Shown here: positions 1 to 64,000 of the stretch, in pieces
Layout of the letters: each line of letters begins with the position of its first letter
Position numbering within the stretch: the first letter of the stretch is position 1
The notes under the pieces: generated by a model
What the model was told of the DNA's origin: nothing
What the model saw: only the letters and a program-made list of their open reading frames with translations
Databases searched by the model: none
DNA from: Fidelibacterota bacterium
GTDB taxonomy: Bacteria; Fidelibacterota; Marinisomatia; SCGC-AAA003-L08; TS1B11
NCBI GenBank assembly: GCA_020354025.1
Contig: CP070638.1
Span: forward strand, 2,840,578 to 2,904,577
Direction: 5' to 3'
DNA length: 64,000 bases
Program-made: the position numbers and the translations under genes

Positions 1-88
1 GACGCAAGGTCCCCGACGCAAAGAGATCCCAGACGCAAAGCGGTCCCCGACGCAAGGGTCGTGGCAAGCGGGGTCCCGACGCCTTGGT

Positions 89-110
89 CCCCGACGCAAA
101 GCGGTCGGGG
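89..110. repeat. Perfect stem-loop in the left repeat cluster
   Basis: CCCCGAC at 89-95 pairs exactly with GTCGGGG at 104-110 around an eight-base loop. It is the clearest intact hairpin of the cluster and suggests that the other units are decayed or partial copies. No T-run follows, so it is not a typical terminator. Confidence 0.6.
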
Positions 111-151
111 CAGGCGGGACTAAGAGCAGGCGGGACTAAGAGCAGGCGGGG
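111..151. repeat. 16-bp direct tandem repeat, two copies plus a partial third
   Basis: The 16-base unit CAGGCGGGACTAAGAG occurs exactly at 111-126 and 127-142. It is followed by the first part of a third copy at 143-151. It lies between two hairpins of the same cluster, which suggests slippage within the repeat element. Confidence 0.7.
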
Positions 152-173
152 CAGGCTCCGAATCACTCACCCT

Positions 174-190
174 CCCGACGCAAGGTCGGG
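174..190. repeat. Second perfect stem-loop in the left repeat cluster
   Basis: CCCGAC at 174-179 pairs exactly with GTCGGG at 185-190 around the five-base loop GCAAG. It has the same stem as the hairpin at 89-110, so the two are copies of one element with different loops. Confidence 0.6.
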
Positions 191-373
191 ACAGGCGGGG
201 TTCAGTCTATTGGTGTCCTTGATATTGTTGATACTTGCGGGCACTCGCCAGGAATTCAAATTGTTGTCTTCCAGTATACAGCGGCAGTAAAAGAATTTGG
301 TTGACTCTATTAGTATCAGCATATAATATTGTACCAGTCCAATAATAGCATAATACATTAATTTGGAGCAAGA

Positions 374-925
374 ATGAGTGACTATGAACCAAGTAATGCC
401 GAAGCGGCCTTGATGGGACTACTGGCGGAGGAACCCAAGTATCCATATCAGATCGAGAAAAATGTGGAGTACCGGGACATGCGCAGCTGGACCGATCTAT
501 CAATGTCGTCAATCTATAAATTGCTGCGCAAACTGGAGGATACAGAATTGGTGAACGTCGAGATTGATGTTACCGAAGGTAATCGCGCCCGGAAGGTATA
601 CCAGTTGACAGAGGCAGGCCGTGATGCCCTGGAGAGAAAGATACGCAGTTTACTCAGGGTCAAGGTGTTGCCCAAGGACCCGTTCAATGTAGCCATCTAT
701 AACAGCGACCTGCTCATGCCCGATGAAGTCGAGTCGAGTCTGCGCATGTATCGCGAACATCTCGCCGAGTCCATCGAGGGCTATGTGCGTCTTGAGCAGT
801 TCCTAAAGGATAATGACTGCCCGCCTGCGCGCATCGCGGTGGCCACGAGGCCGCGTCATCAGTGTGAGGGAGAGATGGTCTGGCTTGATGAGTACCTGCA
901 GCAGTTGGAGTCCTCAAGCAAATAG
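374..925 (+). CDS. PadR family transcriptional regulator
   Basis: This is a 183-residue DNA-binding protein. Residues 10-90 form the PadR winged helix: an ALMGLLAEEPKYPYQIEK helix, a helix carrying SSIYKLLRKLE that would contact DNA, and a wing ending in YQLTEAGRDAL. The second half is helical, as in the Vir_act_alpha_C dimerisation part of PadR proteins. The length is normal for the family. A GGAG six bases before the ATG supports the start. PadR proteins usually repress a neighbouring membrane or detoxification gene in response to a small molecule. Here the next gene runs in the opposite direction and no obvious target adjoins, so the target is unknown or lies to the left of the window. Confidence 0.88.
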   Translation: MSDYEPSNAEAALMGLLAEEPKYPYQIEKNVEYRDMRSWTDLSMSSIYKLLRKLEDTELVNVEIDVTEGNRARKVYQLTEAGRDALERKIRSLLRVKVLPKDPFNVAIYNSDLLMPDEVESSLRMYREHLAESIEGYVRLEQFLKDNDCPPARIAVATRPRHQCEGEMVWLDEYLQQLESSSK

Positions 926-1087
926 TTGCTGCATCAAAAGAAAAGGGCAGCCGATGCGCGACCAGGGTCCTCGTCCGCTCAGCTAAAATAAACAAGTACG
1001 CCGGCGCGGGTAGAGATCCGGGAGCGGCCGGGGGGATTGAACTAGGGGATATAGCCAGCCAGGGATGTCAGGCTTGGTAAGGCGTCC

Positions 1088-1768
1088 CTACGTTTGGACT
1101 TCGCTGTACGGGTAGCCGATTTGGTCGAAGGGATTGACCACGCTGGTGATGATGTTGCGGGAGTGGGCGGCGATACGCTTGAGGTAGCGGGCATAGAGGG
1201 CTACGGCGGCTCCCTCGCTGGTCTCCAGGTCCTGGATCTCCCCATTAACCACCCCATGGGTGATGGTATCGCAGGCGGCCGATACTTCTTCCTTGTACTC
1301 ATCCATGATTTTCCGGGCCTGTTCCGCATCACTAGTCTTAAAGGCATTGATCGTATCGCGGAACTGGTGGGTAACGGTGGCCTCAATGCGGCTCAGTTCT
1401 GCTTCCGCGCTTCCGGCGCTCAGCCGGGCCGGGTGGTTACGGGCCAGGTCAAAGATATTCTTAGTGTAGTCGCCGATGCGCTCGATGTCCACGACGACGC
1501 TGACCAGCACCAGACCGGATACCAGGTCCGCCGGCCCGGTGACCGCCAGGTGGGTCATCACCTTCTTGCGCACGTCCCGCTCGTAGGCATTGATCTGCTT
1601 GTCCATCTTATAGATATCGATAGCGATTTCGGCGGTGTCTGACCGCCGGAGGGATTCCACCGAAGCCTCGTACATTTCCAGGTCCATGTCAAGCATCTGG
1701 TAGGAGTTGTCCAGGGCCCGGGTATAAAGGTCCTCCTCTTTAAACAGGTGTAATAAACTCTTCCACAT
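1088..1768 (-). CDS. PhoU-like (DUF47-type) phosphate uptake regulator
   Basis: This is a 226-residue all-helical cytoplasmic protein with PhoU features. It has acidic helix signatures around residues 55-65 (KMDKQINAYERDV) and 93-101 (DIERIGDYT), the (E/D)xxxD pattern that binds metal clusters in PhoU proteins. No transmembrane segment is seen. The ATG is three bases after the stop of the Na/Pi cotransporter gene, so the two are almost certainly co-transcribed. In many bacteria these two modules are fused in a single YjbB-type protein. Here they are separate, and the small protein probably gates or senses phosphate for the transporter. The specific function is inferred from family and neighbour. 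Confidence 0.85.
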   Translation of the reverse strand: MWKSLLHLFKEEDLYTRALDNSYQMLDMDLEMYEASVESLRRSDTAEIAIDIYKMDKQINAYERDVRKKVMTHLAVTGPADLVSGLVLVSVVVDIERIGDYTKNIFDLARNHPARLSAGSAEAELSRIEATVTHQFRDTINAFKTSDAEQARKIMDEYKEEVSAACDTITHGVVNGEIQDLETSEGAAVALYARYLKRIAAHSRNIITSVVNPFDQIGYPYSEVQT

Positions 1769-1771
1769 GGC

Positions 1772-2866
1772 TCACCTCGTCGTTACGATAAATATTAACG
1801 GGATAATGAAGAAAACGAAAAGGATAAAAAGCAGGGGCAGGAATCGGTTTTTAATTGCCGTCGCTGCCGCGAATTCCGCCATCAGGATCGGGAGCCGCCG
1901 GACCTTTTTTATAGGCCAGATGAGGACGATCCCACTGATGTTAAACAGCAGGTGGGCAAACGAAACGGTTATGGCGGCCATATTGGCAGTTGATAAAGCA
2001 GCAAGGATGGCGGTCACGGTGGTGCCCACATTGGCTCCCAGGGTATAAGGAAAGATCTGGAGCAAGCTCAGGAGTCCGGCACCGACCAGAGGGACGGCCA
2101 GAGAGGTAGTTATGGAGCTACTTTGCACCAGTCCGGTCAGCAGGACACCGAAGAGGAATGCCCGGGCGGCCGTTTTGAACAGGTGCTCGTCGAAGAAGGC
2201 CGAGATCCGCTTAAGCACGAGGCTCCGCAGTACCTTCACGATACCTGCCAGCATGGCGAATATGAGCAGGACAGCGAGAATCAGGAGCAGCACAGGCCGC
2301 TGTCCCACCAGGTCAGCCAGGAATGCAATAGCCGGCACTGTGGCCGCTTTCAAGGGGCTGCCCAGCGTCATCCCACCGATACCTTCGAAGAGGATGGCCA
2401 GGCGTGCAGCCGATCGGCTCAGAAAGCCGGTGGCCAGCTCCAGAGGGAACAGCACCGCCACCGCTACAATATTGAAGAAATCGTGTACAATGGCGGCGGC
2501 GAAGGCCCGGCGGAACTCGGTCTTCCGGGTAATGTGCCCAATGGAGACAATGGTATTTGTAACAGTTGTACCAATGTTAGCGCCCATTACGATGGGTATT
2601 GCTCCCTGGATGGAGATCGCCCCACCAGCCACCATCCCTACCACGATAGATGTCGTGGTAGATGAGCTCTGCACCAGCGAAGTGGCCAGGATCCCGATGA
2701 ACAGACCGACCAGGGGCGAGGCCGTTGTATTCAGGATCCGCTCAGAGAATTCCCTGCCGAAGAGTTTGAAGGAATGGCCCATCGCGCCGATACCAACGAT
2801 AAACAGATAGAGGAAAGCGAGGAGACCCACCAGTTTCAGGAGGACTTTGAGCTGGTCTCTTGACAT
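1772..2866 (-). CDS. Na+/phosphate cotransporter (NptA/PF02690 type)
   Basis: This is a 364-residue inner-membrane protein with about eight or nine hydrophobic segments. It has the two inverted QSSS signatures of the Na/Pi-cotransporter family: QSSSTTTS from Gln66 and QSSSITTS from Gln248. Each is followed by a GAN(I/V)GTTVT segment. Duplicated QSSS repeats form the phosphate and sodium path in this family. The C-terminal PhoU domain found in longer bacterial homologues is absent and is supplied by the next gene, three bases downstream. The start at 2866 gives a short amphipathic N-terminus before the first membrane helix. The role is probably low-affinity sodium-driven phosphate transport, in either direction. 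Confidence 0.92.
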   Translation of the reverse strand: MSRDQLKVLLKLVGLLAFLYLFIVGIGAMGHSFKLFGREFSERILNTTASPLVGLFIGILATSLVQSSSTTTSIVVGMVAGGAISIQGAIPIVMGANIGTTVTNTIVSIGHITRKTEFRRAFAAAIVHDFFNIVAVAVLFPLELATGFLSRSAARLAILFEGIGGMTLGSPLKAATVPAIAFLADLVGQRPVLLLILAVLLIFAMLAGIVKVLRSLVLKRISAFFDEHLFKTAARAFLFGVLLTGLVQSSSITTSLAVPLVGAGLLSLLQIFPYTLGANVGTTVTAILAALSTANMAAITVSFAHLLFNISGIVLIWPIKKVRRLPILMAEFAAATAIKNRFLPLLFILFVFFIIPLIFIVTTR

Positions 2867-3252
2867 GGATATTTCAGGAAGGGACTGTTAAGTGTCCTAG
2901 TTAGCCCTAGCCGGTCGCATCAACAACATTCTGCCCTCACGCAGAATAGCCAGAACCGGGTTAATATCAGGTGGAAGGCGGCTGTCCGTAGGGGCAGTGA
3001 TCGCGCAGTCTGGGTATTGGACGGATTGATCGATTATTCAGTCCTACCTATGATCTGGCTGTATTTCCAGTGTCCGAATCCGACAAAATCAACGATGCAA
3101 ATTAGCAACGATATGGGGAGTACTGGCAACCAAAAAGCCCTCAGCCCGTATCTGACAGCATCCCAACAAGCCGGACGGCCGTCCTTATCTCAGCACCACA
3201 CCCGCCCTCTGCCCCGCTTCGGGCGGGACCGATGGCGGGACTATTCCAGTGC
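2867..3252. other. Intergenic region with one stem-loop
   Basis: These 386 bases lie between the start of the cotransporter gene and the stop of the FG-GAP protein gene, both on the minus strand. No convincing coding sequence is seen. The one clear structure is a hairpin at 3201-3227. The part next to 2866 should hold the promoter of the phosphate operon, but I cannot point to clear boxes. Confidence 0.5.
3201..3227 (-). terminator. GC-rich stem-loop after the FG-GAP gene, possible terminator
   Basis: CCCGCCC at 3201-3207 pairs perfectly with GGGCGGG at 3221-3227 around a 13-base loop. The hairpin lies 25 bases past the stop codon of the minus-strand FG-GAP gene. There is no U-tract on that strand, so it would be a Rho-dependent or transcript-end hairpin rather than a classical intrinsic terminator. 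Its GC-rich sequence resembles the repeat cluster at the left edge. Confidence 0.35.
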
Positions 3253-6200
3253 TTATTTCAAGAACAGCATCTTGATGGTCTTGGTATACCTGGCGCTTTC
3301 CATCCGGGCGATATAAACACCGGCAGACACCTGACGGCCCGCCTTATCAAGACCATCCCAGGTAACAGCATGGTAACCGGGCTCCATTCTGCGCGCAACC
3401 AGCCTGGCTATGTTATGACCCATGAGGTCGTAGACCAGTATGGACACATTACCCGCTTCGGGCAGGTCAAACCGCAGCGTTGTCGCCGGGTTGAAGGGAT
3501 TGGGATGGTTCTGGTGCAGGGCGAACTCGGTGGGGAGCGCATCCTGATCCGATACCGCTGATGGTGCAGTCGGGGTAGCACTGACCTCACTGGAGTAATC
3601 ACTTTCGTTGAGGGCCACATCCACCGCGGTAATCCGGAAATAATAAGCGGTGTCGTTTGTCAGGCCCGTGAGTGTCCTGGTTGTATCGGTAATACTGCCG
3701 GTAGAGTCAACCAGGGTGGTGGGACCAGCTGCTGTGCCGCTGTAAATCCGGTAACGGAGAAAATCACTCTCCGTATTCTGATTCCAGGTAAGGGTCACCT
3801 GCCCATCACCCGCCTCGGCCGCCGGGTTCCGGGGCGCTGCCGGGGCAGTCGTATTGGAGACCGTTACATGGTTCGGCCGGCTGTACAGGGTCAAGGAGCC
3901 GGCGATAGAATTTCTGATGCGGCATACGTAGTTCCCGCTGTCCGATTCACTGACGGGATCAAGCGTCAGGGTGCTATCGATGGCGCCTGTGAGATACTGC
4001 CCACTCCTGATCCACTGATACGTGTTGGCCGTCCCCCCTACAGAAACTGAGAGGGTAAGACTGTCTCCCGCTTCCACGGTGGTGTCTTCCGCGGCGCCCA
4101 CGCTATCCTGCGGTGCATACTGCAAACCCGATATGCCGATGCCGATAAGGGGTTCGATATCCTCAAAGGTGAGTTTGTTATATTGTACCCTCAGGTTATC
4201 TAAGAATTGAAGCGAGCTGAGATCAGGCAAGTCAACGAGTTGATTGTCATTAAGATACAGGTCTTGTAATTGATCCAATTCTTCTATCGAACCAGGGATG
4301 GCGGTCAGTTGGTTGTTATTGAGATAGAGATATGACAGGTTGGTAAGATTACCAATCTCGTCTGGGACGGCGCCGATCAGAAGGTTTCCCTCAAGCCTTA
4401 GACCTGTCAATTGATCAAGGTTACCAATGGACGCAGGAATCGTACCGGATAGATTATTGCCGTACAGCGATAGAATTTTCAATTCAACCAGGTCGCCAAT
4501 TGACGAGGGAATCGAACCGGATAGATTATTGCCGTACAGCTTCACCTGAGCAACCCGTCCATCCGTAACGGTGACGCGGTACCAGGAGGAGACCGGCCCA
4601 CTGAGCCAGTCGGTATTGTAGGTCCAGGTACCACCATTCGTGCTGTTGTACAGGTCCACCAGCGCCAGGGAGTCGGTCTTAAGCGAATATTGCTCCACTG
4701 TCAAACTGTCTTGATTTGAGAAGTCAACACTTTCCAACAGCCCCGCGTCCACCGCTTTGATCCGGAAATAGTACGTGGTCCCGACGGTCAGGCCCGTGAT
4801 GGTGATGGTTGTATCACCGATAGCGCTGGTTGAGTCCACCAGGGTTGTGGGGACGGGAGAGGTATCCATGTAAATGCGGTACCGGAGGAAATCCGACTCG
4901 GTATTCTGATTCCATATCAAAGGTGCGGCCCCGATATCGTAGTAGGTTTTCACCGCCAGGTTCTGGGGCGCTGCTGGCGGGACGGCAATATCAAAGGTCT
5001 GCTCCTCTGCAAAGGCCGAACCGGCTAAGGCGTGGTCAATGCTCTGGACGCTCCAGTAGATGGTGCCATCGGGCAGGTCATACAGGTTCCAGCTGAGATT
5101 TTCCTGCACGTTGCCCAGGGCCGGGATTAGACGAAACCCCGAGGTAGTGTTAGCATGGGGTGAAATCAAGCCCACCCCACCAGAGGTTGTACCCACCCGA
5201 AGATTATAGCTGAGGCCGCCGGCATCGGGTTCAGTATCCGTGGATATATTCCAGCTCAAGGTCACCGTGTCCTGGTTGACTACCGACTGAAGACCAGTGG
5301 GAGCGGTAGGCAGGTTGTTGGCCACGGAGCTAGTATTCTCGTAGACTTTGGCGATACCGGATCCCGTCAACAAGATGTCCAGGGCTCCATCGTTGTCATA
5401 GTCGCCCCAAGAGGCCGATCCGTTGGAAACGTTATTCAGCCCGGTAGCGATGTCAGTAAAGGTATCATCTCCGTTATTCCGGTAGACTCTGGCGAAAGTG
5501 GACAAACCGGTCCATCCCGAAAATAAGATATCCAGATCACCGTCATTGTCATAGTCGCCCCAGGCTATTGCGGCATCTTCTACATCTGCCAAGCCGGTCG
5601 TGCCAACGTAGTGACCGGAAAAAGCGCCCTCATTATTCTCGTAGAGCACGGTATAACGGGTTGAACCAGTATATCCCGTTAATACGACATCCAGATCCCC
5701 ATCGTTGTCATAATCACCCCAGGCCGCTGCAGCATCCCAAACTCCTATAAGAGTAGCAGGTAGGGCGGTGAACTCGCCACTAACATTTTCGTAGATTTTA
5801 GAGCCGCCAGACCAATTCGAGACCAAGACATCCAGGTCACCGTCGTTATCATAGTCACCCCAGGCCCCGGCAGCCTTCCCATAACTATAGGTGCTGAAGA
5901 AAGCGTCAGTATCGGTAAAAATACCGCCATCATTCCGGTAGATTGTGCCGCTACCAGAGCCCAACGATAAGATATCCAGGTCACCGTCGTTGTCATAGTC
6001 ACCCCAGGCTGCCGAACTATAAGTACGCCCTGACAGACCGGCTTCGATGTCGGTAAAAGTGTCATCCCCATTATTCCGGTAGACCAGGGCGATATTGGTG
6101 CTCGTTGTATTATTATAACCCGTGATCAAAATATCCAGGTCACCATCGTTATCAAAGTCGCCCCAGTTCGCCGAACTAGAGGAAACGCCTGTCAGCCCGG

Positions 6201-6534
6201 CTTCGATATCGACAAACGTGCCGGCGTCATTCCGGTAGACTTCAGCGATATAAGAGCCTGTCAACAGGATATCCAAGTCCCCGTCGTTGTCATAATCACC
6301 CCAAGCTGCTGAACTGGTTGAAACACCCGTCAAGCTGTCGGTAATGGCGGTAACTTCGACGAAGGTTGGGGGGACCGCCCTGACCGGCGAGGTCAGGCAC
6401 AAGCCCAGCGCCAGCCCGAAAATAATAATACGGGACTGGGAAGTGGTTGGGGTCCAGAAGGGCCGCAGGAAGCCAAAGGAATTATGAAATCCTGTCATCA
6501 TATTAAGACGGGTGTGCTTGGAAGTACGCAACAT
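3253..6534 (-). CDS. Secreted mosaic protein: FG-GAP, FN3, LRR, Ig-like and T9SS sorting domain
   Basis: This is a 1093-residue surface or secreted protein. A long n-region and hydrophobic stretch end in a likely signal-peptidase site after Ala53. Residues about 60-400 hold seven FG-GAP/VCBS-type repeats, each with WGDYDNDGDLD, a calcium-binding DxDxDG loop. The last copy reads DNDGALD. Then come fibronectin type III-like domains near 408 and 520, leucine-rich repeats near 632-790, an Ig-like domain near 818-888, another FN3 near 897-988, and a type A T9SS sorting domain from about 1002 with HPNPFNP and a terminal KTIKMLFLK. AGAGGAG lies seven bases before the ATG and supports the start. The likely role is adhesion or glycan/protein binding at the cell surface. 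No catalytic domain is visible. Confidence 0.88.
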   Translation of the reverse strand: MLRTSKHTRLNMMTGFHNSFGFLRPFWTPTTSQSRIIIFGLALGLCLTSPVRAVPPTFVEVTAITDSLTGVSTSSAAWGDYDNDGDLDILLTGSYIAEVYRNDAGTFVDIEAGLTGVSSSSANWGDFDNDGDLDILITGYNNTTSTNIALVYRNNGDDTFTDIEAGLSGRTYSSAAWGDYDNDGDLDILSLGSGSGTIYRNDGGIFTDTDAFFSTYSYGKAAGAWGDYDNDGDLDVLVSNWSGGSKIYENVSGEFTALPATLIGVWDAAAAWGDYDNDGDLDVVLTGYTGSTRYTVLYENNEGAFSGHYVGTTGLADVEDAAIAWGDYDNDGDLDILFSGWTGLSTFARVYRNNGDDTFTDIATGLNNVSNGSASWGDYDNDGALDILLTGSGIAKVYENTSSVANNLPTAPTGLQSVVNQDTVTLSWNISTDTEPDAGGLSYNLRVGTTSGGVGLISPHANTTSGFRLIPALGNVQENLSWNLYDLPDGTIYWSVQSIDHALAGSAFAEEQTFDIAVPPAAPQNLAVKTYYDIGAAPLIWNQNTESDFLRYRIYMDTSPVPTTLVDSTSAIGDTTITITGLTVGTTYYFRIKAVDAGLLESVDFSNQDSLTVEQYSLKTDSLALVDLYNSTNGGTWTYNTDWLSGPVSSWYRVTVTDGRVAQVKLYGNNLSGSIPSSIGDLVELKILSLYGNNLSGTIPASIGNLDQLTGLRLEGNLLIGAVPDEIGNLTNLSYLYLNNNQLTAIPGSIEELDQLQDLYLNDNQLVDLPDLSSLQFLDNLRVQYNKLTFEDIEPLIGIGISGLQYAPQDSVGAAEDTTVEAGDSLTLSVSVGGTANTYQWIRSGQYLTGAIDSTLTLDPVSESDSGNYVCRIRNSIAGSLTLYSRPNHVTVSNTTAPAAPRNPAAEAGDGQVTLTWNQNTESDFLRYRIYSGTAAGPTTLVDSTGSITDTTRTLTGLTNDTAYYFRITAVDVALNESDYSSEVSATPTAPSAVSDQDALPTEFALHQNHPNPFNPATTLRFDLPEAGNVSILVYDLMGHNIARLVARRMEPGYHAVTWDGLDKAGRQVSAGVYIARMESARYTKTIKMLFLK
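5340..6330 (-). repeat. Seven in-frame repeats encoding FG-GAP units
   Basis: A block encoding WGDYDNDGDLD recurs seven times, at intervals of roughly 140-160 bases, inside the FG-GAP protein gene. The calcium-loop codons are almost identical between copies while the linkers differ. This points to tandem duplication followed by divergence, or to gene conversion of the loops. It is a coding repeat and not a CRISPR array. Confidence 0.85.
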
Positions 6535-7061
6535 GGTCGATCTCCTCTAATAGTAGTTTGGTACAATGAGTGCTAAAATGCGCCAATATAACTGTAAGAA
6601 ATAAAAGAGATGAGAAGTATATTGTTTGGTGATAGAGTAGTGTTCGTTCCGTAGTCCGTGAACTATTTATGTGTAAAAGTAATTTGGTTTGCCTGCTTAA
6701 TCAACCAGTTTATTCATGATCTTTTCGAGTTCACTAACACGGAATACACTTTAGGATAGAATAAAGTTGTGGTTCTTGTATTTGAAATCATCCAGGCTGT
6801 TCACCGCCGAAAAGATGGAATACCACGCCGCTACAGCCACTCTCTGACAGCACCGGCTCTGAGGCACTTTTCATGGTGGCTTGGTTCATTTTTGGCCTTA
6901 TCAGTCTCCTGATCAACCATCTACCAATCCGAGTGTAGCCCTGAATAATAGAACACAAAGCGGAATCGTTGCCAACTGATAAGCTTAATGGCGATAAAAC
7001 GAAAGTATTCTATCTTGACATAACAAATATTCGTAAGTAATTTGCGGCAAAAGGAAAGGCA
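6535..7061. other. Divergent intergenic region
   Basis: These 527 bases separate the divergently transcribed FG-GAP protein gene and DeoR regulator gene. No coding sequence is supported. The region is AT-rich near both start codons, as expected for two promoters. The only box I can name is TTGACA at 7015. The DeoR protein encoded next door is a candidate to bind here, but I see no clear operator palindrome. Confidence 0.5.
7015..7043 (+). promoter_or_regulatory. Possible promoter of the DeoR cassette
   Basis: TTGACA at 7015-7020 is a perfect sigma70 -35 box. Seventeen bases later TAATTT at 7038-7043 is a poor match to a -10 box. It lies just upstream of the AAAGGAAAGG ribosome-binding site and the ATG at 7062, which would leave a very short leader. 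FCB-group sigma factors often use other -10 sequences, so this is tentative. Confidence 0.3.
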
Positions 7062-7841
7062 ATGAAGAATTCAGGGGGCCATACCACGGTAGACCGACGA
7101 GATGAAATCGTCCATATTATTAACGAAACCGGCAAGGTCAAGGTGGATGAGCTGAGCGTGCGGTTTAGTGTTTCCTCGGTAACTATCCGAAATGACCTTA
7201 GCTATCTCGAAAGCAGGGGCTTAATTCATCGCGTCTATGGCGGGGCACTTGTCAGGGACTTTGTGGCTCACGACAACACTCTCACAGAGAAGGCCAAACT
7301 GCACGCGGAAGAAAAGAGGGCCATTGGTGCCAAGGCGGCCGAAATGATTTTCGAAGGTGACTCAATTATTCTTGACTCGGGTACAACTACCATTGAAATC
7401 GCCAAGCGCATCAAGGACCGCGAGGACCTGACGGTAATGACCAATGGAGTGAACATCGCTATTGAACTAGCGGGCTGTTCAAACATTGCCGTCATTCTAA
7501 CCGGTGGCCGGTTGCGTGAGAATTCCTTCTCATTAGTAGGCCCACAGGCTGAAGTGGCGCTGAGGGAGTTTTATTTTGATAAGCTCTTCCTGGGAGTGGA
7601 CGGATTTGACCTGAACGTCGGACTGACAACGCCCAACCAGTTTGAGGCCCGGCTTAATGCGGTGATGCTGGAAGTCGCCAAGGAGACGATCATAGTAGCC
7701 GATTCAAGCAAATTCGGCCGTAAGAGCCTCTGTCGGATTGGTGGGCTCGAGAAGATTAAAAAGATCGTCACCGATCCTCATATTGATAAGGAATACCTGG
7801 CCCGATTTGAGGAACTGGGCGTTGAGGTTATATTGGCATAG
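7062..7841 (+). CDS. DeoR/GlpR family transcriptional regulator
   Basis: This is a 259-residue sugar-responsive regulator. Residues about 12-65 form the DeoR helix-turn-helix (RRDEIVHIINETGKVKVDEL, then SVSSVTIRNDLSYLE). Residues 85-250 form the DeoRC sensor, with DSGTTT and VMTNG phosphate-contact loops and GVDGFDL and VADSSKFG motifs. These proteins usually repress a sugar-catabolic operon and release DNA when they bind a phosphorylated sugar. The gene has AAAGGAAAGG just before its ATG and is followed directly by SIS, PfkB, GatZ-family and EamA genes in the same direction. It probably senses a sugar phosphate of that pathway, such as tagatose- or galactosamine-6-phosphate. The effector is inferred. 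Confidence 0.92.
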   Translation: MKNSGGHTTVDRRDEIVHIINETGKVKVDELSVRFSVSSVTIRNDLSYLESRGLIHRVYGGALVRDFVAHDNTLTEKAKLHAEEKRAIGAKAAEMIFEGDSIILDSGTTTIEIAKRIKDREDLTVMTNGVNIAIELAGCSNIAVILTGGRLRENSFSLVGPQAEVALREFYFDKLFLGVDGFDLNVGLTTPNQFEARLNAVMLEVAKETIIVADSSKFGRKSLCRIGGLEKIKKIVTDPHIDKEYLARFEELGVEVILA

Positions 7842-7873
7842 CTCACACTTTGATTAATGAGGTCCCGCCCAAG

Positions 7874-8932
7874 ATGCATCATGCCACCTTCGAAGAAATA
7901 TTATCCCAGCCTACGACGTGGGATAAAGTACTGGAGCAGGTATCCCGCGAGCGATCCACTTTTCAGAAGTACCTTGAAGAGCTGACTGATCAGGAAGTGA
8001 TCTTCATTGGCTGCGGTACCTCGTATTACCTCTCGCTGAGTGCCGCCAGCCTATATACCAGGATCACTGGAAAGCGAGCCCGCGCCTCTTCCGCCTCTGA
8101 AGTATTGTTTTATCCTGAAACAGTTTTTCCAGCATCCGGTACGGGCGGCTACGCACCCGTATTCATATCCAGATCAGGAGAAACAACGGAAGTTGTGAGG
8201 GCCGCCAAGGAGGTTCAAACCCGGCTGGGAGGCAATACCTATGGTGTCAGCTGCCGGCCCAACAGCAGTCTGATCCACATCTGTGATTACCCATTGCTAG
8301 TACCTGATGCTGACGAAAAGAGTGTGGTAATGACCCGATCATTCACCAGCATGCTCCTACTCATCCAGCTCATGACAGCCATTACCTCCAGCAACGCCAA
8401 GTTCGAATCGGAGCTGTCAAAGCTGCCTGACCTGGGGATTGCGATGATTGATAAGTATCGTGACTCTGTCAAGGACATTATAAATGACGGGCGGTATTCC
8501 AAATTTATCTATCTAGCCCAGGGGCCCTACTACGGGCTGGCGAGCGAGGCCATGCTCAAGATCAAGGAAATGTCACTCTCCTCTTCTGAAGTCTATTACA
8601 GCCTGGAGTTCCGACACGGACCAATGGCTACGGTTGATGAAGACATGCTCATAACTTTCTTCATCTCCGAACACGTCAGAGAGGAAGAGGTGGCCCTTCT
8701 GAGAGAGATGAAAAAGCTAGGAGCCAGTACGTTGGCACTGTGTGAGGCGGCTGATGCCAGCATCAGAAAGGTAAGCGATCATGTCATCGAACTAGCTTCC
8801 GATATCTCCGACGATGCCCGAATGGTACTCTATATGCCGGTAGTCCAGCTTTTAGGGTATTACAATGCCGTAGCCAAAGGTTTGGATCCCGACCATCCGA
8901 ACAATTTGGTGCAGGTTGTTACCTTGCGATGA
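7874..8932 (+). CDS. Double-SIS-domain sugar-phosphate isomerase/deaminase, AgaS/GlmS-like
   Basis: This is a cytoplasmic protein of about 352 residues with two SIS domains. The first has FIGCGTSYYLS and SRSGETTEVV, the phosphosugar-binding loops. The second has the YGLASEAMLKIKEMS helix and the EFRHGP motif typical of the GlmS isomerase half and of AgaS, the galactosamine-6-phosphate deaminase/isomerase. No glutaminase domain is present, so it should act as a deaminating isomerase (AgaS- or FrlB-like) and not as a synthase. I chose the ATG at 7874, which has GAGG ten bases upstream. A TTG at 7850 would add eight residues but has poor ribosome-binding context. The gene sits between the DeoR regulator and PfkB kinase. 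The likely product is tagatose-6-phosphate or another ketose phosphate. Confidence 0.87.
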   Translation: MHHATFEEILSQPTTWDKVLEQVSRERSTFQKYLEELTDQEVIFIGCGTSYYLSLSAASLYTRITGKRARASSASEVLFYPETVFPASGTGGYAPVFISRSGETTEVVRAAKEVQTRLGGNTYGVSCRPNSSLIHICDYPLLVPDADEKSVVMTRSFTSMLLLIQLMTAITSSNAKFESELSKLPDLGIAMIDKYRDSVKDIINDGRYSKFIYLAQGPYYGLASEAMLKIKEMSLSSSEVYYSLEFRHGPMATVDEDMLITFFISEHVREEEVALLREMKKLGASTLALCEAADASIRKVSDHVIELASDISDDARMVLYMPVVQLLGYYNAVAKGLDPDHPNNLVQVVTLR

Positions 8933-8965
8933 TAATTCTCCAATCCAGATGAGGAGGTGCTGGGC

Positions 8966-9913
8966 TTGGCTGAATTTGATGCGGTGGTCGTTGGCGAATT
9001 GAATGTAGACCTGATCCTACAAGATGTTTCTTCATTTCCCGAAATGGGAACGGAGAAAATCGCCAAAGACATGGCTTTAACCATGGGCAGCGCCTCGGCT
9101 ATCCTGGCTTCTAATCTAGCCCATCTGGGGGCAAAGGTTGGCTTTATAGGAAAACTAGGCCAGGACCCCTTCGGGGAGATTATTCTGGACACCCTCAAGG
9201 ACCACGGTGTGGACTGCGGTGGCATCCAGCGCGATGAGACTGCCCGCACAGGGGTAACCGTTTCCATGACCTTCCCCAGCAACTATGCAATGGTTACCTA
9301 TATGGGGGCCATGGAGAGTTTTTCATTGCATGATATCGACTTCAGCTACCTCAGTAAGGGTAGGCACCTGCACCTTTCTTCCTTCTATCTCCAACCTGGG
9401 TTGCGTCCGGGTTGTGCTGAATTGTTCAGACAGGCGAAGGAGGCACACCTGACTACCTCTTTCGATCCCGGCTGGGACCCTCAGGAGGAGTGGAAAGCAG
9501 ACATTCAGGAGGTTCTGAAGCTGGTCGATGTTTTCCTGCCCAATGAGCAGGAAGCGCTCAATATATCCAGTTCCCGCACGGTGAGAGAGGCGTTGGACCA
9601 GATGGACCGTACCTGCCAGGTTGTGATTATCAAGCAAGGAGAGCAGGGAGCTATCGGCCGGATCAATGGTGAGACAATTAAAATCCGGGCGTTTGAAGTG
9701 GAATCCGTTGATACAACCGGCGCCGGCGACAGTTTCAATGCTGGTTTCCTGTTTGAGTGGCTGCGGGACTCGGAAATTCGACAGTGCTTAAAGGCCGGAA
9801 ACGCTTGCGGTGCACTGGCCACGACGAAGATGGGCGGCTCTACGGCCTCACCATCCAAGAAAGAGCTAGATGAGTTCCTAGCCTCCAAAACCGATGAGAT
9901 ATTCGTTCACTGA
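8966..9913 (+). CDS. PfkB family carbohydrate kinase
   Basis: This is a ribokinase-fold sugar kinase of about 315 residues. The N-terminal part has GELNVDL and the MGSASAILASNLAHLG segment of PfkB signature 1. The C-terminal DTTGAGDSFNAGF motif carries the catalytic base, Asp255 by this start. The substrate cannot be read from the sequence. In the cassette it could phosphorylate tagatose, galactosamine or N-acetylgalactosamine, fructose, or tagatose-6-phosphate. A perfect GAGGAGG at 8951-8957 stands eight bases before TTG at 8966, which is why I choose that codon. A GTG at 8957 overlaps the ribosome-binding site. The gene lies between the SIS gene and the GatZ-family gene, all in one orientation. 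Confidence 0.88.
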   Translation: MAEFDAVVVGELNVDLILQDVSSFPEMGTEKIAKDMALTMGSASAILASNLAHLGAKVGFIGKLGQDPFGEIILDTLKDHGVDCGGIQRDETARTGVTVSMTFPSNYAMVTYMGAMESFSLHDIDFSYLSKGRHLHLSSFYLQPGLRPGCAELFRQAKEAHLTTSFDPGWDPQEEWKADIQEVLKLVDVFLPNEQEALNISSSRTVREALDQMDRTCQVVIIKQGEQGAIGRINGETIKIRAFEVESVDTTGAGDSFNAGFLFEWLRDSEIRQCLKAGNACGALATTKMGGSTASPSKKELDEFLASKTDEIFVH

Positions 9914-9946
9914 TCGCCCGACCAGTGCCAGCCCCCCTAATAATAT

Positions 9947-11254
9947 ATGGATCTATTTCCCTTACAGATTGTAGCTGCTCATAAACAAGGTCGCAGTGTC
10001 GGAATGTATTCCGTCTGTTCCGCCAACCGCTATGCGATAGAGGCCGCCTTGCTGCAAGCAAAAGCTGACGGAACCTGCGCCTTGATCGAGGCCACCTCGA
10101 ACCAGGTGAATCAGTATGGCGGCTACACCGGGAAAACACCCGCGCAGTTTGTCACTTATGTCCGGGATATAGCGGCCGCATTCGACCTTTCATCTAACAG
10201 GTTACTGTTGGGAGGAGATCACCTGGGACCCAATCCCTGGCGACAGCAGAAGGCTGAAGTTGCGATGACCAAAGCCCGGGACCTGATCCGGGCTTGTGTG
10301 TCAGCCGGATTCACCAAAATTCATCTGGACTGCAGTATGCATCTGGGTGATGATCCCGGTAGCGCCTCTACCCCACCGGACCCAGCCATTATGGCAAAGA
10401 GGGCCGCCGATCTATGCCGGGTGGCCGAAGAGGCCTACGCCGAACAACCGAAGGATTCCCTACCACTGCTCTATGTGATAGGCACCGACGTACCCGCACC
10501 TGGAGGTACCCGGAGAGAGCCGGACGCTCTCTCGGTCACCTCTGTCGAAGAAGCAAGACAGACTATAGAGTTGAGCAAACAGACTTTCCTGAAGGAAGGC
10601 CTGGAATCCGCCTGGGAACGAGTCATAGGACTAGTAGTGCAGCCTGGCGTTGAGTTCAGCAACACGACCGTGACGAACTATGACCGGGAAAGAGCAAAAG
10701 ACCTATCGCACTTTATTGAGAGCGACCAGCAGCTGGTCTACGAGGCCCACTCCACCGATTATCAAACCACCACGGCCCTGCGGCAGATGGTAGAAGACCA
10801 TTTCGCAATTTTGAAAGTGGGGCCCTGGCTTACCTTCACCCTCCGGGAAGCCGTCTTTGCATTGGCTGCCATGGAGATTGAATGGCTTGCGGGGAAAAAA
10901 GGGATTGTCTTATCCAACATTCGGGCAGTGCTGGATGAGGTCATGGTGGCCCATCGCGAGCACTGGCATATGTACTACCAGGGCGATGAAACCCAGTTGC
11001 AGTATGCCCGCAGGTACAGCTACAGTGACCGTTTACGCTACTACTGGCCGCGGCGGGAGGTAACTGAAGCACTGGACAGGCTAGTGCACAACCTAATGGA
11101 GCACCCGGCCCCCCCGGCCCTTTTGAGTCAGCTGATGCCGATCCAGTATCGAATGGTACGGGCGGGTGAGTTGGTGAATAGCCCGGTGGAGCTGATTAGA
11201 CACAAGATCATGGAAGTCACCGGAGCTTATGCCCGCGCCTGCCAACCCGACTGA
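9947..11254 (+). CDS. GatZ/KbaZ family protein (PF08013), possible tagatose-6-phosphate 4-epimerase
   Basis: This is a 435-residue TIM-barrel protein, the normal length for the GatZ/KbaZ family. Visible family segments are GMYSVCSANRYAIEAAL near residue 22, IEATSNQVNQYGGYTG near 48, LLLGGDHLGPNPW near 86 and KIHLDCSMHLGDDP near 124. In enterics GatZ and KbaZ are called the non-catalytic subunit of tagatose-1,6-bisphosphate aldolase. A PF08013 protein of Agrobacterium was shown instead to epimerise tagatose-6-phosphate to fructose-6-phosphate. No GatY/KbaY partner is encoded in this window, so the epimerase role is the better fit beside an AgaS-like protein and a PfkB kinase. Which reaction this protein catalyses is inferred. 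Confidence 0.9.
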   Translation: MDLFPLQIVAAHKQGRSVGMYSVCSANRYAIEAALLQAKADGTCALIEATSNQVNQYGGYTGKTPAQFVTYVRDIAAAFDLSSNRLLLGGDHLGPNPWRQQKAEVAMTKARDLIRACVSAGFTKIHLDCSMHLGDDPGSASTPPDPAIMAKRAADLCRVAEEAYAEQPKDSLPLLYVIGTDVPAPGGTRREPDALSVTSVEEARQTIELSKQTFLKEGLESAWERVIGLVVQPGVEFSNTTVTNYDRERAKDLSHFIESDQQLVYEAHSTDYQTTTALRQMVEDHFAILKVGPWLTFTLREAVFALAAMEIEWLAGKKGIVLSNIRAVLDEVMVAHREHWHMYYQGDETQLQYARRYSYSDRLRYYWPRREVTEALDRLVHNLMEHPAPPALLSQLMPIQYRMVRAGELVNSPVELIRHKIMEVTGAYARACQPD

Positions 11255-11319
11255 GGTAGTACGTCAGGTATGCCTGGTAGAACATCAAGTACAAACACTT
11301 AAGTAGAAGCGAGACACCG

Positions 11320-12180
11320 TTGAAGATAAAACCCTGGCTCTTGTTCGCAATAATCACCACCCTTTTCTGGGGTGTATGGGGTGCCCTCATCGAGATTCCT
11401 GAGAAGGCAGGTTTTCCTGCCACACTCGGGTATTCCGTCTGGGCCTTAACCATGATCCCGTGTTCCCTGGTGGCACTGAAGCTCATCAACTGGAAGCTGG
11501 AATATGATAAGCGCTCAATTTTTCTGGGATCCATGGTGGGTTTCCTGGGTGCCGGGGGCCAACTGATTCTTTTCCAGGCACTGAGAACCGGCCCTGCCTA
11601 TCTCGTATTTCCCATTATCTCACTTTATCCGGTGGTTACGATAGTGCTGTCGGTTCTATTTCTAAATGAGCGTGCTGCCCGGCGCTCGTGGCTCGGGATC
11701 GTGCTGGCACTCTTCGCCATCATCCTGCTCTCATACCAGCCCCCTGAGAATTCAGCAGGGCGGGGATTGTTATGGCTATTCCTGGCGTTTTTCGTATTCT
11801 TTTTCTGGGGTATCCAGGCCTATGTCATGAAGTTCTCCCACGAGAGCATGAAAGCAGAAAGTATTTTCTTCTATATGATGGCCACGGCCGTGGTGCTTAT
11901 ACCAGTGGCTTTGCTCATGACCGATTTTACACAAGATATCAATTGGGGTTTCAGGGGACCCTACCTGGCCGCAATGATTCAGGTTCTCAATGCCGTAGGT
12001 GCACTCATGTTCGTCTACGCAGTACGGTTTGGTAAGGCCATTATCGTTGTGCCTATGACAGCGCTGGCCCCGGTGATAACTATAATCCTTTCACTAATAA
12101 TCTATGCGGTGATCCCCCATCCTATCACCCTCGCCGGTATGGTCTTCGCGGTGGCGGCCATCTACCTAATGGCTGAATAG
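11320..12180 (+). CDS. EamA/DMT superfamily transporter
   Basis: This 286-residue inner-membrane protein has about ten hydrophobic helices in two EamA-type halves. The first half contains LFWGVWGALIEIPEKAGFP and a YPVVTIVLSVLFLNER segment, and the second half repeats the pattern (VVPMTALAPVITIILSLI). DMT carriers of this kind export or import small metabolites. The gene is the last of the DeoR cassette and starts with TTG at 11320, 65 bases after the GatZ-family gene. It may carry the sugar, an amino sugar or an overflow product of the pathway. The substrate is unknown. A hairpin-like GGCCG/CGGCC lies about 35 bases past the stop without a T-run. Confidence 0.85.
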   Translation: MKIKPWLLFAIITTLFWGVWGALIEIPEKAGFPATLGYSVWALTMIPCSLVALKLINWKLEYDKRSIFLGSMVGFLGAGGQLILFQALRTGPAYLVFPIISLYPVVTIVLSVLFLNERAARRSWLGIVLALFAIILLSYQPPENSAGRGLLWLFLAFFVFFFWGIQAYVMKFSHESMKAESIFFYMMATAVVLIPVALLMTDFTQDINWGFRGPYLAAMIQVLNAVGALMFVYAVRFGKAIIVVPMTALAPVITIILSLIIYAVIPHPITLAGMVFAVAAIYLMAE

Positions 12181-12618
12181 TCTCCCCGTAAAACAATAAA
12201 GTGTGATCAGACTTAGGCCGCTGACGGCCGAGCCAGTTAGTGCAAGACCGCTCCTCGGCTGTTAAGAAATCGTAAGGCTATAAGAAAGGCTCTGAAATCA
12301 TGTGCTGGGGACTTACTAGTCTTGGGGGGGTGGTAATTGCTTCTATGAACTTCCTCGACGGAGCTGTTGTGATTCCCAAGTGTTGAAGTCGGCGCTTCCG
12401 GGGGAATAAAAAAAGAAAAAAAGTACTTGATAAGAGAACGTAAGCATATTACCTTCCTACTGCAAGGTTTAATAAGGTAATCGAAAGACATAGAAAGCAT
12501 TAAGTTCCGAATACGGCACTAAATAACGTCTGAAGATAGTTAGAATGATCATCTGGATTTATTCAAGGACATGGTTCTGGAATAGGAGTACAAATAGAAA
12601 GGAAAGAGGCTTGCTTGT
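12181..12618. other. Intergenic region upstream of the TonB receptor
   Basis: These 438 bases have no supported gene. A minus-strand frame of 87 codons at 12237-12500 lacks any recognisable motif and I do not accept it. A short GGCCG-ctga-CGGCC stem-loop lies at 12216-12229. The stretch from 12400 on is AT-rich and ends with GGAAAG before the receptor ATG. It should carry the receptor promoter, but no clear boxes or operator were found. Confidence 0.45.
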
Positions 12619-15600
12619 ATGAATATTCATCTTAGAAAGCTATTCTCTCATACCCTGGTTCCAGTGTTATTCCTTGTTTCTGCGAGTATTCTCTTTGCTG
12701 ACTCCAGCGGGAAAATATCTGGCAGAGTGTACGATGCCGAGACTAATGAACCATTGCCGGGAGCGAACGTCGTCATCGAGGGCACGACAATGGGTGCCGC
12801 CGCGGATATAGACGGCAACTACTTCATCCTTAATGTTCGGCCGGGGGAATATACGGTCACGGCGTCTGTTATCGGTTATGTAAATGTTAGAGCTACCGAA
12901 GTAGCAGTTCAGATGGGACTGACCACTCCGCTGGACTTCCCTCTTGATCCCTCAATAATTGAGGGTGAAGAAGTAGTGGTCGTTGCCGAACGGCCAATTA
13001 TTCAGACTGATATCGGGAACAGCAGAACCATTCTGGATGGCTCCGAATTGACGGCGCTACCGGTAGTCAGTTTCAAAGACATCCTGGATAAGCAAATGGG
13101 CATTCAAGAGATGGATGCGCGGGGACTTTTCATGCGTGGTGAACGTCAGGATGGGATCAGCATGGTGGTCGATGGAATGGAGACCCGGGACAATGTGGAT
13201 GATCTGGTCTATACGCGCTTCAATCCTGATGAAATGGAACAGGTTGAAATCAGTGCTGGTGGCTACGATGCTTCCTCAGGGAATGCCACTGCGGGGGTGA
13301 TCAATCTGGTAACCAAGGAAGGCGGGAACAGACTGACCGGCACCTTCGACTACCGCTTGTCCCAACCAGGCCGCAAGCATTTCGGCCCCCCGCTCAAGGA
13401 TTACTGGGACGAGCATATCCTGGAAGCCTGGTCCAACGATTCGATCCCGTACAAGTGGACGCGACCAGGTCCAGACGGCAATCCGGTTACTGTCGATACG
13501 GTTGTGAATACCTGGTCAAAAAAGGCTCATACTGTAAGCCAGGGCAGTCCCTATTACGATCACCCGGGCCTGATGCAGGAAGTATACAGGCATTTTATGC
13601 GAGATGAAGCGACGGAATATGGCCAGAATTCGGACATGGTCCTGAGTGCCACTTTAGGTGGCCCGGTACTGAAAAACACCACCTTCTTCTCTTCGTTCCG
13701 GAGAGAGAAAAACTATTATCTATATCCCGGGCCCCTGGATCATTACTCAGACCAAAACGGTATGATCAAAATAACAACTAAGCCCACAAAGTCCATCAAG
13801 ATGTCGCTAACCGCCCGCTACACAGAATCGACCGGACTGAACCGCTACGATTATTACCGCGGGGAGTCCCAGAGAGGTGACCTGGGAGCTACTGATCCGG
13901 ATTATCAGACGGAAAAAAGATATATGTTCGAGGGCGTGGAGCAGGTGGCCTGGTCGGGGTATGGCGCCTGGCCCTATACGGCGAATATCGGGCAGTGTAC
14001 CCGATACCGGAACCAGTATGGATTCACTCTTTCTCATCAACTAAGTCCGCGGACATTCTACGAGTTGAAAATATTAAGGAATCTCGTGGAAACTGAGGGA
14101 AGTCAGACCGCCCTCCGGGATACCACCCTGGAGGTAACGCTGACCGATCCCAACGATCCTACCGCAACCGTAACGCTCAAGGGTCCCCTGGCGGAGGCGC
14201 CGCTGGGATTCTGGGAGACTACGGTGGCTAACATCCTGGAATGGCCCATGGGTGGCAGTTACGGATACGAGGAGAACAACTCCGCTAAAGACTTGACGAT
14301 CAGGGCGAATATTACCAGCCAGGTGAACGACCACAACCAGCTCAATTTCGGTATCGAATACGTGTCCTACGAGATTAAAAAGGAAGAGTACCGAAATACG
14401 CTCGATAGAATGGGTAAATGGCTCTGGGACGTGAAACCCAGGAATGCTGCCGTATGGTTGATCGACAATCTTACGTTTGAGGGCGCGGTAATCAACGCCA
14501 GTGTCCGTGCCAATATCAGGATTCCGGATGAATGGCATAATTGGAAAAGTAATCCCTATCATCCCGTCTGGGCATGGACCGGCACGGTACCTGGTGACAG
14601 CGCAGGTATCGAGGACTGGTACCAGCCCCCGCTAAAAGTGGCCGTCGCACCGCGACTCAGCATTTCCCATCCCATCGGTGAAACCGCCAAAATATTCTTC
14701 AATTGGGGACACTACTATCAGGAGCAGCCGTTTGAGCGTCAGTATCTGTATTACCGGAGAGACGCACTATATCAACAACAGTACGGTGATCCGGAGCTGC
14801 CCTTCAAGAAGGCCATACAATACGAAATCGGCTACGAGCATAACATCGCCAATGTCGTTCGCGTCGCCCTCTCCGGTTTCTATAAGGATGTTAAGAACCT
14901 ACTGGTGGATCGCATCGGGTTCCGTGAAATCGGTTACACTGCCGAATACGCTAATCTGTATACTTATGGTCCCAATCGCTACATGACCAGCCAGGGTCTT
15001 GAGGCCCGGCTGGAGAAGAGGCAGGGGCGATATATGACCGCGTGGTTCAACTACAGCCTGCAGATCTACAGTCGCGGCATATATGGCTTCACGACATTCT
15101 ACGAGGATTCCACCAGATCGCCAGCTGAATTTGATTATGTTGAGGAGAATGTCGAACGCCCATCGGAGTCGCGCTTCAATCTGGGGATCGATTTTCATAC
15201 ACCCGCCGGATTCGGTCCCGGTCTGCTGGGCTTTCATCCGGCCGGGGATATTGATCTGAACTTTCTCCTGTGGTGGAGGCAGCAGCCGACCGACAGCTAC
15301 AATCCCAGCCAGGCCGAACCACCTTATGAGCCGCGTAACAATGTACGCTGGAAACCACACTGGGCTATCAACATGACCTTTAAGAAGCGCTTCGACTTCG
15401 GTCGATACGTGGTACCCGTATTTTACGTAGAGGTATACAACCTGTTGAATACCAAGAACATGTGGCGAGGTGCCTTCAATGAAAAGGATGCGGCTTTCCT
15501 GGCATACATCGAGGCCCTGGAGGAAGAAGGGGGCCAGTTGGGTGAAAACGAAGACCTGGCCAGGGAAGCCATCGGTAACAATCCGGCCATTCTGTTGCCG

Positions 15601-15675
15601 TTCAACGGGAGCCCGTGGTTCCTGTATTTAAATCCTCGTCAGATCTGGGCCGGGATCAGATTTGAATTCAGATGA
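12619..15675 (+). CDS. TonB-dependent outer-membrane receptor with N-terminal carboxypeptidase-like domain
   Basis: This 1018-residue protein has a signal peptide ending after Ala27. Residues about 31-115 form a CarboxypepD_reg-like domain (GKISGRVYDAETNEPLPGAN and GNYFILNVRPGEY). A plug domain follows at about 130-240, with the MRGERQDG and VDGMETRD segments, and then a long outer-membrane beta-barrel. The layout is SusC-like, but no SusD-like lipoprotein gene follows. The next genes are a T9SS-type cargo protein and a PorV-like protein instead. It probably imports oligosaccharides or another large ligand with energy from TonB-ExbBD, which is not in the window. The ATG has GGAAAGAGG about ten bases upstream. 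The substrate is inferred from the surrounding enzymes. Confidence 0.92.
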   Translation: MNIHLRKLFSHTLVPVLFLVSASILFADSSGKISGRVYDAETNEPLPGANVVIEGTTMGAAADIDGNYFILNVRPGEYTVTASVIGYVNVRATEVAVQMGLTTPLDFPLDPSIIEGEEVVVVAERPIIQTDIGNSRTILDGSELTALPVVSFKDILDKQMGIQEMDARGLFMRGERQDGISMVVDGMETRDNVDDLVYTRFNPDEMEQVEISAGGYDASSGNATAGVINLVTKEGGNRLTGTFDYRLSQPGRKHFGPPLKDYWDEHILEAWSNDSIPYKWTRPGPDGNPVTVDTVVNTWSKKAHTVSQGSPYYDHPGLMQEVYRHFMRDEATEYGQNSDMVLSATLGGPVLKNTTFFSSFRREKNYYLYPGPLDHYSDQNGMIKITTKPTKSIKMSLTARYTESTGLNRYDYYRGESQRGDLGATDPDYQTEKRYMFEGVEQVAWSGYGAWPYTANIGQCTRYRNQYGFTLSHQLSPRTFYELKILRNLVETEGSQTALRDTTLEVTLTDPNDPTATVTLKGPLAEAPLGFWETTVANILEWPMGGSYGYEENNSAKDLTIRANITSQVNDHNQLNFGIEYVSYEIKKEEYRNTLDRMGKWLWDVKPRNAAVWLIDNLTFEGAVINASVRANIRIPDEWHNWKSNPYHPVWAWTGTVPGDSAGIEDWYQPPLKVAVAPRLSISHPIGETAKIFFNWGHYYQEQPFERQYLYYRRDALYQQQYGDPELPFKKAIQYEIGYEHNIANVVRVALSGFYKDVKNLLVDRIGFREIGYTAEYANLYTYGPNRYMTSQGLEARLEKRQGRYMTAWFNYSLQIYSRGIYGFTTFYEDSTRSPAEFDYVEENVERPSESRFNLGIDFHTPAGFGPGLLGFHPAGDIDLNFLLWWRQQPTDSYNPSQAEPPYEPRNNVRWKPHWAINMTFKKRFDFGRYVVPVFYVEVYNLLNTKNMWRGAFNEKDAAFLAYIEALEEEGGQLGENEDLAREAIGNNPAILLPFNGSPWFLYLNPRQIWAGIRFEFR

Positions 15676-15761
15676 TGAACCTGGTCTGTTATCAGCTAAA
15701 GGCAGGGAAACTGATCATTGTACGACTCATGTCGAAGTAACAATCGGGGGATCGGGTAAAA

Positions 15762-17993
15762 GTGAACGAGAATAATATCCGGCAGCTATTCCGTTGGATT
15801 ACCGTGATAGTGATAGTCGGCGCACCATTCGCAGCTGAGGCACAGACCCACACCATGGAGATCGGTGCTGGCCAGTTTCGACTTGCAGTTGCCAGCCTGA
15901 TGACCCACAGGGGTGAGCGCCTGACTTATCCGTATGAGTACCGGGCGTATCAGGCCAAACACCGCTATATGCGCCGCAAGTGCGCCGAGGGCGGTGGTGT
16001 AATAGTCGCCGCCAGGGACTTTCAGGCCAAAGCCTATTACGCCAGAGAAAAGGCTGATCCGGCTGATTGGACTGTCGCCGATACGCTGCTGCCGTACGTG
16101 GTGGCTGACGCCACGGGCTGGTATACGTATGATATGAATCATACCACCGTACCGGTTGATGGCGGCGCGAGGAGATACTGGCGACAGCGTCCCACGATCA
16201 AGATAGTGAATAATGTTGATCGTTCGACCAGTAACCCAGACCAGAAATGGACCGATGGCAAGGACTTTGACGGCCCTGCCGATATGCCCACCGACCAGAT
16301 GGGTGTCGCCACGGTCCATACTTACATAGGTATTTCCATAACCGAACGCGCCTACGTGTTCGACAATGGCGAATTCGCGATTGTCGAATTCGTATTTAAG
16401 AATACCGGGAAAACCGGAAGCAATTACGATGACGGCCAGGAGATCACCTACAGCGATTCGGTAAAAGGCGCCTATGTAGGGATAAAAATGCGTCCGGTTC
16501 TCGCCAATGAGGATGTGGTGGAGAATTCCGGGGGCTGGACGGAAGGGACCGATGATTGGGTTTCCTACACCGAGACCGAAGATGGAGACCAGCTTCGAGT
16601 GGTGTATGGCTGGGACGGCGATGCCGGTGATTATTACCGAGCTGAGGAGGATGAAGGAGATCCCTACCTTGGCTCTTCCGGTGTTCTCACGGCTTCTCAG
16701 TATCCGGGAATGGCGGTGCTCCATGCCGACAGGTCGGTAAATGATCACACCGATGATCCTGACCAGCCGCATCGTTTCTATGCCTCCTGGGGGGGCACCT
16801 TCAGCCCCAACATCCTGACGATGGGGAGAGACCTATCCTTTGCGGACATCTATCAAATATTGGATGAAGGACCAGATTCTCCCGAGCCATTTGACTGGAC
16901 TGGTTGGAAGAACGCCGGTTCTCCCGAAGTTGAGGATCAGTTCTGGACCGGGTATAATACACCCCATGCGACCGACGAGAACCGTTACAACCAATGTGGG
17001 ACACTGGCATTCGGGCCCTACGACTTCGGCATCGATGACAGTGTTCGAATCGTTCTATGTTATTCGGCGGGAACAATCAATTGGGAAAGCGCCATAAACG
17101 TGGGTGCCGAATATGTTGAGGGCACGATATCCAAAGGCCAGAAGAACGTGATACTGCGCAGCGGCCGGGATTCCCTGTTTACCAAGATCAAGTGGGTCCA
17201 GGAGCTGTTTAATGACCGTTTTGCTAGCAATGACGGCGACCTCTATTTGACACTACAGCAGATCAGTGAGGAGATCGGGGTACCGCCGGCCTGGCCCGAT
17301 AACATGACCCAAAACCCGGTTGTAGGTGGCTGCCGGATTGAATGGTCCCCTGTAGATGGTGCCCAGGCCTACCGGGTGTATCGGCGGGACCAGGTGGATT
17401 TTGACCTTTCCGAGCCGGTACCAACGGTCTATTCTCTTGTATACCAGTGTGGCGGCGCGGATCCCGGAGGTAGCGTGGAATATTCACCTACGATAGGTGC
17501 AACGGCATGGGTGGATAGTTCGGTATTTCCGGTATATAACTACTGGTATTATGTAACAGCGATCGGCGACGACGGTACAGAGAGCAGTCATTTCATCGGC
17601 CGTACATGGCCGAAATCTACCGATTATATATATGGCTCGATTCAACCCTACGACCGGGAACGGGAGAATCTGGATGATGTCCACATCATTCCCAATCCAT
17701 ACAATGCTAAATCGTTGAAAGTATATGATTGGCCGCAAGACAAGCTGACCTTCTATGGTCTTCCCGCCAACTGCCGGATTCGAATCTACTCGCAGAACGG
17801 CGTGCTCGTCTTTAAGCACAATCACGCATCGGAGGGCGATTTACCGGTCTCCAACTTTAACTGGGATATGAGGTCTGCGTCGGACCAGACTATCGCTTCC
17901 GGCATGTACATCTATGTAATCGATCAGTGTCGGGGGTACAGCGGCGAAGAGATTGAAGCCACAAAAGCGGGCAAGTTCGTAGTGATCAGATAG
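15762..17993 (+). CDS. Secreted protein with FN3-like region and T9SS-like C-terminal domain
   Basis: This is a 743-residue exported protein of unknown function. The signal peptide ends after Ala27 (AEA|QTH). The bulk, residues 30-510, matches no family I can name. It is rich in acidic and aromatic residues and begins with THTMEIGAGQFRL. Residues about 515-620 look like a fibronectin type III fold (RIEWSPVDGAQAYRVYRR). The C-terminus from about 650 has IIPNPYNAKSL and SGMYIYVID, ending in GKFVVIR. This is a variant T9SS sorting tail seen in deep FCB lineages. It starts with GTG 86 bases after the TonB receptor and precedes the PorV-like gene, so it may be the surface binding partner of the receptor in place of SusD. 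That role is a guess from position. Confidence 0.75.
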   Translation: MNENNIRQLFRWITVIVIVGAPFAAEAQTHTMEIGAGQFRLAVASLMTHRGERLTYPYEYRAYQAKHRYMRRKCAEGGGVIVAARDFQAKAYYAREKADPADWTVADTLLPYVVADATGWYTYDMNHTTVPVDGGARRYWRQRPTIKIVNNVDRSTSNPDQKWTDGKDFDGPADMPTDQMGVATVHTYIGISITERAYVFDNGEFAIVEFVFKNTGKTGSNYDDGQEITYSDSVKGAYVGIKMRPVLANEDVVENSGGWTEGTDDWVSYTETEDGDQLRVVYGWDGDAGDYYRAEEDEGDPYLGSSGVLTASQYPGMAVLHADRSVNDHTDDPDQPHRFYASWGGTFSPNILTMGRDLSFADIYQILDEGPDSPEPFDWTGWKNAGSPEVEDQFWTGYNTPHATDENRYNQCGTLAFGPYDFGIDDSVRIVLCYSAGTINWESAINVGAEYVEGTISKGQKNVILRSGRDSLFTKIKWVQELFNDRFASNDGDLYLTLQQISEEIGVPPAWPDNMTQNPVVGGCRIEWSPVDGAQAYRVYRRDQVDFDLSEPVPTVYSLVYQCGGADPGGSVEYSPTIGATAWVDSSVFPVYNYWYYVTAIGDDGTESSHFIGRTWPKSTDYIYGSIQPYDRERENLDDVHIIPNPYNAKSLKVYDWPQDKLTFYGLPANCRIRIYSQNGVLVFKHNHASEGDLPVSNFNWDMRSASDQTIASGMYIYVIDQCRGYSGEEIEATKAGKFVVIR

Positions 17994-18048
17994 TCGTCGT
18001 TATGCTAGTTTTCTCAGAACCTGTCCTGAAATCAGGAGAAGTCAATCG

Positions 18049-19113
18049 ATGAAGTGCAGTTTAGTAACGATCGTAATTGCTGTCATTATTACCACCGGTT
18101 CGTATCAGGCTCAGGATGAATATCTGGATGTGGAAGAATACGAGAAGCTGGGTCAATCCAGCATGACCTTCCTGGATATCGACGTCGGCGCCCGGTCGGT
18201 TGGAATGGGAAGCGCATATACCTGCATTGATAATGATGTGAACGCACTGTTCGGGAATCTCGCTGGAATCGCCAGGATCAGAGGTGGAGCATTAAGCCTG
18301 AGCAACACACAGTGGATAGCCGACATAAACCAGTATGCCGTCGCGGCCGCTTTCGGCGGCGACAGATTCGGTACTCTCGGCTTCAGTTTTGTTTATTTTG
18401 ATAACGGTGATATTGAGAGGACGATACCCACCAAAGACCTTGAGAATTATCCGGAAGGATTCTATCCTGATGGGACCTTCACTGTTAATCAGTGGGTGGC
18501 CGGCATAGCCTATGGCCGCCAGATTACCGATAAGTTCTCCGTCGGCGGGCAGCTGAAATACTGCTATGAGGATCTGGGCATTACGGATATCAAGGAACCC
18601 ACATTCGATGACTCGAGCGGTCTGTTCATCGGGTATGAACTTATTGAGGACGCTGAGAACAGGCTAGGTGTTCTGGCGCTTGATTTCGGCACTATATATT
18701 ATTTCGGCTTCAAGGACCTGAGAATTGGCATGAGTCTCCGGAACTTCGCTAAATCGGTTACCTACTCATTTGAGACTTTTAGCCTCCCCATAACCTACCG
18801 TGTAGCTATTGCCATGAACATATTGAGTCTGATGCCGCAGATGGAGAACCACAACCTGCAAGTGTCATTGGCTACCGTCAGTCCGTACGATGGCGGAGAA
18901 AGGCTGCATCTCGGAGGCGAATACAGTTTTTATGATCTGATCGTGTTCCGCGCCGGGTACCGGTCCAATACTGATATCGGTGCTTTCTCGGCCGGTTTCG
19001 GACTGACACCCAAGGCCTTCGGATCATTGAAATTTCAGCTGGACTATTCCTATTCCGAGGCTGATGAGGCCATCGGTGCCATATCCCGTTTCTCGGCCGG
19101 GTTTTCCTTCTAG
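18049..19113 (+). CDS. PorV/PorQ family outer-membrane protein
   Basis: This 354-residue protein has a signal peptide and a beta-barrel pattern. After the leader it reads FLDIDVGARSVGMGSAYTC and NDVNALFGNLAGIARI, the conserved N-terminal signature of PorV/PorQ (UPF0164) proteins. The rest alternates short beta strands and ends in FSAGFSF, a typical outer-membrane C-terminus. PorV helps T9SS cargo leave the translocon and reach the attachment complex. In FCB genomes, paralogues often sit beside TonB receptors and surface proteins, as here. AGGAG ten bases before the ATG supports the start. Since the core T9SS genes are not in the window, this is probably an accessory, cargo-specific copy. Confidence 0.88.
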   Translation: MKCSLVTIVIAVIITTGSYQAQDEYLDVEEYEKLGQSSMTFLDIDVGARSVGMGSAYTCIDNDVNALFGNLAGIARIRGGALSLSNTQWIADINQYAVAAAFGGDRFGTLGFSFVYFDNGDIERTIPTKDLENYPEGFYPDGTFTVNQWVAGIAYGRQITDKFSVGGQLKYCYEDLGITDIKEPTFDDSSGLFIGYELIEDAENRLGVLALDFGTIYYFGFKDLRIGMSLRNFAKSVTYSFETFSLPITYRVAIAMNILSLMPQMENHNLQVSLATVSPYDGGERLHLGGEYSFYDLIVFRAGYRSNTDIGAFSAGFGLTPKAFGSLKFQLDYSYSEADEAIGAISRFSAGFSF

Positions 19114-19223
19114 CGGAAATTTTGCATACGGGAGAGGGCAGAAAAGAGTATTTCAGAACAATTCACGTCGGGAAAAGGACTCCTGAGCGTGAGTGCTAGT
19201 GGAACAAAAAAAGGAGCGAGAAA

Positions 19224-20642
19224 ATGAAGAAAGTGTTACTTTGCATCTTCGCACTGTGTCTCGTGGGCACTGGTGGAATCTTTGCTCAGGAGACGCATCA
19301 GCTATCTCCGGGCACCGACGTGATTTCCGCCCTGCTTGATGGAGGTACCGTTTACGAGGGCGACATTCTAGAGCTCGCCGATGGTACTTACATCGAATCA
19401 GACAGTGTTCTGACGCCGTTTGCCCTGACCATCCGGGGTGCTGAAGGTGCCCGAGTAAAATGGTATGTGGCCGACAGTATCGACGCAATCTATGCCGGTG
19501 GTGACATAACCCTCGAGAATATTATCTTCGAGACTGACACCACCACCCCCTGGACGTTCGAAGTCGATACTTTGGTCGCCACCGCCAACAGCAACGTTGC
19601 CATCCAACCTCGTCTTGACACTGTCAACATCAAGGTAGATTACTGCCAGTTCATCGGTTTCGGATACGGAATCGGAGCAGATGGGGATTTTCCAGGATCA
19701 GAGGTCCTGATTGATAGCCTGATAGTGACCAACAGTCTATTCTACGGGGGGCCCAGGTTCAAAACCTATCAAGCCATCAAGGTCGATTACAACTATCTAC
19801 ATGTGCTGAACGTGCAGAATTGCACCTTCTGGAGGGTGGAGGGCGAGTGTATCAAAGCCTACGGCTCAGAAACGGACAATGAATACTTACACGCCCTGGT
19901 GGAGCATAACACCTTCGTGGACATTGGATTTCCCGGGCTCGAACAATACGGAATCCATTACAAGTATGATCCCACGAAGAACGGCGTCGGAATGTACCTG
20001 AAGTATACCAGCAATGACGATACATTAAGGAATAATATCTTCTATGATGTCGCCGATTTCAGCATCAAGCTGGCTAGTGGCCTCTTTGAAGCCACCTACA
20101 TGGACTACAACACCTCCGACTCTTCCGGGTGGGGATGTAGTACATGCGCCGATTGGCATCCCAAACATGGTGATCTGGGTATGTACAACATCGCCTCCAA
20201 TGGTGTGCTGCTGATGACCGATTCCGACAACGGAGATTTCACTCTCGGGACCGGATCAGTGGCGATCGGCGCCGCACATGATGGGTCTGACCAAGGCAGC
20301 AGTATAACCATCTGGGCTCCGGGTAACCCGGTTTCAGTTGAGGAAGCCAGTCTCACAATTCCAGAGGCCTTCGCTTTGCGGCAGAACTATCCCAATCCGT
20401 TCAACCCGTCCACCAGGATTACTTATTCCATTCTGGAGGGCGCGTCTGTAAAACTGGATGTCTATGATATTCTAGGTCGCAAGATCCGCACCCTGGTAAA
20501 CGAAGTGCAGAATCCCAATACCTATACGCTGGTATGGGATGGTCTGGACGATGATGGGAGTTTGGTCTCAGGTGGGGTTTACTTCTACAGACTACAAGCC
20601 GGAACTTCGGTCGAGACAAGGAAAATGGTCCTCCTCAAGTAA
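19224..20642 (+). CDS. Secreted right-handed beta-helix protein with T9SS sorting domain
   Basis: This 472-residue protein begins with a clear signal peptide ending near FAQ (residue 22). Residues about 30-370 look like a parallel beta-helix of the chondroitinase-B or polysaccharide-lyase type: a pattern of GGTVYEGDILELADGTY, IRGAEGARVKW, and later NNIFYDVADFSIKLASG strands with polar turns. Residues about 385-472 form a type A T9SS sorting domain with NYPNPFNPST, GGVYFYRLQAG and TRKMVLLK. The beta-helix suggests polysaccharide binding or lysis, but I cannot point to catalytic residues. The gene is the last of the TonB receptor block and is followed by two strong terminators. Confidence 0.82.
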   Translation: MKKVLLCIFALCLVGTGGIFAQETHQLSPGTDVISALLDGGTVYEGDILELADGTYIESDSVLTPFALTIRGAEGARVKWYVADSIDAIYAGGDITLENIIFETDTTTPWTFEVDTLVATANSNVAIQPRLDTVNIKVDYCQFIGFGYGIGADGDFPGSEVLIDSLIVTNSLFYGGPRFKTYQAIKVDYNYLHVLNVQNCTFWRVEGECIKAYGSETDNEYLHALVEHNTFVDIGFPGLEQYGIHYKYDPTKNGVGMYLKYTSNDDTLRNNIFYDVADFSIKLASGLFEATYMDYNTSDSSGWGCSTCADWHPKHGDLGMYNIASNGVLLMTDSDNGDFTLGTGSVAIGAAHDGSDQGSSITIWAPGNPVSVEEASLTIPEAFALRQNYPNPFNPSTRITYSILEGASVKLDVYDILGRKIRTLVNEVQNPNTYTLVWDGLDDDGSLVSGGVYFYRLQAGTSVETRKMVLLK

Positions 20643-20650
20643 CGAGGTGC

Positions 20651-20696
20651 ATCTTCGGGGGTTGTGGAGCCCTCTGCAGCCCCTGAAGATTGTTTT
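20651..20696 (+). terminator. Intrinsic terminator 1 after the beta-helix gene
   Basis: Bases 20651-20664 pair with 20677-20690 in a 14-base-pair stem with two G-U pairs and a 12-base loop, followed by TGTTTT. The stem begins ATCTTCGGGG and closes with CCCCTGAAGAT. It lies eight bases past the TAA stop, where an intrinsic terminator is expected. Confidence 0.82.
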
Positions 20697-20751
20697 GAAC
20701 AGACCGGGCACTATTTAGCCCAAGTGTTCAAGTTCGGACCGCTGAATGGGA

Positions 20752-20786
20752 GGGGGGATTCTAGTTAAATTAGAATTCCCCCTTTT
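20752..20786 (+). terminator. Intrinsic terminator 2, tandem copy
   Basis: GGGGGGATTCTA at 20752-20763 pairs with TAGAATTCCCCC at 20771-20782 (one G-U pair) around a short AT-rich loop, followed by TTTT at 20783-20786. It follows terminator 1 by about 55 bases and separates the TonB block from the enzyme run that starts at 20810. The start codon of the next gene is only 24 bases on, so its promoter must overlap this element or lie upstream, which makes attenuation a possibility. Confidence 0.75.
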
Positions 20787-20809
20787 AATCATACGCAAAA
20801 AGGAGTACT

Positions 20810-22264
20810 ATGAATAAGATGTCCCGCTATAGATACAGTTTCCTGCCGGTCGTTGTTTACGCAAGCGCATTGTTGACTTTGACGGCCTGTAGCCAAGGCC
20901 CACAGTTCCGGGAAGAGATCGTCCCTGCCGGTAATGAGTATATCGATCCTCCTGATCCATCCAGGGATGACAGCGACCAGATACTAGCGGACTACAGCCA
21001 GTTCCCTGATTCGGTAAGAGCGGTCATCGAGCAGCTGCTCCCTGGCGGGGAGGAGGTACTCATAAATCACTGGGGTCCGTTCCGATATACCGTAACCAAG
21101 AGCTACGCGGATGGGCATGCGCATAAGATATTCATCTACTTGACTGGTAACGTCTCAAAGATCCTGTATATCAAGGGCGATTATCAGGAACGCCCGGGAC
21201 TCTTTTTCATAACCGGTACGGAGCGTCCGATACCGCTTGATTCCTTGCCAACGCCGGTATTGAATAATGCCGAGCGCCATACTGGTGGAGCCCGCCAGCT
21301 CGGCGCGTGGACCGCCACCTCCGATATTGGCCTCACCTTCGTCATAGAAGTCGTTGGATTTCAGGATGACGACACCACCTCTTTTGCTTACCGCCCGGAT
21401 GGAGTGCTGAAGACAATGAGTGAGGCCCGACGAATGAGAAAAGGCGTCGCACGCAAGTGGACGCAAGCGGAAATAGAAGAGCTGCTGGGTAAGTATCACG
21501 ATAAATACAGCGTGGATACCGTTCTTGGCCGTATCCACTCCGTACCCTATGACCATGAGCAGGGCTTTCAGTTTATCGTGCTCGGCGATAACCGTATCAA
21601 CCAGCCGGTATGGGAGGCTGTCTGCAAGAGCATCAGTAAAAAAAATGCCCTCTTTGCCATCGTGACGGGGGACTTAGTCCGGGAAGGCGAACCCGAACAA
21701 TTTGATGAATATCTCTTCGGAGTCATGGAAAAGTACGGCAATTTCAATCTGGTACCCGTAGTCGGGAACCACGACATCAGTTACGATGGGATGGCTTTCG
21801 CCTATCTGACTTCGTTCGGTTCCAATGCGCTCAATTATTACTTTGACTACGGCGAATCCCGGTTTGTGATTTTGGACAACTGCAGCCGCGTGACCGACTT
21901 TCTGTCGCAGCTGGAAGCGGCGGACCGGTGGCTGGCCGAGACACCGGAAGACTTTCGCAAATTCGTCTTCATACATGTTCCGCCGGGCGAGATCAAGAAG
22001 TGGTCCTATCACTCAATGAGTGGAGAGAAGTCACGCCAGTTCACCGATCTGATGACCAGTCACCAGGTGGATCACGTCTTTGCCGGTCATATCCACGCCT
22101 ATTCGACCGCTCACCATGAGGGAGTGGACTATACTGTGACCGGAGGCGCGGGAGCGGACCTTCATGAACAGTATGGTCCCGCCGGCAGCGTGCATCACTA
22201 CGTCATTGTGAACGTGACCCCGGAGGGCGTACACCAGCAGGTGGTCAGATTACATCCGGAGTAA
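20810..22264 (+). CDS. Metallophosphoesterase lipoprotein (calcineurin-like)
   Basis: This 484-residue protein starts with a lipoprotein signal (LLTLTACSQG). Residues about 30-250 are unassigned. From about 255 it has a calcineurin-like metallophosphoesterase core: LGDNR (Asp260), VTGDLVREGE, VVGNHD, FIHVPPGE and FAGHIHAY. The first motif is D-N-R where the usual family pattern is D-x-H, so one metal ligand may be changed. The rest of the dinuclear site is intact. It acts in the periplasm or on the outer membrane and would cleave phosphomonoesters or diesters. In a glycan locus it could remove phosphate groups from the polymer or its breakdown products. AAAAAGGAG just before the ATG gives good ribosome binding. 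Confidence 0.88.
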   Translation: MNKMSRYRYSFLPVVVYASALLTLTACSQGPQFREEIVPAGNEYIDPPDPSRDDSDQILADYSQFPDSVRAVIEQLLPGGEEVLINHWGPFRYTVTKSYADGHAHKIFIYLTGNVSKILYIKGDYQERPGLFFITGTERPIPLDSLPTPVLNNAERHTGGARQLGAWTATSDIGLTFVIEVVGFQDDDTTSFAYRPDGVLKTMSEARRMRKGVARKWTQAEIEELLGKYHDKYSVDTVLGRIHSVPYDHEQGFQFIVLGDNRINQPVWEAVCKSISKKNALFAIVTGDLVREGEPEQFDEYLFGVMEKYGNFNLVPVVGNHDISYDGMAFAYLTSFGSNALNYYFDYGESRFVILDNCSRVTDFLSQLEAADRWLAETPEDFRKFVFIHVPPGEIKKWSYHSMSGEKSRQFTDLMTSHQVDHVFAGHIHAYSTAHHEGVDYTVTGGAGADLHEQYGPAGSVHHYVIVNVTPEGVHQQVVRLHPE

Positions 22265-22275
22265 ATAATATAAAC

Positions 22276-24990
22276 ATGGGTATCAAAATGGATTACATGC
22301 CCCCGGGGTGCCCGGGCTGGCGGCGGGAGCTGGCAGCTCTGGTTCTTCTCACTATATGCCTGACGGCGACCGGGTGCCGAAGCGGCGTCGGGGAAACGGC
22401 AGTTAACGGAGGGGCGGAGGTTCCCAGTTTCGCGTTCGCTCAGAGCCGCGACGGATCGAGCTGCGCCGAAACCATCGATCTTAACGGGCCCTGGCAGTTC
22501 AAGGCCACCGATGAAGAGCAGTGGCTGGAGGCGCTGGTCCCCAGCACCGTCTGGACCGATCTGTTGAGGGCAGGGCGGCTCGAAGATCCCTTCTACCGTG
22601 ACAACGAGCTGAAGGTGCAGTGGGTGGAGAAAAAAGAGTGGGAATACCGCCGCACTTTTCAGGTCGATAGTGCCTTTAAAAGCCACGACAGGATCATCCT
22701 GGATTGCCGGGGGCTTGATACCATAGCAGAGATCTATATCAATGGTTCGCTGGTGGCAGAGACCCGCAACATGTTCATCGAGTACGAGTTCGATGTGAAG
22801 CCCTACCTGCAGCCGGGCGAGAACCGGATCCACATCATTTTCCGATCCATTATCGATTGGGACCAGCAGCAGGTGGCCTCCGAACCGAAAGTCACCTGGA
22901 CCAACAGCAAGGGGCGCACCTTCTTTTCCCGTAAGGAAGGTTCCGATTTCGGCTGGGACTGGGGCGTGCGGTTGGTTACCAGCGGCATCTGGCGGTCGAT
23001 CAGGCTGGCTGCGTGGGATGTGGGCCGGATAACCGACTTGGGGGTGCGGCAGGATTTGAGCAATCCGGCCCGGGCCCGGCTAGAGGTTTCTGCTGAGGTT
23101 GATCAGTACGCCGACCGGGCGTTGAAACTGGCCATGCAGATCCTATTGAACGACAAGGTTGTATCCGAAGACGAGACGCTCGTTGCGGGCGATGAAGTCA
23201 GAGCCACCCTGAGTATTAAGGACCCGCAGCTGTGGTGGCCGAACGGCTGGGGTGAACAACCGCTGTATACGGTGGTCGCCTCCCTCATGGACGGGAACAC
23301 TGAGGTCCACCGAAAGAGTATCAAGACCGGCCTGCGGACGGTGGAGCTGGTGCGCGAACCGGACGAGCGGGGCGAGACGTTCGGCTTCAAGATCAATGGC
23401 GAGCTCATCTTCTGCAAGGGTGTCAATTGGGTGCCGGCCGATGCCCTGCCTGACCGCCTCACGGAGAAGCACTACATACACCTGCTCAGTTCCTGCAAGA
23501 CCGCCCATATGAATATGATCCGCCTGTGGGGCGGCGGGCTGTATGAACCGGACATATTCTACGAATACTGCGACGAGAACGGTATCATGATCTGGCACGA
23601 CTTCATGTTCGCCGTCGGCCCCTTCATCGCCAATGAGTCGTATCTGGCCAATGTGGTAGCGGAGATTACCGACGTGGTTCGCAGGCTGCGGCACCATCCC
23701 TCCATCGTTTTGTGGTCCGGTAACAACGAGTGTGAGAGCAACATGGGCGGCGGTCAGAGCTGGATACAGCAATATGATGCGGTGACGTGGGAAGAATACG
23801 ACCGGGTATTCAGCGAGACCATCCCGCTGACGGCGGCCCGTTACGACCCGGACCGCCCCTACTGGCCCTCAAGTCCGCATCACCCGCTGGACCGGGATAA
23901 GGAGAACCCCGACTGGGAGACCGGTTCGGGTGACGCCCACATCTGGGACGTGTGGCATGGAGGAGAGCCATTCTCATGGTACGCTGAAAATGTGGACTTC
24001 CGGTTTCTCAGCGAGTACGGTTTCCAGTCCCTGCCGGATATGGAGACGATCCGGGCTTTTACCGCGCCCGCGGACCGGTATTTCCCCTCCTATGTGCTAG
24101 ATCACCACAATAAATGCGGCAAACAGGGGAATCCGCGGCCTGGAAATACCCGGATCGCGAGGTACATGACAAATATGTTCAACCTGCCGACTGACCTGGA
24201 GAATTGGGTCTACGTTTCCCAGGTGATGCATGGCGAGAGTATGAAAACCGGCACCGAAGCCTTCCGCCGCAACTTCCCGCAGACTACCGGTGCCCTCTAC
24301 TGGCAGCTTAACGACAACTGGCCGACGATTTCCGGCAGCAGCATCGATTACTACGGCCGCTGGAAGGCGCTGCACTACTTTGCGGGGCGGTTCTTTAGTC
24401 CCCAGCTGGTCAGCAGCCTGGTGCAAGGAGCGAAGGTCTCAATCTGGGGCGTGAACGATGGGCTGAAGCCAGTCGCGGCAGAGCTGCGTTGGACCCTGGC
24501 CCGATTCGACGGCACTGAGGTGAAGCGGGGGGTCCAGGAAGTAAAACTGCCCGCTAACAGCAGCACCCTCATTACCCAGCTGGACTTCGAGGATGAAGTG
24601 GGCGAGGACCCGGAGCACGGCACTTACCGCAAGGAGTCGTACGAGAACCGCAGCCGCTATTACCTCTCCTACCAGCTAACCAGTGAGGGGCAGGTGCTCT
24701 CTTCCAATGTGGCCTTCTTTGTGCCGCAGAAGTACCTGCAGCTCCAGGAGCCGGGTTTGAAATACAGGATTAAAAAGCGGGACAACCGATTGACAATAAC
24801 CGTCAGCACCGAGCTGTTTGCGGCCTACGTTACCCTGGGCTTGAAGGACAGCTACGCCCGATTCTCCGACAATTATTTCCACCTCCTACCCGGAGAAACC
24901 AGGCAGGTCGATGTGATCGAGGCTGAGGTATCTGACAGGGGGTTCAGGAAGCAATTCCTCCAGAAGAGTCTGGTGGATTCTTATCGGTAA
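22276..24990 (+). CDS. Glycoside hydrolase family 2 lipoprotein, beta-mannosidase type
   Basis: This 904-residue enzyme has a signal peptide with a lipobox-like ATGC. Its domains follow the GH2 order: an N-terminal jelly roll (from about residue 75, LNGPWQFKATDEEQW), an immunoglobulin-like domain, a TIM barrel from about 370, and C-terminal beta domains. The barrel has GVNWVPAD, MIRLWGGGLYEPD and SGNNECES, with Glu485 as the predicted acid/base. FLSEYGFQS has Glu580 as the predicted nucleophile. The motifs MIRLWGGG, MFAVGPFIANE and SGNNE are those of GH2 beta-mannosidases rather than beta-galactosidases. It should release terminal beta-mannose or a related sugar in the periplasm or at the surface. 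It starts 11 bases after the metallophosphoesterase gene, so the two are likely co-transcribed. Confidence 0.92.
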   Translation: MGIKMDYMPPGCPGWRRELAALVLLTICLTATGCRSGVGETAVNGGAEVPSFAFAQSRDGSSCAETIDLNGPWQFKATDEEQWLEALVPSTVWTDLLRAGRLEDPFYRDNELKVQWVEKKEWEYRRTFQVDSAFKSHDRIILDCRGLDTIAEIYINGSLVAETRNMFIEYEFDVKPYLQPGENRIHIIFRSIIDWDQQQVASEPKVTWTNSKGRTFFSRKEGSDFGWDWGVRLVTSGIWRSIRLAAWDVGRITDLGVRQDLSNPARARLEVSAEVDQYADRALKLAMQILLNDKVVSEDETLVAGDEVRATLSIKDPQLWWPNGWGEQPLYTVVASLMDGNTEVHRKSIKTGLRTVELVREPDERGETFGFKINGELIFCKGVNWVPADALPDRLTEKHYIHLLSSCKTAHMNMIRLWGGGLYEPDIFYEYCDENGIMIWHDFMFAVGPFIANESYLANVVAEITDVVRRLRHHPSIVLWSGNNECESNMGGGQSWIQQYDAVTWEEYDRVFSETIPLTAARYDPDRPYWPSSPHHPLDRDKENPDWETGSGDAHIWDVWHGGEPFSWYAENVDFRFLSEYGFQSLPDMETIRAFTAPADRYFPSYVLDHHNKCGKQGNPRPGNTRIARYMTNMFNLPTDLENWVYVSQVMHGESMKTGTEAFRRNFPQTTGALYWQLNDNWPTISGSSIDYYGRWKALHYFAGRFFSPQLVSSLVQGAKVSIWGVNDGLKPVAAELRWTLARFDGTEVKRGVQEVKLPANSSTLITQLDFEDEVGEDPEHGTYRKESYENRSRYYLSYQLTSEGQVLSSNVAFFVPQKYLQLQEPGLKYRIKKRDNRLTITVSTELFAAYVTLGLKDSYARFSDNYFHLLPGETRQVDVIEAEVSDRGFRKQFLQKSLVDSYR

Positions 24991-25037
24991 GGAATGTTTT
25001 TCACAGGCAGGTAAAGGCGGACGGAGATCATTGATTC

Positions 25038-26537
25038 GTGGGCAGTTCTGCGCCGATGAGAAAAGTCAGCTTTCATAGCACAATTTTCGGAATACTGCTG
25101 GTTGTGCTTATTCCGGTCAGGAATCTGCGTGCCCAGAATCTCGATTCGCTATTCCAGCACAGCCTGGAGTTCGCCAGGCAGCAGCTGGAAAACTCGGTAG
25201 CTGAGATTGTCGATACTACCCAGTTCGCGCGCAGCACCGATGAGTACGGCAACTGGACCACAAAAAGCTCGGGCAGCTGGACCAGCGGTTTTTTCCCCGG
25301 CTGCCTGTGGCACATGTACAAATACACGTCAGACAGCACCTGGAAGAACTGGGCGCGGTCATGGACAGCAGGACTGTGGGACGAGCAATACGACACCGGC
25401 ACTCACGATGTGGGTTTCAAGGTATTCGATAGCTACGGCCTGGGCTACCGAATGACTATAAACGAGGATTACAAACCGGTGATCCTCCGGGCGGCACAGT
25501 CCCTCGCTACGCGATACAATTCTACCGTTGGGTGCACCAGGTCGTGGAATAATCGGACCTTCCCGGTGATCATCGATAATATGATGAACCTGGAGCTGCT
25601 TTTCTGGGCCTCGAAAAACGGCGGGGAGACAGAGTGGTATGACATGGCGATCAGCCACGGACTGCGAACTATGCAGGACCACGTTCGGGCCGACGGGAGC
25701 ACTTACCAGATCGTCGATTACAATCCCACAACGGGCATCATCATTCAGAAGGAGACGAGCCAAGGGTACACAACCGAATCGACCTGGGCCCGGGGGCAGT
25801 CCTGGGGGCTGTACGGCTTCACCATGGCCTATCGCCATACAGGTGATGTGCGGCTCCTAGAAACGGCCTGCAAGCTGGCAGACTTCGTGGTTGACAATCT
25901 GCCTGAGGATTACGTGCCCTACTGGGACTATTTCGCCCCTAACATCCCGAATGAAGAGAAAGATGCCTCCGCGGCGGCCATCGCTGCCTCAGGCCTGCTT
26001 GAGTTAAGCGGCCTGGTCGACAGCACCGATCTGCAGGTGAAATACTGGAACACCGCCGAGAATATACTAGCATCGCTTTCATCGGATTCCTACCTGGCCG
26101 AATCGTCCAACAGCAGCGGTATTCTACTGCACGGGGTCGGCAACCACAATAAGGGCAGCGAGGTGGATGTGTCGCTGATCTACGCCGATTACTATTTCAT
26201 AGAGGCCTTGCTGCGCCATCAGGGATTGGTTTCTCCGACCCTGGCACCCCGGGAGTATGCCTGCCTTACGCCCACAAAGATAAAGCTGCTGCCTAATTAT
26301 CCCAATCCATTCAATCCGGTAACAACTATTCCCTATCGATTAAGTGAGAGCGCGAACCTAGCTTTCAGTGTGTACGATCTCACCGGACGCCGGATTCGAT
26401 CTTTCGATACCGTGTACCAGAATGCTGGTAACCATAGATTTATTTTCAACGCCCGGCAGCTAGCATCCGGTATCTACCTGTTCGTGATGCAGGCAGGGCC
26501 GCAGGTAAAGAGCATTAAGATAACACTGGTTCGATAA
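25038..26537 (+). CDS. GH88-type unsaturated glucuronyl hydrolase with T9SS sorting domain
   Basis: This is a 499-residue secreted enzyme. A signal peptide (ending near LRAQ) is followed by an (alpha/alpha)6 barrel of the GH88 family. It has FFPGCLWHMYKYT, HDVGF with Asp124 and IDNMMNLELLFWAS with Asp180; these match the two conserved aspartates of the family. Later come STWARGQSWGLYGF and VDVSLIYADYYF. Residues about 415-499 form a T9SS type A tail with NYPNPFNP. GH88 enzymes hydrolyse the unsaturated uronic acid left by polysaccharide lyases, so a lyase-type partner is expected. The alginate-lyase-like gene at 34.6 kb is one candidate. The start is GTG at 25038; an ATG at 25056 would give a more typical leader. 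Confidence 0.9.
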   Translation: MGSSAPMRKVSFHSTIFGILLVVLIPVRNLRAQNLDSLFQHSLEFARQQLENSVAEIVDTTQFARSTDEYGNWTTKSSGSWTSGFFPGCLWHMYKYTSDSTWKNWARSWTAGLWDEQYDTGTHDVGFKVFDSYGLGYRMTINEDYKPVILRAAQSLATRYNSTVGCTRSWNNRTFPVIIDNMMNLELLFWASKNGGETEWYDMAISHGLRTMQDHVRADGSTYQIVDYNPTTGIIIQKETSQGYTTESTWARGQSWGLYGFTMAYRHTGDVRLLETACKLADFVVDNLPEDYVPYWDYFAPNIPNEEKDASAAAIAASGLLELSGLVDSTDLQVKYWNTAENILASLSSDSYLAESSNSSGILLHGVGNHNKGSEVDVSLIYADYYFIEALLRHQGLVSPTLAPREYACLTPTKIKLLPNYPNPFNPVTTIPYRLSESANLAFSVYDLTGRRIRSFDTVYQNAGNHRFIFNARQLASGIYLFVMQAGPQVKSIKITLVR

Positions 26538-26632
26538 CGCATAAAAAGGCAAACTAAACGACGATAAATACCGTTCGAGAACCGATTTTCAGGAACCATC
26601 GAGGCACTGCCCGGGCAAACCATATTGGAAAA

Positions 26633-27694
26633 ATGGAGGTCACCATAAACTGTATCAAATATTCGCTACTGCCGATGTTGGGCGCAGCACTGCTGATTGT
26701 CGGCTGTGCCGAGAAGAAGCCTGATTTCGCCGCCTTTGAGAAGATCGATGGACACCTGCATATCCGCTATAACGGCCCCGAATTCCTGGAGCAGGCGATG
26801 GCGGACAATTTCAGGGTGGTTGTTATTTTCACCGACGCTTATGATATTGACTGGCAGCAAGAGTTTGTCGATCACCAGCGAGGGATGTTCCCCGAGCAGT
26901 TCGAGTATCTGACGACCTTTCCCATGAAGGGGTGGGATGAGACGGATTGGCAGGAGAAGACCATCGCGCATCTAAGAGAGGCATTCGAAAAAGGGGCTAT
27001 CGGGGTGAAGATCTGGAAGGATGTGGGCATGGAGTTCAAAGACAGGGACGGCAATTTCGTTATGCTCGACGATCCCCAATTCGATCCGGTGATCGACTTT
27101 ATCGAATCGGAGGGGAAAACCCTCACGGCCCACATCGGCGAGCCCCGGGACTGCTGGCTGCCGCTGGATGAAATGCTCGGATCCAGCAACCGGGACTATT
27201 TCGCGGCTCATCCAGAATACCACATGTACCTGCACCCGGAATTCCCGGCCTACGAGGAGCACATCCAGGCCTATGAGCGAATGCTGGAGAAGCATCCAGA
27301 TCTGCGGTATGTGGGTTGTCACCTCGGGAGCCTGGAATGGAGCGTGGAAGAACTGTCCAAAAGGCTGGACCGCTTCCCCAATACGGCCGTGGACCTGGCG
27401 GAGAGGGTTGACGATCTGCAGATCATTGACAGCGACAAGGTCCGGCAGTTCTTCATCGACTATCAGGACCGTCTCATCTATGCCACCGACTTCAGTATCA
27501 ACGAGGAGCATGATCCGACAGCCTATACCCGGCACATGCACGAGACCTGGATGCAGGACTGGATATATTTCACCACCGACAGCATCCTGACCATTCCGGG
27601 AATTAATGAGCCGGTGCGCGGACTAGATCTACCAGTGGAGGTGTTGGCAAAGATTTATCGCGAGAATGCGAAGAAATGGTACCCCGAGCTTTGA
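26633..27694 (+). CDS. Amidohydrolase_2 family metal-dependent hydrolase, lipoprotein
   Basis: This 353-residue protein has a lipoprotein signal (LLIVGCAEKK) followed by an amidohydrolase TIM barrel. IDGHLHIR near residue 41 supplies the first two histidine ligands. HIGEPRD near 166, VGCHLGSLEW near 228 and IYATDFS near 289 supply the later histidines and aspartate. These are PF04909 features. Members hydrolyse or decarboxylate ring compounds, and some open lactones. In this locus a sugar lactone is a reasonable but unproven substrate. The start at 26633 lacks a Shine-Dalgarno sequence upstream, and a GGAGGT motif lies just inside the frame, so the true start may be slightly downstream. The gene follows GH88 by 95 bases. 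Confidence 0.82.
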   Translation: MEVTINCIKYSLLPMLGAALLIVGCAEKKPDFAAFEKIDGHLHIRYNGPEFLEQAMADNFRVVVIFTDAYDIDWQQEFVDHQRGMFPEQFEYLTTFPMKGWDETDWQEKTIAHLREAFEKGAIGVKIWKDVGMEFKDRDGNFVMLDDPQFDPVIDFIESEGKTLTAHIGEPRDCWLPLDEMLGSSNRDYFAAHPEYHMYLHPEFPAYEEHIQAYERMLEKHPDLRYVGCHLGSLEWSVEELSKRLDRFPNTAVDLAERVDDLQIIDSDKVRQFFIDYQDRLIYATDFSINEEHDPTAYTRHMHETWMQDWIYFTTDSILTIPGINEPVRGLDLPVEVLAKIYRENAKKWYPEL

Positions 27695-27753
27695 CGGCAA
27701 AGCCAGGTGTTTTTCATCGTGAACGATCGTCTGATAACCACAAGGAGAGCAAA

Positions 27754-30700
27754 TTGAAAACTCGGCGCTTTATCACTATCGGTCTAGTATGTCTCCTGGC
27801 GGGATGCGCGACCAGGGACTCGGTCCGGACGTGGGAGGAGCAGCTGGTCATGCCCACCTGGGAAATCGGCCCACCGGAGGCTAACCCGAGTTTTTCCTGG
27901 AGCTCGCCTCGCAGGCCGGTCTATCCTTACATGTATAAGGAGCTGCTCACCAATAACCGGCAGGACAAAGTCTACACCGCCTGCTGGTTGGAGAATGAGT
28001 TTATCAAGGTACTGGTACTGCCCGAAATCGGTGGGCGGCTGCACGGAGCCCGGGACAAGACCAACGACTATAACTTTTTCTACTGGCAACCCTCCGTAAA
28101 GCCCGCTCTTATCGGCATGACGGGGGCCTGGATCTCCGGCGGCATTGAGTGGAATTTCCCCTACGGTCACCGCCCAACCGGCTTCAGCCCGGTAAGTTAC
28201 CGGCTGGTAGAGAATAAGGACGGGAGCAAAACTGTCTGGGTCGGCGAGACGGAGTGGGTAAATCGGATGCGCTGGATTGTCGGCCTGACGGTCTACCCGG
28301 GCAAAAGCATCATTGAGGCTCAGGTGAAACTGATGAATCCCGCACCGATCCATCACTCGTATTACATGTGGGCCACCACCGCGGTGAATGCCAACGAGAA
28401 CTATCAGGCCATCTATCCCACCCGGCTGATGACCGAACACGGCAAGTTCGAGTTTTTCCGCTGGCCAATCCACAACGGTGTAGACATTTCGTGGTGGAAG
28501 AATATCCCCAACGCTTCCAGCTTCTTCGCTGTCGAACGGGGCGACTTCTTCGGTGGTTATGACCACGGCAAACAGGCGGGTACCATTCTGACCGGGAACA
28601 AGAATATCGTAATCGGTAAGAAGCTGTGGAGCTGGGGCACCTCACCTTTCGGCCGCATGTGGGAGCCCATTCTCACCGAAGACCAGGGGCCGTATCTGGA
28701 GCCGCAGGCGGGGGCTTTCGCCGACAATCAGCCGGACAACCACTGGCTGGAGCCCGGCGAAGTCAAGTCTTTCAGCTTTTTCTTCTACCCGGTGCGTGAT
28801 ATCGGTGCCTTCAAACAGGCTAACATCGACGGAGCTCTAAACCTGGAATTCAACGGGGATACGGTCGAAATCGGCGTCTATTCCACAGCGGTGCTGAAGC
28901 CCGGAACCATCCGCCTGAAGCATGGCAGTGATGTCATCCTTGAGGAGAAGGTCAACATCGATCCCTCCCAGCCCTTTATGCACCAACTGGAAGTCAAGGA
29001 CGCCGCGGACTCCCGGGAAGATTTCCGGCTGTGCCTGCTGGACGAGGCGGGCACCGAACTGGTATCCTACTCGCCGGAGATTCCGGAAGAGCTGCCATTT
29101 CCCGAACCGGCACCGGTGTACGGTCCTCCGGAGACCATCGCATCTGTCGATGAGCTCTGGGAGATCGGCGATTTCAAGAGCAAGTATAAGTACCTCGACC
29201 GGCGGGCGGGCTTCGATGATTATTTCAAGGAAGCCTTGCGGCGGGACCCAGGCCATGCTCCCTCCCACATCGCACTGGCGGAATGGGACATCAAGCGGGC
29301 TGATTACCGTTCCGCTCTCAGCCACCTGAAAACCGCGGAGCGACGCAGTCCTGATAACGGAAAAGTATATTACCTACAGGCGGTGGCTGAAGAAGCCCTA
29401 GGCGACTACGAGGCGGCCTATAACCATTATTATCGTGCGGTCCACTTCCAGCAGTTCCTATCGCGGGGATATCAGTGTCTCGCCCGGTTGGATCTACGCC
29501 GAGGAGACTTCCACAAGGCCCGTGTCCACAGCAGTAAGGCGATCGAAGCCAATACTCTCAATCCACAGCTATGGGCGCTCAAGGCGACGGTCATGAGACT
29601 GGAGGGTGAGCCGGAGGAAGCAGCCGCGGCCGCTAAGCGAGCGCTGGCCCTGGACCCGGTCAATTTCCATGCCTTGAACGAGCTGCTTCTAGCCGAGCAG
29701 ATCCAGGGCAAATCCGGGGGCACGCTGGAGGACAAGCTGAAACAGGTCCTACTGAACGATCCCCACTGCTACATAGAACTGGCGCTGCACTATCTCAACG
29801 CCGGCCTATATGAAGATGCAGCCGAAGTGCTCGAGCGGATTGAAGAAGACGAGCAATCCCGGAGTGCTCTTACCGGGTATTACCACGCCTACTGCCAGGC
29901 CGCGTTAGGCCATAGCGAAGAAGCCGCCCGCCTGTTCAAGGAGGCCGCAGAGCGCCAGGTTGATTACAGCTTCCCCTTCCGGCTGGAAGCGATAGAAATG
30001 TTCCGAACCGCTCTGGAGATCAATCCCGATGACGGCCGGGCCCATTATTTCCTGGGTCTGGTCTATGGTGGAATCGGCGAAGTTGAGAGTGCGATGGCCC
30101 ATTGGCGACTGGCAGTACGGATTGAACCCGAAAACGCGCGGGCCTGGAGAAACCTAGGCCTGGCAAACCTAAACGTCAGTAGGGACCTACAGGCTGCCAG
30201 GCAGTGCTATGAAAAGGCGTTCGAGCTGTTGCCGACCGACTCCAGGATTCTACTGGAGCTGGATCAGGTGAAGCAAGCCCGGAAGGAAAGTGCAGCCGAG
30301 AGGCTGGCCTTCCTGCGGGAACACCGGGAAGTAGTGGAAGGACGGGATGAGCTACTGACATCAATGCTGGACCTGATGGTCCGGCAAGGGGATTTCGAGG
30401 AGGCATTGGAGTATTATATGAGTCATCACTTCCACAACTGGGAAGGCAGCTACTCGATCCATAACGCCTATATGGAAGCCAACATCGGTATGTCCCGAAG
30501 AGCCGAGTCGCCCGCGAAGGCATTGGAGTGCTACCAGCGAGCCTGTGAGTACCCGGCCAACCTGGAGGTAGCTCCCCGCGAACCGAACCTGCGGGGATTC
30601 CTGTACTATCCCATGGCGTTGCTTCACCGGCAGCTGGGTAATGACCATGTTGCCGACAGCCTACTGGTCGTAACGGCCACTGAAGCCTCCGAGATGCCCA

Positions 30701-31008
30701 CCTTGGGAAGCTTCCATCAGGCGCTGGCCTTGCGAGAACTAGGCCGGTCCGGAGAGGCCGATCGAGTACTTGGAGCATTAGAGCGCGAAGCCCGGCAGCT
30801 TCTGGGCGGTGACCGCAGTGGCTACGAGCGCCAGGACGAGGATTTCCTCCAAGCCCTTGGGCATTACTATCTCTCGAAGGTCCATGAGGCCAATGGGCGC
30901 AAGAGCGAGGCCCGCAGAGCGCTGGATGTGGCGATCGCCAGGCGGTCACTGATCGAACGGGAAGCGCTGATATTCGCGCAGATCAACTTTGCGGGGGCTC
31001 ATCAGTAG
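27754..31008 (+). CDS. DUF5107 and TPR lipoprotein
   Basis: This protein has about 1084 residues. CAAGGAG seven bases before TTG at 27754 and the lipoprotein leader that follows (LVCLLAGCATRDS) fix the start. An in-frame upstream ATG at 27676 overlaps the previous gene and would bury the leader. The first half, to about residue 440, carries DUF5107 features: VLPEIGGRLHGARD, SGGIEWNFPYGHRP and GDFFGGYDHGKQ, a beta-rich fold. The second half is a long chain of tetratricopeptide repeats from about 470 to the end, with NPDDGRAHYFLGLVYGGIGE and similar units. The first domain resembles aldose-epimerase or glycosidase beta-sandwiches in general style, but its activity is not known to me. The TPR array suggests a scaffold or partner role in the periplasm. 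Confidence 0.85.
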   Translation: MKTRRFITIGLVCLLAGCATRDSVRTWEEQLVMPTWEIGPPEANPSFSWSSPRRPVYPYMYKELLTNNRQDKVYTACWLENEFIKVLVLPEIGGRLHGARDKTNDYNFFYWQPSVKPALIGMTGAWISGGIEWNFPYGHRPTGFSPVSYRLVENKDGSKTVWVGETEWVNRMRWIVGLTVYPGKSIIEAQVKLMNPAPIHHSYYMWATTAVNANENYQAIYPTRLMTEHGKFEFFRWPIHNGVDISWWKNIPNASSFFAVERGDFFGGYDHGKQAGTILTGNKNIVIGKKLWSWGTSPFGRMWEPILTEDQGPYLEPQAGAFADNQPDNHWLEPGEVKSFSFFFYPVRDIGAFKQANIDGALNLEFNGDTVEIGVYSTAVLKPGTIRLKHGSDVILEEKVNIDPSQPFMHQLEVKDAADSREDFRLCLLDEAGTELVSYSPEIPEELPFPEPAPVYGPPETIASVDELWEIGDFKSKYKYLDRRAGFDDYFKEALRRDPGHAPSHIALAEWDIKRADYRSALSHLKTAERRSPDNGKVYYLQAVAEEALGDYEAAYNHYYRAVHFQQFLSRGYQCLARLDLRRGDFHKARVHSSKAIEANTLNPQLWALKATVMRLEGEPEEAAAAAKRALALDPVNFHALNELLLAEQIQGKSGGTLEDKLKQVLLNDPHCYIELALHYLNAGLYEDAAEVLERIEEDEQSRSALTGYYHAYCQAALGHSEEAARLFKEAAERQVDYSFPFRLEAIEMFRTALEINPDDGRAHYFLGLVYGGIGEVESAMAHWRLAVRIEPENARAWRNLGLANLNVSRDLQAARQCYEKAFELLPTDSRILLELDQVKQARKESAAERLAFLREHREVVEGRDELLTSMLDLMVRQGDFEEALEYYMSHHFHNWEGSYSIHNAYMEANIGMSRRAESPAKALECYQRACEYPANLEVAPREPNLRGFLYYPMALLHRQLGNDHVADSLLVVTATEASEMPTLGSFHQALALRELGRSGEADRVLGALEREARQLLGGDRSGYERQDEDFLQALGHYYLSKVHEANGRKSEARRALDVAIARRSLIEREALIFAQINFAGAHQ

Positions 31009-31083
31009 GCCGGGCCGTGACAGGAGTGTTGAAATTAACCCGATGGCCGCTGAATCAGTGGTCGAGCTGTAAGGACTAAACCA

Positions 31084-34083
31084 ATGTTTAATTTTCGAGG
31101 CGCTCGCTTTTTCCTGATTTCGTTTATCAGCCTGAGCACATGCCTGGGGCAAGAAACCATCTGGCGACCCGTAGACCCAGGGGGAATGGGCTGGCTGATG
31201 TTTCCTTCTATCCATCCCACAACGGGGCATTTATATTTTTCCTCTGACATGAGTCTGTCCTTGATGAGAAGTACCGACCGGGCCGAGACCTGGGAGCCTA
31301 TCGCCAATCCCATTCCAGGTACTGCATTCTATGTAGCAGGTTCCCCCAGCGAACCGGGCACACTCTACATGAATCAGCTGGGCGAGACGCCCAAGGCCTC
31401 CGGCATCTGGAAGAGCATCGATAACGGCGATACCTGGGTGCAGCTCTATTGCAGCGATGAGTTCGGCATCAGTCGCAGCCAGTCGGGGGCAGTCGATCCG
31501 GATAACAGCGAGGTCATATACTGGACCGTGGCTGATTTCGGGGTCCATCGTTCAGTTGACGGGGGCCATTCGTGGCAGGACGTGAGCCGTGGCCTACCGC
31601 TGGAAGAGCTGGCGCACCCGGTCAAACACTGCCACACCCTTGAGATTGATCACAACAGCCCGCCGGATCATCGACGGATCTACTATCCCACCAGCCAGGG
31701 TCTGTACCGGATGGAGGAACCGGATGGTGAGTGGCGGCCGGTTCCCGGTCTGCCGGAGGAGGTCTGCAGTGACGTGGAAATTTGCGACGGCGGTGTCATT
31801 TACGCTGCCTTTCCCGGCCTGGGTCTTTACCGCAGCCGGGATGATGCGCGGACCTGGGCCAAGCTTGAGAACGGGCTGGACGGTAAGACACCGTTCCAGG
31901 TAGAGGCTACCAGCAGCCGGCCCGATATCGTCTATATCGCCGCCGTCAGGGACGAGGGCATCTATGGCAGCCGGGACGGGGGTGAGTCATTCGAGCTTCT
32001 GACCCACCGGCGGTTCAATGCCAAGAATAACTGGAAGATGAACTACCGGCAGCACGAGGCCGTATCCGGCCAGATCATGTTCGTTGATCCCAACGATCCT
32101 AATACCCTGATCCTCGATTACAACAAGAAGACCAGCGACGGCGGCCGGACCTGGCAGCACTACGGGCTGAAGGAAGTCCGGCGCGACCGCTATATCGGTA
32201 CCGGCATGACCCTGCTGACCGACTACCGGGTAGTGTTCGACCCAAACCGGCCGCGCATCGTCTGGATGGGATTCTCCGACACCGGGCTGATGCTCTCTGA
32301 GGATGGTGGTGAAAGCATCATCAACCTGATCTCGTTCCATCGAGGGGAGGTGAATCAGGCCGCCTACTGGCGAAATAAGCTGGTGCATACCTCCGGCTCC
32401 TGCGTGTCCATGACGGTGGATCCCGATCTATCCACTACCATCTACGCCTCCATCAACGGCAAGAATGCGAACAACCGGGCGGCGGTCGGCGGGGCCATTA
32501 TCAAGTCAGTGGACGGCGGCTGGAACTGGACTCCAATCTACGAAGAGCATGGGCTGGACGACGGCATCGTCCGTTCGATAGTCATTGATCCTTCCTCCCC
32601 GGTCCATGCCCGAACTGTCTATGCGGCCAGCTACGGCAACGGTGTGTATAAGAGTATCAATGACGGCCGCAGCTTCAAGCGAATCACTCCCCTGAGGATG
32701 TTCAAGGGCAACACCCGGCTGATGTGGCTCGAGATGGCGCCTTCTGACCCGCAGACGCTCTATCTGGCAGTAGGAGGCACGGATGGATTGCGGCCTATCT
32801 ATATCGGGCCGGACGCCTACCCGGCTCTGAAACCCGGCCAGCACGGGGGGGTTTTCAAGACCACCGACGGCGGCCGCTCCTGGGACAAGCTCAACAGCAC
32901 CCGCGAAATTCCCAGCGTGCAGGATATCGCCGTGCATCCTTCGAATGCGGATATAGTCTACGTGGCAGCCTGTCATGAGGATTACCTGGTTCCGGAGGAT
33001 GCGGGGCACCCGGAATGGAAGGAGGGGGGTGTTTATCGGTCCCTGGACGGCGGCCAGAACTGGGAGTTGGTGTTTGATCCACCCGAGGACGACCTACGAG
33101 GCCGGGGAGAAGTGGAAGGTGTATGCATCAACCCGGTGGCCCCGGAGATCATATATGCAGCCGTCAAGCGCTATGGAATCTATCGCACCTTCGATGGCGG
33201 CGACACCTGGGAAACGGTGGGTCACACTTCCATGGAGCGCATGCAGAGGCGATATCATTCCATCGATATCGATCCGCATGATCCCTCCGAAGTCTGGCTG
33301 GCGCACTTCGGGAATTCCTTCTCCAAAGGTACCGATTATAAAGCCCGGGAGTACTTGCTGGAAAAGTTTAAGGGCGCCAATTTCCTGCGCAATCCCGGAT
33401 TCGAGGAGTTGGGCGAGTCCGGCCGACCGCTGCACTGGAAAGTGGAACAGCCCCCCGCTCCGCGGGGAGAAAAACCCGTGTTCTCGATCAGCTCAACCCA
33501 GGCAAGTGGCGGCAAATACTCCGCCCGATTTCACCTCACCCAGGCTTACCCTGATGCGCCTACCCGTATCCCGGCCCGGCGGGAGCAGCTCCACCTGGAA
33601 AAAGCCGGCAAAATCCCGGTGGATGAAGGGTGGCAAGCCCGGCTCGACCAGAGGCCGGCGGGAGAGACCAACACCTGGATATATCAGAAGATCGATCCCT
33701 ATTTCACCACGTTGATGCGGGGAAAGCGGGTAGTCGTAGAAATGGATGTGTTTATCGTGGAGCGGAACCTGCCCACGCACTGGAGTCGCGGTTCGGAAGC
33801 CGGGGAGATACCCCGCGACCCACCCCAGGTTTACCTGACAGAAGTCAGGGACTACAACGTACACTGGCTGGTGGCAGAGACTTCGCTGGAGGACCTGGAG
33901 CCGGCATTCAATATCCCTGCATCGGAAATGAAGGGTAAGTGGTATCGTTGCAGCGCGAGCGGGACTGTAACCGAGGATGCACTCTGGCTGCGGGTGACCG
34001 TGACCGGGGCAGGCGAAATTTCGGGTCCGATGAACCTTTACGTGGATAACGTGAGCCTCAGCCTGGCTGAGCGAAAGGATTGA
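31084..34083 (+). CDS. Secreted Asp-box (BNR/sortilin-type) beta-propeller protein with C-terminal CBM-like domain
   Basis: This 999-residue protein has a short signal peptide (ending near LGQ). Residues about 25-730 hold at least seven Asp-box motifs of the S-x-D-x-G-x-T/S-W kind, for example SIDNGDTW, SVDGGHSW, SRDGGESF, TTDGGRSW, SLDGGQNW and TFDGGDTW. They are arranged as in VPS10/sortilin or GH74-like double propellers. Residues about 760-995 look like a CBM4/9-type jelly roll: FLRNPGFEELGESGRPLHW, then SGGKYSARFHL and LYVDNVSLSL. The protein may bind or cut a glycan. GH74 xyloglucanases share the fold, but I cannot identify catalytic aspartates with confidence. It follows DUF5107-TPR by 75 bases and precedes a thioredoxin-like lipoprotein. 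Confidence 0.82.
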   Translation: MFNFRGARFFLISFISLSTCLGQETIWRPVDPGGMGWLMFPSIHPTTGHLYFSSDMSLSLMRSTDRAETWEPIANPIPGTAFYVAGSPSEPGTLYMNQLGETPKASGIWKSIDNGDTWVQLYCSDEFGISRSQSGAVDPDNSEVIYWTVADFGVHRSVDGGHSWQDVSRGLPLEELAHPVKHCHTLEIDHNSPPDHRRIYYPTSQGLYRMEEPDGEWRPVPGLPEEVCSDVEICDGGVIYAAFPGLGLYRSRDDARTWAKLENGLDGKTPFQVEATSSRPDIVYIAAVRDEGIYGSRDGGESFELLTHRRFNAKNNWKMNYRQHEAVSGQIMFVDPNDPNTLILDYNKKTSDGGRTWQHYGLKEVRRDRYIGTGMTLLTDYRVVFDPNRPRIVWMGFSDTGLMLSEDGGESIINLISFHRGEVNQAAYWRNKLVHTSGSCVSMTVDPDLSTTIYASINGKNANNRAAVGGAIIKSVDGGWNWTPIYEEHGLDDGIVRSIVIDPSSPVHARTVYAASYGNGVYKSINDGRSFKRITPLRMFKGNTRLMWLEMAPSDPQTLYLAVGGTDGLRPIYIGPDAYPALKPGQHGGVFKTTDGGRSWDKLNSTREIPSVQDIAVHPSNADIVYVAACHEDYLVPEDAGHPEWKEGGVYRSLDGGQNWELVFDPPEDDLRGRGEVEGVCINPVAPEIIYAAVKRYGIYRTFDGGDTWETVGHTSMERMQRRYHSIDIDPHDPSEVWLAHFGNSFSKGTDYKAREYLLEKFKGANFLRNPGFEELGESGRPLHWKVEQPPAPRGEKPVFSISSTQASGGKYSARFHLTQAYPDAPTRIPARREQLHLEKAGKIPVDEGWQARLDQRPAGETNTWIYQKIDPYFTTLMRGKRVVVEMDVFIVERNLPTHWSRGSEAGEIPRDPPQVYLTEVRDYNVHWLVAETSLEDLEPAFNIPASEMKGKWYRCSASGTVTEDALWLRVTVTGAGEISGPMNLYVDNVSLSLAERKD

Positions 34084-34103
34084 GTGACCGCAGGTAGTCT
34101 ATC

Positions 34104-34598
34104 ATGGACCTGAGAGGGCGCATATGGAAGGGCAAACGGTCGGTCCCGGCAGGGCTGGCCTTAACAGTGACCGGTCTCTGCCTGATCTGCTGTGCCAAGC
34201 AGGCCTCTTTCCAGGGTCAGCATTTTCCCCGGCTGGCGTTGAAGGAAGGCCGCGGCACGATTCTACTCTTCCTCGTCGAGGATCTGCAGTACTATTACCC
34301 GGAGACCGGGGAAATCAGCGGGGCGGAGAACCTCGATTATCTGATAAACCGGTTGAAGATGGACCTCGGCCGCTTGTCAGCCGAGTATCCCGATATGCGC
34401 ATTCTAGCCGTGGATGTCAACCAGGACCGCACTGCGGCGATCGATTTCAGAGTATACCAGCAGATACCGACGATAATCCTCATTGACCGAGCAGGATATG
34501 AAGTCCGGCGCTGGCTCCCGGACGACTTCCGACGCGGCGGCTGGACCATCGGCGAGATAGAAAAACTGCTGGAACCAGACACCAAACCGGAGCCATGA
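34104..34598 (+). CDS. Thioredoxin-like lipoprotein without a CxxC site
   Basis: This 164-residue protein has a signal with a possible lipobox cysteine (LICCAKQA). The remainder has a thioredoxin-like order: a strand (GTILLFLVED), a helix (NLDYLINRLKMDLGRLSAEY), a strand (DMRILAVDVNQD), then QIPTIILIDRAGYEVRRW, in which the cis-proline loop IPT is kept. The expected CxxC after the first strand is absent (VEDLQYYYP), so it cannot be a simple disulfide oxidoreductase. Its last four bases overlap the start of the alginate-lyase-like gene (ATGA), so translation is probably coupled. It may be a chaperone-like or binding partner for one of the neighbouring exported enzymes. Confidence 0.68.
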   Translation: MDLRGRIWKGKRSVPAGLALTVTGLCLICCAKQASFQGQHFPRLALKEGRGTILLFLVEDLQYYYPETGEISGAENLDYLINRLKMDLGRLSAEYPDMRILAVDVNQDRTAAIDFRVYQQIPTIILIDRAGYEVRRWLPDDFRRGGWTIGEIEKLLEPDTKPEP

Positions 34599-36004
34599 TG
34601 TTATCAGCCATTGGGAGGACTCGCAGGCGGATCATTGGATTGCTGATCGCCGCGATATGCTGCGGGCCTGTCTCCGCACAGATCGGATTATGGACCTCCG
34701 CGGCCGAACTGGTGGACAAGCCCATGTCCGGCCTGCCGTGGGAGAGCGTAAAGGCCGCCGCCGATGCGGCCGATCCAGGAATGGCCTTCGTATCCGATCA
34801 GAACAATAACAACAACGCACAGATCCTGGCGGCGGCCATTGTCTATGCCCGCTCCGGCGATACAACCTACCAGACCAAGGTTACCGCGGCCTGCGAAAAG
34901 CTGGTCAGCGCGGGCTACCCCGCCCTGGCTCCAGGCATATCCGAGGAGGATAACCGCACCCTGGCCTGGGCCCGCGAAACCGGCGCCTACGCCCTGGCTG
35001 CCGATCTGGTCGGATACCGGACGCCCGAATTTGAGACGTGGCTGCGCAGGATGGCCGAAGAATATATCGCCTACGATGAGCGGACTCTGCTGCATATGTT
35101 TCACGTACGCCCAAACAACTGGGGCACCCACGCGTTTGGATCTCTTTGCGCCATCTACGCCTATCTGCAGGATACAACCAGTCTGGGCGAGTTGCGTGAT
35201 TACTGGATTCAGGCAGTTGTGGGCCCCAAACCCGATGAACTGGAATACGGGGATGATCTGTCCTGGCATGCCGATCCATCCAATTTGCGCCTTATCAATC
35301 CCAAGGGTGCTGTGAAGCAGGGGTTGAATATTGACGGTATCACACCGGATGACATGCGGCGGAACGGTTCGTTCAGCAACCCGCCGCCCACTTCCTCGAC
35401 TACCTATCACTGGGGGGCACTGCAAGGCCAGGTTTCGGGGGGGCGTATACTCGAACGAATGGGAATGCCGATCTGGGACGTGGCCGACAGTGCCCTGTAC
35501 CGCGCCGGCTACGCGCTGCAGGTCCGGTGGGAGAATAGTTACGGCGGCTGGAAGGCTGAGGGGGACGACCTGTGGCTGCTGCCGTTCTTCGATTCTGTCT
35601 ACGGTACCCACTGGTCGGAGGGCCAGCCGGAGAGGGTGTGGAAGCATGGGAAGAATGCAGGATGGCCGTACGTGGTATGGGACGGTACTATCAGCTCCAG
35701 CGAGGAACAGGGTAGTTTCAACCCCGGTATTTACGAACTATTACAGAATTATCCCAATCCCTTCAACCCCGTCACACGAATCAGTTTAAGCATCGCTGAA
35801 ACCAGTCCGGTGCACCTGGCGGTTTATGATCTGGTGGGCAGGGAGGTTTCAACTCTCCTTGATGGTGTTGAGGAAGCAGGTGAACATATCCTGGTCTGGG
35901 AAGCAGTGAACCGGGAGGGGACTCAGCTGCCGAGCGGCATTTATCTGTGTCGCCTGTTAGCTGGCTATTACCAGAAGACTTTGAAGATGACGGTCTTGCG
36001 CTGA
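34595..36004 (+). CDS. Alginate-lyase-like (alpha/alpha) toroid protein with T9SS sorting domain
   Basis: This 469-residue protein has a signal peptide (VSAQ near residue 29) and a helical toroid resembling PF05426 alginate lyases. Visible features are the NTLAWARETGAYALAADL-like helix (here DNRTLAWARETG), HVRPNNWGTH with Asn174-Asn175-Trp176-Gly177-Thr178-His179, and YHWGALQGQVSGGR. In AlgL-type enzymes the equivalent segment is an NNH.YW motif, so the active site may differ. Residues about 385-469 are a T9SS type A tail with NYPNPFNP and SGIYLCRLLAG. A lyase that leaves an unsaturated uronic acid would feed the GH88 enzyme encoded 8 kb upstream. The ATG overlaps the stop of the thioredoxin-like gene. 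The substrate (alginate or another uronan) is inferred. Confidence 0.82.
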   Translation: MMLSAIGRTRRRIIGLLIAAICCGPVSAQIGLWTSAAELVDKPMSGLPWESVKAAADAADPGMAFVSDQNNNNNAQILAAAIVYARSGDTTYQTKVTAACEKLVSAGYPALAPGISEEDNRTLAWARETGAYALAADLVGYRTPEFETWLRRMAEEYIAYDERTLLHMFHVRPNNWGTHAFGSLCAIYAYLQDTTSLGELRDYWIQAVVGPKPDELEYGDDLSWHADPSNLRLINPKGAVKQGLNIDGITPDDMRRNGSFSNPPPTSSTTYHWGALQGQVSGGRILERMGMPIWDVADSALYRAGYALQVRWENSYGGWKAEGDDLWLLPFFDSVYGTHWSEGQPERVWKHGKNAGWPYVVWDGTISSSEEQGSFNPGIYELLQNYPNPFNPVTRISLSIAETSPVHLAVYDLVGREVSTLLDGVEEAGEHILVWEAVNREGTQLPSGIYLCRLLAGYYQKTLKMTVLR

Positions 36005-36145
36005 ACACAAACCGGGCAACTGCTGTCTGACTAATAAATTCAAGCCGGTTCCGAATAGATAGCTCTGATACTGATGATCCTCTACCAACAATGCCCGTCT
36101 CCTTTCCCGCCGGAAGTCCCGGCAAGATTGGCTGAGTGAGGGGCA

Positions 36146-37228
36146 ATGGAGCCAAAAGGAATTCTACCGGTCGAGGTCGTCTTCCATCCCAACTGGTGGA
36201 ACAGGAATTGTGGTATTCGTTTTGACAGGGACTATTTCTTCAATCCCGAAGTCAGACTGGAGTACAATATACTGATGCGCCGATATTTATACGAGAGGTT
36301 CCCCGATCTAGGGCTTGGCGAGGGAGACGCCCAGCCCCGTCCGATGGTTGGAGGCACTATGCTGGCGGCTGGATTCCTCATTTCCGGCATACTGGGATGC
36401 GAGATCAAATACTTCGTGGATGCTTCGCCTGAAGTCCTGCCCGCAAATTTGACCGCTACCCAGATAGAGCAGCTCGCGCCACAAAATATCATGGATGCCC
36501 CGATCATGCAGGAGCTCTCGCGGCTCATATCCGAGCTGGAGCAAAGGTTCGGCTATGTCGAAGGAGACATCAACTGGGAAGGGGTGCAAAATGTGGCCTT
36601 GAATCTTCGGGGTCAGCAGCTGTTCCTGGATTACTATCAGAATCCGGAGCTGGCGAAAAAGTTGCTCGATACCATCGCCACAGTAATTGCCCAGTTCCTA
36701 GACTTCATGATCTCAAAAACTGGGACCACCTCCATTTCGGTCAACCGGATCGTCGGGCGCGTTGATCCACGGATTAACCTGCACTCGAACTGCTCGGTGA
36801 CTATGATATCCGCAGATCACTACCGGGAGTATCTGCTGCCTCATGACCAGATGCTTGCTAATCGTTTTCAGCCGTACGGCATCCACCACTGCGGCGAAGA
36901 TATGCACCGGTTACGGTATGAGTATGCCAAGATCAATGAGGCCACGTTCTTCGATGTCGGGTGGGGATCGGATATCAAGCTCTGCCGGGAAGCTCTTCCG
37001 GAGAAGTTCCTGAGCCTGAGATTGAGTCCGGTGCGGATGCTGTCGGAAACGGCGGATGAGATCGAGAATGACATCGTCAGTCTACTCATGAACGCCGGTC
37101 CGCTAGATAAGACCGGCCTGTGCTGTGTGAATATGGATTACGGCACGCCGGACGAAAACATTGAGCGGATATTTCAGGTCGCTGAGCGGTATCGGAATGA
37201 ATATGCCCAAGAGCAAAAGAACAGGTAA
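36146..37228 (+). CDS. URO-D superfamily protein with zinc-type methyltransferase motif (MtaA/CmuA-like)
   Basis: This 360-residue cytoplasmic protein has no signal peptide. It belongs to the uroporphyrinogen decarboxylase superfamily (PF01208). The key signature is His247-x-Cys249 in GIHHCGED, followed by Cys326-Cys327 in GLCCVNMDYGTP. H-x-C plus a later Cys is the zinc-binding set of MtaA/MtbA/CmuA-type corrinoid:thiol methyltransferases, and it is absent from true heme-pathway URO-D. A methyl-transfer role, such as demethylation of an O-methyl sugar, is therefore more likely than decarboxylation. No corrinoid protein is encoded in the window, which is a gap in this idea. GAGGGG before the ATG supports the start. 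DUF2264 follows after six bases, so they are co-translated. Confidence 0.85.
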   Translation: MEPKGILPVEVVFHPNWWNRNCGIRFDRDYFFNPEVRLEYNILMRRYLYERFPDLGLGEGDAQPRPMVGGTMLAAGFLISGILGCEIKYFVDASPEVLPANLTATQIEQLAPQNIMDAPIMQELSRLISELEQRFGYVEGDINWEGVQNVALNLRGQQLFLDYYQNPELAKKLLDTIATVIAQFLDFMISKTGTTSISVNRIVGRVDPRINLHSNCSVTMISADHYREYLLPHDQMLANRFQPYGIHHCGEDMHRLRYEYAKINEATFFDVGWGSDIKLCREALPEKFLSLRLSPVRMLSETADEIENDIVSLLMNAGPLDKTGLCCVNMDYGTPDENIERIFQVAERYRNEYAQEQKNR

Positions 37229-37234
37229 ACCACC

Positions 37235-39247
37235 ATGGAAGTGATATTTGAAACCGGGGAAGATCGCCAGTTATCCCCGCGCACCGGCTGGACCCGCAAG
37301 CATTGGCTGGAACTGGCCGATAAGATGATCGCCGCCATCCAACCGTATCTAACGCCCGGCAAGGGCGGCCTGGCTCTTCCTAACCCGACGCGGTGGATGG
37401 ACGAGTATCTGCCAGAGCCGGAGAAAATGCGGACCTTTTACTGGATGGAAGGTTATACCCGCACCCGTCTGCTGCTGGCCTGTTGGATGATGGGTGCCGG
37501 CCGGACAACTCTCACGTCAAACGGCCGATCCGTTGATATTCGGGACCAGTTCGTTGAGGGATTGCTATCGGCGTCGGACCCCAAGCACCCGGAATACATC
37601 GGCGATCGGTATGGGAACAACCAGTGGATCGCGGAGACCTCCAGTGTGGCGCTAGCCATCTATATCGCTCGCGAGTTGGTATGGGACAGTATGTCGCCCG
37701 GGGAGCGGGAGCAGGTATCAGACTGGCTGCGCCTGGCGACGGGGCATAAGATAGCACATAATAACTGGTACCTGTTCGTGGCCAATACCCAATGCGTCCT
37801 AAAAGCGCTGGGGGAAAAGTATGATCAGGATGAACTAGATCGCTATCTACAGCAGGTGAAAAATTTCTATATTGGTGGCGGCTGGTTCATGGACGGAGAC
37901 CATGAGAGAGGGTATTCGATAGACCAGTATAACGCGTGGGGATTCCACCATTTTCTGCCAGCGTACGTCTACATGAACGTATTGGACCCGACCTGGAAGG
38001 ACTGGATCGTCGAGCGTCTGAAGGAGTACGTAAGCAGCTATAAACACTTCTTCGGAGGTAACGGCGCTTTCCCTATGTGGGGGCGCTCCTGGGCGTACCG
38101 ACCGGCTGTGGTCGCACCGTTCAACTGGGCGGAGATACTGGGCGTATCACCACTCCAACCCGGTGAATCCCGTCGGCTGGTATCGGGCGTGATGAAATAC
38201 TATGTCGAGAACGGCTACTTCCAGGCCGACATGACGCCTACCATGGGCTACGCAGGTGAAAACCTGAAACTTATCGAGCCCTATAGCCAGTATGGATCTC
38301 CCTACTGGGGCAGCGCGGCCTTTCTAAACCTGCTGCTACCCGACTCCCACCCCTTCTGGCGGGATCGGGAGGAACCCCTGACCGTCGAGCAGGAAAGTTA
38401 TTGTGTCCCGGAGCCGGACATCGGATTGCTGGTAACAGGCAACCACGAGACCGGGGAGGTGCAGATCATCAACCACCGCTCATGGCATCAGCGGGAGGGT
38501 GCTAAAACCAGGTACGCAAAGAAATACACCAACTTTTCCTATTCCTCTCATTTCGGTATCGACTTGCGACGGGACGATAACGGATATAACTGTGATAATA
38601 TGTTCTCGGTCTCCCCCGACGGTAAAAAGTACTCACAGCGGATCATCCCCTTCTATATCGGCCTGGACAAGAACTATGGTGCCAGCTATCATTACCCACT
38701 GGCAGGCTTCCCTTTCGGCGCGCCGGAAGATGCCAAAGCATTTTCAATCGATTTTAAAACCGAAGCCGAAGAGGACCAATCAGTCAAAATAACCACCCAG
38801 CTCTATCTGAAGGAATTCTGCCAGGTCCGGGTGCACACACTGGAAACGAAACGTAAGCTCGCCGCAGTAAGGGAAGGGGGCTTCGCCCTCAATTATTTCG
38901 GGAAATTGGCTGAGGCTGTGATTGATGAAGATTCAGTAGCGTTCTGGAATGGTGAACGGGGATCCTTCATTAAGAACCTGTTCGGCTACGCCGGTCCCTC
39001 CGGGCTCGAAGTACTCCTGGATAATACGGAGAATCATCACACGTTGGGAGGGAAGTCGGTTACTCCCACGCTAATCGGCGGGGAGCTTAAGCCCGGCCGG
39101 CATGTCTTCGTCAGTCTCTCCGGGACCTGGTTCGGAGGGAAAAATGAGGTCACCGAGAAGCTCGGTCTGATCAGAAAAATTAACGTCTCGCAGGATCAAG
39201 TGAAATTATGGTTCAGCGAGGGGACCGATTATACTTTCAAAATCTAG
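37235..39247 (+). CDS. DUF2264 domain protein (first copy)
   Basis: This 670-residue protein has no signal peptide and should be cytoplasmic. Family features include GWTRKHWLELADKM at the N-terminus, WMEGYTRTRLLLACWMMGA, HNNWYLFVANTQCVLKALG, FYIGGGWFMDGDHERGYSID and YNAWGFHHFLPAYVY. The N-terminal two thirds look like an (alpha/alpha)6 barrel and the rest a beta-sandwich, a layout shared with polysaccharide lyases and GH88/105-like enzymes. DUF2264 has no assigned reaction that I know of. Its place between a methyltransferase-like gene and a sodium:solute symporter suggests that it works on the imported sugar in the cytoplasm. A related second copy lies at 41597-43549. It starts six bases after the URO-D-like gene. 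Confidence 0.9.
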   Translation: MEVIFETGEDRQLSPRTGWTRKHWLELADKMIAAIQPYLTPGKGGLALPNPTRWMDEYLPEPEKMRTFYWMEGYTRTRLLLACWMMGAGRTTLTSNGRSVDIRDQFVEGLLSASDPKHPEYIGDRYGNNQWIAETSSVALAIYIARELVWDSMSPGEREQVSDWLRLATGHKIAHNNWYLFVANTQCVLKALGEKYDQDELDRYLQQVKNFYIGGGWFMDGDHERGYSIDQYNAWGFHHFLPAYVYMNVLDPTWKDWIVERLKEYVSSYKHFFGGNGAFPMWGRSWAYRPAVVAPFNWAEILGVSPLQPGESRRLVSGVMKYYVENGYFQADMTPTMGYAGENLKLIEPYSQYGSPYWGSAAFLNLLLPDSHPFWRDREEPLTVEQESYCVPEPDIGLLVTGNHETGEVQIINHRSWHQREGAKTRYAKKYTNFSYSSHFGIDLRRDDNGYNCDNMFSVSPDGKKYSQRIIPFYIGLDKNYGASYHYPLAGFPFGAPEDAKAFSIDFKTEAEEDQSVKITTQLYLKEFCQVRVHTLETKRKLAAVREGGFALNYFGKLAEAVIDEDSVAFWNGERGSFIKNLFGYAGPSGLEVLLDNTENHHTLGGKSVTPTLIGGELKPGRHVFVSLSGTWFGGKNEVTEKLGLIRKINVSQDQVKLWFSEGTDYTFKI

Positions 39248-39271
39248 TCTATAAGAACAAGGAAAATATCC

Positions 39272-40984
39272 GTGCCTAAATTATGGTTTATTGATTATGC
39301 GGTCATGGTATGCCACCTAATGCTTATGGTAGGAGTAGGCTTCTTCTTTTACCGTTATGTAAAAAGCGCTACCGATTTCTTCAAGAGCAGTAACCGTCTG
39401 CCATGGTGGGTGGCGGGCTTGTCCTCATTCATGAGCGGTTTCAGTGCCTGGACTTTCACCGGCGGTGCGGGCAAGATATATGAAAGCGGTATTTCCGGTG
39501 CTGCTATTCTGTGGTCCAGTTCGGTTGCTGTGATGCTCTCGTACTTCATATTCGCCAAACGCTGGCGTCGGAGTCGGATTACGACGGTGATGCAGTTTAT
39601 GAGTGAGCGCTACAACAAGTTCACCCATCAGTTCTACTCCTGGGTGTATGTGATCATGAAATGGTTCATTGTCGGACTACAGCTGCTCTCAACGGCAATC
39701 TTTATTTCTGTGGCTATCGGCATAGATGTGCGGATCGTTGTCGTAGTGGTAGGTCTGACTATGTTAACCTACTCGGTCCTTTCTGGCCTATGGGGCGTGT
39801 CCACGAATGACACGCTACAATTCATCATCGTCGCTTCGGTGACGATGGTAGCTACACCACTCAGTCTCAGTGCTGTGGGGGGGATCGGAGAGTTCATCAC
39901 AAGAGTCCCAGAGAGGTTTTTCTCTCTAACCAATGGGAATGTCGATCTGTTTTTTATTATCGGTTGGATGTTGCTGCAGTTTTATGGTAATAATTCGAAT
40001 GCCACGGTTCAACGCTATTTCAGCGTAAGGACCGAACGTGATGCGCGACGGGTAGCTCTGACAGGATCAGTCCTGTTTTTCGTCGGAGTTTCAGTGTGGA
40101 TGATCCCATCTATGGCAGCCCGGATTCTTTATCCCGATCTGAGTGGAATAGCCCTGGGACTCAAGAATCCTTCGGAAGCGGCCTACGTCGTTATGTGCCT
40201 GAGGGTCCTGCCGCATGGTCTGATAGGCATCCTACTGGCGGCGATATTTGCCGCCACCATGTCATCACTGGACTCCAGTTATAATGTCATGGCGGGAGTA
40301 CTGGTAAAGGATATCTACCAGCGGTTGATAAAACCAGACGCCACCCCGAAGCAGCTGCTCTTTACCAGTCGGATGGCTATTCTGCTAATTGGTTTCTCGG
40401 CTACCGCGTTGGCGGTGTTTCTCACATCCCACACCGGTGGCGTTTTCGGTGTCATGAAGGATATTTCTCAGGTAATCACCGTCCCGGTGGCCACCGCTTT
40501 GCTGCTGGGTCTGGTAGTGCGCAAGACCCCTCCCTGGACGGCTGTGTTCTCGTTCGCGATCACTTTTGTGGTGGCTTATACAACTCGCTACGTCTATGAC
40601 ATGCACCTGGGCTATCAGGCCTGTGCGGTGGTGGGGACTTCCATAACCAGCTTTACGGTAATGCGGATTTTCTGGAACCGGGCACCGCAGGTCGACCGGG
40701 AGCGCATCGAGGGATTTTTCCAGAAGCTGGATACACCCATCGATGCTGACAAGGAGCTGGCAGAGCCGGTTGCGGCGGATGCCGTGTCCATGCTGCAGGT
40801 GGTAGGCGTGCTGCTTTTTGCAGTAGGCCTGATCATCGTCGTACCAATCGTTTTCCTCAAGGAGCTGCCCTCAATCCTGATCGCCCTGAGTGAGGGTTTG
40901 TTCCTGATGGGGTTGGGTTCATATATGTTCCTAAGGGGACGGCGCAAGAAGATGATGGACGTGCAAGCCCTGGCTGAAGCCTAG
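39272..40984 (+). CDS. Sodium:solute symporter (SSS family)
   Basis: This 570-residue inner-membrane protein has about 13 or 14 hydrophobic helices. It has the SSS features KSATDFFKSSNRLPWWVAG and SGFSAWTFTGGAGKIYE early on, and IFAATMSSLDSSYNVMAG in the centre. It should bring a sugar, uronate or amino acid into the cell with sodium. The flanking DUF2264 genes suggest a mono- or disaccharide as cargo. The start is GTG at 39272, with AAGGAAAA about eight bases upstream; the first residues are PKLWFIDYAVM. It lies 24 bases after the first DUF2264 gene and 43 bases before the DUF3795 gene. Confidence 0.93.
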   Translation: MPKLWFIDYAVMVCHLMLMVGVGFFFYRYVKSATDFFKSSNRLPWWVAGLSSFMSGFSAWTFTGGAGKIYESGISGAAILWSSSVAVMLSYFIFAKRWRRSRITTVMQFMSERYNKFTHQFYSWVYVIMKWFIVGLQLLSTAIFISVAIGIDVRIVVVVVGLTMLTYSVLSGLWGVSTNDTLQFIIVASVTMVATPLSLSAVGGIGEFITRVPERFFSLTNGNVDLFFIIGWMLLQFYGNNSNATVQRYFSVRTERDARRVALTGSVLFFVGVSVWMIPSMAARILYPDLSGIALGLKNPSEAAYVVMCLRVLPHGLIGILLAAIFAATMSSLDSSYNVMAGVLVKDIYQRLIKPDATPKQLLFTSRMAILLIGFSATALAVFLTSHTGGVFGVMKDISQVITVPVATALLLGLVVRKTPPWTAVFSFAITFVVAYTTRYVYDMHLGYQACAVVGTSITSFTVMRIFWNRAPQVDRERIEGFFQKLDTPIDADKELAEPVAADAVSMLQVVGVLLFAVGLIIVVPIVFLKELPSILIALSEGLFLMGLGSYMFLRGRRKKMMDVQALAEA

Positions 40985-41027
40985 CAGAAACGCTCTTGCG
41001 GGCGTCAGGGGATATCCTGGAAAATAT

Positions 41028-41549
41028 ATGAGGAATATCATGAAGGATAGACAGAGCCGGTGTGAATTCATCAAAACCGGTGTAACCGTCGGGACCGGAC
41101 TCGTATTAGGCAGCATGAATTTTTCATGCTATACAAAATTGATGAAGACAAAATCACAGGCTAGTGAAAGTGAAAGTCCAGTGTCGGAAGGAATCGACTT
41201 CAGCAAGCAGGCTTACTGCAGCTGGAACTGCGATGAAAAAGAATGTCAGATCTTACGGGCTACCCTGAGCAACGACCTGGAGGCTAAAAAGAAAATCGCG
41301 CGACGCTGGGCTGAGAGATTCGGCAGGGAATTCACGTCCGAGGAAATATTTTGCTACGGCTGCAAGGTGGAAGATAAGCCCATTGCATATGCTCTGGAGG
41401 TCTGCACAGTCAGGAAGTGCGCGAGCAAGCGGGATGTAATCACCTGCGCCCATTGTGACGAATTGCCGACTTGTGACAATGAACTATGGACTGAATGGCC
41501 TGGACTGAAGAAAAAAGCTGAAGAGCTCAGAAACAAATTGCAGGGGTAA
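41028..41549 (+). CDS. DUF3795 cysteine-rich protein with a Tat-like lipoprotein leader
   Basis: This 173-residue protein has a leader that looks like a twin-arginine signal with one arginine replaced: SRCEFIK (residues 10-16) where SRRxFLK is usual. A hydrophobic stretch ends in MNFSC, a possible lipobox at Cys34. The mature part contains many cysteines in pairs (CSWNC, CYGC, CTVRKC, CAHC, CDN), the DUF3795 pattern, which is likely to bind zinc or another metal. The function is unknown. An ATG at 41040 with better Shine-Dalgarno context is an alternative start that keeps the leader. It stands between the symporter and the second DUF2264 gene, so it probably belongs to that transport and processing unit. 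Confidence 0.82.
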   Translation: MRNIMKDRQSRCEFIKTGVTVGTGLVLGSMNFSCYTKLMKTKSQASESESPVSEGIDFSKQAYCSWNCDEKECQILRATLSNDLEAKKKIARRWAERFGREFTSEEIFCYGCKVEDKPIAYALEVCTVRKCASKRDVITCAHCDELPTCDNELWTEWPGLKKKAEELRNKLQG

Positions 41550-41596
41550 TGGGTGATGGAGTGCATAACTCTGAGCGGGGGGCGATAAAGATCTGA

Positions 41597-43549
41597 ATGA
41601 GCAAAAAGACGGAACATATTACACTGTCGCCACTTACCGGGTGGACAATTCGGGACTGGTGCGATGTTTCCAGCCGGATTTTGGCGAGCGCCTACCGCCA
41701 CTTAAGTCCCGGCCGAGCGTTGGTGAATTTTAAGGGTCCCCGCCCTAGCATCTATGGCCCTCTGTCCGATGGGGTGGAAGGTTTCGCGCGGACCTTCCTG
41801 CTAATCGGTTTCCGGCTTGGCGGCCGCCGGGATGGTAGGCTGGAGACCGGCGATGAAACGGTGGATTGGGCTAAAATATATCGTGCGGGTTTGCTGAACG
41901 GGACCGCAGGGGATCATCCGGAATACTGGGGGGAGATCTCCGGTAAACACCAGTACATGGTTGAGGCTGCTTCTATCTCGATTGCCCTCTATTTCTCACG
42001 CCACCTAATATGGGATTTGTATACCAAAGAGGAGCAGGATCAGATTGGACGCTGGCTGCGGCACCTGCTGCAGTACCCCTTCGAAGATAAGAACTGGGTA
42101 CTATTCGGAGTGATAATCAACTCCTTCCTGAAAGCCGCCGAGCAGGAATACTACCAGGACCAAATCGACTTCTATCTGGACCGCTACGATTCGTACTATG
42201 AGGCTGAGGGCTGGTACCGTGATGGAGTCGGGCCACAGTACGATCTATACAATCCTTGGGCGCTGCATTTTTACGCCCATCTGTGGAGCGAAATGGATCC
42301 CGATATCCTCCGCCCGGAACTGGTGGAGCTATTCCAGGAGCGAAGCCGTCTCTTCCTGGAAAAATTCAGTCACTATTTCAGCAGTACTGCCTCGCACCCC
42401 GCATTCGGGCGCTCCCTAATCTATCGCTGCGCACTCGTGGCGGCAGCTCTCGTCGGCACCTGGAAAGGTCATACGCCATTATCCCCGGGATTAACTCGCC
42501 GGCTTTGCAGCCAGAGTCTGAAGTACTTTGTGGAAAATGGTCTTTTCGGTGATGATGGAACCGTGCCTCTAGGTTGGACGCGCGATTTCGTACCCATGGC
42601 GGAGAAATACAGCGGACCGGCTTCACCATTGTGGCTGAATAAGGTATTCTCGGCTTTCCTAATGCAGGAGGATCATTCCTTCTGGACATCCGTTGAGGAG
42701 CCGCTGCCGGTCGAGAAAGGGGACTACTGCCTAGGTCACAAAATCCCCGGATTCCTGGTTCAGGGGCATCAGACAACCGGTCATGTGCAGCTGATTAATC
42801 AAGGCAGCGATTCATACGTTAATGCATCCACTGACTGGAAAACTCCCGCCTCGGATTACCTGTATCTTAAATACGCCTATTCGAGCCATCTCTTCAACGA
42901 CATCGGTCCTACCGAAGAAGGACTGGTCTGCGGCAACATGATCAGCCTTTACGAAGAGCAGCGCGGATTCAGTCACCGGGAGCGGGTATACCCTCTGCAC
43001 GTATCCGACAGGGCAGCGGTGTCATATCACTATCCGTTCGGCGAGCAGTTCGGTATGAAGCGAGACTCCCGGATCGAGACCGCCATCATCATGAAAGGTG
43101 ATCACCAGATCCGCATCCACTGGGTGGTCAGTCCCAATAGGCCGCTGGCGTACGAAGGAGGATACTCTCTGGCCTACGATGCCGGGGTGCCGCTGATTTC
43201 GAGTGGAGAGGATTGGATCAGCGTTCAGACCGAGAACGCCCAGTGCTGTGTCCGGAAACTGCTAGGGTACGGCGAAGTCGGGACGAGCGATGCGATCGAT
43301 GTCAATCCACTGGGCAAGCGTTCGACCCTACCCTACGTGAAGACCGGCGTTCCAATCTCCGCCCAGGGAATACTGGCCTGTGAAGTGATTGCGCGCCCCG
43401 CACATTTCAATGTTGAGACCGAGCTTTCCCTGATAGAAAGCTGCGCCCTCATGGGGCGCGTAGTAATGCTCCACTTCTCGGACGGCGAAGCAGTAACCGT
43501 GAAGCTGGGCCCTGTGGAGGAGGGCGAGGAGAAGGTCGAGTGGCAGTGA
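41597..43549 (+). CDS. DUF2264 domain protein (second copy)
   Basis: This is a 650-residue cytoplasmic protein without a signal peptide. It parallels the first copy through most of its length: GWTIRDWCDVSSRIL near the start, GFARTFLLIGFRLGG, DKNWVLFGVIINSFLKAAEQ, YEAEGWYRDGVGPQYDLYN and WALHFYAHLW, then a C-terminal beta-rich part. The two copies are clearly homologous but well diverged, so they probably act on different linkages or substrates and are not a recent duplication. It lies 47 bases after the DUF3795 gene and about 140 bases before a clan-A glycosidase gene. The function is inferred only from context. Confidence 0.9.
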   Translation: MSKKTEHITLSPLTGWTIRDWCDVSSRILASAYRHLSPGRALVNFKGPRPSIYGPLSDGVEGFARTFLLIGFRLGGRRDGRLETGDETVDWAKIYRAGLLNGTAGDHPEYWGEISGKHQYMVEAASISIALYFSRHLIWDLYTKEEQDQIGRWLRHLLQYPFEDKNWVLFGVIINSFLKAAEQEYYQDQIDFYLDRYDSYYEAEGWYRDGVGPQYDLYNPWALHFYAHLWSEMDPDILRPELVELFQERSRLFLEKFSHYFSSTASHPAFGRSLIYRCALVAAALVGTWKGHTPLSPGLTRRLCSQSLKYFVENGLFGDDGTVPLGWTRDFVPMAEKYSGPASPLWLNKVFSAFLMQEDHSFWTSVEEPLPVEKGDYCLGHKIPGFLVQGHQTTGHVQLINQGSDSYVNASTDWKTPASDYLYLKYAYSSHLFNDIGPTEEGLVCGNMISLYEEQRGFSHRERVYPLHVSDRAAVSYHYPFGEQFGMKRDSRIETAIIMKGDHQIRIHWVVSPNRPLAYEGGYSLAYDAGVPLISSGEDWISVQTENAQCCVRKLLGYGEVGTSDAIDVNPLGKRSTLPYVKTGVPISAQGILACEVIARPAHFNVETELSLIESCALMGRVVMLHFSDGEAVTVKLGPVEEGEEKVEWQ

Positions 43550-43687
43550 AGCTGACACCGCCGGGATTTACGCTTAATAGATTCGAATAGAAATGGAGTG
43601 ATGATGGATCTGACTACAGAGCAGCGTTCTCTGCATGCCATCGGAGACGAGTATCACCACAACCGATATAACCGCGGAGGTCATACG

Positions 43688-45739
43688 ATGAGCACAATTA
43701 TGCGTTCGAAGCCGATACTTCTGATACTGCTAACGGCAGTAACTCTCTGTCTGGCAAGAGACGGCCGCAACCTGGTTCCCAATCCGAGTTTCGAGCAAGC
43801 GACACTCTCCATACCGCCAATAAACTTCCAGCCCGCTCGTCCCGCCACCGAGGACGATCCGCCGGAGTACAAGGTCCTGATACCGGATGGCTGGAAGATC
43901 GTCAGCGCCTATTCCCGGGGTTATATGCCAGCAGAGCAGGGCTGGGGCGTGGCTGATAAGGCACACAGCGGTAAACGCAGCATCTTTCTATCTGATGCAC
44001 CGGCCTTTCCCGCCTGGTATTCGGAGGATTTTGCCATAGAGCCTGACAAGGCTTATCTAGCGGAGGCCTTCATCGAGCCCGTCAGTATGCGCTACCACGA
44101 TTATGTCAGGATCATATTTTCTATCCTGGACGCTGAGGGTAAATGTCTCGGATACGAGCAGATCGTATCGGCGCGGGTGGAGACCAGGAATATCCGGTCT
44201 TCGGATTACGGAGTTATGGAATGGCGTCACAAACAGGTCTATATCCGCCCTCGCGAGGGGCAGGCCGGAATGCGGATAATTATCCGGCTGGCTGGCAGTG
44301 GGACCGCCCACATCGATGATATTTCCGTCAAAGCTCTAAGCCGCAAGGAGGCTGCCGCGCTGGAACCACCCTTCCGGCAGGAAACGCCGGTATTGGCAAC
44401 CGTGAAGCAACAGCCGAGGTTGGAAGAAACCGGGTTCTATCGGGTGGAGGAGGTTGACGGCGTATGGTGGCTGGTCGATCCAGAAGGCCGCCTGACCTGG
44501 AGTATCGGCGTGCAGAGCATGGGAAACATATTGTGGGAAAACCCACCGCTTAGCAAGTATATCGAAGAAAAGTACGGAGGGGACCAGTCTCAATATCTGG
44601 AGGATCAGATCCCGCGGCTTCGGAACTGGAACTTCACCACTTCGGGTTCCTGGTCAGGACCAGCCTTCTGGAGTCTGAACACCCGGCTGACTGCGCGTAG
44701 GGAGGAACCCTTTCCCTCTTTCCATTTCATCGGCTTTACCACGGTTGGTGACCAGGAATACAGTGTGCGCAACCGCGAGGGGATTGTGAACGACTTCGGC
44801 GAGCACGCCATGGCTGATCCGTTCAATCCCCAGTGGCGCGCCCGAGCTGAGGATAAGGTACGGGAGATAACCTCGCTATATGAGAATATCCCCTGGCTGG
44901 TGGGCTATTTCGTAGACAATGAAATCAATATGAGGAACCTAACCAGCTATCTGCATTCCACCTACTGCCGGCAGGAACTGGTCAAGTGGCTGGAGGAGCG
45001 CTATGAGGGAAAAATCGGCGAACTCAATAAGAAATGGTCGACCCGCAAGAAGAAGTACAGGTATGCCGATTTTGACCAGATTGGGGCGGATATTCCAGAC
45101 CGGGACCCTTCGCCAAGTGTCGAGAGGGACCTGCGCGCTTTCATCCGTCACGTCATGAAGACCTATATCGATTTCACTGTGGATGTCATCCGTAAATATG
45201 ATCCCGACCATCTTATCGTCAGCAACCGTTTTGCTCTGGGTACCAGGACCAGGGCAGTGGAAGAGGTCGACGATTTCATTGACCTCTTTGGCCGGTATGA
45301 TATAGTGTGTACCAACTTATATGCACAATCAGGCGGATCGTACACACCGGACCAGATGGCACTGCTGGATTATCTGCATGAAAAAACGGGACGGCCGCTG
45401 CTGATCGGTGAGTTCTCCTTCCACGCTAACGAATCGAACATCCCCCTAGACCGCTGGGGGGAAAAGATCGTAGCGACGATGAAGGAACGGGGTGAAGCAT
45501 ATGAGCGTACGATGATGTCATGGTCGCATCTGCCCTACATGGTAGGGGCCCATTTTTATAAGTGGTGCAATGGCTACGGACCTGTCGGGCGATACCGTGG
45601 ACGTAACGCAGGCATCGTGAACGACCAGAACCAGCCTTACCAGCCCTTTGTTGATATGGTAACCGAGACCAATTACCGGGTGCTTCACGCCCGGCGTCCG
45701 GCTGGCGGCAGCGTGAAGGATTTTAAATATCTCAAGTAG
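43688..45739 (+). CDS. Secreted clan GH-A glycosidase with N-terminal CBM-like domain, beta-agarase-like
   Basis: This is an exported enzyme of about 683 residues. I place the start at ATG 43688, where GGAGG is seven bases upstream and a clean signal peptide follows (ILLILLTAVTLCLARDG). Upstream in-frame codons would put a charged stretch before the leader. Residues about 22-215 resemble a CBM4/9 jelly roll (NLVPNPSFEQ, AHSGKRSIFLSD, HIDDISVKAL). Then comes a TIM barrel with VDPEGRLTWSIGVQSMG and RLRNWNFTTSGSW, a style seen in beta-agarases and GH42/GH50-like proteins. Glu412 in VDNEINM is the likely acid/base and Glu575 in IGEFSF the likely nucleophile. The exact family and substrate are uncertain; a beta-galactan or similar is possible. 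Confidence 0.83.
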   Translation: MSTIMRSKPILLILLTAVTLCLARDGRNLVPNPSFEQATLSIPPINFQPARPATEDDPPEYKVLIPDGWKIVSAYSRGYMPAEQGWGVADKAHSGKRSIFLSDAPAFPAWYSEDFAIEPDKAYLAEAFIEPVSMRYHDYVRIIFSILDAEGKCLGYEQIVSARVETRNIRSSDYGVMEWRHKQVYIRPREGQAGMRIIIRLAGSGTAHIDDISVKALSRKEAAALEPPFRQETPVLATVKQQPRLEETGFYRVEEVDGVWWLVDPEGRLTWSIGVQSMGNILWENPPLSKYIEEKYGGDQSQYLEDQIPRLRNWNFTTSGSWSGPAFWSLNTRLTARREEPFPSFHFIGFTTVGDQEYSVRNREGIVNDFGEHAMADPFNPQWRARAEDKVREITSLYENIPWLVGYFVDNEINMRNLTSYLHSTYCRQELVKWLEERYEGKIGELNKKWSTRKKKYRYADFDQIGADIPDRDPSPSVERDLRAFIRHVMKTYIDFTVDVIRKYDPDHLIVSNRFALGTRTRAVEEVDDFIDLFGRYDIVCTNLYAQSGGSYTPDQMALLDYLHEKTGRPLLIGEFSFHANESNIPLDRWGEKIVATMKERGEAYERTMMSWSHLPYMVGAHFYKWCNGYGPVGRYRGRNAGIVNDQNQPYQPFVDMVTETNYRVLHARRPAGGSVKDFKYLK

Positions 45740-45831
45740 AACGAAGCTCGGCAAAAGAGGTTTTGCTGTTGCCTTGAACTAAACCTAATCTCGAGAATGG
45801 AAGTATTACACTAAAAATACAAGGAATAAGA

Positions 45832-47577
45832 ATGGCGGAAGCAAAAGAAAAATGGGTGGATGATCTTCTAGGGAAGATGAACCTGGAGCAGAAGGTCGGC
45901 CAGATGATGGTGTTCGGTTTCGCCGGACCGATCATCACGCCGGATACAGTTGAATTAATCCAGAAATATCATGTGGGTGGACTGCGGATCTGCCTGAAGT
46001 TCCGAACCCAGACCCTGCTCCACGATCTGAAACCCGGTAGCAAGCCTAATGAAAACATACTACGGTCGCTGGAATATCCGCGGGGACAGAATCGCGACTT
46101 CGCTGACCCCAAACAGTGCGTGGCCTGCACACCGGAGCAGTATGCCGCCGTGCTGAACAGGCTGCGGGACTACGCCCTGGACCGGGATCTGAGCATTCCC
46201 CTGCACTTCACCATCGACCAGGAGGGCAACGGCTCGGACGATCTGATCAACGGCCAGCGGCTGTTCCCCCATCCCATGGGCCTGGCGGCTTCGGGCGAAC
46301 CCAAACTGGCCTATCGAGTAGCGATGGCTATCGGCAAGCAGGCTCGGGCCCTGGGCGCAAACATGATCCATTCACCGGTTCTGGACGTAAACACCAACCC
46401 ACAAAATCCGGAGATCGGCACCCGAGCTTATTCCGACAAGGTTGATGTGGTCATCAAGTACGCACTTCAGACTCTGCGGGGTTTTAAGGAAACCGGTCTG
46501 ATAGCCACCGGGAAGCACTTTCCAGGCCGCGGCGAATCGGTCGCCGACGCTCACTGGGACCTACCCTCGGTCAATCTCGATCTACAAACCCTTCAGAACG
46601 AGCACATCGCGCCCTATCGAGAGCTGATCCCGGCTGGCCTACCGGCGGTCATGACCGCGCACTGCTGCTATCCCGCGTTGGGCGTTACCGATATCCCCAG
46701 CTCCACATCTGAAAGAGTGATTCGGGGCTTGCTGCGGGAAGAGTTGGGATTTACCGGCGTTGTCACCACGGATAACATGATGATGGGAGGTATTCTGCAG
46801 CGGCTGGAGATCAGGGAGGCGATCGTGCGGACCATCGAGGCGGGTAACGACCTGATACTGTACCGGGATGAGAGCCCCCAGCGAATCAGGATCCTTGAGA
46901 CCGTACTCGATGCGGTCAGGAGCGGGAGGATCCCCGAATCCCAGATCGATGAGTCGGTCATCCGCATTCTGGGTCTGCGATGGGACATGGGTCTGGCCGA
47001 GAACGGCGGCAAGGTCGATCCGGCTAGTGCGGCCCTGCCGATCAATGATCCTTTTGTTATCGAGACCGCGCAAGAGGCGGCAGATAAGTCCATCCTGCTG
47101 CTACGGGACGACGCCGGCCTGCTACCACTCAAGCCTAAACAGAACATCCTGTTGGTGGAGCAGGTGTTCTCCAGTCATCAGATGGCTAATAACATGTCGT
47201 GTCATCCTGGCATGTTGTGGGAGGAGATGTGCCGCGAGTCATCGAATGTGGGATCGGTAGAGATACCCCTCACTCCCTCCGAGCACGACCGAGAGCGGAT
47301 TATGCGGCGGCTCAGTGAAGCGGAGGTAGTCGTTACCACCAATTATTATTACCACAAGGCAGCGGCCGTAATGACTGATTTAGTTCGGGATATCCACCAG
47401 AGCGGCAAGCCAGTGATTGTGGTCTCCAATAATCCCTTCGAGCGGGCCGCCCCCGTCGATTTCCCGACGGTTCTGGTCGTATTCACCGCTGGCGGCCGCG
47501 AGAACCTGAGGGCAGCGGTGCAAGTACTGTACGGGAAGCTGAAGCCCACGGCCAAGGTCCCCGCCCGTCTCAGCTGA
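45832..47577 (+). CDS. Glycoside hydrolase family 3, NagZ-like beta-N-acetylhexosaminidase type
   Basis: This 581-residue enzyme has no signal peptide, so it is probably cytoplasmic. The GH3 barrel begins with LLGKMNLEQKVGQMMVFGF. GKHFPGRGESVADAHWDLP includes Lys228-His229 and the Asp239-Ala-His241 pair, the mobile catalytic dyad that marks NagZ-type GH3 enzymes. Asp314 in TTDNMMMGG is the predicted nucleophile. A second alpha/beta domain follows from about residue 400 (ILLLRDDAGLLPLKPKQNI). Substrates should therefore carry an N-acetylhexosamine or another beta-sugar cleaved by this dyad mechanism. AAGGAA lies seven bases before the ATG. It closes the 36-47 kb module and suggests that oligosaccharides are finished inside the cell. 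Confidence 0.9.
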   Translation: MAEAKEKWVDDLLGKMNLEQKVGQMMVFGFAGPIITPDTVELIQKYHVGGLRICLKFRTQTLLHDLKPGSKPNENILRSLEYPRGQNRDFADPKQCVACTPEQYAAVLNRLRDYALDRDLSIPLHFTIDQEGNGSDDLINGQRLFPHPMGLAASGEPKLAYRVAMAIGKQARALGANMIHSPVLDVNTNPQNPEIGTRAYSDKVDVVIKYALQTLRGFKETGLIATGKHFPGRGESVADAHWDLPSVNLDLQTLQNEHIAPYRELIPAGLPAVMTAHCCYPALGVTDIPSSTSERVIRGLLREELGFTGVVTTDNMMMGGILQRLEIREAIVRTIEAGNDLILYRDESPQRIRILETVLDAVRSGRIPESQIDESVIRILGLRWDMGLAENGGKVDPASAALPINDPFVIETAQEAADKSILLLRDDAGLLPLKPKQNILLVEQVFSSHQMANNMSCHPGMLWEEMCRESSNVGSVEIPLTPSEHDRERIMRRLSEAEVVVTTNYYYHKAAAVMTDLVRDIHQSGKPVIVVSNNPFERAAPVDFPTVLVVFTAGGRENLRAAVQVLYGKLKPTAKVPARLS

Positions 47578-47734
47578 CAGAGCGTCGTGCAGCCCTCAAG
47601 ATCCCTTCACAGCGCGTTTTCCAGCTAGCAGCCTGGTGTCACGAGGCAAGCGATATTGTCTCCGGCTGGGACATTGCGACCGCTGGCTCTTCTACTATTA
47701 AACTACGAATAATCACTCGATCCGCTTGCGTTCA

Positions 47735-47754
47735 CTTTTTCACTCGTGAAAAAG
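47735..47754. promoter_or_regulatory. 20-bp palindrome upstream of the GH78 gene
   Basis: CTTTTTCAC and GTGAAAAAG form an exact inverted repeat of nine base pairs separated by TC. The spacer is too short for a good RNA hairpin and no T-run follows, so it fits a dimeric regulator binding site better than a terminator. It lies about 110 bases before the GH78 ATG and 157 bases after the GH3 stop. Which regulator would bind is unknown. Confidence 0.55.
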
Positions 47755-47790
47755 GAGTGCATTGCTAATTACTCCACTTTACATTTGGCT

Positions 47791-47808
47791 CTCTCGATTT
47801 CCCGAGAG
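47791..47808. promoter_or_regulatory. Short stem-loop in the GH78 leader region
   Basis: CTCTCG at 47791-47796 pairs exactly with CGAGAG at 47803-47808 around a six-base loop. It sits between the 20-bp palindrome and the start codon at 47867. It could lie in the transcript leader or be a second binding site. No function can be assigned. Confidence 0.35.
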
Positions 47809-47866
47809 TGATTCTCGGAGGTCTTATATTTCTTCAGTTCTATAATTGAAGCGAAGGGAGAAACAA

Positions 47867-50299
47867 ATGGCGGCAAATCCTCATTCGTTAAGAAGATCTA
47901 AATGGCATAGCCATATAATCCTGTTTCTTCTGCTTGCCGGGTGTATCCCCTCAACTACACTGACGCAATCATCCGCACCAACAGTAAATCCGGAGGTTAT
48001 AAGTAATGTTTGGAAAGCAAAATGGATTTCACATCCCACAGCTAAACCAGAAGAATTTGGCGTTTTCCATTTCCGCAAAACTATTAACCTCAAGGCAAAG
48101 CCAGCATCTTTCGTCATCAATGTTTCTGCTGACAACCGATATCGCTTGTTCGTGAACGGTCAATCGGTCTGCACGGGACCGGCCCGGGGGGATCTGGAGC
48201 ATTGGCGCTTCGAGACGGTGGATATCGCCCCCTACCTGAAGAAAGGAAAGAACGTACTGGCGGCGGTGGTATGGAACTTCGCTGAGCATCGTCCCGTAGC
48301 CCAGGTCAGCTTCGGCACGGCATTTCTGCTACAGGGGAATACCGACAAGGAGGAGATAGTCAATACCAATAGCAGCTGGAAGGTCATTCGAAACGAGGCT
48401 TACACCCCCATCCCTGTTGACCGTGCAGCCCTTGGCTGGGTATACATCGTTGTAGGACCAGGTGAGAAGGTGGATGCCAGCCGTTATCCCTGGGCTTGGC
48501 ATAAGAGTGATTATAACGACAGCGATTGGCTGAAGGCCAGGGATTGGCAGCCAGCTCTCCCCCGCTGGGGGCACCATCGCGATATATACAGAGCCTGGAA
48601 ACTAGTGCCCCGGGAAATCCCGCCCATGGAGGAGACGGTCAAGCGTATCCCGAAAGTCGCCCGGGCTGAGGGAATCGAAACTGAGGGGGGTTTCCTCACC
48701 GGGGAAAAGCCTCTGGTGGTGCCCCCGCATACCAAGGCTAGCCTGCTGCTGGACCAGACTCAGCTCACGACTGCCTATCCAGTGCTGGTGATCAGCGGTG
48801 GCCAGGGAGCCCGGATCACCTTGACTTATGCCGAAGCCCTTATCGACTCGAATGATAAAAAAGGGAACCGGGATGAGATCGCGGGCAAACGCATCCGCGG
48901 CTACGTCGACATTTTTTTACCCGACGGGGGGCGGACTCGAAAGTGGCAGTCGCTGTGGTTCCGCACTTACCGCTACCTCCAGCTAGATATCGAAACCACG
49001 GATCAGCCGCTGACGATCCAGGACTTCCATGGAATTTTCACGGCATATCCCTTTCTGGAAAAGGCTTCCTTTGTCAGCAGCGATCCATCCCTGAAGACTA
49101 TCTGGGATGTGGGCTGGCGGACGGCACGCCTTTGTGCCGGAGAAACTTACTTTGATTGTCCCTATTACGAGCAGCTGCAATATGTTGGAGATACCCGTAT
49201 CCAGGCCATCATTTCCTTGTACATGTCCGGTGATGACCGCCTGATGCGCCAGGCGATCGAAGCCTTTAACGACTCCCGCATTCCCGAAGGCCTTACCGCC
49301 AGTCGTTATCCGGAATACGATTCCCAGTACATCCCGCCCTATTCCCTTTTCTGGATCGCTATGGTGTACGATTATTGGCTTTACCGCGATGATCCTACTT
49401 TTGTGAAGAAGTTCCTCACCGGCGTTCGCGGAGTAGTGGAATGGTATGAGGGGTACATCGCCGAAAACGGTATGCTGGGCCCCATGCCCTGGTGGAACTT
49501 CGTGGATTGGTCCTTTCAAGGGGGTTCCTATCTACAGGGTGTACCGCCGGGTGCCGATGACGGCTATTCATCCATTATCACTCTGCAGTATATTTATGTA
49601 CTGAGCTACGCGGCGGAAATGGCCGAAGCCTTCGATCGCACCGAGGAAGCCGCTTATTATCGAAGACTCGGCCAGGAACTCAAGGAAGCAACTTACCGAT
49701 TGTGTTGGGACCAGGACCGGCAATTGATCGCCGATACGCCTGAGAGAGAGAATTTCAGCCAGCATGCCAATGTGATGGCCGTGTTAGTGGACATGATACC
49801 AGCCGACCAGCGGGTGAAAATTATGCGCCGGATTGATACCGACACGACACTGGTGCGATGCACCTTTTATTATCGATTTTACCTTGATCGGGCTATGCGT
49901 AAGGTGGGATTGGCCGATGAGTATGTAGACCGCCTGGGACCTTGGCGGGAGATGTTGGCCCTGGGTTTAACCACCTTCGCTGAGGAGCCAGATCCTACCC
50001 GCTCCGACTGCCATGCCTGGAGTTCAAGCCCTAACTATAATTTTCTAGCCACTGTCTGCGGTATTGAACCGGCAGAACCGGGTTTCAAGTCCGTTCGCAT
50101 TGCCCCTGCCCTGGGCTCGCTTACCTGGGTGGAGGGACAAATGCCCCATCCACTAGGCGATATCAAAGTCCGATTGCAGCGGAAAGGCAGAGAAGGCATA
50201 ATGGGAGAAATAACTCTACCGGCAAAACTCGCAGGGACATTTATATGGAAAGAGAAGGAGATACAGTTACGTTCCGGTGTACAGAAAATCAATTTTTAA
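47867..50299 (+). CDS. Glycoside hydrolase family 78 alpha-L-rhamnosidase, lipoprotein
   Basis: This is an exported enzyme of about 810 residues. I choose ATG 47867 because AAGGGAG is seven bases upstream; an in-frame TTG at 47846 is an alternative. The leader ends in a lipobox (LLLAGCIPS). The order matches GH78: N-terminal beta domains with KAKWISHP and ADNRYRLFVNGQSVCTGPAR, an (alpha/alpha)6 catalytic barrel, and a C-terminal beta domain. The catalytic segment FDCPYYEQLQYVGDTR has Glu435 as the likely general acid and ends in the GDTR loop. The enzyme should remove terminal alpha-L-rhamnose in the periplasm or at the surface. That fits pectin-like, ulvan-like or gum-like polymers. It begins a new transcription unit after a 289-base gap. 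Confidence 0.93.
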   Translation: MAANPHSLRRSKWHSHIILFLLLAGCIPSTTLTQSSAPTVNPEVISNVWKAKWISHPTAKPEEFGVFHFRKTINLKAKPASFVINVSADNRYRLFVNGQSVCTGPARGDLEHWRFETVDIAPYLKKGKNVLAAVVWNFAEHRPVAQVSFGTAFLLQGNTDKEEIVNTNSSWKVIRNEAYTPIPVDRAALGWVYIVVGPGEKVDASRYPWAWHKSDYNDSDWLKARDWQPALPRWGHHRDIYRAWKLVPREIPPMEETVKRIPKVARAEGIETEGGFLTGEKPLVVPPHTKASLLLDQTQLTTAYPVLVISGGQGARITLTYAEALIDSNDKKGNRDEIAGKRIRGYVDIFLPDGGRTRKWQSLWFRTYRYLQLDIETTDQPLTIQDFHGIFTAYPFLEKASFVSSDPSLKTIWDVGWRTARLCAGETYFDCPYYEQLQYVGDTRIQAIISLYMSGDDRLMRQAIEAFNDSRIPEGLTASRYPEYDSQYIPPYSLFWIAMVYDYWLYRDDPTFVKKFLTGVRGVVEWYEGYIAENGMLGPMPWWNFVDWSFQGGSYLQGVPPGADDGYSSIITLQYIYVLSYAAEMAEAFDRTEEAAYYRRLGQELKEATYRLCWDQDRQLIADTPERENFSQHANVMAVLVDMIPADQRVKIMRRIDTDTTLVRCTFYYRFYLDRAMRKVGLADEYVDRLGPWREMLALGLTTFAEEPDPTRSDCHAWSSSPNYNFLATVCGIEPAEPGFKSVRIAPALGSLTWVEGQMPHPLGDIKVRLQRKGREGIMGEITLPAKLAGTFIWKEKEIQLRSGVQKINF

Positions 50300-50381
50300 A
50301 TCAACAGCAGGCTTTTCGCACATTCGCACAATTGCCCCCTAAATCCTTTCGACAGCCCTAAGAACTGCCTGCCCTGTCGAA

Positions 50382-50413
50382 GGCGGGTGAATCCTCGCGG
50401 AGTTGCTCCCGCC
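50382..50413 (+). terminator. Possible terminator hairpin after GH78
   Basis: GGCGGG at 50382-50387 pairs with CCCGCC at 50408-50413 around a 20-base loop. A short T-run (GGATTTT) follows. It lies about 80 bases past the GH78 stop. The loop is large, so termination efficiency is doubtful. Confidence 0.35.
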
Positions 50414-50475
50414 GGATTTTGAGTGATGCCCGCCCCTGTTGAGAACTGAAATTGCGTATCCTCTCCGCATCGGGA

Positions 50476-50513
50476 AAACGACTTTTGTTTTGACTTTTCC
50501 CCAACCTCAGCAG
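50476..50513. repeat. Intergenic shared element, copy A
   Basis: AAACGACTTT, then TTTTGACTT, then TCAGCAG occur in the same order and nearly the same spacing here and at 61595-61631. About 32 of 38 positions agree, with one gap. Both copies lie in non-coding DNA downstream of glycosidase genes. It looks like a dispersed extragenic repeat or a conserved regulatory or RNA element. Confidence 0.6.
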
Positions 50514-50834
50514 CAACATCTCGATACAGTTTGGGTACGTAGGTATAGTGACCCAGACCTAAAAACACTAATTTAACAGTAGTATGAAGAGTGGGGGCAG
50601 GTCAGGTTCATCTATATATTATACCCTCCGGAAATCAAAGAGACACAAGTTGCTGCCTCAACGGCCAGGGAGAGACTGGTGGAAGCTGGGCGGGCTTATC
50701 AGTGTCGCTGATACCATTATCCGGGTGGACCTCGGGAGTTCGTAGCCAAAAATCGTAAATCTTGAGCAGGTTTTATCAATGCATTACCATAATTCTCATC
50801 ATGCCTGATTCCCCTTCAATGATTCGGAGGAAAC

Positions 50835-51743
50835 ATGTTTAACGATACTATTGTTTGTTGTTATCTATATTTCATTTCCAAGTATGGATATCCTCCGCCA
50901 GCAAAGGATACGCATGATTATCTTATTGAAGCGAAATCCCTAGGATTCACCAGTATCGAATTGGAGGGTATCCGCTCTGACCATCTACTGACCGTCTTTT
51001 CCCAACGACATTCCATCAGGGAGCAGCTCGACGAACTGGGATTATCCTGTCCCTATTTCTGTGTGGTTCTTCCTGGTTTGGCATCTTCCGATGAAAAAGA
51101 ACGGAATGAAAACCTGAGTTTGTTTGAGAAAGGATGCGATGTAGCCGCGGCATTGGGAGCCAAGGGTGTGTTGGATAATGGACCATTACCACCTTTTCAA
51201 TTCCCTGAGGATATCCCCATAGTCAGACATTATGATCAAGCAATTCTACGATCTGCTCACTACCCCAATGAACTGGTTTGGGACCGCTACTGGGCTGCTC
51301 TGATCGATACTTATCGTGCCGCGTGCGATCTGGCGGCCAGCCGAGACCTGACTTTCAGCTTGCACCCTTGTCTGGGGGTCTTGACGGCCACGACAGATGG
51401 ATACCTCTACTTCCATGACGCCGTCAGCCGGGATAACCTGCGATTCACCTTTGATACTGCCAATCTATTCGTGGTAAAGGAAAACCTGCCGCTGTCACTC
51501 CATCGACTTGCTGGCCTGGTTGATTTTATCCACTTATCGGATAACCGGGGGGACCGGATTGAGCATCTTCCCCCAGGGGAAGGGGCAATTGAATGGAAGG
51601 CTTTCTTTGAGGCCATTGAGGCCATTGGTTTTAAAGGCGATATCGGTTTGGATATCGGAGGGGAAGAATCGGGGATCGAGGATTTAGAGAGTGCATACCA
51701 ATCAACCGCCAGATGGCTGAAGCAACAATGGGAAACCCCATGA
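50835..51743 (+). CDS. Sugar phosphate isomerase/epimerase (xylose isomerase-like TIM barrel)
   Basis: This 302-residue cytoplasmic protein has an AP-endonuclease-2/xylose-isomerase-like fold. GFTSIELEGI, DLTFSLHPCLG, HLSDNRGDRIEHLPPGEG and GDIGLDIGGEES supply the acidic and histidine residues that normally bind a divalent metal. Such enzymes interconvert aldoses and ketoses or epimerise sugars and uronates. CGGAGGAAAC before the ATG is a good ribosome-binding site. Its TGA overlaps the ATG of the Nramp-like transporter, so the two proteins are made together and probably serve one substrate. The identity of that sugar is unknown. Confidence 0.87.
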   Translation: MFNDTIVCCYLYFISKYGYPPPAKDTHDYLIEAKSLGFTSIELEGIRSDHLLTVFSQRHSIREQLDELGLSCPYFCVVLPGLASSDEKERNENLSLFEKGCDVAAALGAKGVLDNGPLPPFQFPEDIPIVRHYDQAILRSAHYPNELVWDRYWAALIDTYRAACDLAASRDLTFSLHPCLGVLTATTDGYLYFHDAVSRDNLRFTFDTANLFVVKENLPLSLHRLAGLVDFIHLSDNRGDRIEHLPPGEGAIEWKAFFEAIEAIGFKGDIGLDIGGEESGIEDLESAYQSTARWLKQQWETP

Positions 51744-52987
51744 GCAACAGTTCTTTGATAAAAAAGATAAGCCTCTTTCTCGCATCCATAGCTCCAGGAT
51801 TTTTCCTCATCGGGTATAATATCGGCACCGGGAGCGTTACGACCGCCGCATCCACTGGCGCCAAATACGGGATGATGTTCGTATGGCCTCTGTTCCTATC
51901 GTGCGTGTTCACGTTCATCCTCATCGTAGCTTTCGGGAGGTATACCGCCATAACGGGTGATACCGCCCTTTACAGCTTCCGGAAGTACTTTGGATCAGGT
52001 TTAGCCGCGTTTGTACTCTTCTCCGTAGTCTTCAGCGAATGGATCGCCTTTATGGGAGTGATGGGTGTCGTGACCGAGGTCGTTAAGGAATGGTCCCGGC
52101 CGCTTACCTCTTCCGGCGAGGGGATCAGCATGGTGTTATCCAGCATTGTGTTCGGGGCATTGATCTACTACCTGTTCTGGAACGGCTCCCACCGCTTTTT
52201 CGAGAAGATCCTAATGATCTTTGTTGGCTTGATGGGTATCAGTTTCGTGATGACCATGTTCATGGTTATTACGGATCCGATGGAGGTCATTAGAGGCCTG
52301 GTCCCCCAGTTGCCACAGGAATCCAACGCCGCCCTGCTGATTGCAGGCATGGTAGGCACTACTATGGGGGGAGTCCTTTACCTGGTCCGATCAATATTGG
52401 TCAAAGAGAAAGGTTGGATGGTCAATGACCTGAAGGAAGAGAAGCGCGATGCCATCATCTCTTCAGCACTGATGTTCCTGCTAAGCGCAGCGATTATGGC
52501 TGCAGCAGCAGGTACCTTATATCCACTGGGTTTGGAAGTCGACAACGCCATCACCATGGTGAAGCTCTTGGAGCCATTGGCAGGCCGGTTCGCAATTTCC
52601 ATCTTTGTGGCTGGAATCGTCAGTGCAGGTTTGTCGTCCATGTTCCCGCATCTGCTATTAGCACCGTGGTTCATAGCGGATTTCGGAAACAGACCGCGTG
52701 ACATGCGGAAGCCAGCTTTTCGAATGATCGCACTCTTTACCACTTCCCTCGGGCTCGTCGTTCCAATATTCGGCATGCGACCGGTACTGGTCATGATTGT
52801 TTCGCAAGTCCTTGCTGCCGTGGCAACTCCAGTAATTGTGCTGGCGATGCTGATCCTGCAGAACAAGAAGGGCGTGATGGGCGAACACAAGCCTGGTATG
52901 ATATTTAACACACTGGTAGGAGCAATTCTACTGTTCACAATATTTATGGCTGTAATCGGTATAATTGGAATCAAGGGACTATTCTGA
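51740..52987 (+). CDS. Nramp-like transporter with altered metal-binding motifs
   Basis: This is an inner-membrane protein of about 415 residues with roughly 11 helices and the LeuT/Nramp-type opening (LASIAPGFFLIGYNIG). I use ATG 51740, which overlaps the isomerase stop as ATGA; an ATG at 51713 lies inside that gene. In canonical Nramp proteins helix 1 carries DPGN. By alignment on the A/GPG...GY segment, this protein has Gly29-Thr30-Gly31-Ser32 there. The helix 6 MPH reads Met209-Gly-Gly. The Asp and Asn metal ligands are therefore missing, and transport of Mn or Fe is doubtful. The coupling to a sugar isomerase suggests an organic or other substrate. The family placement is clear; the substrate is not. 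Confidence 0.85.
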   Translation: MSNSSLIKKISLFLASIAPGFFLIGYNIGTGSVTTAASTGAKYGMMFVWPLFLSCVFTFILIVAFGRYTAITGDTALYSFRKYFGSGLAAFVLFSVVFSEWIAFMGVMGVVTEVVKEWSRPLTSSGEGISMVLSSIVFGALIYYLFWNGSHRFFEKILMIFVGLMGISFVMTMFMVITDPMEVIRGLVPQLPQESNAALLIAGMVGTTMGGVLYLVRSILVKEKGWMVNDLKEEKRDAIISSALMFLLSAAIMAAAAGTLYPLGLEVDNAITMVKLLEPLAGRFAISIFVAGIVSAGLSSMFPHLLLAPWFIADFGNRPRDMRKPAFRMIALFTTSLGLVVPIFGMRPVLVMIVSQVLAAVATPVIVLAMLILQNKKGVMGEHKPGMIFNTLVGAILLFTIFMAVIGIIGIKGLF

Positions 52988-53062
52988 TTCATTGATGATG
53001 GATGATCAGGACTTTCAGTTATTGGTCTATGAGTACAAATGAGAAAACCAAGGGAGGGCAGT

Positions 53063-54319
53063 ATGTTTGTCAATCTGGTGCGGAATAAATCGATCATTTA
53101 CGTAGTTCCTCTTCTTCTTTCACTACCCCAGCTAGCGCTTGTTGGTCAGGACCGTGATCTTAAGAACCGGATTGAAAATGCTATCCGTGCGGGTGCTGAT
53201 TATACGTCGAACGTGCTGATCGACAAAAAGGGAAAAAGCCGCTGTGAGTATGAGATCTTAAAGGGTACATGGCAGGATTATGAACCTGCCTGGCATACCG
53301 GCCAGCTTATATATTCATTGACACGCGCCTATGATATCACTGCCAACAAGAAGTATCTGAGGTCGGCCAAGAGAGCCGGGAATTGGTGGGTGAGTCTTGA
53401 GATCAAGGACCACGCGAAACTGAAGGGGATGATCAAGGCTATTCACGGTGCGGGTGTGGACTATATAGTATTCGCTACTGTCACCGACGGTACGGCTGGC
53501 CTCTTCAGGCTCTATGACCTTACTGGTGATGAGCGATATGCCAGAGTACCGACGACTGCAGGCGACTGGATGTATGCCAATATGTGGGAAGCCGAGAGTC
53601 GGATGTTCTATGATGCAGTAGATCCTAAGACAGGCGAAGTGATGAGGGAATGGAGTCCTTTCTGGAAAGAGAAAGATGTCCAGACATTGAACGATGTCGC
53701 TCGGCCTAACAACGAAGGCTCCCTTTACAAGGATATCTATGAGTATACCAAAGATGAAAAGTACCGGGCGATATTCCTTGAGATTTGCGAAAGTCTGATA
53801 GAGAAACAGGGACCGGAAGGAATCTGGATGGATTTTACTCCCAATAACAGAGAGGAGGGCTACTTTCATCCCCGGTTTAATCTGTGGTACGCCGAGTCCT
53901 TGCTCGAAGGCTATGATCTGACTGGTGATCAAAGATTCCTGAACGCCGCACTGAAGACCGCCAGATTCTATACCCGATTCCAAAAAGGAGACGGTACATT
54001 CTATTACCGGAACTATCTTGACGGTTCTGCGGATGTGTATTCGATCAGCGGTTCTACAACGGCCTTCGCCGGCCTCGTGTGGCTGCGTCTATTGAAGTAC
54101 GGCGTAGGTGACGAATTCCGTCAGAATATTGACCGCTCTTTGCAATGGATCCTGGACTATCAAATATCGGTGGATCATCCCGATAAGAACCTGGCAGGTG
54201 GCTTCTGGGAATTGCGAACTAAAGTTAAAAAGGGCATACCGAGACTAATTCACCGGGACGTAGGTACGGCATTCTGCATTCGCTTCCTGTGTGATTACTA
54301 TGATTTTGCCTACCGTTGA
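53063..54319 (+). CDS. Secreted (alpha/alpha)-barrel protein, probable glycan-active enzyme
   Basis: This protein has about 418 residues. I place the start at ATG 53063, preceded by AGGGAGGG and followed by a signal peptide (IIYVVPLLLSLPQLALVGQ). An in-frame ATG at 53039 is the alternative. The mature protein is helical, with repeated hairpin units such as PAWHTGQLIYSLTRAYDIT, GTAGLFRLYDLTGDERYA, PNNEGSLYKDIYEYTKDEKY and AESLLEGYDLTGDQRFLNAA, typical of six-hairpin glycosidases and lyases. I cannot assign a family or catalytic residues. A related role to GH88/105 or glucuronyl epimerases is possible. It stands between the Nramp-like gene and a GH31 gene in the same direction. Confidence 0.75.
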   Translation: MFVNLVRNKSIIYVVPLLLSLPQLALVGQDRDLKNRIENAIRAGADYTSNVLIDKKGKSRCEYEILKGTWQDYEPAWHTGQLIYSLTRAYDITANKKYLRSAKRAGNWWVSLEIKDHAKLKGMIKAIHGAGVDYIVFATVTDGTAGLFRLYDLTGDERYARVPTTAGDWMYANMWEAESRMFYDAVDPKTGEVMREWSPFWKEKDVQTLNDVARPNNEGSLYKDIYEYTKDEKYRAIFLEICESLIEKQGPEGIWMDFTPNNREEGYFHPRFNLWYAESLLEGYDLTGDQRFLNAALKTARFYTRFQKGDGTFYYRNYLDGSADVYSISGSTTAFAGLVWLRLLKYGVGDEFRQNIDRSLQWILDYQISVDHPDKNLAGGFWELRTKVKKGIPRLIHRDVGTAFCIRFLCDYYDFAYR

Positions 54320-54422
54320 GTAGATAACTAAGACCTGTATTTCCATAGCGAATAAGCACAATGCCAGTGGATGTCAACGCACTGAAAGAGGGAATCAATC
54401 CCGTAATGGAAAGAAATAAAGA

Positions 54423-56843
54423 ATGAGAGCTTTCAAAATCAATCTCCCAATGCTGACTGTAATGATAACCGGCTTCTTGATCAACAGCACCAATGCGAAT
54501 GAGTTAGCGAGGCTGACATCAATCGAAAAATATCCTGAAGGCGCTACAATATCGGGAGCAATGTCAGACGGCACAGCGGCAACTATTTTTGTCACTTATT
54601 ATTCCAAAAACACCGTACGGATTCGCTTGAGTGTGGAGGATTACCCATCAGAAAACTTCTCCCTTCTGTACGAAGGTGTCGAGCCAATATCTAACATTTT
54701 CAAGATCGAGGAAACTGCAACTCACTTTAATCTCAGCACGGAAGTATTCAAAGTGTCGGCTCAGAAAACACCCGCTAGAATTTCCTTCCTAACACCTGAA
54801 GATGAAGTGGTTCTGATGGAATCTTCCGGAGCAGGGATGGAAATACTCAATGACAAGCCCGGCACGCAGTTCAATCTTGATGATGATGACCACTTCTTCG
54901 GTTTCGGAGAAAAGTTTGGGAAGTTGGACAAGAGAGGTACGCAGGTAGAATGTATCAACCGTGACGCCGGTGACAGCTATGGCGATTCAACGTATATCAA
55001 CATTCCGTTTTTCATGAATCCCAAAGGCTACGGGATATTCTTTCATACTACCTGGCGGACGGAATATCACCTGGGTGACATTTCTCCACAATGGTTTTCC
55101 ATGGCTGCGGATGGTGGAGTACTTGATTACTTCTTCATATATGGCCCCTCTCTAAAACAGATACTCAGGCAATATGTTGATCTGACGGGTCACATGGAAC
55201 TCCCACCTAAATGGGCGCTAGGCTTGTGGCATGGTACCTACACCGGCGGCCACAAGGGCATGGCCGGATTCGGCCAGGAAGAATTCCTCGATATCGCTCG
55301 GACTTTTCGGAAGAGAAACATACCCATTGACGTAATGCGAATCGATTCCAACTGGGATGATCTAGTAGGTGCTGATTACATCTGGCACAATACCTATCCT
55401 GAGCCCGCTCAGATGATCAAAGAGATAAAGGAAATGGGCTACAAGATGTCGTTGCACGACCGCCCCATCCCGTATGGTATTCTTCGTCACTACCCTCTGC
55501 GCCGGGGTTGGCTGGTTCCACCGCAGTTGGAATATCTGGATTTCTCTATCCCTGAAGCAGCGGAATGGTGGTGGCATCGTCATGAAGTGATCATCGATAT
55601 GGGTTTAGACGCCTGGAAACCTGACATCGGCGAGGAAATTCCAGCCGAGGCCAAATTCGCCAATGGTATGAGTGGTGCCGAGATGCGGAATCTGTACGCA
55701 CGTTTATATATTGAAACTCACTACCACGGCATGAGAAAATACACAGGAAAGCGTCCGGTAATGTTTGCCCGCTCCGGCTATGCAGGTTCCCAACAGTATC
55801 CCCTCGTCTGGGGCGGTGATCAGCATTATTCACGCTGGGACCAGATCCCCACGCTGATCAGGGCCGGGCAGTGTATCGGACTGTCCGGCTTCCCCCTGTG
55901 GTCGCACGATATTGGCGGGATAGGCACACAGAAGGGTATCATCCCCACGGCAGACGTTTATGTCAGGTGGGCTCAGTTCGGCTTCTTCAGCGGAGTACCT
56001 CAGACATTCGGCAGACCTTGGCGTGAACCATGGAAATACGATAAATCAGCCTGGTATGGGACAGATGTAACGAAAATATTCCGCAGCTTCGACCAGTTGC
56101 GCTATAGACTATTGCCCTACGTATACTCCCTTGTGTGGGAAGCTCATGAGACCGGCTTGCCACTCATGAGGGCTATGGTCCTAGAGTTCCAGGAAGATGA
56201 GCAGGCCTGGGAACACGATCTTCAATATATGTTCGGTCCGGCATTCCTCGTGGCCCCTATCTGCCAATCTGGGAATGAGAGATCTGTTTATCTACCTGCC
56301 GGAACCTGGTACGATTTCTGGACCGAGCAGAAATATGAGGGGCCTGTGAATCTCACTATACGTCCTGATATGGATCAGATGCCCCTGTATGTAAGAGGAG
56401 GCGCGATCGTTCCCATGGGTCCCGTCATACAATACACCGGTGAAAAACCGCTGGATCCGCTGGAGTTTCATATCTATCCTGCAGGAGGTTCAACGGAATT
56501 CAGATACTATGATGATGATGGTGAATCATATGATTACACCGATGGTGGGAATAGCCAAATTGTAATGAGTTCAGAGGATGATCCACGTCAGTTATTGGTT
56601 CACTTTGGTAATCCAGCAGGTGGATATAGCAATAAAGAAACCCAAGTGATCCAGATCAGTGTTCACCAGTTACAAGCGAAACAGGTCCTTTTGAATAAAA
56701 AGCGAATCCGTTCTAAGAAGAATTATACCGCTTTAATAGACTCACACCAAGGCTGGATCTATTCCAAAGATGAGAACATAACTATTATCAGAGTGCCTTA
56801 CAGTTCCCTAGCGGGTGGACTGGATTTAACACTGAAAAAATAA
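54423..56843 (+). CDS. Secreted glycoside hydrolase family 31 (alpha-glucosidase/alpha-xylosidase type)
   Basis: This 806-residue exported enzyme has a signal peptide ending near residue 26. The GH31 layout is complete: an N-terminal beta-sandwich with FFGFGEKFGKLDKRG, a TIM barrel with WALGLWHGTYTGG and DVMRIDSNWDD, and C-terminal beta domains. The catalytic residues should be Asp401 in WKPDIGEE (nucleophile) and Asp466 in WGGDQHYSRWDQ (acid/base). RSGYAGSQQYPLVW before the latter is typical of GH31. The exact alpha-linked sugar cannot be told; glucose, xylose, galactose and sulfoquinovose are all known in the family. It lies just upstream of the 628-residue lipoprotein gene. Confidence 0.93.
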   Translation: MRAFKINLPMLTVMITGFLINSTNANELARLTSIEKYPEGATISGAMSDGTAATIFVTYYSKNTVRIRLSVEDYPSENFSLLYEGVEPISNIFKIEETATHFNLSTEVFKVSAQKTPARISFLTPEDEVVLMESSGAGMEILNDKPGTQFNLDDDDHFFGFGEKFGKLDKRGTQVECINRDAGDSYGDSTYINIPFFMNPKGYGIFFHTTWRTEYHLGDISPQWFSMAADGGVLDYFFIYGPSLKQILRQYVDLTGHMELPPKWALGLWHGTYTGGHKGMAGFGQEEFLDIARTFRKRNIPIDVMRIDSNWDDLVGADYIWHNTYPEPAQMIKEIKEMGYKMSLHDRPIPYGILRHYPLRRGWLVPPQLEYLDFSIPEAAEWWWHRHEVIIDMGLDAWKPDIGEEIPAEAKFANGMSGAEMRNLYARLYIETHYHGMRKYTGKRPVMFARSGYAGSQQYPLVWGGDQHYSRWDQIPTLIRAGQCIGLSGFPLWSHDIGGIGTQKGIIPTADVYVRWAQFGFFSGVPQTFGRPWREPWKYDKSAWYGTDVTKIFRSFDQLRYRLLPYVYSLVWEAHETGLPLMRAMVLEFQEDEQAWEHDLQYMFGPAFLVAPICQSGNERSVYLPAGTWYDFWTEQKYEGPVNLTIRPDMDQMPLYVRGGAIVPMGPVIQYTGEKPLDPLEFHIYPAGGSTEFRYYDDDGESYDYTDGGNSQIVMSSEDDPRQLLVHFGNPAGGYSNKETQVIQISVHQLQAKQVLLNKKRIRSKKNYTALIDSHQGWIYSKDENITIIRVPYSSLAGGLDLTLKK

Positions 56844-56855
56844 GGGGCTCGGAAT

Positions 56856-58742
56856 ATGAATATAAGAACCGGATTCACCAGAGCATTCTGTCTTGTATCG
56901 CTGCTCCTTGTTGGGTGCAGTAGACCGGAAACCATGGTTTCCCTGAAAGAGGAGTGTCTTGAAACAATGTATGTTCTGGTTGATGCTTTGCTGGGCTTTC
57001 AGGTTGACGATCCTGCCAGTCCTGATTACGGTGCTTTGCAATGTCCTTCATGCGGTGTTCTACATACCAGAGCCGCTGAAGCAGTCTACCCTCTAACAGT
57101 CGCATATATGCACTCCGGTGATGATAGATATCTTTCGGCAGCCCGGAATCTGGGAAACTGGCTTATCAGACAACAACTCCCCGATGGCGCATGGAAAGAA
57201 ACACCCGAAGAATGGACTGGCACCTCCACTGATCAGCTGCTAATGATGACGATGGCATTCCCGATACTAACGGATTCTTTAAATGAGAAGGAAAGAATCA
57301 GTTGGAGAAACTCAATCCGCGGTGCTGCTGATTATCTGGTTCAAGTAATGAGTCCAGATTTCGCCAGTATCAACTACTGTGCTACCACCACCGCCTCACT
57401 AGCGATGGCCAATGAGTATTTCCCTGATAATCGATATGCATTAAAAGCACGGGAACTCGCAGTTCAGGTGCTTTCCAAAATGGACAACGAGGGTTTCATA
57501 CATGGTGAAGGAGGACGAATACACGGAGTAAAATATGGTGCGGATGTTGGCTATGAGATTGATATGTCACTCTGGGGGCTCGCGCTCTATGCACGATTAA
57601 TGCATGATCAGGATGTCATGGACGCGGTGAGAAAATCACTGCAGAACCACCTATATTTCATTTATCCCAACGGTGCCATAGATGGCTCCTGGGGTATCCG
57701 TTCCAACAAATGGACTACCTATGGCAGCCAAACCGCCGATGGTTGCCAGGTGCTTTTCAGCATGTTTGCCGAAGAGGACCCTCGCTACCGCACGGCGGCT
57801 ATAAAGAACCTTGAATATCTCCGCACTATGATCAAGAATGGACTGATTGGTTATGGCCCGCACTTTTGGGATATATTCAGCGATCTACCCTGTATTTACC
57901 CCACATTCGTCCGAGCAAAGAACCTAGCGATGGCGGTCGAAGTGGGTGAGCAGGAACCGGGAGTACTGGAGCCTCTGCCATCGGAGGAAACAGGTTGGTT
58001 CCGGGAATTTCAAACCACGGATGTAGCAGTCATCCGGTCAAAGAACTTCATGACTACCATCACAGCTTATCGCTATAAGGATCTGCAACGAACGTACAAT
58101 AGCAAATATATGCACCGTCCTACGGGTGGCTCGATCTCCCATTTCTGGGCAGCAGATCATGGTTTATTACAGCTATCCAGTCAAACCGAGTATCACCGCT
58201 GGGAACCAATGCATTTTCCGGAACTTGACGATGTCTACTGCCTGACTCCCAGGATTGAATTCACGAATGAGAATGGCTACTTTACCAACCTTTATGAGTA
58301 TGATGGTCACTTCTCGGTTGAACCTGGCAAAGGCTGCTCGCTCGCCGTTGTGACCACGTCAGGTGAGTTGAGCGACAGGAATCTCCTGCCGGGTGGTGTA
58401 GCCTACAGCTGGGAGCATAATATCTCGGATAATGCCATGACTCACCAGATCGAACTCAGGTATCATGGGCAAACTCCTGAGGTGGATATTATCGAGCCCT
58501 TCGTGAGGCAGGAAGGTATGACATTTGAAATGATCGATCCTCACACGGTCAGGCTGGAGGGATCAGCAAAATCATTCCTATTTGAAATCCTCGAAGGGGA
58601 TGTTTATATCGAATTGGGCGAGCATGATTTGATCTATCGTTCCGTTTTCCCGTCGGTTAGCGTGTTTCCCGTGACCCTGACTGTCAGGAAGCCCGCCACA
58701 GGTTTCCTGAATCGGATTCGATACCGTTTATCGATCCACTGA
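56856..58742 (+). CDS. Lipoprotein with (alpha/alpha)-toroid, uncharacterised glycan enzyme candidate
   Basis: This 628-residue protein has a lipoprotein leader (LVSLLLVGCSRPE). The next 350 residues are helical-hairpin repeats of an (alpha/alpha) toroid: VYPLTVAYMHSGDDRYLSAA, QLPDGAWKETPEEW and SINYCATTTASLAMANEYF. The last third is a beta-sandwich. An unusual CPSCGVLHTR block (Cys63, Cys66, His70) could be a metal site. The architecture resembles heparinase II/III-like or PL8/PL12-type lyases, but the catalytic Tyr/His set is not obvious. I do not recognise the family. It follows GH31 by 12 bases and precedes the GH20-like gene, so it probably attacks the same polymer. Confidence 0.72.
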   Translation: MNIRTGFTRAFCLVSLLLVGCSRPETMVSLKEECLETMYVLVDALLGFQVDDPASPDYGALQCPSCGVLHTRAAEAVYPLTVAYMHSGDDRYLSAARNLGNWLIRQQLPDGAWKETPEEWTGTSTDQLLMMTMAFPILTDSLNEKERISWRNSIRGAADYLVQVMSPDFASINYCATTTASLAMANEYFPDNRYALKARELAVQVLSKMDNEGFIHGEGGRIHGVKYGADVGYEIDMSLWGLALYARLMHDQDVMDAVRKSLQNHLYFIYPNGAIDGSWGIRSNKWTTYGSQTADGCQVLFSMFAEEDPRYRTAAIKNLEYLRTMIKNGLIGYGPHFWDIFSDLPCIYPTFVRAKNLAMAVEVGEQEPGVLEPLPSEETGWFREFQTTDVAVIRSKNFMTTITAYRYKDLQRTYNSKYMHRPTGGSISHFWAADHGLLQLSSQTEYHRWEPMHFPELDDVYCLTPRIEFTNENGYFTNLYEYDGHFSVEPGKGCSLAVVTTSGELSDRNLLPGGVAYSWEHNISDNAMTHQIELRYHGQTPEVDIIEPFVRQEGMTFEMIDPHTVRLEGSAKSFLFEILEGDVYIELGEHDLIYRSVFPSVSVFPVTLTVRKPATGFLNRIRYRLSIH

Positions 58743-58849
58743 AGGCTTTTTATAACATAACTAACTGCTGTTAATAGCCCTTATGGTCAATACCACAATA
58801 TCAGGCGAATAGAACTATATCTACCGGGTAGAGTCTGAAAGGAATCCCT

Positions 58850-61420
58850 ATGATGATCCGCCATATATCAATCTTGACCGGATCCATAGCATTACTGGTC
58901 ACTTTTACAGGTGGAGCAGATCTGCCAATCGTACCAAAACCCAAGATCGCTGAACGAGGGAAGGGCAACTTCACTCTGTCAGGCAGGCAGGTCACCTTGA
59001 GGGTATCTGCTAAAAATCAATCTGCCCATGACGCTGCTCTGGAAGGATTGGATCGTGCCATCCGCGATTATGCAAACACGGAACCGGTCAGGATAACCGC
59101 AGGTGCACCAGAGATCTGGTTGGGTATCACCTCTGAGGACAAGGAGTTCGAGAATCACTGCCGTAGTAAAAGAATCCTTCCTGAAGATCGGATTGGTGAA
59201 GAGGGATACATCTTGAGAGTAGCCCGAAGAGAGATCACCATCGCGGGTGCCTCTCCCGCGGGTTTGTTCTATGGTGTTCAGTCTCTGATCCAACTTCTCA
59301 GAGGAGCCGAGAAACCGGGGATTCTTCCGGCCGTAATTGTTGTGGACTGGCCCGATGTTCAATATAGGGCTGTAATGGATGACATAAGCCGAGGCCCCAT
59401 CCCTACTATGGCATTCTTCAAAGAGCAGATCCGGCGCTGCGCTGAACTGAAACTGAACATGCTCAGTCATTATGTCGAGAATGTTGTCATAACACAAAGC
59501 CACCCCGATCTTGCCATGCCTGGCGGCGGTCTCACATTGGATGAATGGCGTGAACTACGGGACTATTCTGCCAGATACCACGTAGACCTACTAGGTGGAT
59601 TCCAGTCTTTCGGCCATTTTAATAGCATCCTGAGCTATCCCCAGTACAACCATCTGGGCGAATCGGGTCGCATGCTGTCGCCGGTGCAGGAGGAGAGCTA
59701 TAGACTTCTCGCAGACATCTACAAGGAGTATATACCCATATTTAAGACACCATGGTTCAATGTTCACTCTGATGAAACATGGGATCTCGGAAGGGCCGAG
59801 TCAAAGGCGCTGGTTGACAGCCTGGGAGTTGGCGCTGCTTATGCCATGCATATTAATCGCCTTGATTCCCTGGTGAAGAAGTATGGCAAACGCACCATGC
59901 TGTGGGCCGATATCGCCCTGGCTCATCCGGAAGCCTTGTCATTACTTCCGCGAGATGCAGTGCTGATGGCTTGGGAGTATAGCGACTTGGATTCCTACGA
60001 GCACCTGCTAGCACCGCTGGCAAAGACCGGGCAGGAAATCTTTATCAGTCCCGGGGTTCTTAATTCCAATCGCATTATGCCCGATTACCGGCAGACCCGT
60101 GGCAATATCCGTGGATTTATACGGGAAGGAGTACGGTATGGAATCAAGGGAGTACTCAACACCGTATGGGACGATGGCGGTATGGCTCTGTTTTCAAAAG
60201 ACTGGTATGGTGTAGCCTATGCAGCCGAGGTCTGCTGGAACGTGGAATCAGGTGATCAGTCCGATTTCGAAAACCGCTTCGATCGGGCATTTTACGGTGA
60301 CCGGCGTAAAACTCTAGCCCGGGTGATTAATCAATTAAATAATCTCACCGATCTCAATCCCACTCAAAGAATGAATGAGCAGGTGTTTTGGGATCAATTG
60401 ATGCCCCCGCGAGGCAGTGCACTGCGCATGAACCTGCATGGTTGGGCAGACGTCCTCGAGGTATGTACCCAGGTAGATAAGGTGATTCAAAGTTCGGCTC
60501 CCCCAATCCGTATTGGAGATCTGGATTACTTCCAGTTCACGGCGGATCAATATCGCTATATGGCCCGGGCGCGGATGAATCTCTTGAGCGCTGCTAATAA
60601 ATACAGTCAAGCTTGCGCTGAGCAGTTGACCGATCGTGAAGCGGTCAGACAAGCCCTTGTAGAGGTCCTTGGATTAGTAGGCGAGACCACTGGGATGTTA
60701 AGGGAGCTTCGTCACCGATATGCCCAACTCTGGCTGAGAGAAAACCGTTCATATGCACTCGATCATGTACTTGAATCTTTTGATCAACGGATTGAGGACC
60801 TGGATGATGCTGAGCTCAGAATTCAGGTAGCTATCGGTGATTTTGACAAAGGTCATGCTTTGCCCCCACCCACAACTGTCCGCTTGAACATTAAGCAGGT
60901 TGACAGCTACTACTTCCAGGACTGGCTGATATGCGGCCCTTTCCCCTATGATCGCAAGCGGGATGATAATCCCGATTACCTTATTGAGATGGGTGGTGTT
61001 GCGTCTGCCCGACCGACCGTCTACTCCATCACTGAAATGGACGATGGCACTGAAGTCCCCTGGAAAAAGGTCCATTCCGTCGAATTCGGGGTGGTTGATT
61101 TGGCCAAATTATACAAGAATAATAGGCATGTAGTTGCATATGCTTATGCGACAATTGAATCGAAGCGACCACGTGAAGTGCGGATCACGCTGGGCAGTAA
61201 CGATGGAATTGAAGTATTCGTAAACGGGCTGCTGGTTCATAGGAACCACATGATGCGTAGCCTAACTCTCGATGAGGATGAGCTGCTGATTCCTGTTAAA
61301 GCAGGCAAGAATCATGTCATGCTACAAATTGACCAGGGAAATGGGGATTGGGGCTTCTCTTTCCAGCTACCTGATTTCAAGATCAAGAATAATAAGCATA
61401 AATACTACATCGTTGAATGA
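58850..61420 (+). CDS. GH20-like hexosaminidase with C-terminal sugar-binding domain
   Basis: This is an 856-residue secreted protein. The signal peptide is short, and GH20b-like strands follow (LPIVPKPKIAERGKG, ITIAGASPAGLFYGVQSL). The barrel has YRAVMDDISRGPIPTMAF and FNVHSDETWDLG with Asp308-Glu309, matching the catalytic Asp-Glu pair of GH20 (usually HxGGDE). The pair is kept but the surrounding glycines are not, so specificity may differ from chitobiose-type enzymes. From about residue 690 a jelly-roll-like domain appears (YYFQDWLICGPFPYDRK, LGSNDGIEVFVNGLLVHRN). The enzyme may release N-acetylhexosamine or a related sugar. It is the last forward gene of the block and meets GH28 tail to tail. 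Confidence 0.85.
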   Translation: MMIRHISILTGSIALLVTFTGGADLPIVPKPKIAERGKGNFTLSGRQVTLRVSAKNQSAHDAALEGLDRAIRDYANTEPVRITAGAPEIWLGITSEDKEFENHCRSKRILPEDRIGEEGYILRVARREITIAGASPAGLFYGVQSLIQLLRGAEKPGILPAVIVVDWPDVQYRAVMDDISRGPIPTMAFFKEQIRRCAELKLNMLSHYVENVVITQSHPDLAMPGGGLTLDEWRELRDYSARYHVDLLGGFQSFGHFNSILSYPQYNHLGESGRMLSPVQEESYRLLADIYKEYIPIFKTPWFNVHSDETWDLGRAESKALVDSLGVGAAYAMHINRLDSLVKKYGKRTMLWADIALAHPEALSLLPRDAVLMAWEYSDLDSYEHLLAPLAKTGQEIFISPGVLNSNRIMPDYRQTRGNIRGFIREGVRYGIKGVLNTVWDDGGMALFSKDWYGVAYAAEVCWNVESGDQSDFENRFDRAFYGDRRKTLARVINQLNNLTDLNPTQRMNEQVFWDQLMPPRGSALRMNLHGWADVLEVCTQVDKVIQSSAPPIRIGDLDYFQFTADQYRYMARARMNLLSAANKYSQACAEQLTDREAVRQALVEVLGLVGETTGMLRELRHRYAQLWLRENRSYALDHVLESFDQRIEDLDDAELRIQVAIGDFDKGHALPPPTTVRLNIKQVDSYYFQDWLICGPFPYDRKRDDNPDYLIEMGGVASARPTVYSITEMDDGTEVPWKKVHSVEFGVVDLAKLYKNNRHVVAYAYATIESKRPREVRITLGSNDGIEVFVNGLLVHRNHMMRSLTLDEDELLIPVKAGKNHVMLQIDQGNGDWGFSFQLPDFKIKNNKHKYYIVE

Positions 61421-61562
61421 ATGAGCAACGCTTTAAAGGGACAGGATTATAGAACATTTTACACAGATTGAGTTAAAAACCAAAAGAGACAGATTGCGGT
61501 ACCAAGTTTGTTTCCACACCTCGTACAAAGCGTCTATTACTCGATCTGTTCTTAATAATTCC

Positions 61563-61592
61563 GTATCCGGTCTGTATCCGGCCTGTATCCAG
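61563..61592. repeat. 11-bp tandem repeat, nearly three units
   Basis: GTATCCGGTCT, GTATCCGGCCT and GTATCCAG follow one another without a gap, at 61563, 61574 and 61585. They lie directly before the shared intergenic element. No function is apparent. Confidence 0.65.
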
Positions 61593-61594
61593 TG

Positions 61595-61631
61595 AAACGA
61601 CTTTAATTTTGACTTGTCCCTACTTCAGCAG
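61595..61631. repeat. Intergenic shared element, copy B
   Basis: This is the partner of the element at 50476-50513. AAACGACTTT, TTTTGACTT and TCAGCAG are kept in order with the same approximate spacing, and the differences are scattered substitutions and one gap. The orientation is the same relative to the window. Confidence 0.6.
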
Positions 61632-61678
61632 TACGCCCACCTTTGGCGAGACTGTCTATACGCTATTTTAATAATAGC

Positions 61679-61693
61679 CCCGCAGCCTGCGGG
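61679..61693. terminator. Perfect GC palindrome between convergent genes
   Basis: CCCGCAG at 61679-61685 pairs with CTGCGGG at 61687-61693 around a single base. T-rich and A-rich stretches lie on both sides (CTATTTTAATAATAG before it). It may serve as a bidirectional transcript-end structure for the converging GH20-like and GH28 genes, though the loop is very tight. Confidence 0.35.
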
Positions 61694-61706
61694 ACAACTC
61701 TGAAGC

Positions 61707-61778
61707 TTATTTTAATGACAGCATCTTGATGGATATGGTGTATTCCTACGTAACTAACCGAGCGATGCAGGTATAGCA
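61707..61778 (-). pseudogene. Remnant of a T9SS C-terminal sorting domain
   Basis: Translated on the minus strand, this stretch reads YTCIARLVT, an in-frame stop, then EYTISIKMLSLK and a stop. It matches the end of the FG-GAP protein of this window (VYIARMESARYTKTIKMLFLK) and other T9SS tails. The DNA also agrees over GACAGCATCTTGATGG-like bases with the matching bases near 3260. The rest of the domain, including the PNPFNP motif, is gone. The GH28 gene just upstream on the same strand is in another frame and encodes a lipoprotein, so this is probably the tail of a lost neighbour rather than of GH28. Confidence 0.65.
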
Positions 61779-61830
61779 GGGGAATTTCAGATGAGGAATA
61801 CGCCTAATCGTGATATTCAACAATAAAAGG

Positions 61831-63519
61831 CTAATCAGAGATTAGAGCGTCTGAGGACACTTCTTTCCCCACCGCCACCAACTCGCCTCTTATAGCACCA
61901 ATATTTCCTTTAAGCCTTATATGTGCTGATTTTTTACCGTTCACAACCATAAACGGTTTGCAGTCTTCTGGAAGAACGACATCCTGAATTAATACATTGC
62001 GGCTATTGAGCAGGCTTAATACAGGGCCGTTTTCCGGTACTATCTTCAAGTTCCGGAGTGTGATATTATCAGCATCAACACAGACCAATCCTGCATTCGC
62101 TGAAATGAATATACTATCCAATTCTACATTATTAATGGCCATTTCTGGCAAACCGAGCAACAAAACCGCTTGATTCGCCTCGCGGCAGTATATGTTCTTG
62201 ATATGGATATTCCGAAAACGCGGTGTCTCTTCACTTACGGCTACTTCTAGCCGTTCGCTGAAGACTATATGTCCTTCTGAGTCCACTTCCGGGATAGGCG
62301 CTTTGTTGTCATAGAACATATTGAAACGGATAGCTTCTGTCGGAATATCTTTCATATATATATCGCGGATATAAATATTTTCTACCACCCCTCCCCGCCC
62401 GCGCGTACTTTTAAAACGCAATCCTACATCAGTCCCTAAGAAGGTGCACCTGCGCACATCGATATTTCGAACACCGCCCGACATCTCACTACCAACCGTG
62501 AAACCTCCATGCCCATGATAAACGATACAATCCGCAATAGCGATATTCTCGCTTGGTTTTCCGCGGCGCCTACCGTATTCGTTCTTGCCAGATTTTATGC
62601 AAATTGCATCATCCCCAACGTCAAATTGGCAATCATATACTAGGACGTTTCGGCAAGATTCCAGATCTAGGCCATCGCCATTTTGCGAATACCAGGGATT
62701 GAGCACCGTAATATTGCGGATAACCATATTCTCACACATCAGCGGATGAATGTTCCAAGCTGGCGAATTCTGAAAGGTCGGCCCATCAAGAAGAACATTC
62801 TTACAATTGTTCAGATTAATCATCACCGGCCGAAGATACTCTCGAGCTATAGCATATTCCTGCAAGTCGCTAGCGCCGCTATTTTTCAGTTCTCTTACAA
62901 TTTCAGCACCATTCATCGCCTGTTCGGAAGGCCACCAGACGCTACCATCACCACTTACCGCTCCGCCTGAATCCAGCAGCTCCTGCCACTGGCGCTCGGT
63001 CGTCTTAAATTTTTTCACTGGGCGCCAGGCCTCCCCAGCACCATCAATAATCCCTTGTCCAGTGATGCCAACATTTTCGAGTCCTGCCCCGTAAATCGGT
63101 GAAATGCACCTTACCTGCTCTAGTCCCTCCCAGGAGGTTCGAATGAGGGGATAATCTTCAAAGCAATAGCTGAACTGTATTAAAGCGCCCTTTTCCAAAT
63201 ATAGGTTAATATTGCTCTGAAGGCGGATCGGACCAGTTAACCATATTCCAGCTGGAATGCATACTCTCCCACCCCCCGCGCTGGCACAGGCTCTGATTGC
63301 ATCGCTAAAAGCATCAGTATTTAGCGTCTGCCCGTCACCGACCGCTCCATGATCAATAATATTTTCTGTATGGGAGGGAAACTTAGGAACAACAATCTGC
63401 GTCATGTCAAAAGGCAGATCTTTGGTATATTTTTCTAATTTTTCAGTTCTACAACCATTGGAGCTACAGATTGATATTAAGAGAAGGAATAGTACTGTTC
63501 CTTTCAGAGAATAACGCAT
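61831..63519 (-). CDS. Glycoside hydrolase family 28 polygalacturonase-like lipoprotein
   Basis: This 562-residue enzyme has a signal peptide followed by a cysteine suitable for lipid attachment (ICSSNGCRTEK), although the lipobox is weak. The mature part is a right-handed parallel beta-helix of the GH28 type. All family signatures are present: NGDGLD with Asp282, VGDDAICIKSG with Asp303-Asp304, GHGGFTVGSE with His337, and the substrate-binding RFKSTRGRGG. It hydrolyses alpha-1,4-galacturonate or related uronic linkages, as in pectin or rhamnogalacturonan. The gene is on the strand opposite to its neighbours on the left, and its G+C looks lower than that of the central locus. It is probably co-oriented with the PorV-like gene that begins beyond the right edge. 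Confidence 0.94.
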   Translation of the reverse strand: MRYSLKGTVLFLLLISICSSNGCRTEKLEKYTKDLPFDMTQIVVPKFPSHTENIIDHGAVGDGQTLNTDAFSDAIRACASAGGGRVCIPAGIWLTGPIRLQSNINLYLEKGALIQFSYCFEDYPLIRTSWEGLEQVRCISPIYGAGLENVGITGQGIIDGAGEAWRPVKKFKTTERQWQELLDSGGAVSGDGSVWWPSEQAMNGAEIVRELKNSGASDLQEYAIAREYLRPVMINLNNCKNVLLDGPTFQNSPAWNIHPLMCENMVIRNITVLNPWYSQNGDGLDLESCRNVLVYDCQFDVGDDAICIKSGKNEYGRRRGKPSENIAIADCIVYHGHGGFTVGSEMSGGVRNIDVRRCTFLGTDVGLRFKSTRGRGGVVENIYIRDIYMKDIPTEAIRFNMFYDNKAPIPEVDSEGHIVFSERLEVAVSEETPRFRNIHIKNIYCREANQAVLLLGLPEMAINNVELDSIFISANAGLVCVDADNITLRNLKIVPENGPVLSLLNSRNVLIQDVVLPEDCKPFMVVNGKKSAHIRLKGNIGAIRGELVAVGKEVSSDALISD

Positions 63520-63687
63520 GACATCAGCTTTCTTATAAGTTGATTATTGACTTTCTCATTTGATATATCAGTAATACATTATCCAACACTAAGCAAACAG
63601 ATCATGTGACCATCAGCTCAGTTCTATGGCCATTTGACTATTTCAGCGAGTATTGATCAAATTGGCACGGGCTGACGCGAAGATTCA

Positions 63688-64000
63688 TTAAAACGCGAAC
63701 ATAATCGCAAAGCGATTGACATCAGAAAAAAAATCCATATTCGAATAGGAATAGCTGATATTTGCATTTATGCCCATGATACTGTATAGTATTCCGAATC
63801 CGCCTGACCATCCTTTCACATCGTGATTGGTGACATAGCCTGCTCTGAGAGAAACCATGGCGTCAAAAGTAAAATCTAGCCCCATATGCAAACGCTCAGT
63901 ATAATTATTGGGATGAGTAAATTCCATCGAAGCCAACAATGAGGTTTTATCGTCATGATAGGGATTTATGAAATCCATAACATCAATGACTCCCCCCACT
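63688..64000 (-). CDS. PorV/PorQ-like outer-membrane protein, C-terminal part only
   Basis: Only the last 104 or so codons lie in the window; the gene continues past the right edge and its start is not seen. The readable part alternates beta strands (MEFTHPNNYTERLHMGLDF, SLRAGYVTNHDVKGWSGGFG) and ends with FAIMFAF. This parallels the end of the PorV-like protein at 18-19 kb (the HLGGEYSFYDLIVFRAGYR and GAFSAGFG stretch). It should be an outer-membrane barrel that assists T9SS cargo. The GH28 gene lies 168 bases downstream on the same strand. A codon that looks like a start at the very edge is not the real one. Confidence 0.7.
   Translation of the reverse strand, partial: VGGVIDVMDFINPYHDDKTSLLASMEFTHPNNYTERLHMGLDFTFDAMVSLRAGYVTNHDVKGWSGGFGILYSIMGINANISYSYSNMDFFSDVNRFAIMFAF

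Follow-up and report, generated by a model that had tools for sequence, protein, structure and literature searches.

The window, a stretch of 64,000 nucleotides from the genome of a Neomarinimicrobiota bacterium, was confirmed to contain four genes at 12619-20642, all in the same orientation and separated by gaps of 86, 55, and 110 bases: a TonB-dependent receptor, an exported protein, a PorV/PorQ-family barrel, and a second exported protein (Table 1). The first three, hereafter the trio, lie in a large sugar-use locus with DeoR, SIS, PfkB, GatZ, and SSF symporter genes, together with glycoside hydrolase genes of GH2, GH3, GH20, GH28, GH31, GH42, GH78-type, and GH88. The GH28, GH78-type, GH88, and GH42 genes suggest rhamnosylated, uronic-acid-containing, or galactoside glycans of pectin type as candidate sugars. 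The host genome encodes a type IX secretion system (T9SS), with SprA at 738 bits (737.6; cut-off 200) and the PorU sortase at 629 bits (628.8; cut-off 420).

Table 1 Features of the trio locus and of the window edge
Feature	Position	Strand	Remark
TonB-dependent receptor, 1018 aa	12619..15675	+	first gene of the trio; 1378 bits with the trio-type receptor model
Receptor domains: carboxypeptidase-D-like N-terminal, residues 33-121; plug, residues 131-227	12619..15675	+	
743-aa exported protein, family A1	15762..17993	+	leave-one-out model E 1.6e-85
743-aa protein, N-terminal part, residues ~29-505	15846..17276	+	conserved across the family
Fn3-like domain of the 743-aa protein, about residues 508-617	17283..17612	+	profile and fold match
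T9SS C-terminal domain resembling that of PorZ, residues ~637-743, last residues KFVVIR	17670..17990	+	NF052228, 5m11
Outer-membrane barrel of the PorV/PorQ family, 354 aa, presumably shuttling and anchoring the 743-aa protein	18049..19113	+	NF033709
Exported protein, 472 aa; tail of the canonical T9SS type, weak match to beta-helix	19224..20642	+	inconstant cassette neighbour elsewhere
Terminator-like stem-loop, 18 pairs, directly 3' of the fourth gene	20651..20690	+	as a class, such sites show no excess over chance (7 observed, 6.8 expected)
Second trio: 3' part (C-terminal end) of PorV-family gene	63688..63999	-	trio runs past the window edge; complete in locus L171

Pfam analysis of the receptor detected CarbopepD_reg_2 (PF13715; 72.5 bits, cut-off 32.2) and a TonB plug (PF07715; 31.4 bits, cut-off 23.9), and the combination of a carboxypeptidase-D-like N-terminal extension with a plug, a trait of SusC/RagA proteins, is present. 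An earlier note on this DNA had described a SusC-like receptor with such an N-terminal domain; the domain stood, but "SusC-like" proved loose, as the score with the curated SusC/RagA model TIGR04056 was 71 bits, below the cut-off of 368.25. Five other trio receptors gave 58 (L008), 65 (L009), 51 (L010), and 55 bits (L014), or no match at E 1e-5 (L012), with the receptor of locus L013 as positive control at 735 bits. One trio-type receptor stands on its own (L169).

The second gene has a GTG start, and by inspection its product has a signal-peptide-like, hydrophobic N terminus ending in A-E-A-Q. No Pfam family matched this 743-residue protein above cut-off, T9SS-tail models matched below threshold only, and no lipobox is present. 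Among 66 family members, a lipobox pattern scan gave three matches, all of which lie beyond the hydrophobic signal region and were rejected as lipoboxes, and no Pfam domain was found in the N-terminal ~480 residues (N-part). The length of family cargos is ~700-790 residues, sometimes 1000-1500. Comparison of the 66-member profile with solved structures revealed Fn3-type domains and PorZ and nothing else: the Fn3 region matched 3mpc (E 5.5e-6), and the tail matched PorZ 5m11 (E 3.4e-4). In an AlphaFold model of the Fn3-plus-tail fragment, built from five sequences only and with a mean pLDDT of 59.6 (mostly about 50-80 in the tail), the predicted Fn3 region aligned structurally with the Fn3 part of 4u49 (VIA-align Z 10.4, rmsd 2.2, 83 residues) and the predicted tail with the PorZ 5m11 fold (Z 9.1, rmsd 2.5 Å, 80 aligned, 26% identity); by the latter match, the modelled tail has the Ig-like fold of known type A C-terminal domains (CTDs). 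Foldseek with this fragment returned mostly Fn3-containing proteins among the 50 matches listed, and PorZ was listed by second-look structural alignment only, at rank 11. The model of the complete protein (six sequences; mean pLDDT 38) was left out of the fold search.

The PorZ model NF052228 matched 47 of the 66 family members. The 743-residue protein is not PorZ proper, as its match of 26 bits covered the tail only, against a whole-protein cut-off of 260. With the type A tail model TIGR04183 it scored 16 bits, the cut-off of 23 being passed by two of the nine family members of the host genome, and among the loci scanned, tail class scores were 90-127 bits in the family versus 14-30 bits in other T9SS-tailed proteins. 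A type B tail was ruled out by the PorZ match and by the score of the neighbouring barrel with TIGR03519 (35.3 bits, cut-off 90.55), which also shows that the barrel is not PorP/SprF. The cargo tail forms a type IX class of its own, for which PorZ is the best match among T9SS components by both sequence and predicted fold. The receptor is followed, as claimed earlier, by an exported protein with a T9SS-like tail, which was resolved into an Fn3 and a PorZ-like domain.

The third gene encodes a member of the PorV/PorQ family (NF033709; 163 bits [163.1], cut-off 90), in agreement with the earlier assignment, and its product is neither PorV proper (NF033710; 59.1 bits, cut-off 250) nor PorQ proper (NF033711; 57.3 bits, cut-off 220); a weak Toluene_X/FadL Pfam match was below threshold (14.5 bits, cut-off 29.7). 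The host genome contains nine genes over the NF033709 cut-off, seven of them in trios, and a PorV-family gene is located immediately 3' of seven of the nine family members but of none of the 71 other T9SS tails (Fisher P 1.1e-8). These data support the dedication of a PorV paralogue, also proposed in the earlier note, to the PorZ-like tail class in the host genome, and since about 70 ordinary T9SS tails lack an adjoining barrel, they suggest a special need of this class. The fourth protein, previously called a T9SS beta-helix protein, does carry a T9SS tail (TIGR04183; 37.8 bits, cut-off 23), whereas its beta-helix match was just under the cut-off (25.6 versus 25.9). The gene 3' of the barrel differs between loci, which rules out the beta-helix protein as a part of the cassette.

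The order of receptor, exported protein, and PorV/PorQ barrel occurs seven times in the host genome and, because of this recurrence, is not a product of chance. The family alignment A1 comprises nine host-genome proteins, two of which (L014 and L020), missed by the single-sequence search, were included on the basis of position and tail; leave-out models recovered each of the nine at E 1e-46 or better. The family, or at least its tail, was found in 173 of 199 genomes of the phylum. In a table of gene neighbours, a non-random sample made from the best matches returned as loci, 99 deduplicated loci from Neomarinimicrobiota, Rhodothermus marinus, and the phylum of a KSB1-titled genome (that genome included) were readable, and 81 of them show the trio order (receptor upstream, barrel as the first or second gene downstream). 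Matches below 60 bits and duplicates sharing common 30- or 40-residue stretches had been removed from this table, leaving 121 rows, 22 of which were cut at the locus end. Conservation of the order in related genomes had been named as a check in the earlier note, and the opposite outcome, a family far from TonB receptors in most genomes, was not borne out. A phage or plasmid link was set aside: viral contigs contained no relative, and the one plasmid match was in Rhodothermus marinus, where pRMAR01 of the cultured strain DSM 4252 is annotated with a TonB-dependent receptor (RMAR_RS14120), a hypothetical protein (RS14115), and PorV/PorQ (RS14110) in this order. Exceptions included two tandem family members lacking receptor and barrel in the host genome (L011), a family member with a barrel and no adjoining receptor in another genome (L053), and three cargos with shortened frames, all from one genome, G002 (L061-L063).

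Analysis of within-genome distances for 33 trios from six genomes, out of the 81 trios collected, revealed correlations of 0.76 between receptor and N-part, 0.85 between receptor and barrel, and 0.71 between N-part and barrel (0 of 2000 permutations each). Paralogous trios thus co-diverge as units, which is also expected from co-inheritance of linked genes. Specific co-evolution of the barrel with the tail was unsupported, since the residual correlation between barrel and tail distances given the N-part, calculated on a short tail alignment, was 0.08.

The window contains no SusD-like gene, as had been observed from its sequence; genome-wide searches with PF07980 and PF14322 detected a single SusD gene at ~3.188 Mb (L013), outside the window. 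It adjoins its own true SusC, so the possibility that a SusD elsewhere pairs with the window receptor did not hold. Across the phylum, SusD (PF07980) is rare, with 26 positives among 120 genomes. No SusD Pfam match was found in the 66 family members, and profile comparison of A6 with the host SusD by hhalign gave a probability of 0.25 percent.

Taken together, the conserved order, the dedicated barrel, the co-divergence, the T9SS, the sugar locus, and the rarity of SusD support a reading of the trio as a SusCD-like importer, in which the T9SS delivers a putative surface partner and a dedicated barrel, rather than a lipid anchor, holds it in place; we put its probability at roughly 0.5. The receptor would be the TonB-driven pore of a surface nutrient-import unit, and the 743-residue protein would be exported by Sec and then through the SprA translocon, to be collected by its own PorV-type barrel via the PorZ-like tail. 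PorZ of P. gingivalis is described as secreted with its CTD uncut (PMC5121618), and by analogy with PorZ on PorQ, the tail may be left uncut and the protein kept on the barrel. At the surface, it could cap or feed the receptor and capture glycan, taking the SusD role without a lipid anchor. Tail retention, receptor contact, complex formation, and glycan binding are all putative steps. The interpretation in the earlier note, with the 743-residue protein as a surface substrate-binding partner delivered by a dedicated PorV paralogue, is supported in part.

Cargo and barrel might instead form a surface pair, such as an adhesin, enzyme scaffold, or sensor, merely co-regulated with the receptor and not part of a three-part complex. 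The cargo and barrel of L053, the two cargos alone in L011, and the variable cargo length of 700-1500 aa would suit such a pair, but across phyla, most readable loci have the receptor gene immediately 5' of the cargo gene, receptor distances correlate with those of the cargo within genomes, and the F. johnsoniae type B-PorP operons, as far as described in PMC12618676, carry a PorE homologue as the third gene, not a receptor; we consider this explanation less likely. That the barrel is a transient shuttle, after which PorU cuts the tail, the cargo meets the usual T9SS fate of attachment or release, and the receptor uses the freed cargo, appears unlikely. The genome encodes PorU, and P. gingivalis type A tails are reported to be handled by PorV and cleaved by PorU (PMC5562754, PMC10202324); ordinary T9SS tails, however, lack a neighbouring barrel (0 of 71), and PorZ, whose tail is similar, retains its own. 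The sub-threshold Toluene_X/FadL match would allow the barrel to be a FadL-type channel passing some hydrophobic solute, with the cargo as its accessory and T9SS delivery as incidental, a very improbable arrangement in view of the score above the PorV/PorQ cut-off (163 versus 90 bits) and the tie of the barrel to a T9SS-tailed neighbour.

Extending the importer reading, we tentatively propose, at slightly less than even odds, that TonB receptors across several FCB-group phyla acquire a substrate-catching lid via type IX secretion, with the PorV-type shuttle remaining as permanent subunit and anchor, another answer to the problem solved by SusCD. If this is true, one component serves both export and import, the type IX shuttle doubling as a structural subunit of the nutrient-uptake machinery; Neomarinimicrobiota and KSB1-type bacteria with few or no SusD genes (SusD being counted in Neomarinimicrobiota only) would have a mechanism for sugar capture; and many proteins currently listed as hypothetical, all of one large family, would gain a function, with PorV/PorQ annotations readable as parts of uptake loci. 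The trios would also supply many natural cargo-barrel pairs for the idea, suggested in a review, that cognate PorV-like barrels shield tails from cleavage (PMC10202324). No paper on the trio was found in the literature searched, the scope of which excluded subscription papers and preprints.

Among known systems, the SusC-SusD (RagA-RagB) glycan importers, by which gut bacteria capture sugars, share with the trio a TonB receptor with a carboxypeptidase-like N-terminal domain, an adjoining gene for a large exported protein, and a setting among glycoside hydrolase and sugar regulator genes. The trio differs in a receptor under the SusC/RagA cut-off (71 versus 368 bits) and in a partner that is not SusD by profile, lacks a lipobox, ends in a T9SS tail, and has a PorV-family barrel encoded directly after it. 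The attachment complex pairs PorZ-PorQ and PorU-PorV, described as 1:1 pairs (PMC5562754), likewise combine a T9SS-exported protein with a PorV/PorQ-family barrel, and the trio tail is PorZ-like; in contrast to PorZ-PorQ, the N-part of the trio cargo has no match to the PorZ propellers, only the tail matching, and one genome contains many such cargo-barrel pairs, all of them adjoining a TonB receptor. As in SprB-SprF and Fjoh_3952-Fjoh_3951, in which a type B CTD is paired with a cognate PorP/SprF, the shuttle gene of the trio lies directly 3' of the cargo gene in a dedicated pairing. Whereas the F. johnsoniae type B-PorP operons, in the account given in PMC12618676, have a PorE homologue as the third gene and no receptor, the trio combines a type A-like tail and a PorV-family barrel with a TonB receptor as the third partner.

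The source genome (3.40 Mb, a single contig, completeness 95%), whose nearest named relatives are for the most part Candidatus Neomarinimicrobiota bins, contains, in the window, four plus-strand genes separated by 86, 55 and 110 bases. No terminator-like stem-loop in the region is longer than the one 3' of the fourth gene; as a class, such structures do not exceed chance (7 counted, 6.8 expected). The earlier note described these genes and their order correctly, except that its SusC-like receptor is no SusC/RagA member by the curated model, scoring 71 bits where the cut-off is 368. The note's refuting case, a SusD elsewhere that pairs with this receptor, did not arise; the genome's single SusD gene lies about 0.33 Mb away beside a true SusC of its own (735 bits). 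Within the phylum, 26 of 120 genomes have a match to the SusD model PF07980.

Genes of the receptor locus in the window
Feature	Position	Strand	Basis
TonB-dependent receptor, carboxypeptidase-like N-terminal domain	12619-15675	+	domain searches
743-residue exported protein	15762-17993	+	no Pfam family above its cut-off
PorV/PorQ-family barrel	18049-19113	+	family-model search
Exported protein, canonical type IX tail	19224-20642	+	family-model search

As a lone query, the 743-residue protein had five more matches in the same genome, and further trios were found by reading the flanks of these cargo matches and of all PorV-family genes. The receptor–cargo–barrel order occurs seven times (the window and loci L008, L009, L010, L012, L014 and L020/L171). 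The eight other family members share 22–34% identity with the window protein, and each member, when withheld, was still recovered by a leave-out model with an E value no worse than 1e-46. Two loci of this genome are exceptions: L011 (8252–12827) carries two family members in tandem, lacking receptor and barrel, close to CstA and a radical-SAM SPASM protein, and at L169 (7816–10806) a receptor of the trio type (617 bits) has neither cargo nor barrel beside it. Directly 3' of the trio barrel at L012 lies a 504-aa BamG-like barrel (11721–13235) with an NF053685 score of 47.7 bits, below the cut-off of 250.

Within the phylum, 173 of 199 genomes had a match to the family profile with an E value of at most 1e-20, counting those to the tail alone; in the phylum of a genome recorded as candidate division KSB1, 77 of 82 genomes had one. 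Among 121 deduplicated members with flanks, 22 were cut at the locus end and 99 were readable. Conservation of the order in relatives, raised previously as a check, was confirmed: in 81 of the 99 the cargo gene is immediately preceded by a receptor gene and has a PorV-family gene as its first or second downstream neighbour (own genome, 7/9; other Neomarinimicrobiota, 54/66; KSB1 group, 19/23; Rhodothermus, 1/1). On Rhodothermus marinus plasmid pRMAR01 the existing annotation lists, in this order, a TonB-dependent receptor, a hypothetical protein and a PorV/PorQ family protein. Cargos measured 700–800 or 1000–1500 residues, and in many phylum members (L085–L091, L095–L102) a small extra gene of about 210–350 residues separated cargo and barrel; a Pfam scan of three (L087, L091, L101) gave a PKD domain in one and no match in two.

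A Pfam scan of the 66-sequence family alignment (E 0.01) revealed nothing except tail-type families (CHU_C, FlgD_ig, Por_Secre_tail), and an NCBIfam scan assigned the PorZ model to 47 of the 66 and the generic type A tail to 26. Against solved structures, the profile matched Fn3 domains and PorZ (5m11, E 3.4e-4). In an AlphaFold model of residues 500–743 (mean pLDDT 59.6), the first half aligned to Fn3 domains and the tail to PorZ (Z 9.1, rmsd 2.5 A, 80 residues, 26% identity). Among the own-genome loci scanned, the family's tail class is sharply set apart, at 90–127 bits versus 14–30 bits for other T9SS-tailed proteins. A PorV-family gene lay directly 3' of 7 of 9 family members versus 0 of 71 other T9SS tails in this genome (Fisher P 1.1e-8).

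Patristic distances among 33 trios from six genomes (87 within-genome pairs) gave Spearman correlations of 0.85 for receptor and barrel, 0.76 for receptor and the N-terminal part of the cargo (N-part), 0.71 for N-part and barrel, and 0.48 for tail and barrel, none of which was reached in 2000 within-genome permutations; the three genes are inherited together. Covariation of barrel and tail beyond the N-part was expected but not seen, the partial correlation being 0.08; therefore, tail–barrel contact is not singled out by the distance data.

The genome encodes SprA (738 bits) and PorU (629 bits), and thus type IX secretion is available. Beside SprA (L016, 22–10454) is a 536-aa protein with a weak T9SS-like tail and a weak match to a propeller-type family, followed by a PorV/PorQ-family gene whose best specific match is PorQ; the two are possibly the lineage's own PorZ–PorQ. 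Nearly the whole window (7062–63519) is one sugar-use region, with a DeoR regulator, SIS, PfkB, GatZ aldolase subunit and SSF symporter genes, and eight glycoside hydrolase families (GH2, GH3, GH20, GH28, GH31, GH42, GH78-type and GH88). Pectin or rhamnogalacturonan-type enzymes (GH28, GH78-type, GH88) are prominent in it, and at 27676–34083 the gene of a DUF5107-TPR protein precedes that of a Sortilin/BNR-repeat protein. LacI or GntR-type sugar regulators occur near other trios (L008, L172, L106).

The trio probably forms a TonB-dependent importer whose partner protein is delivered by type IX secretion and associated with a barrel; no paper on it was found in the literature searched. A dedicated PorV-type barrel would take the cargo from SprA, and the cargo would remain on its own barrel and, held there, act as the receptor's surface partner. 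Gene order, tail class, the dedicated barrel, co-divergence, available type IX secretion and the sugar context are supported by the data, and we infer cargo retention, receptor contact and glycan capture.

In P. gingivalis, PorZ reportedly keeps an intact tail when the T9SS exports it (PMC5121618), and PorZ/PorQ, likewise PorU/PorV, is described as a 1:1 subcomplex (PMC5562754); one review proposes that cognate PorV-like barrels shield tails from the sortase (PMC10202324). For F. johnsoniae type B cargos, a PorP/SprF shuttle is described as commonly directly downstream, and tail–shuttle pairing as setting the destination (PMC12618676; PMC9143113), with one shuttle common to orphan cargos (PMC12618676). 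By analogy with these orphans, one might guess that the L011 tandem pair borrows a barrel in trans. The trio would work like SusCD and like PorZ–PorQ, yet by the membership tests made it belongs to neither; it unites PorZ–PorQ and the type B shuttle rules with a TonB receptor.

Follow-up and report, generated by a model that had tools for sequence, protein, structure and literature searches.

A conserved catabolic gene cluster around paired DUF2264 proteins, probable uronate dehydratases, in Candidatus Neomarinimicrobiota and KSB1 genomes

We describe a real, conserved and mobile catabolic cluster organised around DUF2264 proteins, found in a 64,000-nucleotide stretch of DNA (the window). The window belongs to a single-contig genome of 3.40 Mb that is 95% complete, and its named relatives are Candidatus Neomarinimicrobiota MAGs. 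With moderate confidence, we read the cluster as the cytosolic arm of a locus for polysaccharide utilisation whose target is a glycan containing uronate, and in which a pair of DUF2264 proteins (DUF2264a and DUF2264b) would dehydrate imported acidic oligosaccharides. The class of chemistry has been known since 2025, while no description of the gene combination, its methyltransferase-like partner or the missing next step was found in the literature searched.

Seven ORFs were confirmed on the + strand at 36146–47577, with intergenic gaps of 6, 24, 43, 47, 48 and 92 nt, in agreement with a sequence-only reading of this DNA that had described seven consecutive forward genes with small gaps. In order, they match the Pfam families URO-D, DUF2264, SSF, DUF3795, DUF2264, Glyco_hydro_42 (clan A) and Glyco_hydro_3, each above the curated cut-off. 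Compartments were assigned with a simple hydropathy check for leaders. The URO-D-like protein, DUF2264a, DUF2264b and GH3 lack a hydrophobic leader and the SSS protein is of membrane type, as had been read from the sequence, which also agrees with the earlier placement of DUF2264 and GH3 inside the cell. The clan-A glycosidase shows a signal-peptide-like leader when its start is set at ~43688 instead of 43598. The features of the locus, including those upstream of the seven genes, are as follows.

12619..15675, + strand: TonB-dependent receptor with a carboxypeptidase-regulatory-like N-terminus (Pfam; KSB1 orthologue 60%, order kept); upstream edge of the KSB1-shared unit
20810..22264, + strand: metallophosphoesterase-like lipoprotein (Pfam; KSB1 orthologue 58%)
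22276..24990, + strand: exported GH2 with beta-mannosidase-like domains (Pfam; KSB1 orthologue 63%)
25038..26537, + strand: exported GH88-like protein with a T9SS C-terminal sorting domain, candidate extracellular unsaturated uronyl hydrolase (Pfam; KSB1 orthologue 57%)
26633..27694, + strand: amidohydrolase-like lipoprotein (Pfam; KSB1 orthologue 55%)
27676..31008, + strand: DUF5107 and TPR lipoprotein (Pfam; orthologues in L014, L015 and KSB1)
31084..34083, + strand: exported BNR/sortilin-like beta-propeller protein (Pfam; 69–75% orthologues upstream in L014, L015 and KSB1)
34595..36004, + strand: exported alginate-lyase-like (alpha/alpha) protein with a T9SS tail, candidate surface lyase (Pfam Alginate_lyase below cut-off plus Por_Secre_tail; orthologues 61–71%)
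36146..37228, + strand: URO-D/MtaA-fold protein, cytosolic, with conserved H247-x-C249...C326-C327 (Pfam, weak MtaA/CmuA match, fold search, residues, genome distribution)
37235..39247, + strand: DUF2264a, two-domain uronate dehydratase homologue (10/10 BcGDH active-site residues)
39272..40984, + strand: sodium:solute symporter, SSS (Pfam and NCBIfam TIGR00813 above cut-off; KSB1 76%)
41028..41549, + strand: DUF3795 protein with a Tat-like leader, optional insert (Pfam)
41597..43549, + strand: DUF2264b, second two-domain dehydratase homologue (9/10 residues; 176 = Lys, 175 = Asp)
43598..45739, + strand: exported clan-A glycosidase whose closest solved relatives are GH50 beta-agarases (start likely ~43688; orthologues 72–76%)
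45832..47577, + strand: cytosolic GH3 with a NagZ-type KHFPG...D-x-H dyad (orthologues 72–79%); downstream edge of the conserved unit

The gene order is conserved beyond chance, as it recurs in four other genomes, three congeneric Candidatus Neomarinimicrobiota MAGs and one MAG from another phylum, KSB1 (contig JAFGSB010000077.1). One conserved module had been proposed from the sequence, and its neighbourhood was found in these four genomes; the lack of conservation that had been named as speaking against the idea did not occur. The boundaries given for that module fared less well. In KSB1, collinearity continues upstream through the BNR, DUF5107/TPR, amidohydrolase, GH88-like, GH2 and metallophosphoesterase genes to the TonB receptor, so the conserved unit in the window genome spans approximately 12619–47577 and begins far upstream of the seven genes. 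It ends at GH3, since the GH78, isomerase, Nramp, GH31 and GH20 genes downstream are not common to the flanks examined. DUF3795 occurs only in the window genome and L015; the remaining complete copies, L017 and KSB1 among them, lack it, and it is therefore not a core gene. The order of the seven genes thus stood, while the membership of DUF3795 and the upstream limit did not.

Some variation was observed among the copies. The AlgL-like gene lies between GH2 and the GH88-like gene in KSB1 and before the URO-D-like gene in the window, and the shared genes of the KSB1 locus have a heparinase II/III-like gene and one more GH2 between them. One congener copy (G001) is split, probably a scaffolding artefact, because both breaks fall at runs of N. 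DUF2264 was found in 4 of 245 genomes of the Neomarinimicrobiota phylum, all of the window's genus; for the KSB1 phylum the count was 3 of 82. One of these three, G286, carries a minimal GH3-DUF2264-SSS cluster, and in G003 a ROK sugar kinase gene and another SSS gene lie after GH3.

A comparison of sequence identities points to horizontal spread of the locus between Neomarinimicrobiota and KSB1. Identities of the window's proteins to those of its congeners and of KSB1, respectively, were 62–73% and 63% for the URO-D-like protein, 67–72% and 61% for DUF2264a, 85% and 76% for SSS, 67–74% and 67% for DUF2264b, 74–76% and 72% for the GH50-like protein, and 76–79% and 72% for GH3. Across the module, this amounts to 62–85% for congeners and 61–76% for KSB1, whereas RecA identity falls from 86–88% to 67%. 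Because module identity is nearly level while RecA drops steeply, horizontal transfer is favoured over shared descent. The GC content of the KSB1 contig pieces (42–45%) fits its own genome sample (45% around the KSB1 recA) and is unlike that of the window (53%), which disfavours mis-binning of this contig.

By sequence, DUF2264a and DUF2264b are members of the DUF2264 (former GH154) uronate dehydratase family. The two proteins score 289 and 312 bits against PF10022 (cut-off 25), and both match the PDB sequences 9o4u/9nwf ("beta-D-glucuronic acid dehydratase") and 8oi4 (GH154), with E-values down to 1e-26 for DUF2264a and of 6e-13 (9o4u) and 1e-18 (8oi4) for DUF2264b. The statement in the sequence-only reading that DUF2264 has no assigned reaction is outdated, as a dehydratase reaction and crystal structures have been published (PMC12269599; 9o4u/9nwf). 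BcGDH of B. caccae converts terminal GlcA to its delta-4,5-unsaturated form, and ten residues were found to abolish activity when mutated (PMC12269599). The same 2025 paper reports that BT3677, the founding GH154 member, dehydrates methyl beta-glucuronide and that a second domain of it is predicted to lie close to the active site. It also disputes the hydrolase activities reported earlier for GH154 and proposes that the whole GH154/DUF2264 family (>6000 proteins) consists of dehydratases feeding GH88/GH105 (PMC12269599).

Identity of our DUF2264 copies to BcGDH is 22–25%. The active-site set (BcGDH numbering: E74, R78, N176, N177, W178, F181, Y229, R285, Y289 and Y354) is kept at all ten positions in DUF2264a and in the G286 and G284 proteins, both from the KSB1 phylum, and at nine of ten in DUF2264b. 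The exception is N to K at position 176, where the family member 8oi4 carries T; Asp-Lys takes the place of the Tyr-Asn of the BcGDH mobile active-site loop in all four copies having the region. These catalytic residues, common to the DUF2264 copies and a glucuronate dehydratase, bear out the earlier suggestion of an action on uronates. The AlphaFold model of DUF2264a (pLDDT 80, pTM 0.84) shows the lyase-like (alpha/alpha) barrel plus beta-sandwich that had been anticipated, and its best fold matches are 8oi4 (GH154) and 9o4u (BcGDH), with TM 0.71–0.75 by target length. From these likenesses we infer the dehydratase reaction of the window's own DUF2264 proteins; the substrate, and the role that each copy would play, are proposals as well.

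In the mechanism that we propose, secreted AlgL-like, GH88-like, GH2 and GH50-like proteins would cut the glycan outside the cell, probably joined in KSB1 by the heparinase II/III-like protein and the additional GH2. Short acidic oligosaccharides would enter through the TonB receptor and then the Na+ symporter. In the cytosol, DUF2264a and DUF2264b would act as oligosaccharide uronate dehydratases on the terminal uronate. The tyrosine matching BcGDH Y229 would take the C5 proton and the one matching Y289 would protonate O4 as it leaves, with the arginine at the R285 position stabilising the carboxylate; the product would be a removable terminal uronate with delta-4,5 unsaturation. The NagZ-like GH3, of N-acetylhexosaminidase type, probably trims the adjoining sugar, and the freed uronate may enter the keto-deoxygluconate route. 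Counting for the dehydratase proposal are the PDB matches, the active-site residues, the DUF2264a fold, the BT3677 activity and the synteny, with further support from the heparinase II/III-like protein and GH2 in KSB1, the minimal cluster of G286, the GH3 dyad and the UxaC route. The identity to BcGDH of only 22–25% and the earlier, now disputed, GH154 hydrolase activities (PMC12269599) count against it.

The main difficulty for the proposal lies in the following step. An unsaturated uronyl hydrolase is needed in the same compartment, yet every GH88-type protein carries an export leader (three of three in the window genome and two of two in the KSB1 genome). This concerns the use of the pathway and not the family membership of the DUF2264 proteins. 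KduI, which normally takes over the released product, is missing from both the 95% complete window genome and the KSB1 MAG. With all GH88-type proteins exported and KduI absent, the step after dehydration has no enzyme named. Either uronyl cleavage is carried out by another cytosolic enzyme, by a DUF2264 copy or by GH3, or these DUF2264 proteins are hydrolases. In this last case, they would be exo-beta-glucuronidases or beta-galactosidases, the activities first ascribed to GH154, that differ in linkage between copies and deliver saturated glucuronate to UxaC. UxaC was found in all five genomes, and in the window genome it occurs outside the module with UxaE, KDPG aldolase and two SDRs beside it. 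That distribution, the window genome's lack of a cytosolic unsaturated uronyl hydrolase and of KduI, and two family members first reported as hydrolases (PMC12269599) speak for hydrolysis. However, BcGDH, for which contamination by LacZ had been noted, had no hydrolase activity once purified more cleanly, BT3677 has dehydratase activity, and a GH-like acid/base pair was not seen in the BcGDH site (PMC12269599), whose residues are the same in the DUF2264 proteins here; we consider hydrolysis unlikely.

For the substrate, a uronate-hexosamine glycan is the candidate that fits best. The AgaS/PfkB/GatZ (GalNAc) operon at 7–12 kb was considered as proof of a GalNAc-specific substrate and rejected as such, because G003 and G286 lack GatZ and the operon is not conserved together with the module. 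The missing GatZ also counts against the dehydratase proposal as regards the sugar beside the uronate.

The D-x-H dyad is a mark of GH3 N-acetylhexosaminidases. It follows KHFPG in all five GH3 copies checked, with the motif KHFPGRGES(V/I)xDAH in the four module copies checked and KHFPGRGDSATDAH in G286; against NCBIfam NF003740, the window's GH3 scores 137 bits, below the cut-off of 207. The GH50-like protein matches solved beta-agarases over residues 320–697 (phmmer, 3.6e-26), but Pfam gives Glyco_hydro_42. Searched against the PDB, a profile of the AlgL-like protein matched nothing beyond FlgD-like tails and chance hits, so its assignment as a lyase rests on the sub-threshold Pfam match. 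No SusD family member was seen among the scanned neighbours; the TonB receptor at 12619 and T9SS-tailed proteins are present instead. Import by a sodium symporter, as suggested earlier, agrees with the membrane-type SSS protein, which is above cut-off for both Pfam and TIGR00813.

The URO-D-like protein is tied to the pathway by its distribution, since within its phylum a full-length close homologue (>60% identity) was found only in the four DUF2264 genomes. Its profile had no match among PDB sequences, and the relation was seen by fold instead, with the model (pLDDT 69) showing a URO-D/MtaA fold at TM ~0.63–0.68 to known structures. H247, C249 and C326/C327 are invariant in five orthologues, and the H-x-C plus distal Cys has a spacing that we take to be that of the zinc site of MtaA-type methyltransferases. 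The protein resembles the MtaA/CmuA methylcobamide methyltransferases (4ay7/4ay8) and uroporphyrinogen decarboxylase in fold and in the H-x-C...C motif, but shares 11–16% identity with them, falls below family cut-offs (24.7 bits against NCBIfam TIGR01463, MtaA/CmuA, far below 235.4) and has no corrinoid protein adjacent. Methyl removal by this protein had been suggested in the sequence-only reading. It might be a corrinoid-dependent O-demethylase of methylated uronates, served by a corrinoid protein in trans, with DUF2264 dehydrating the demethylated uronate. The fold, the weak MtaA/CmuA match, the invariant residues and the co-occurrence with DUF2264 in four genomes of the phylum, with no further close homologue, are in line with such a role, as are the stand-alone corrinoid proteins encoded elsewhere in the window genome. 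It is nonetheless a doubtful one, given the score of 24.7 against a cut-off of 235 and given that a corrinoid gene adjoins the module's URO-D-like gene in none of the copies, although two other loci of the window genome pair a URO-D-like methyltransferase directly with a corrinoid gene.

After the dehydratases, the fold matches of the DUF2264a model that come next are to polysaccharide lyases acting on uronates and to dermatan sulfate epimerase, and these extend over the full length, beta-sandwich included. It is quite unlikely, in our view, that the DUF2264 proteins are lyases or epimerases acting on internal uronates, in the manner of PL15/PL17 exo-alginate lyase, heparinase III or dermatan sulfate epimerase. 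The beta-sandwich half does give the full-length matches to the PL15/PL17/PL33/heparinase and dermatan sulfate epimerase folds, and the chemistry is the same (C5 proton removal with O4 as the leaving group), such that a glycosidic O4 would make an exo-lyase. These matches are weak, however (TM ~0.45–0.5, identity 9–13%), and the top fold and sequence matches are to dehydratase/GH154, with a complete active site in DUF2264a. Very improbable is a scheme of consecutive DUF2264 steps, in which DUF2264a would dehydrate the terminal uronate, DUF2264b, with its Asp-Lys in the loop, would hydrate and release the unsaturated uronate without GH88, and the URO-D-like protein would add an obligatory undescribed step. 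If true, this would amount to a cytosolic pathway for uronide cleavage, complete in itself and built on one fold.

Returning to the dehydratase reading, among the nearest known systems is BcGDH of Bacteroides caccae PUL25 (9o4u, 9nwf; PMC12269599), which shares the family, the catalytic-domain fold and ten or nine key residues. The window's copies differ from it at 22–25% identity, in a C-terminal beta-sandwich of ~280 residues, in the presence of two paralogues together, and in their linkage to SSS, URO-D-like and GH3 genes, and no GH88 partner is predicted to share their compartment. BT3677 of Bacteroides thetaiotaomicron is alike in its predicted second domain and in its dehydratase activity (PMC12269599). 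The ulvan oligosaccharide dehydratase P29_PDnc likewise dehydrates a saturated terminal uronate and thereby prepares it for the unsaturated uronyl hydrolase with which it is paired, GH105 (PMC8511951), but has no sequence relation to BcGDH (PMC12269599). Haloarchaeal GAG loci, as far as described in part of their published account (PMC13260240), have a GAG lyase gene next to GH154 and GH88 genes whose products are annotated as cytoplasmic, and one of these loci also has GH2; they differ in ABC transport and in the cytoplasmic GH88, and that part of the account mentions neither a URO-D-like protein nor SSS.

The cluster offers a natural test of the family-wide model of 2025, with paired cytosolic dehydratase homologues, intact sites, hydrolase partners that are all exported, and a KduI that can be missing. 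Either there is an undiscovered cytosolic uronyl hydrolase in these genomes, or the general GH154 to GH88/GH105 model is incomplete. With its strict link to a URO-D-like protein and its transfer as a whole between two uncultured phyla, the cluster lends itself to expression work as a compact target. Finally, a promoter scan found sites no commoner than in shuffles, while a terminator scan gave 17 against 12.7 in shuffles (sd 3.5), a slight excess.

The gene for a DUF5107 and TPR lipoprotein travels with the module in more than one phylum. In the KSB1 copy of the locus, carried on contig piece L053, extra genes are inserted between this gene and the BNR gene. The genes concerned are:

Window 27676-31008: DUF5107 and TPR lipoprotein
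L053 661-4595: heparinase II/III-like protein and GH2, the KSB1 extras

In the chromosome-labelled MAG CP070787.1, the module is found as two pieces 1.9 Mb apart, with breaks near position 14024 of one piece (L014) and 7782 of the other (L018). Both break points coincide exactly with runs of N, and the split is therefore likely a scaffolding error.

Further genes were observed around the module and at two other loci of the window's genome (G000, contig C1):

Window 7062-12180: operon of DeoR regulator, SIS (AgaS-like), PfkB kinase, GatZ/KbaZ aldolase subunit and EamA transporter
Window 53039-54319: exported (alpha/alpha) protein, matching C5-epimerase, GH127 and GH88 simultaneously, each weakly
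Window 56856-58742: 628-residue lipoprotein, flanked by GH31 and GH20
G000:C1:3205000-3223000 (L085): hexuronate operon with TRAP transporter genes, UxaE, UxaC, SDRs, KDPG aldolase and a Lar_N-domain protein
G000:C1:2310000-2320000 (L089): two URO-D-like genes and a corrinoid protein, with sulfatase-like flanks

The first operon resembles one for GalNAc/galactosamine catabolism; among the congeneric MAGs compared, GatZ was also present in G001 and G002 and was not found in G003. A Pfam search of the 628-residue lipoprotein returned zero matches. The TRAP transporter genes of the hexuronate operon were assigned by sequence, and this operon lacks KduI. At L089, where the sulfatase-like label of the flanking genes was a by-eye call, the arrangement may represent a glycan-associated corrinoid methyltransferase system.
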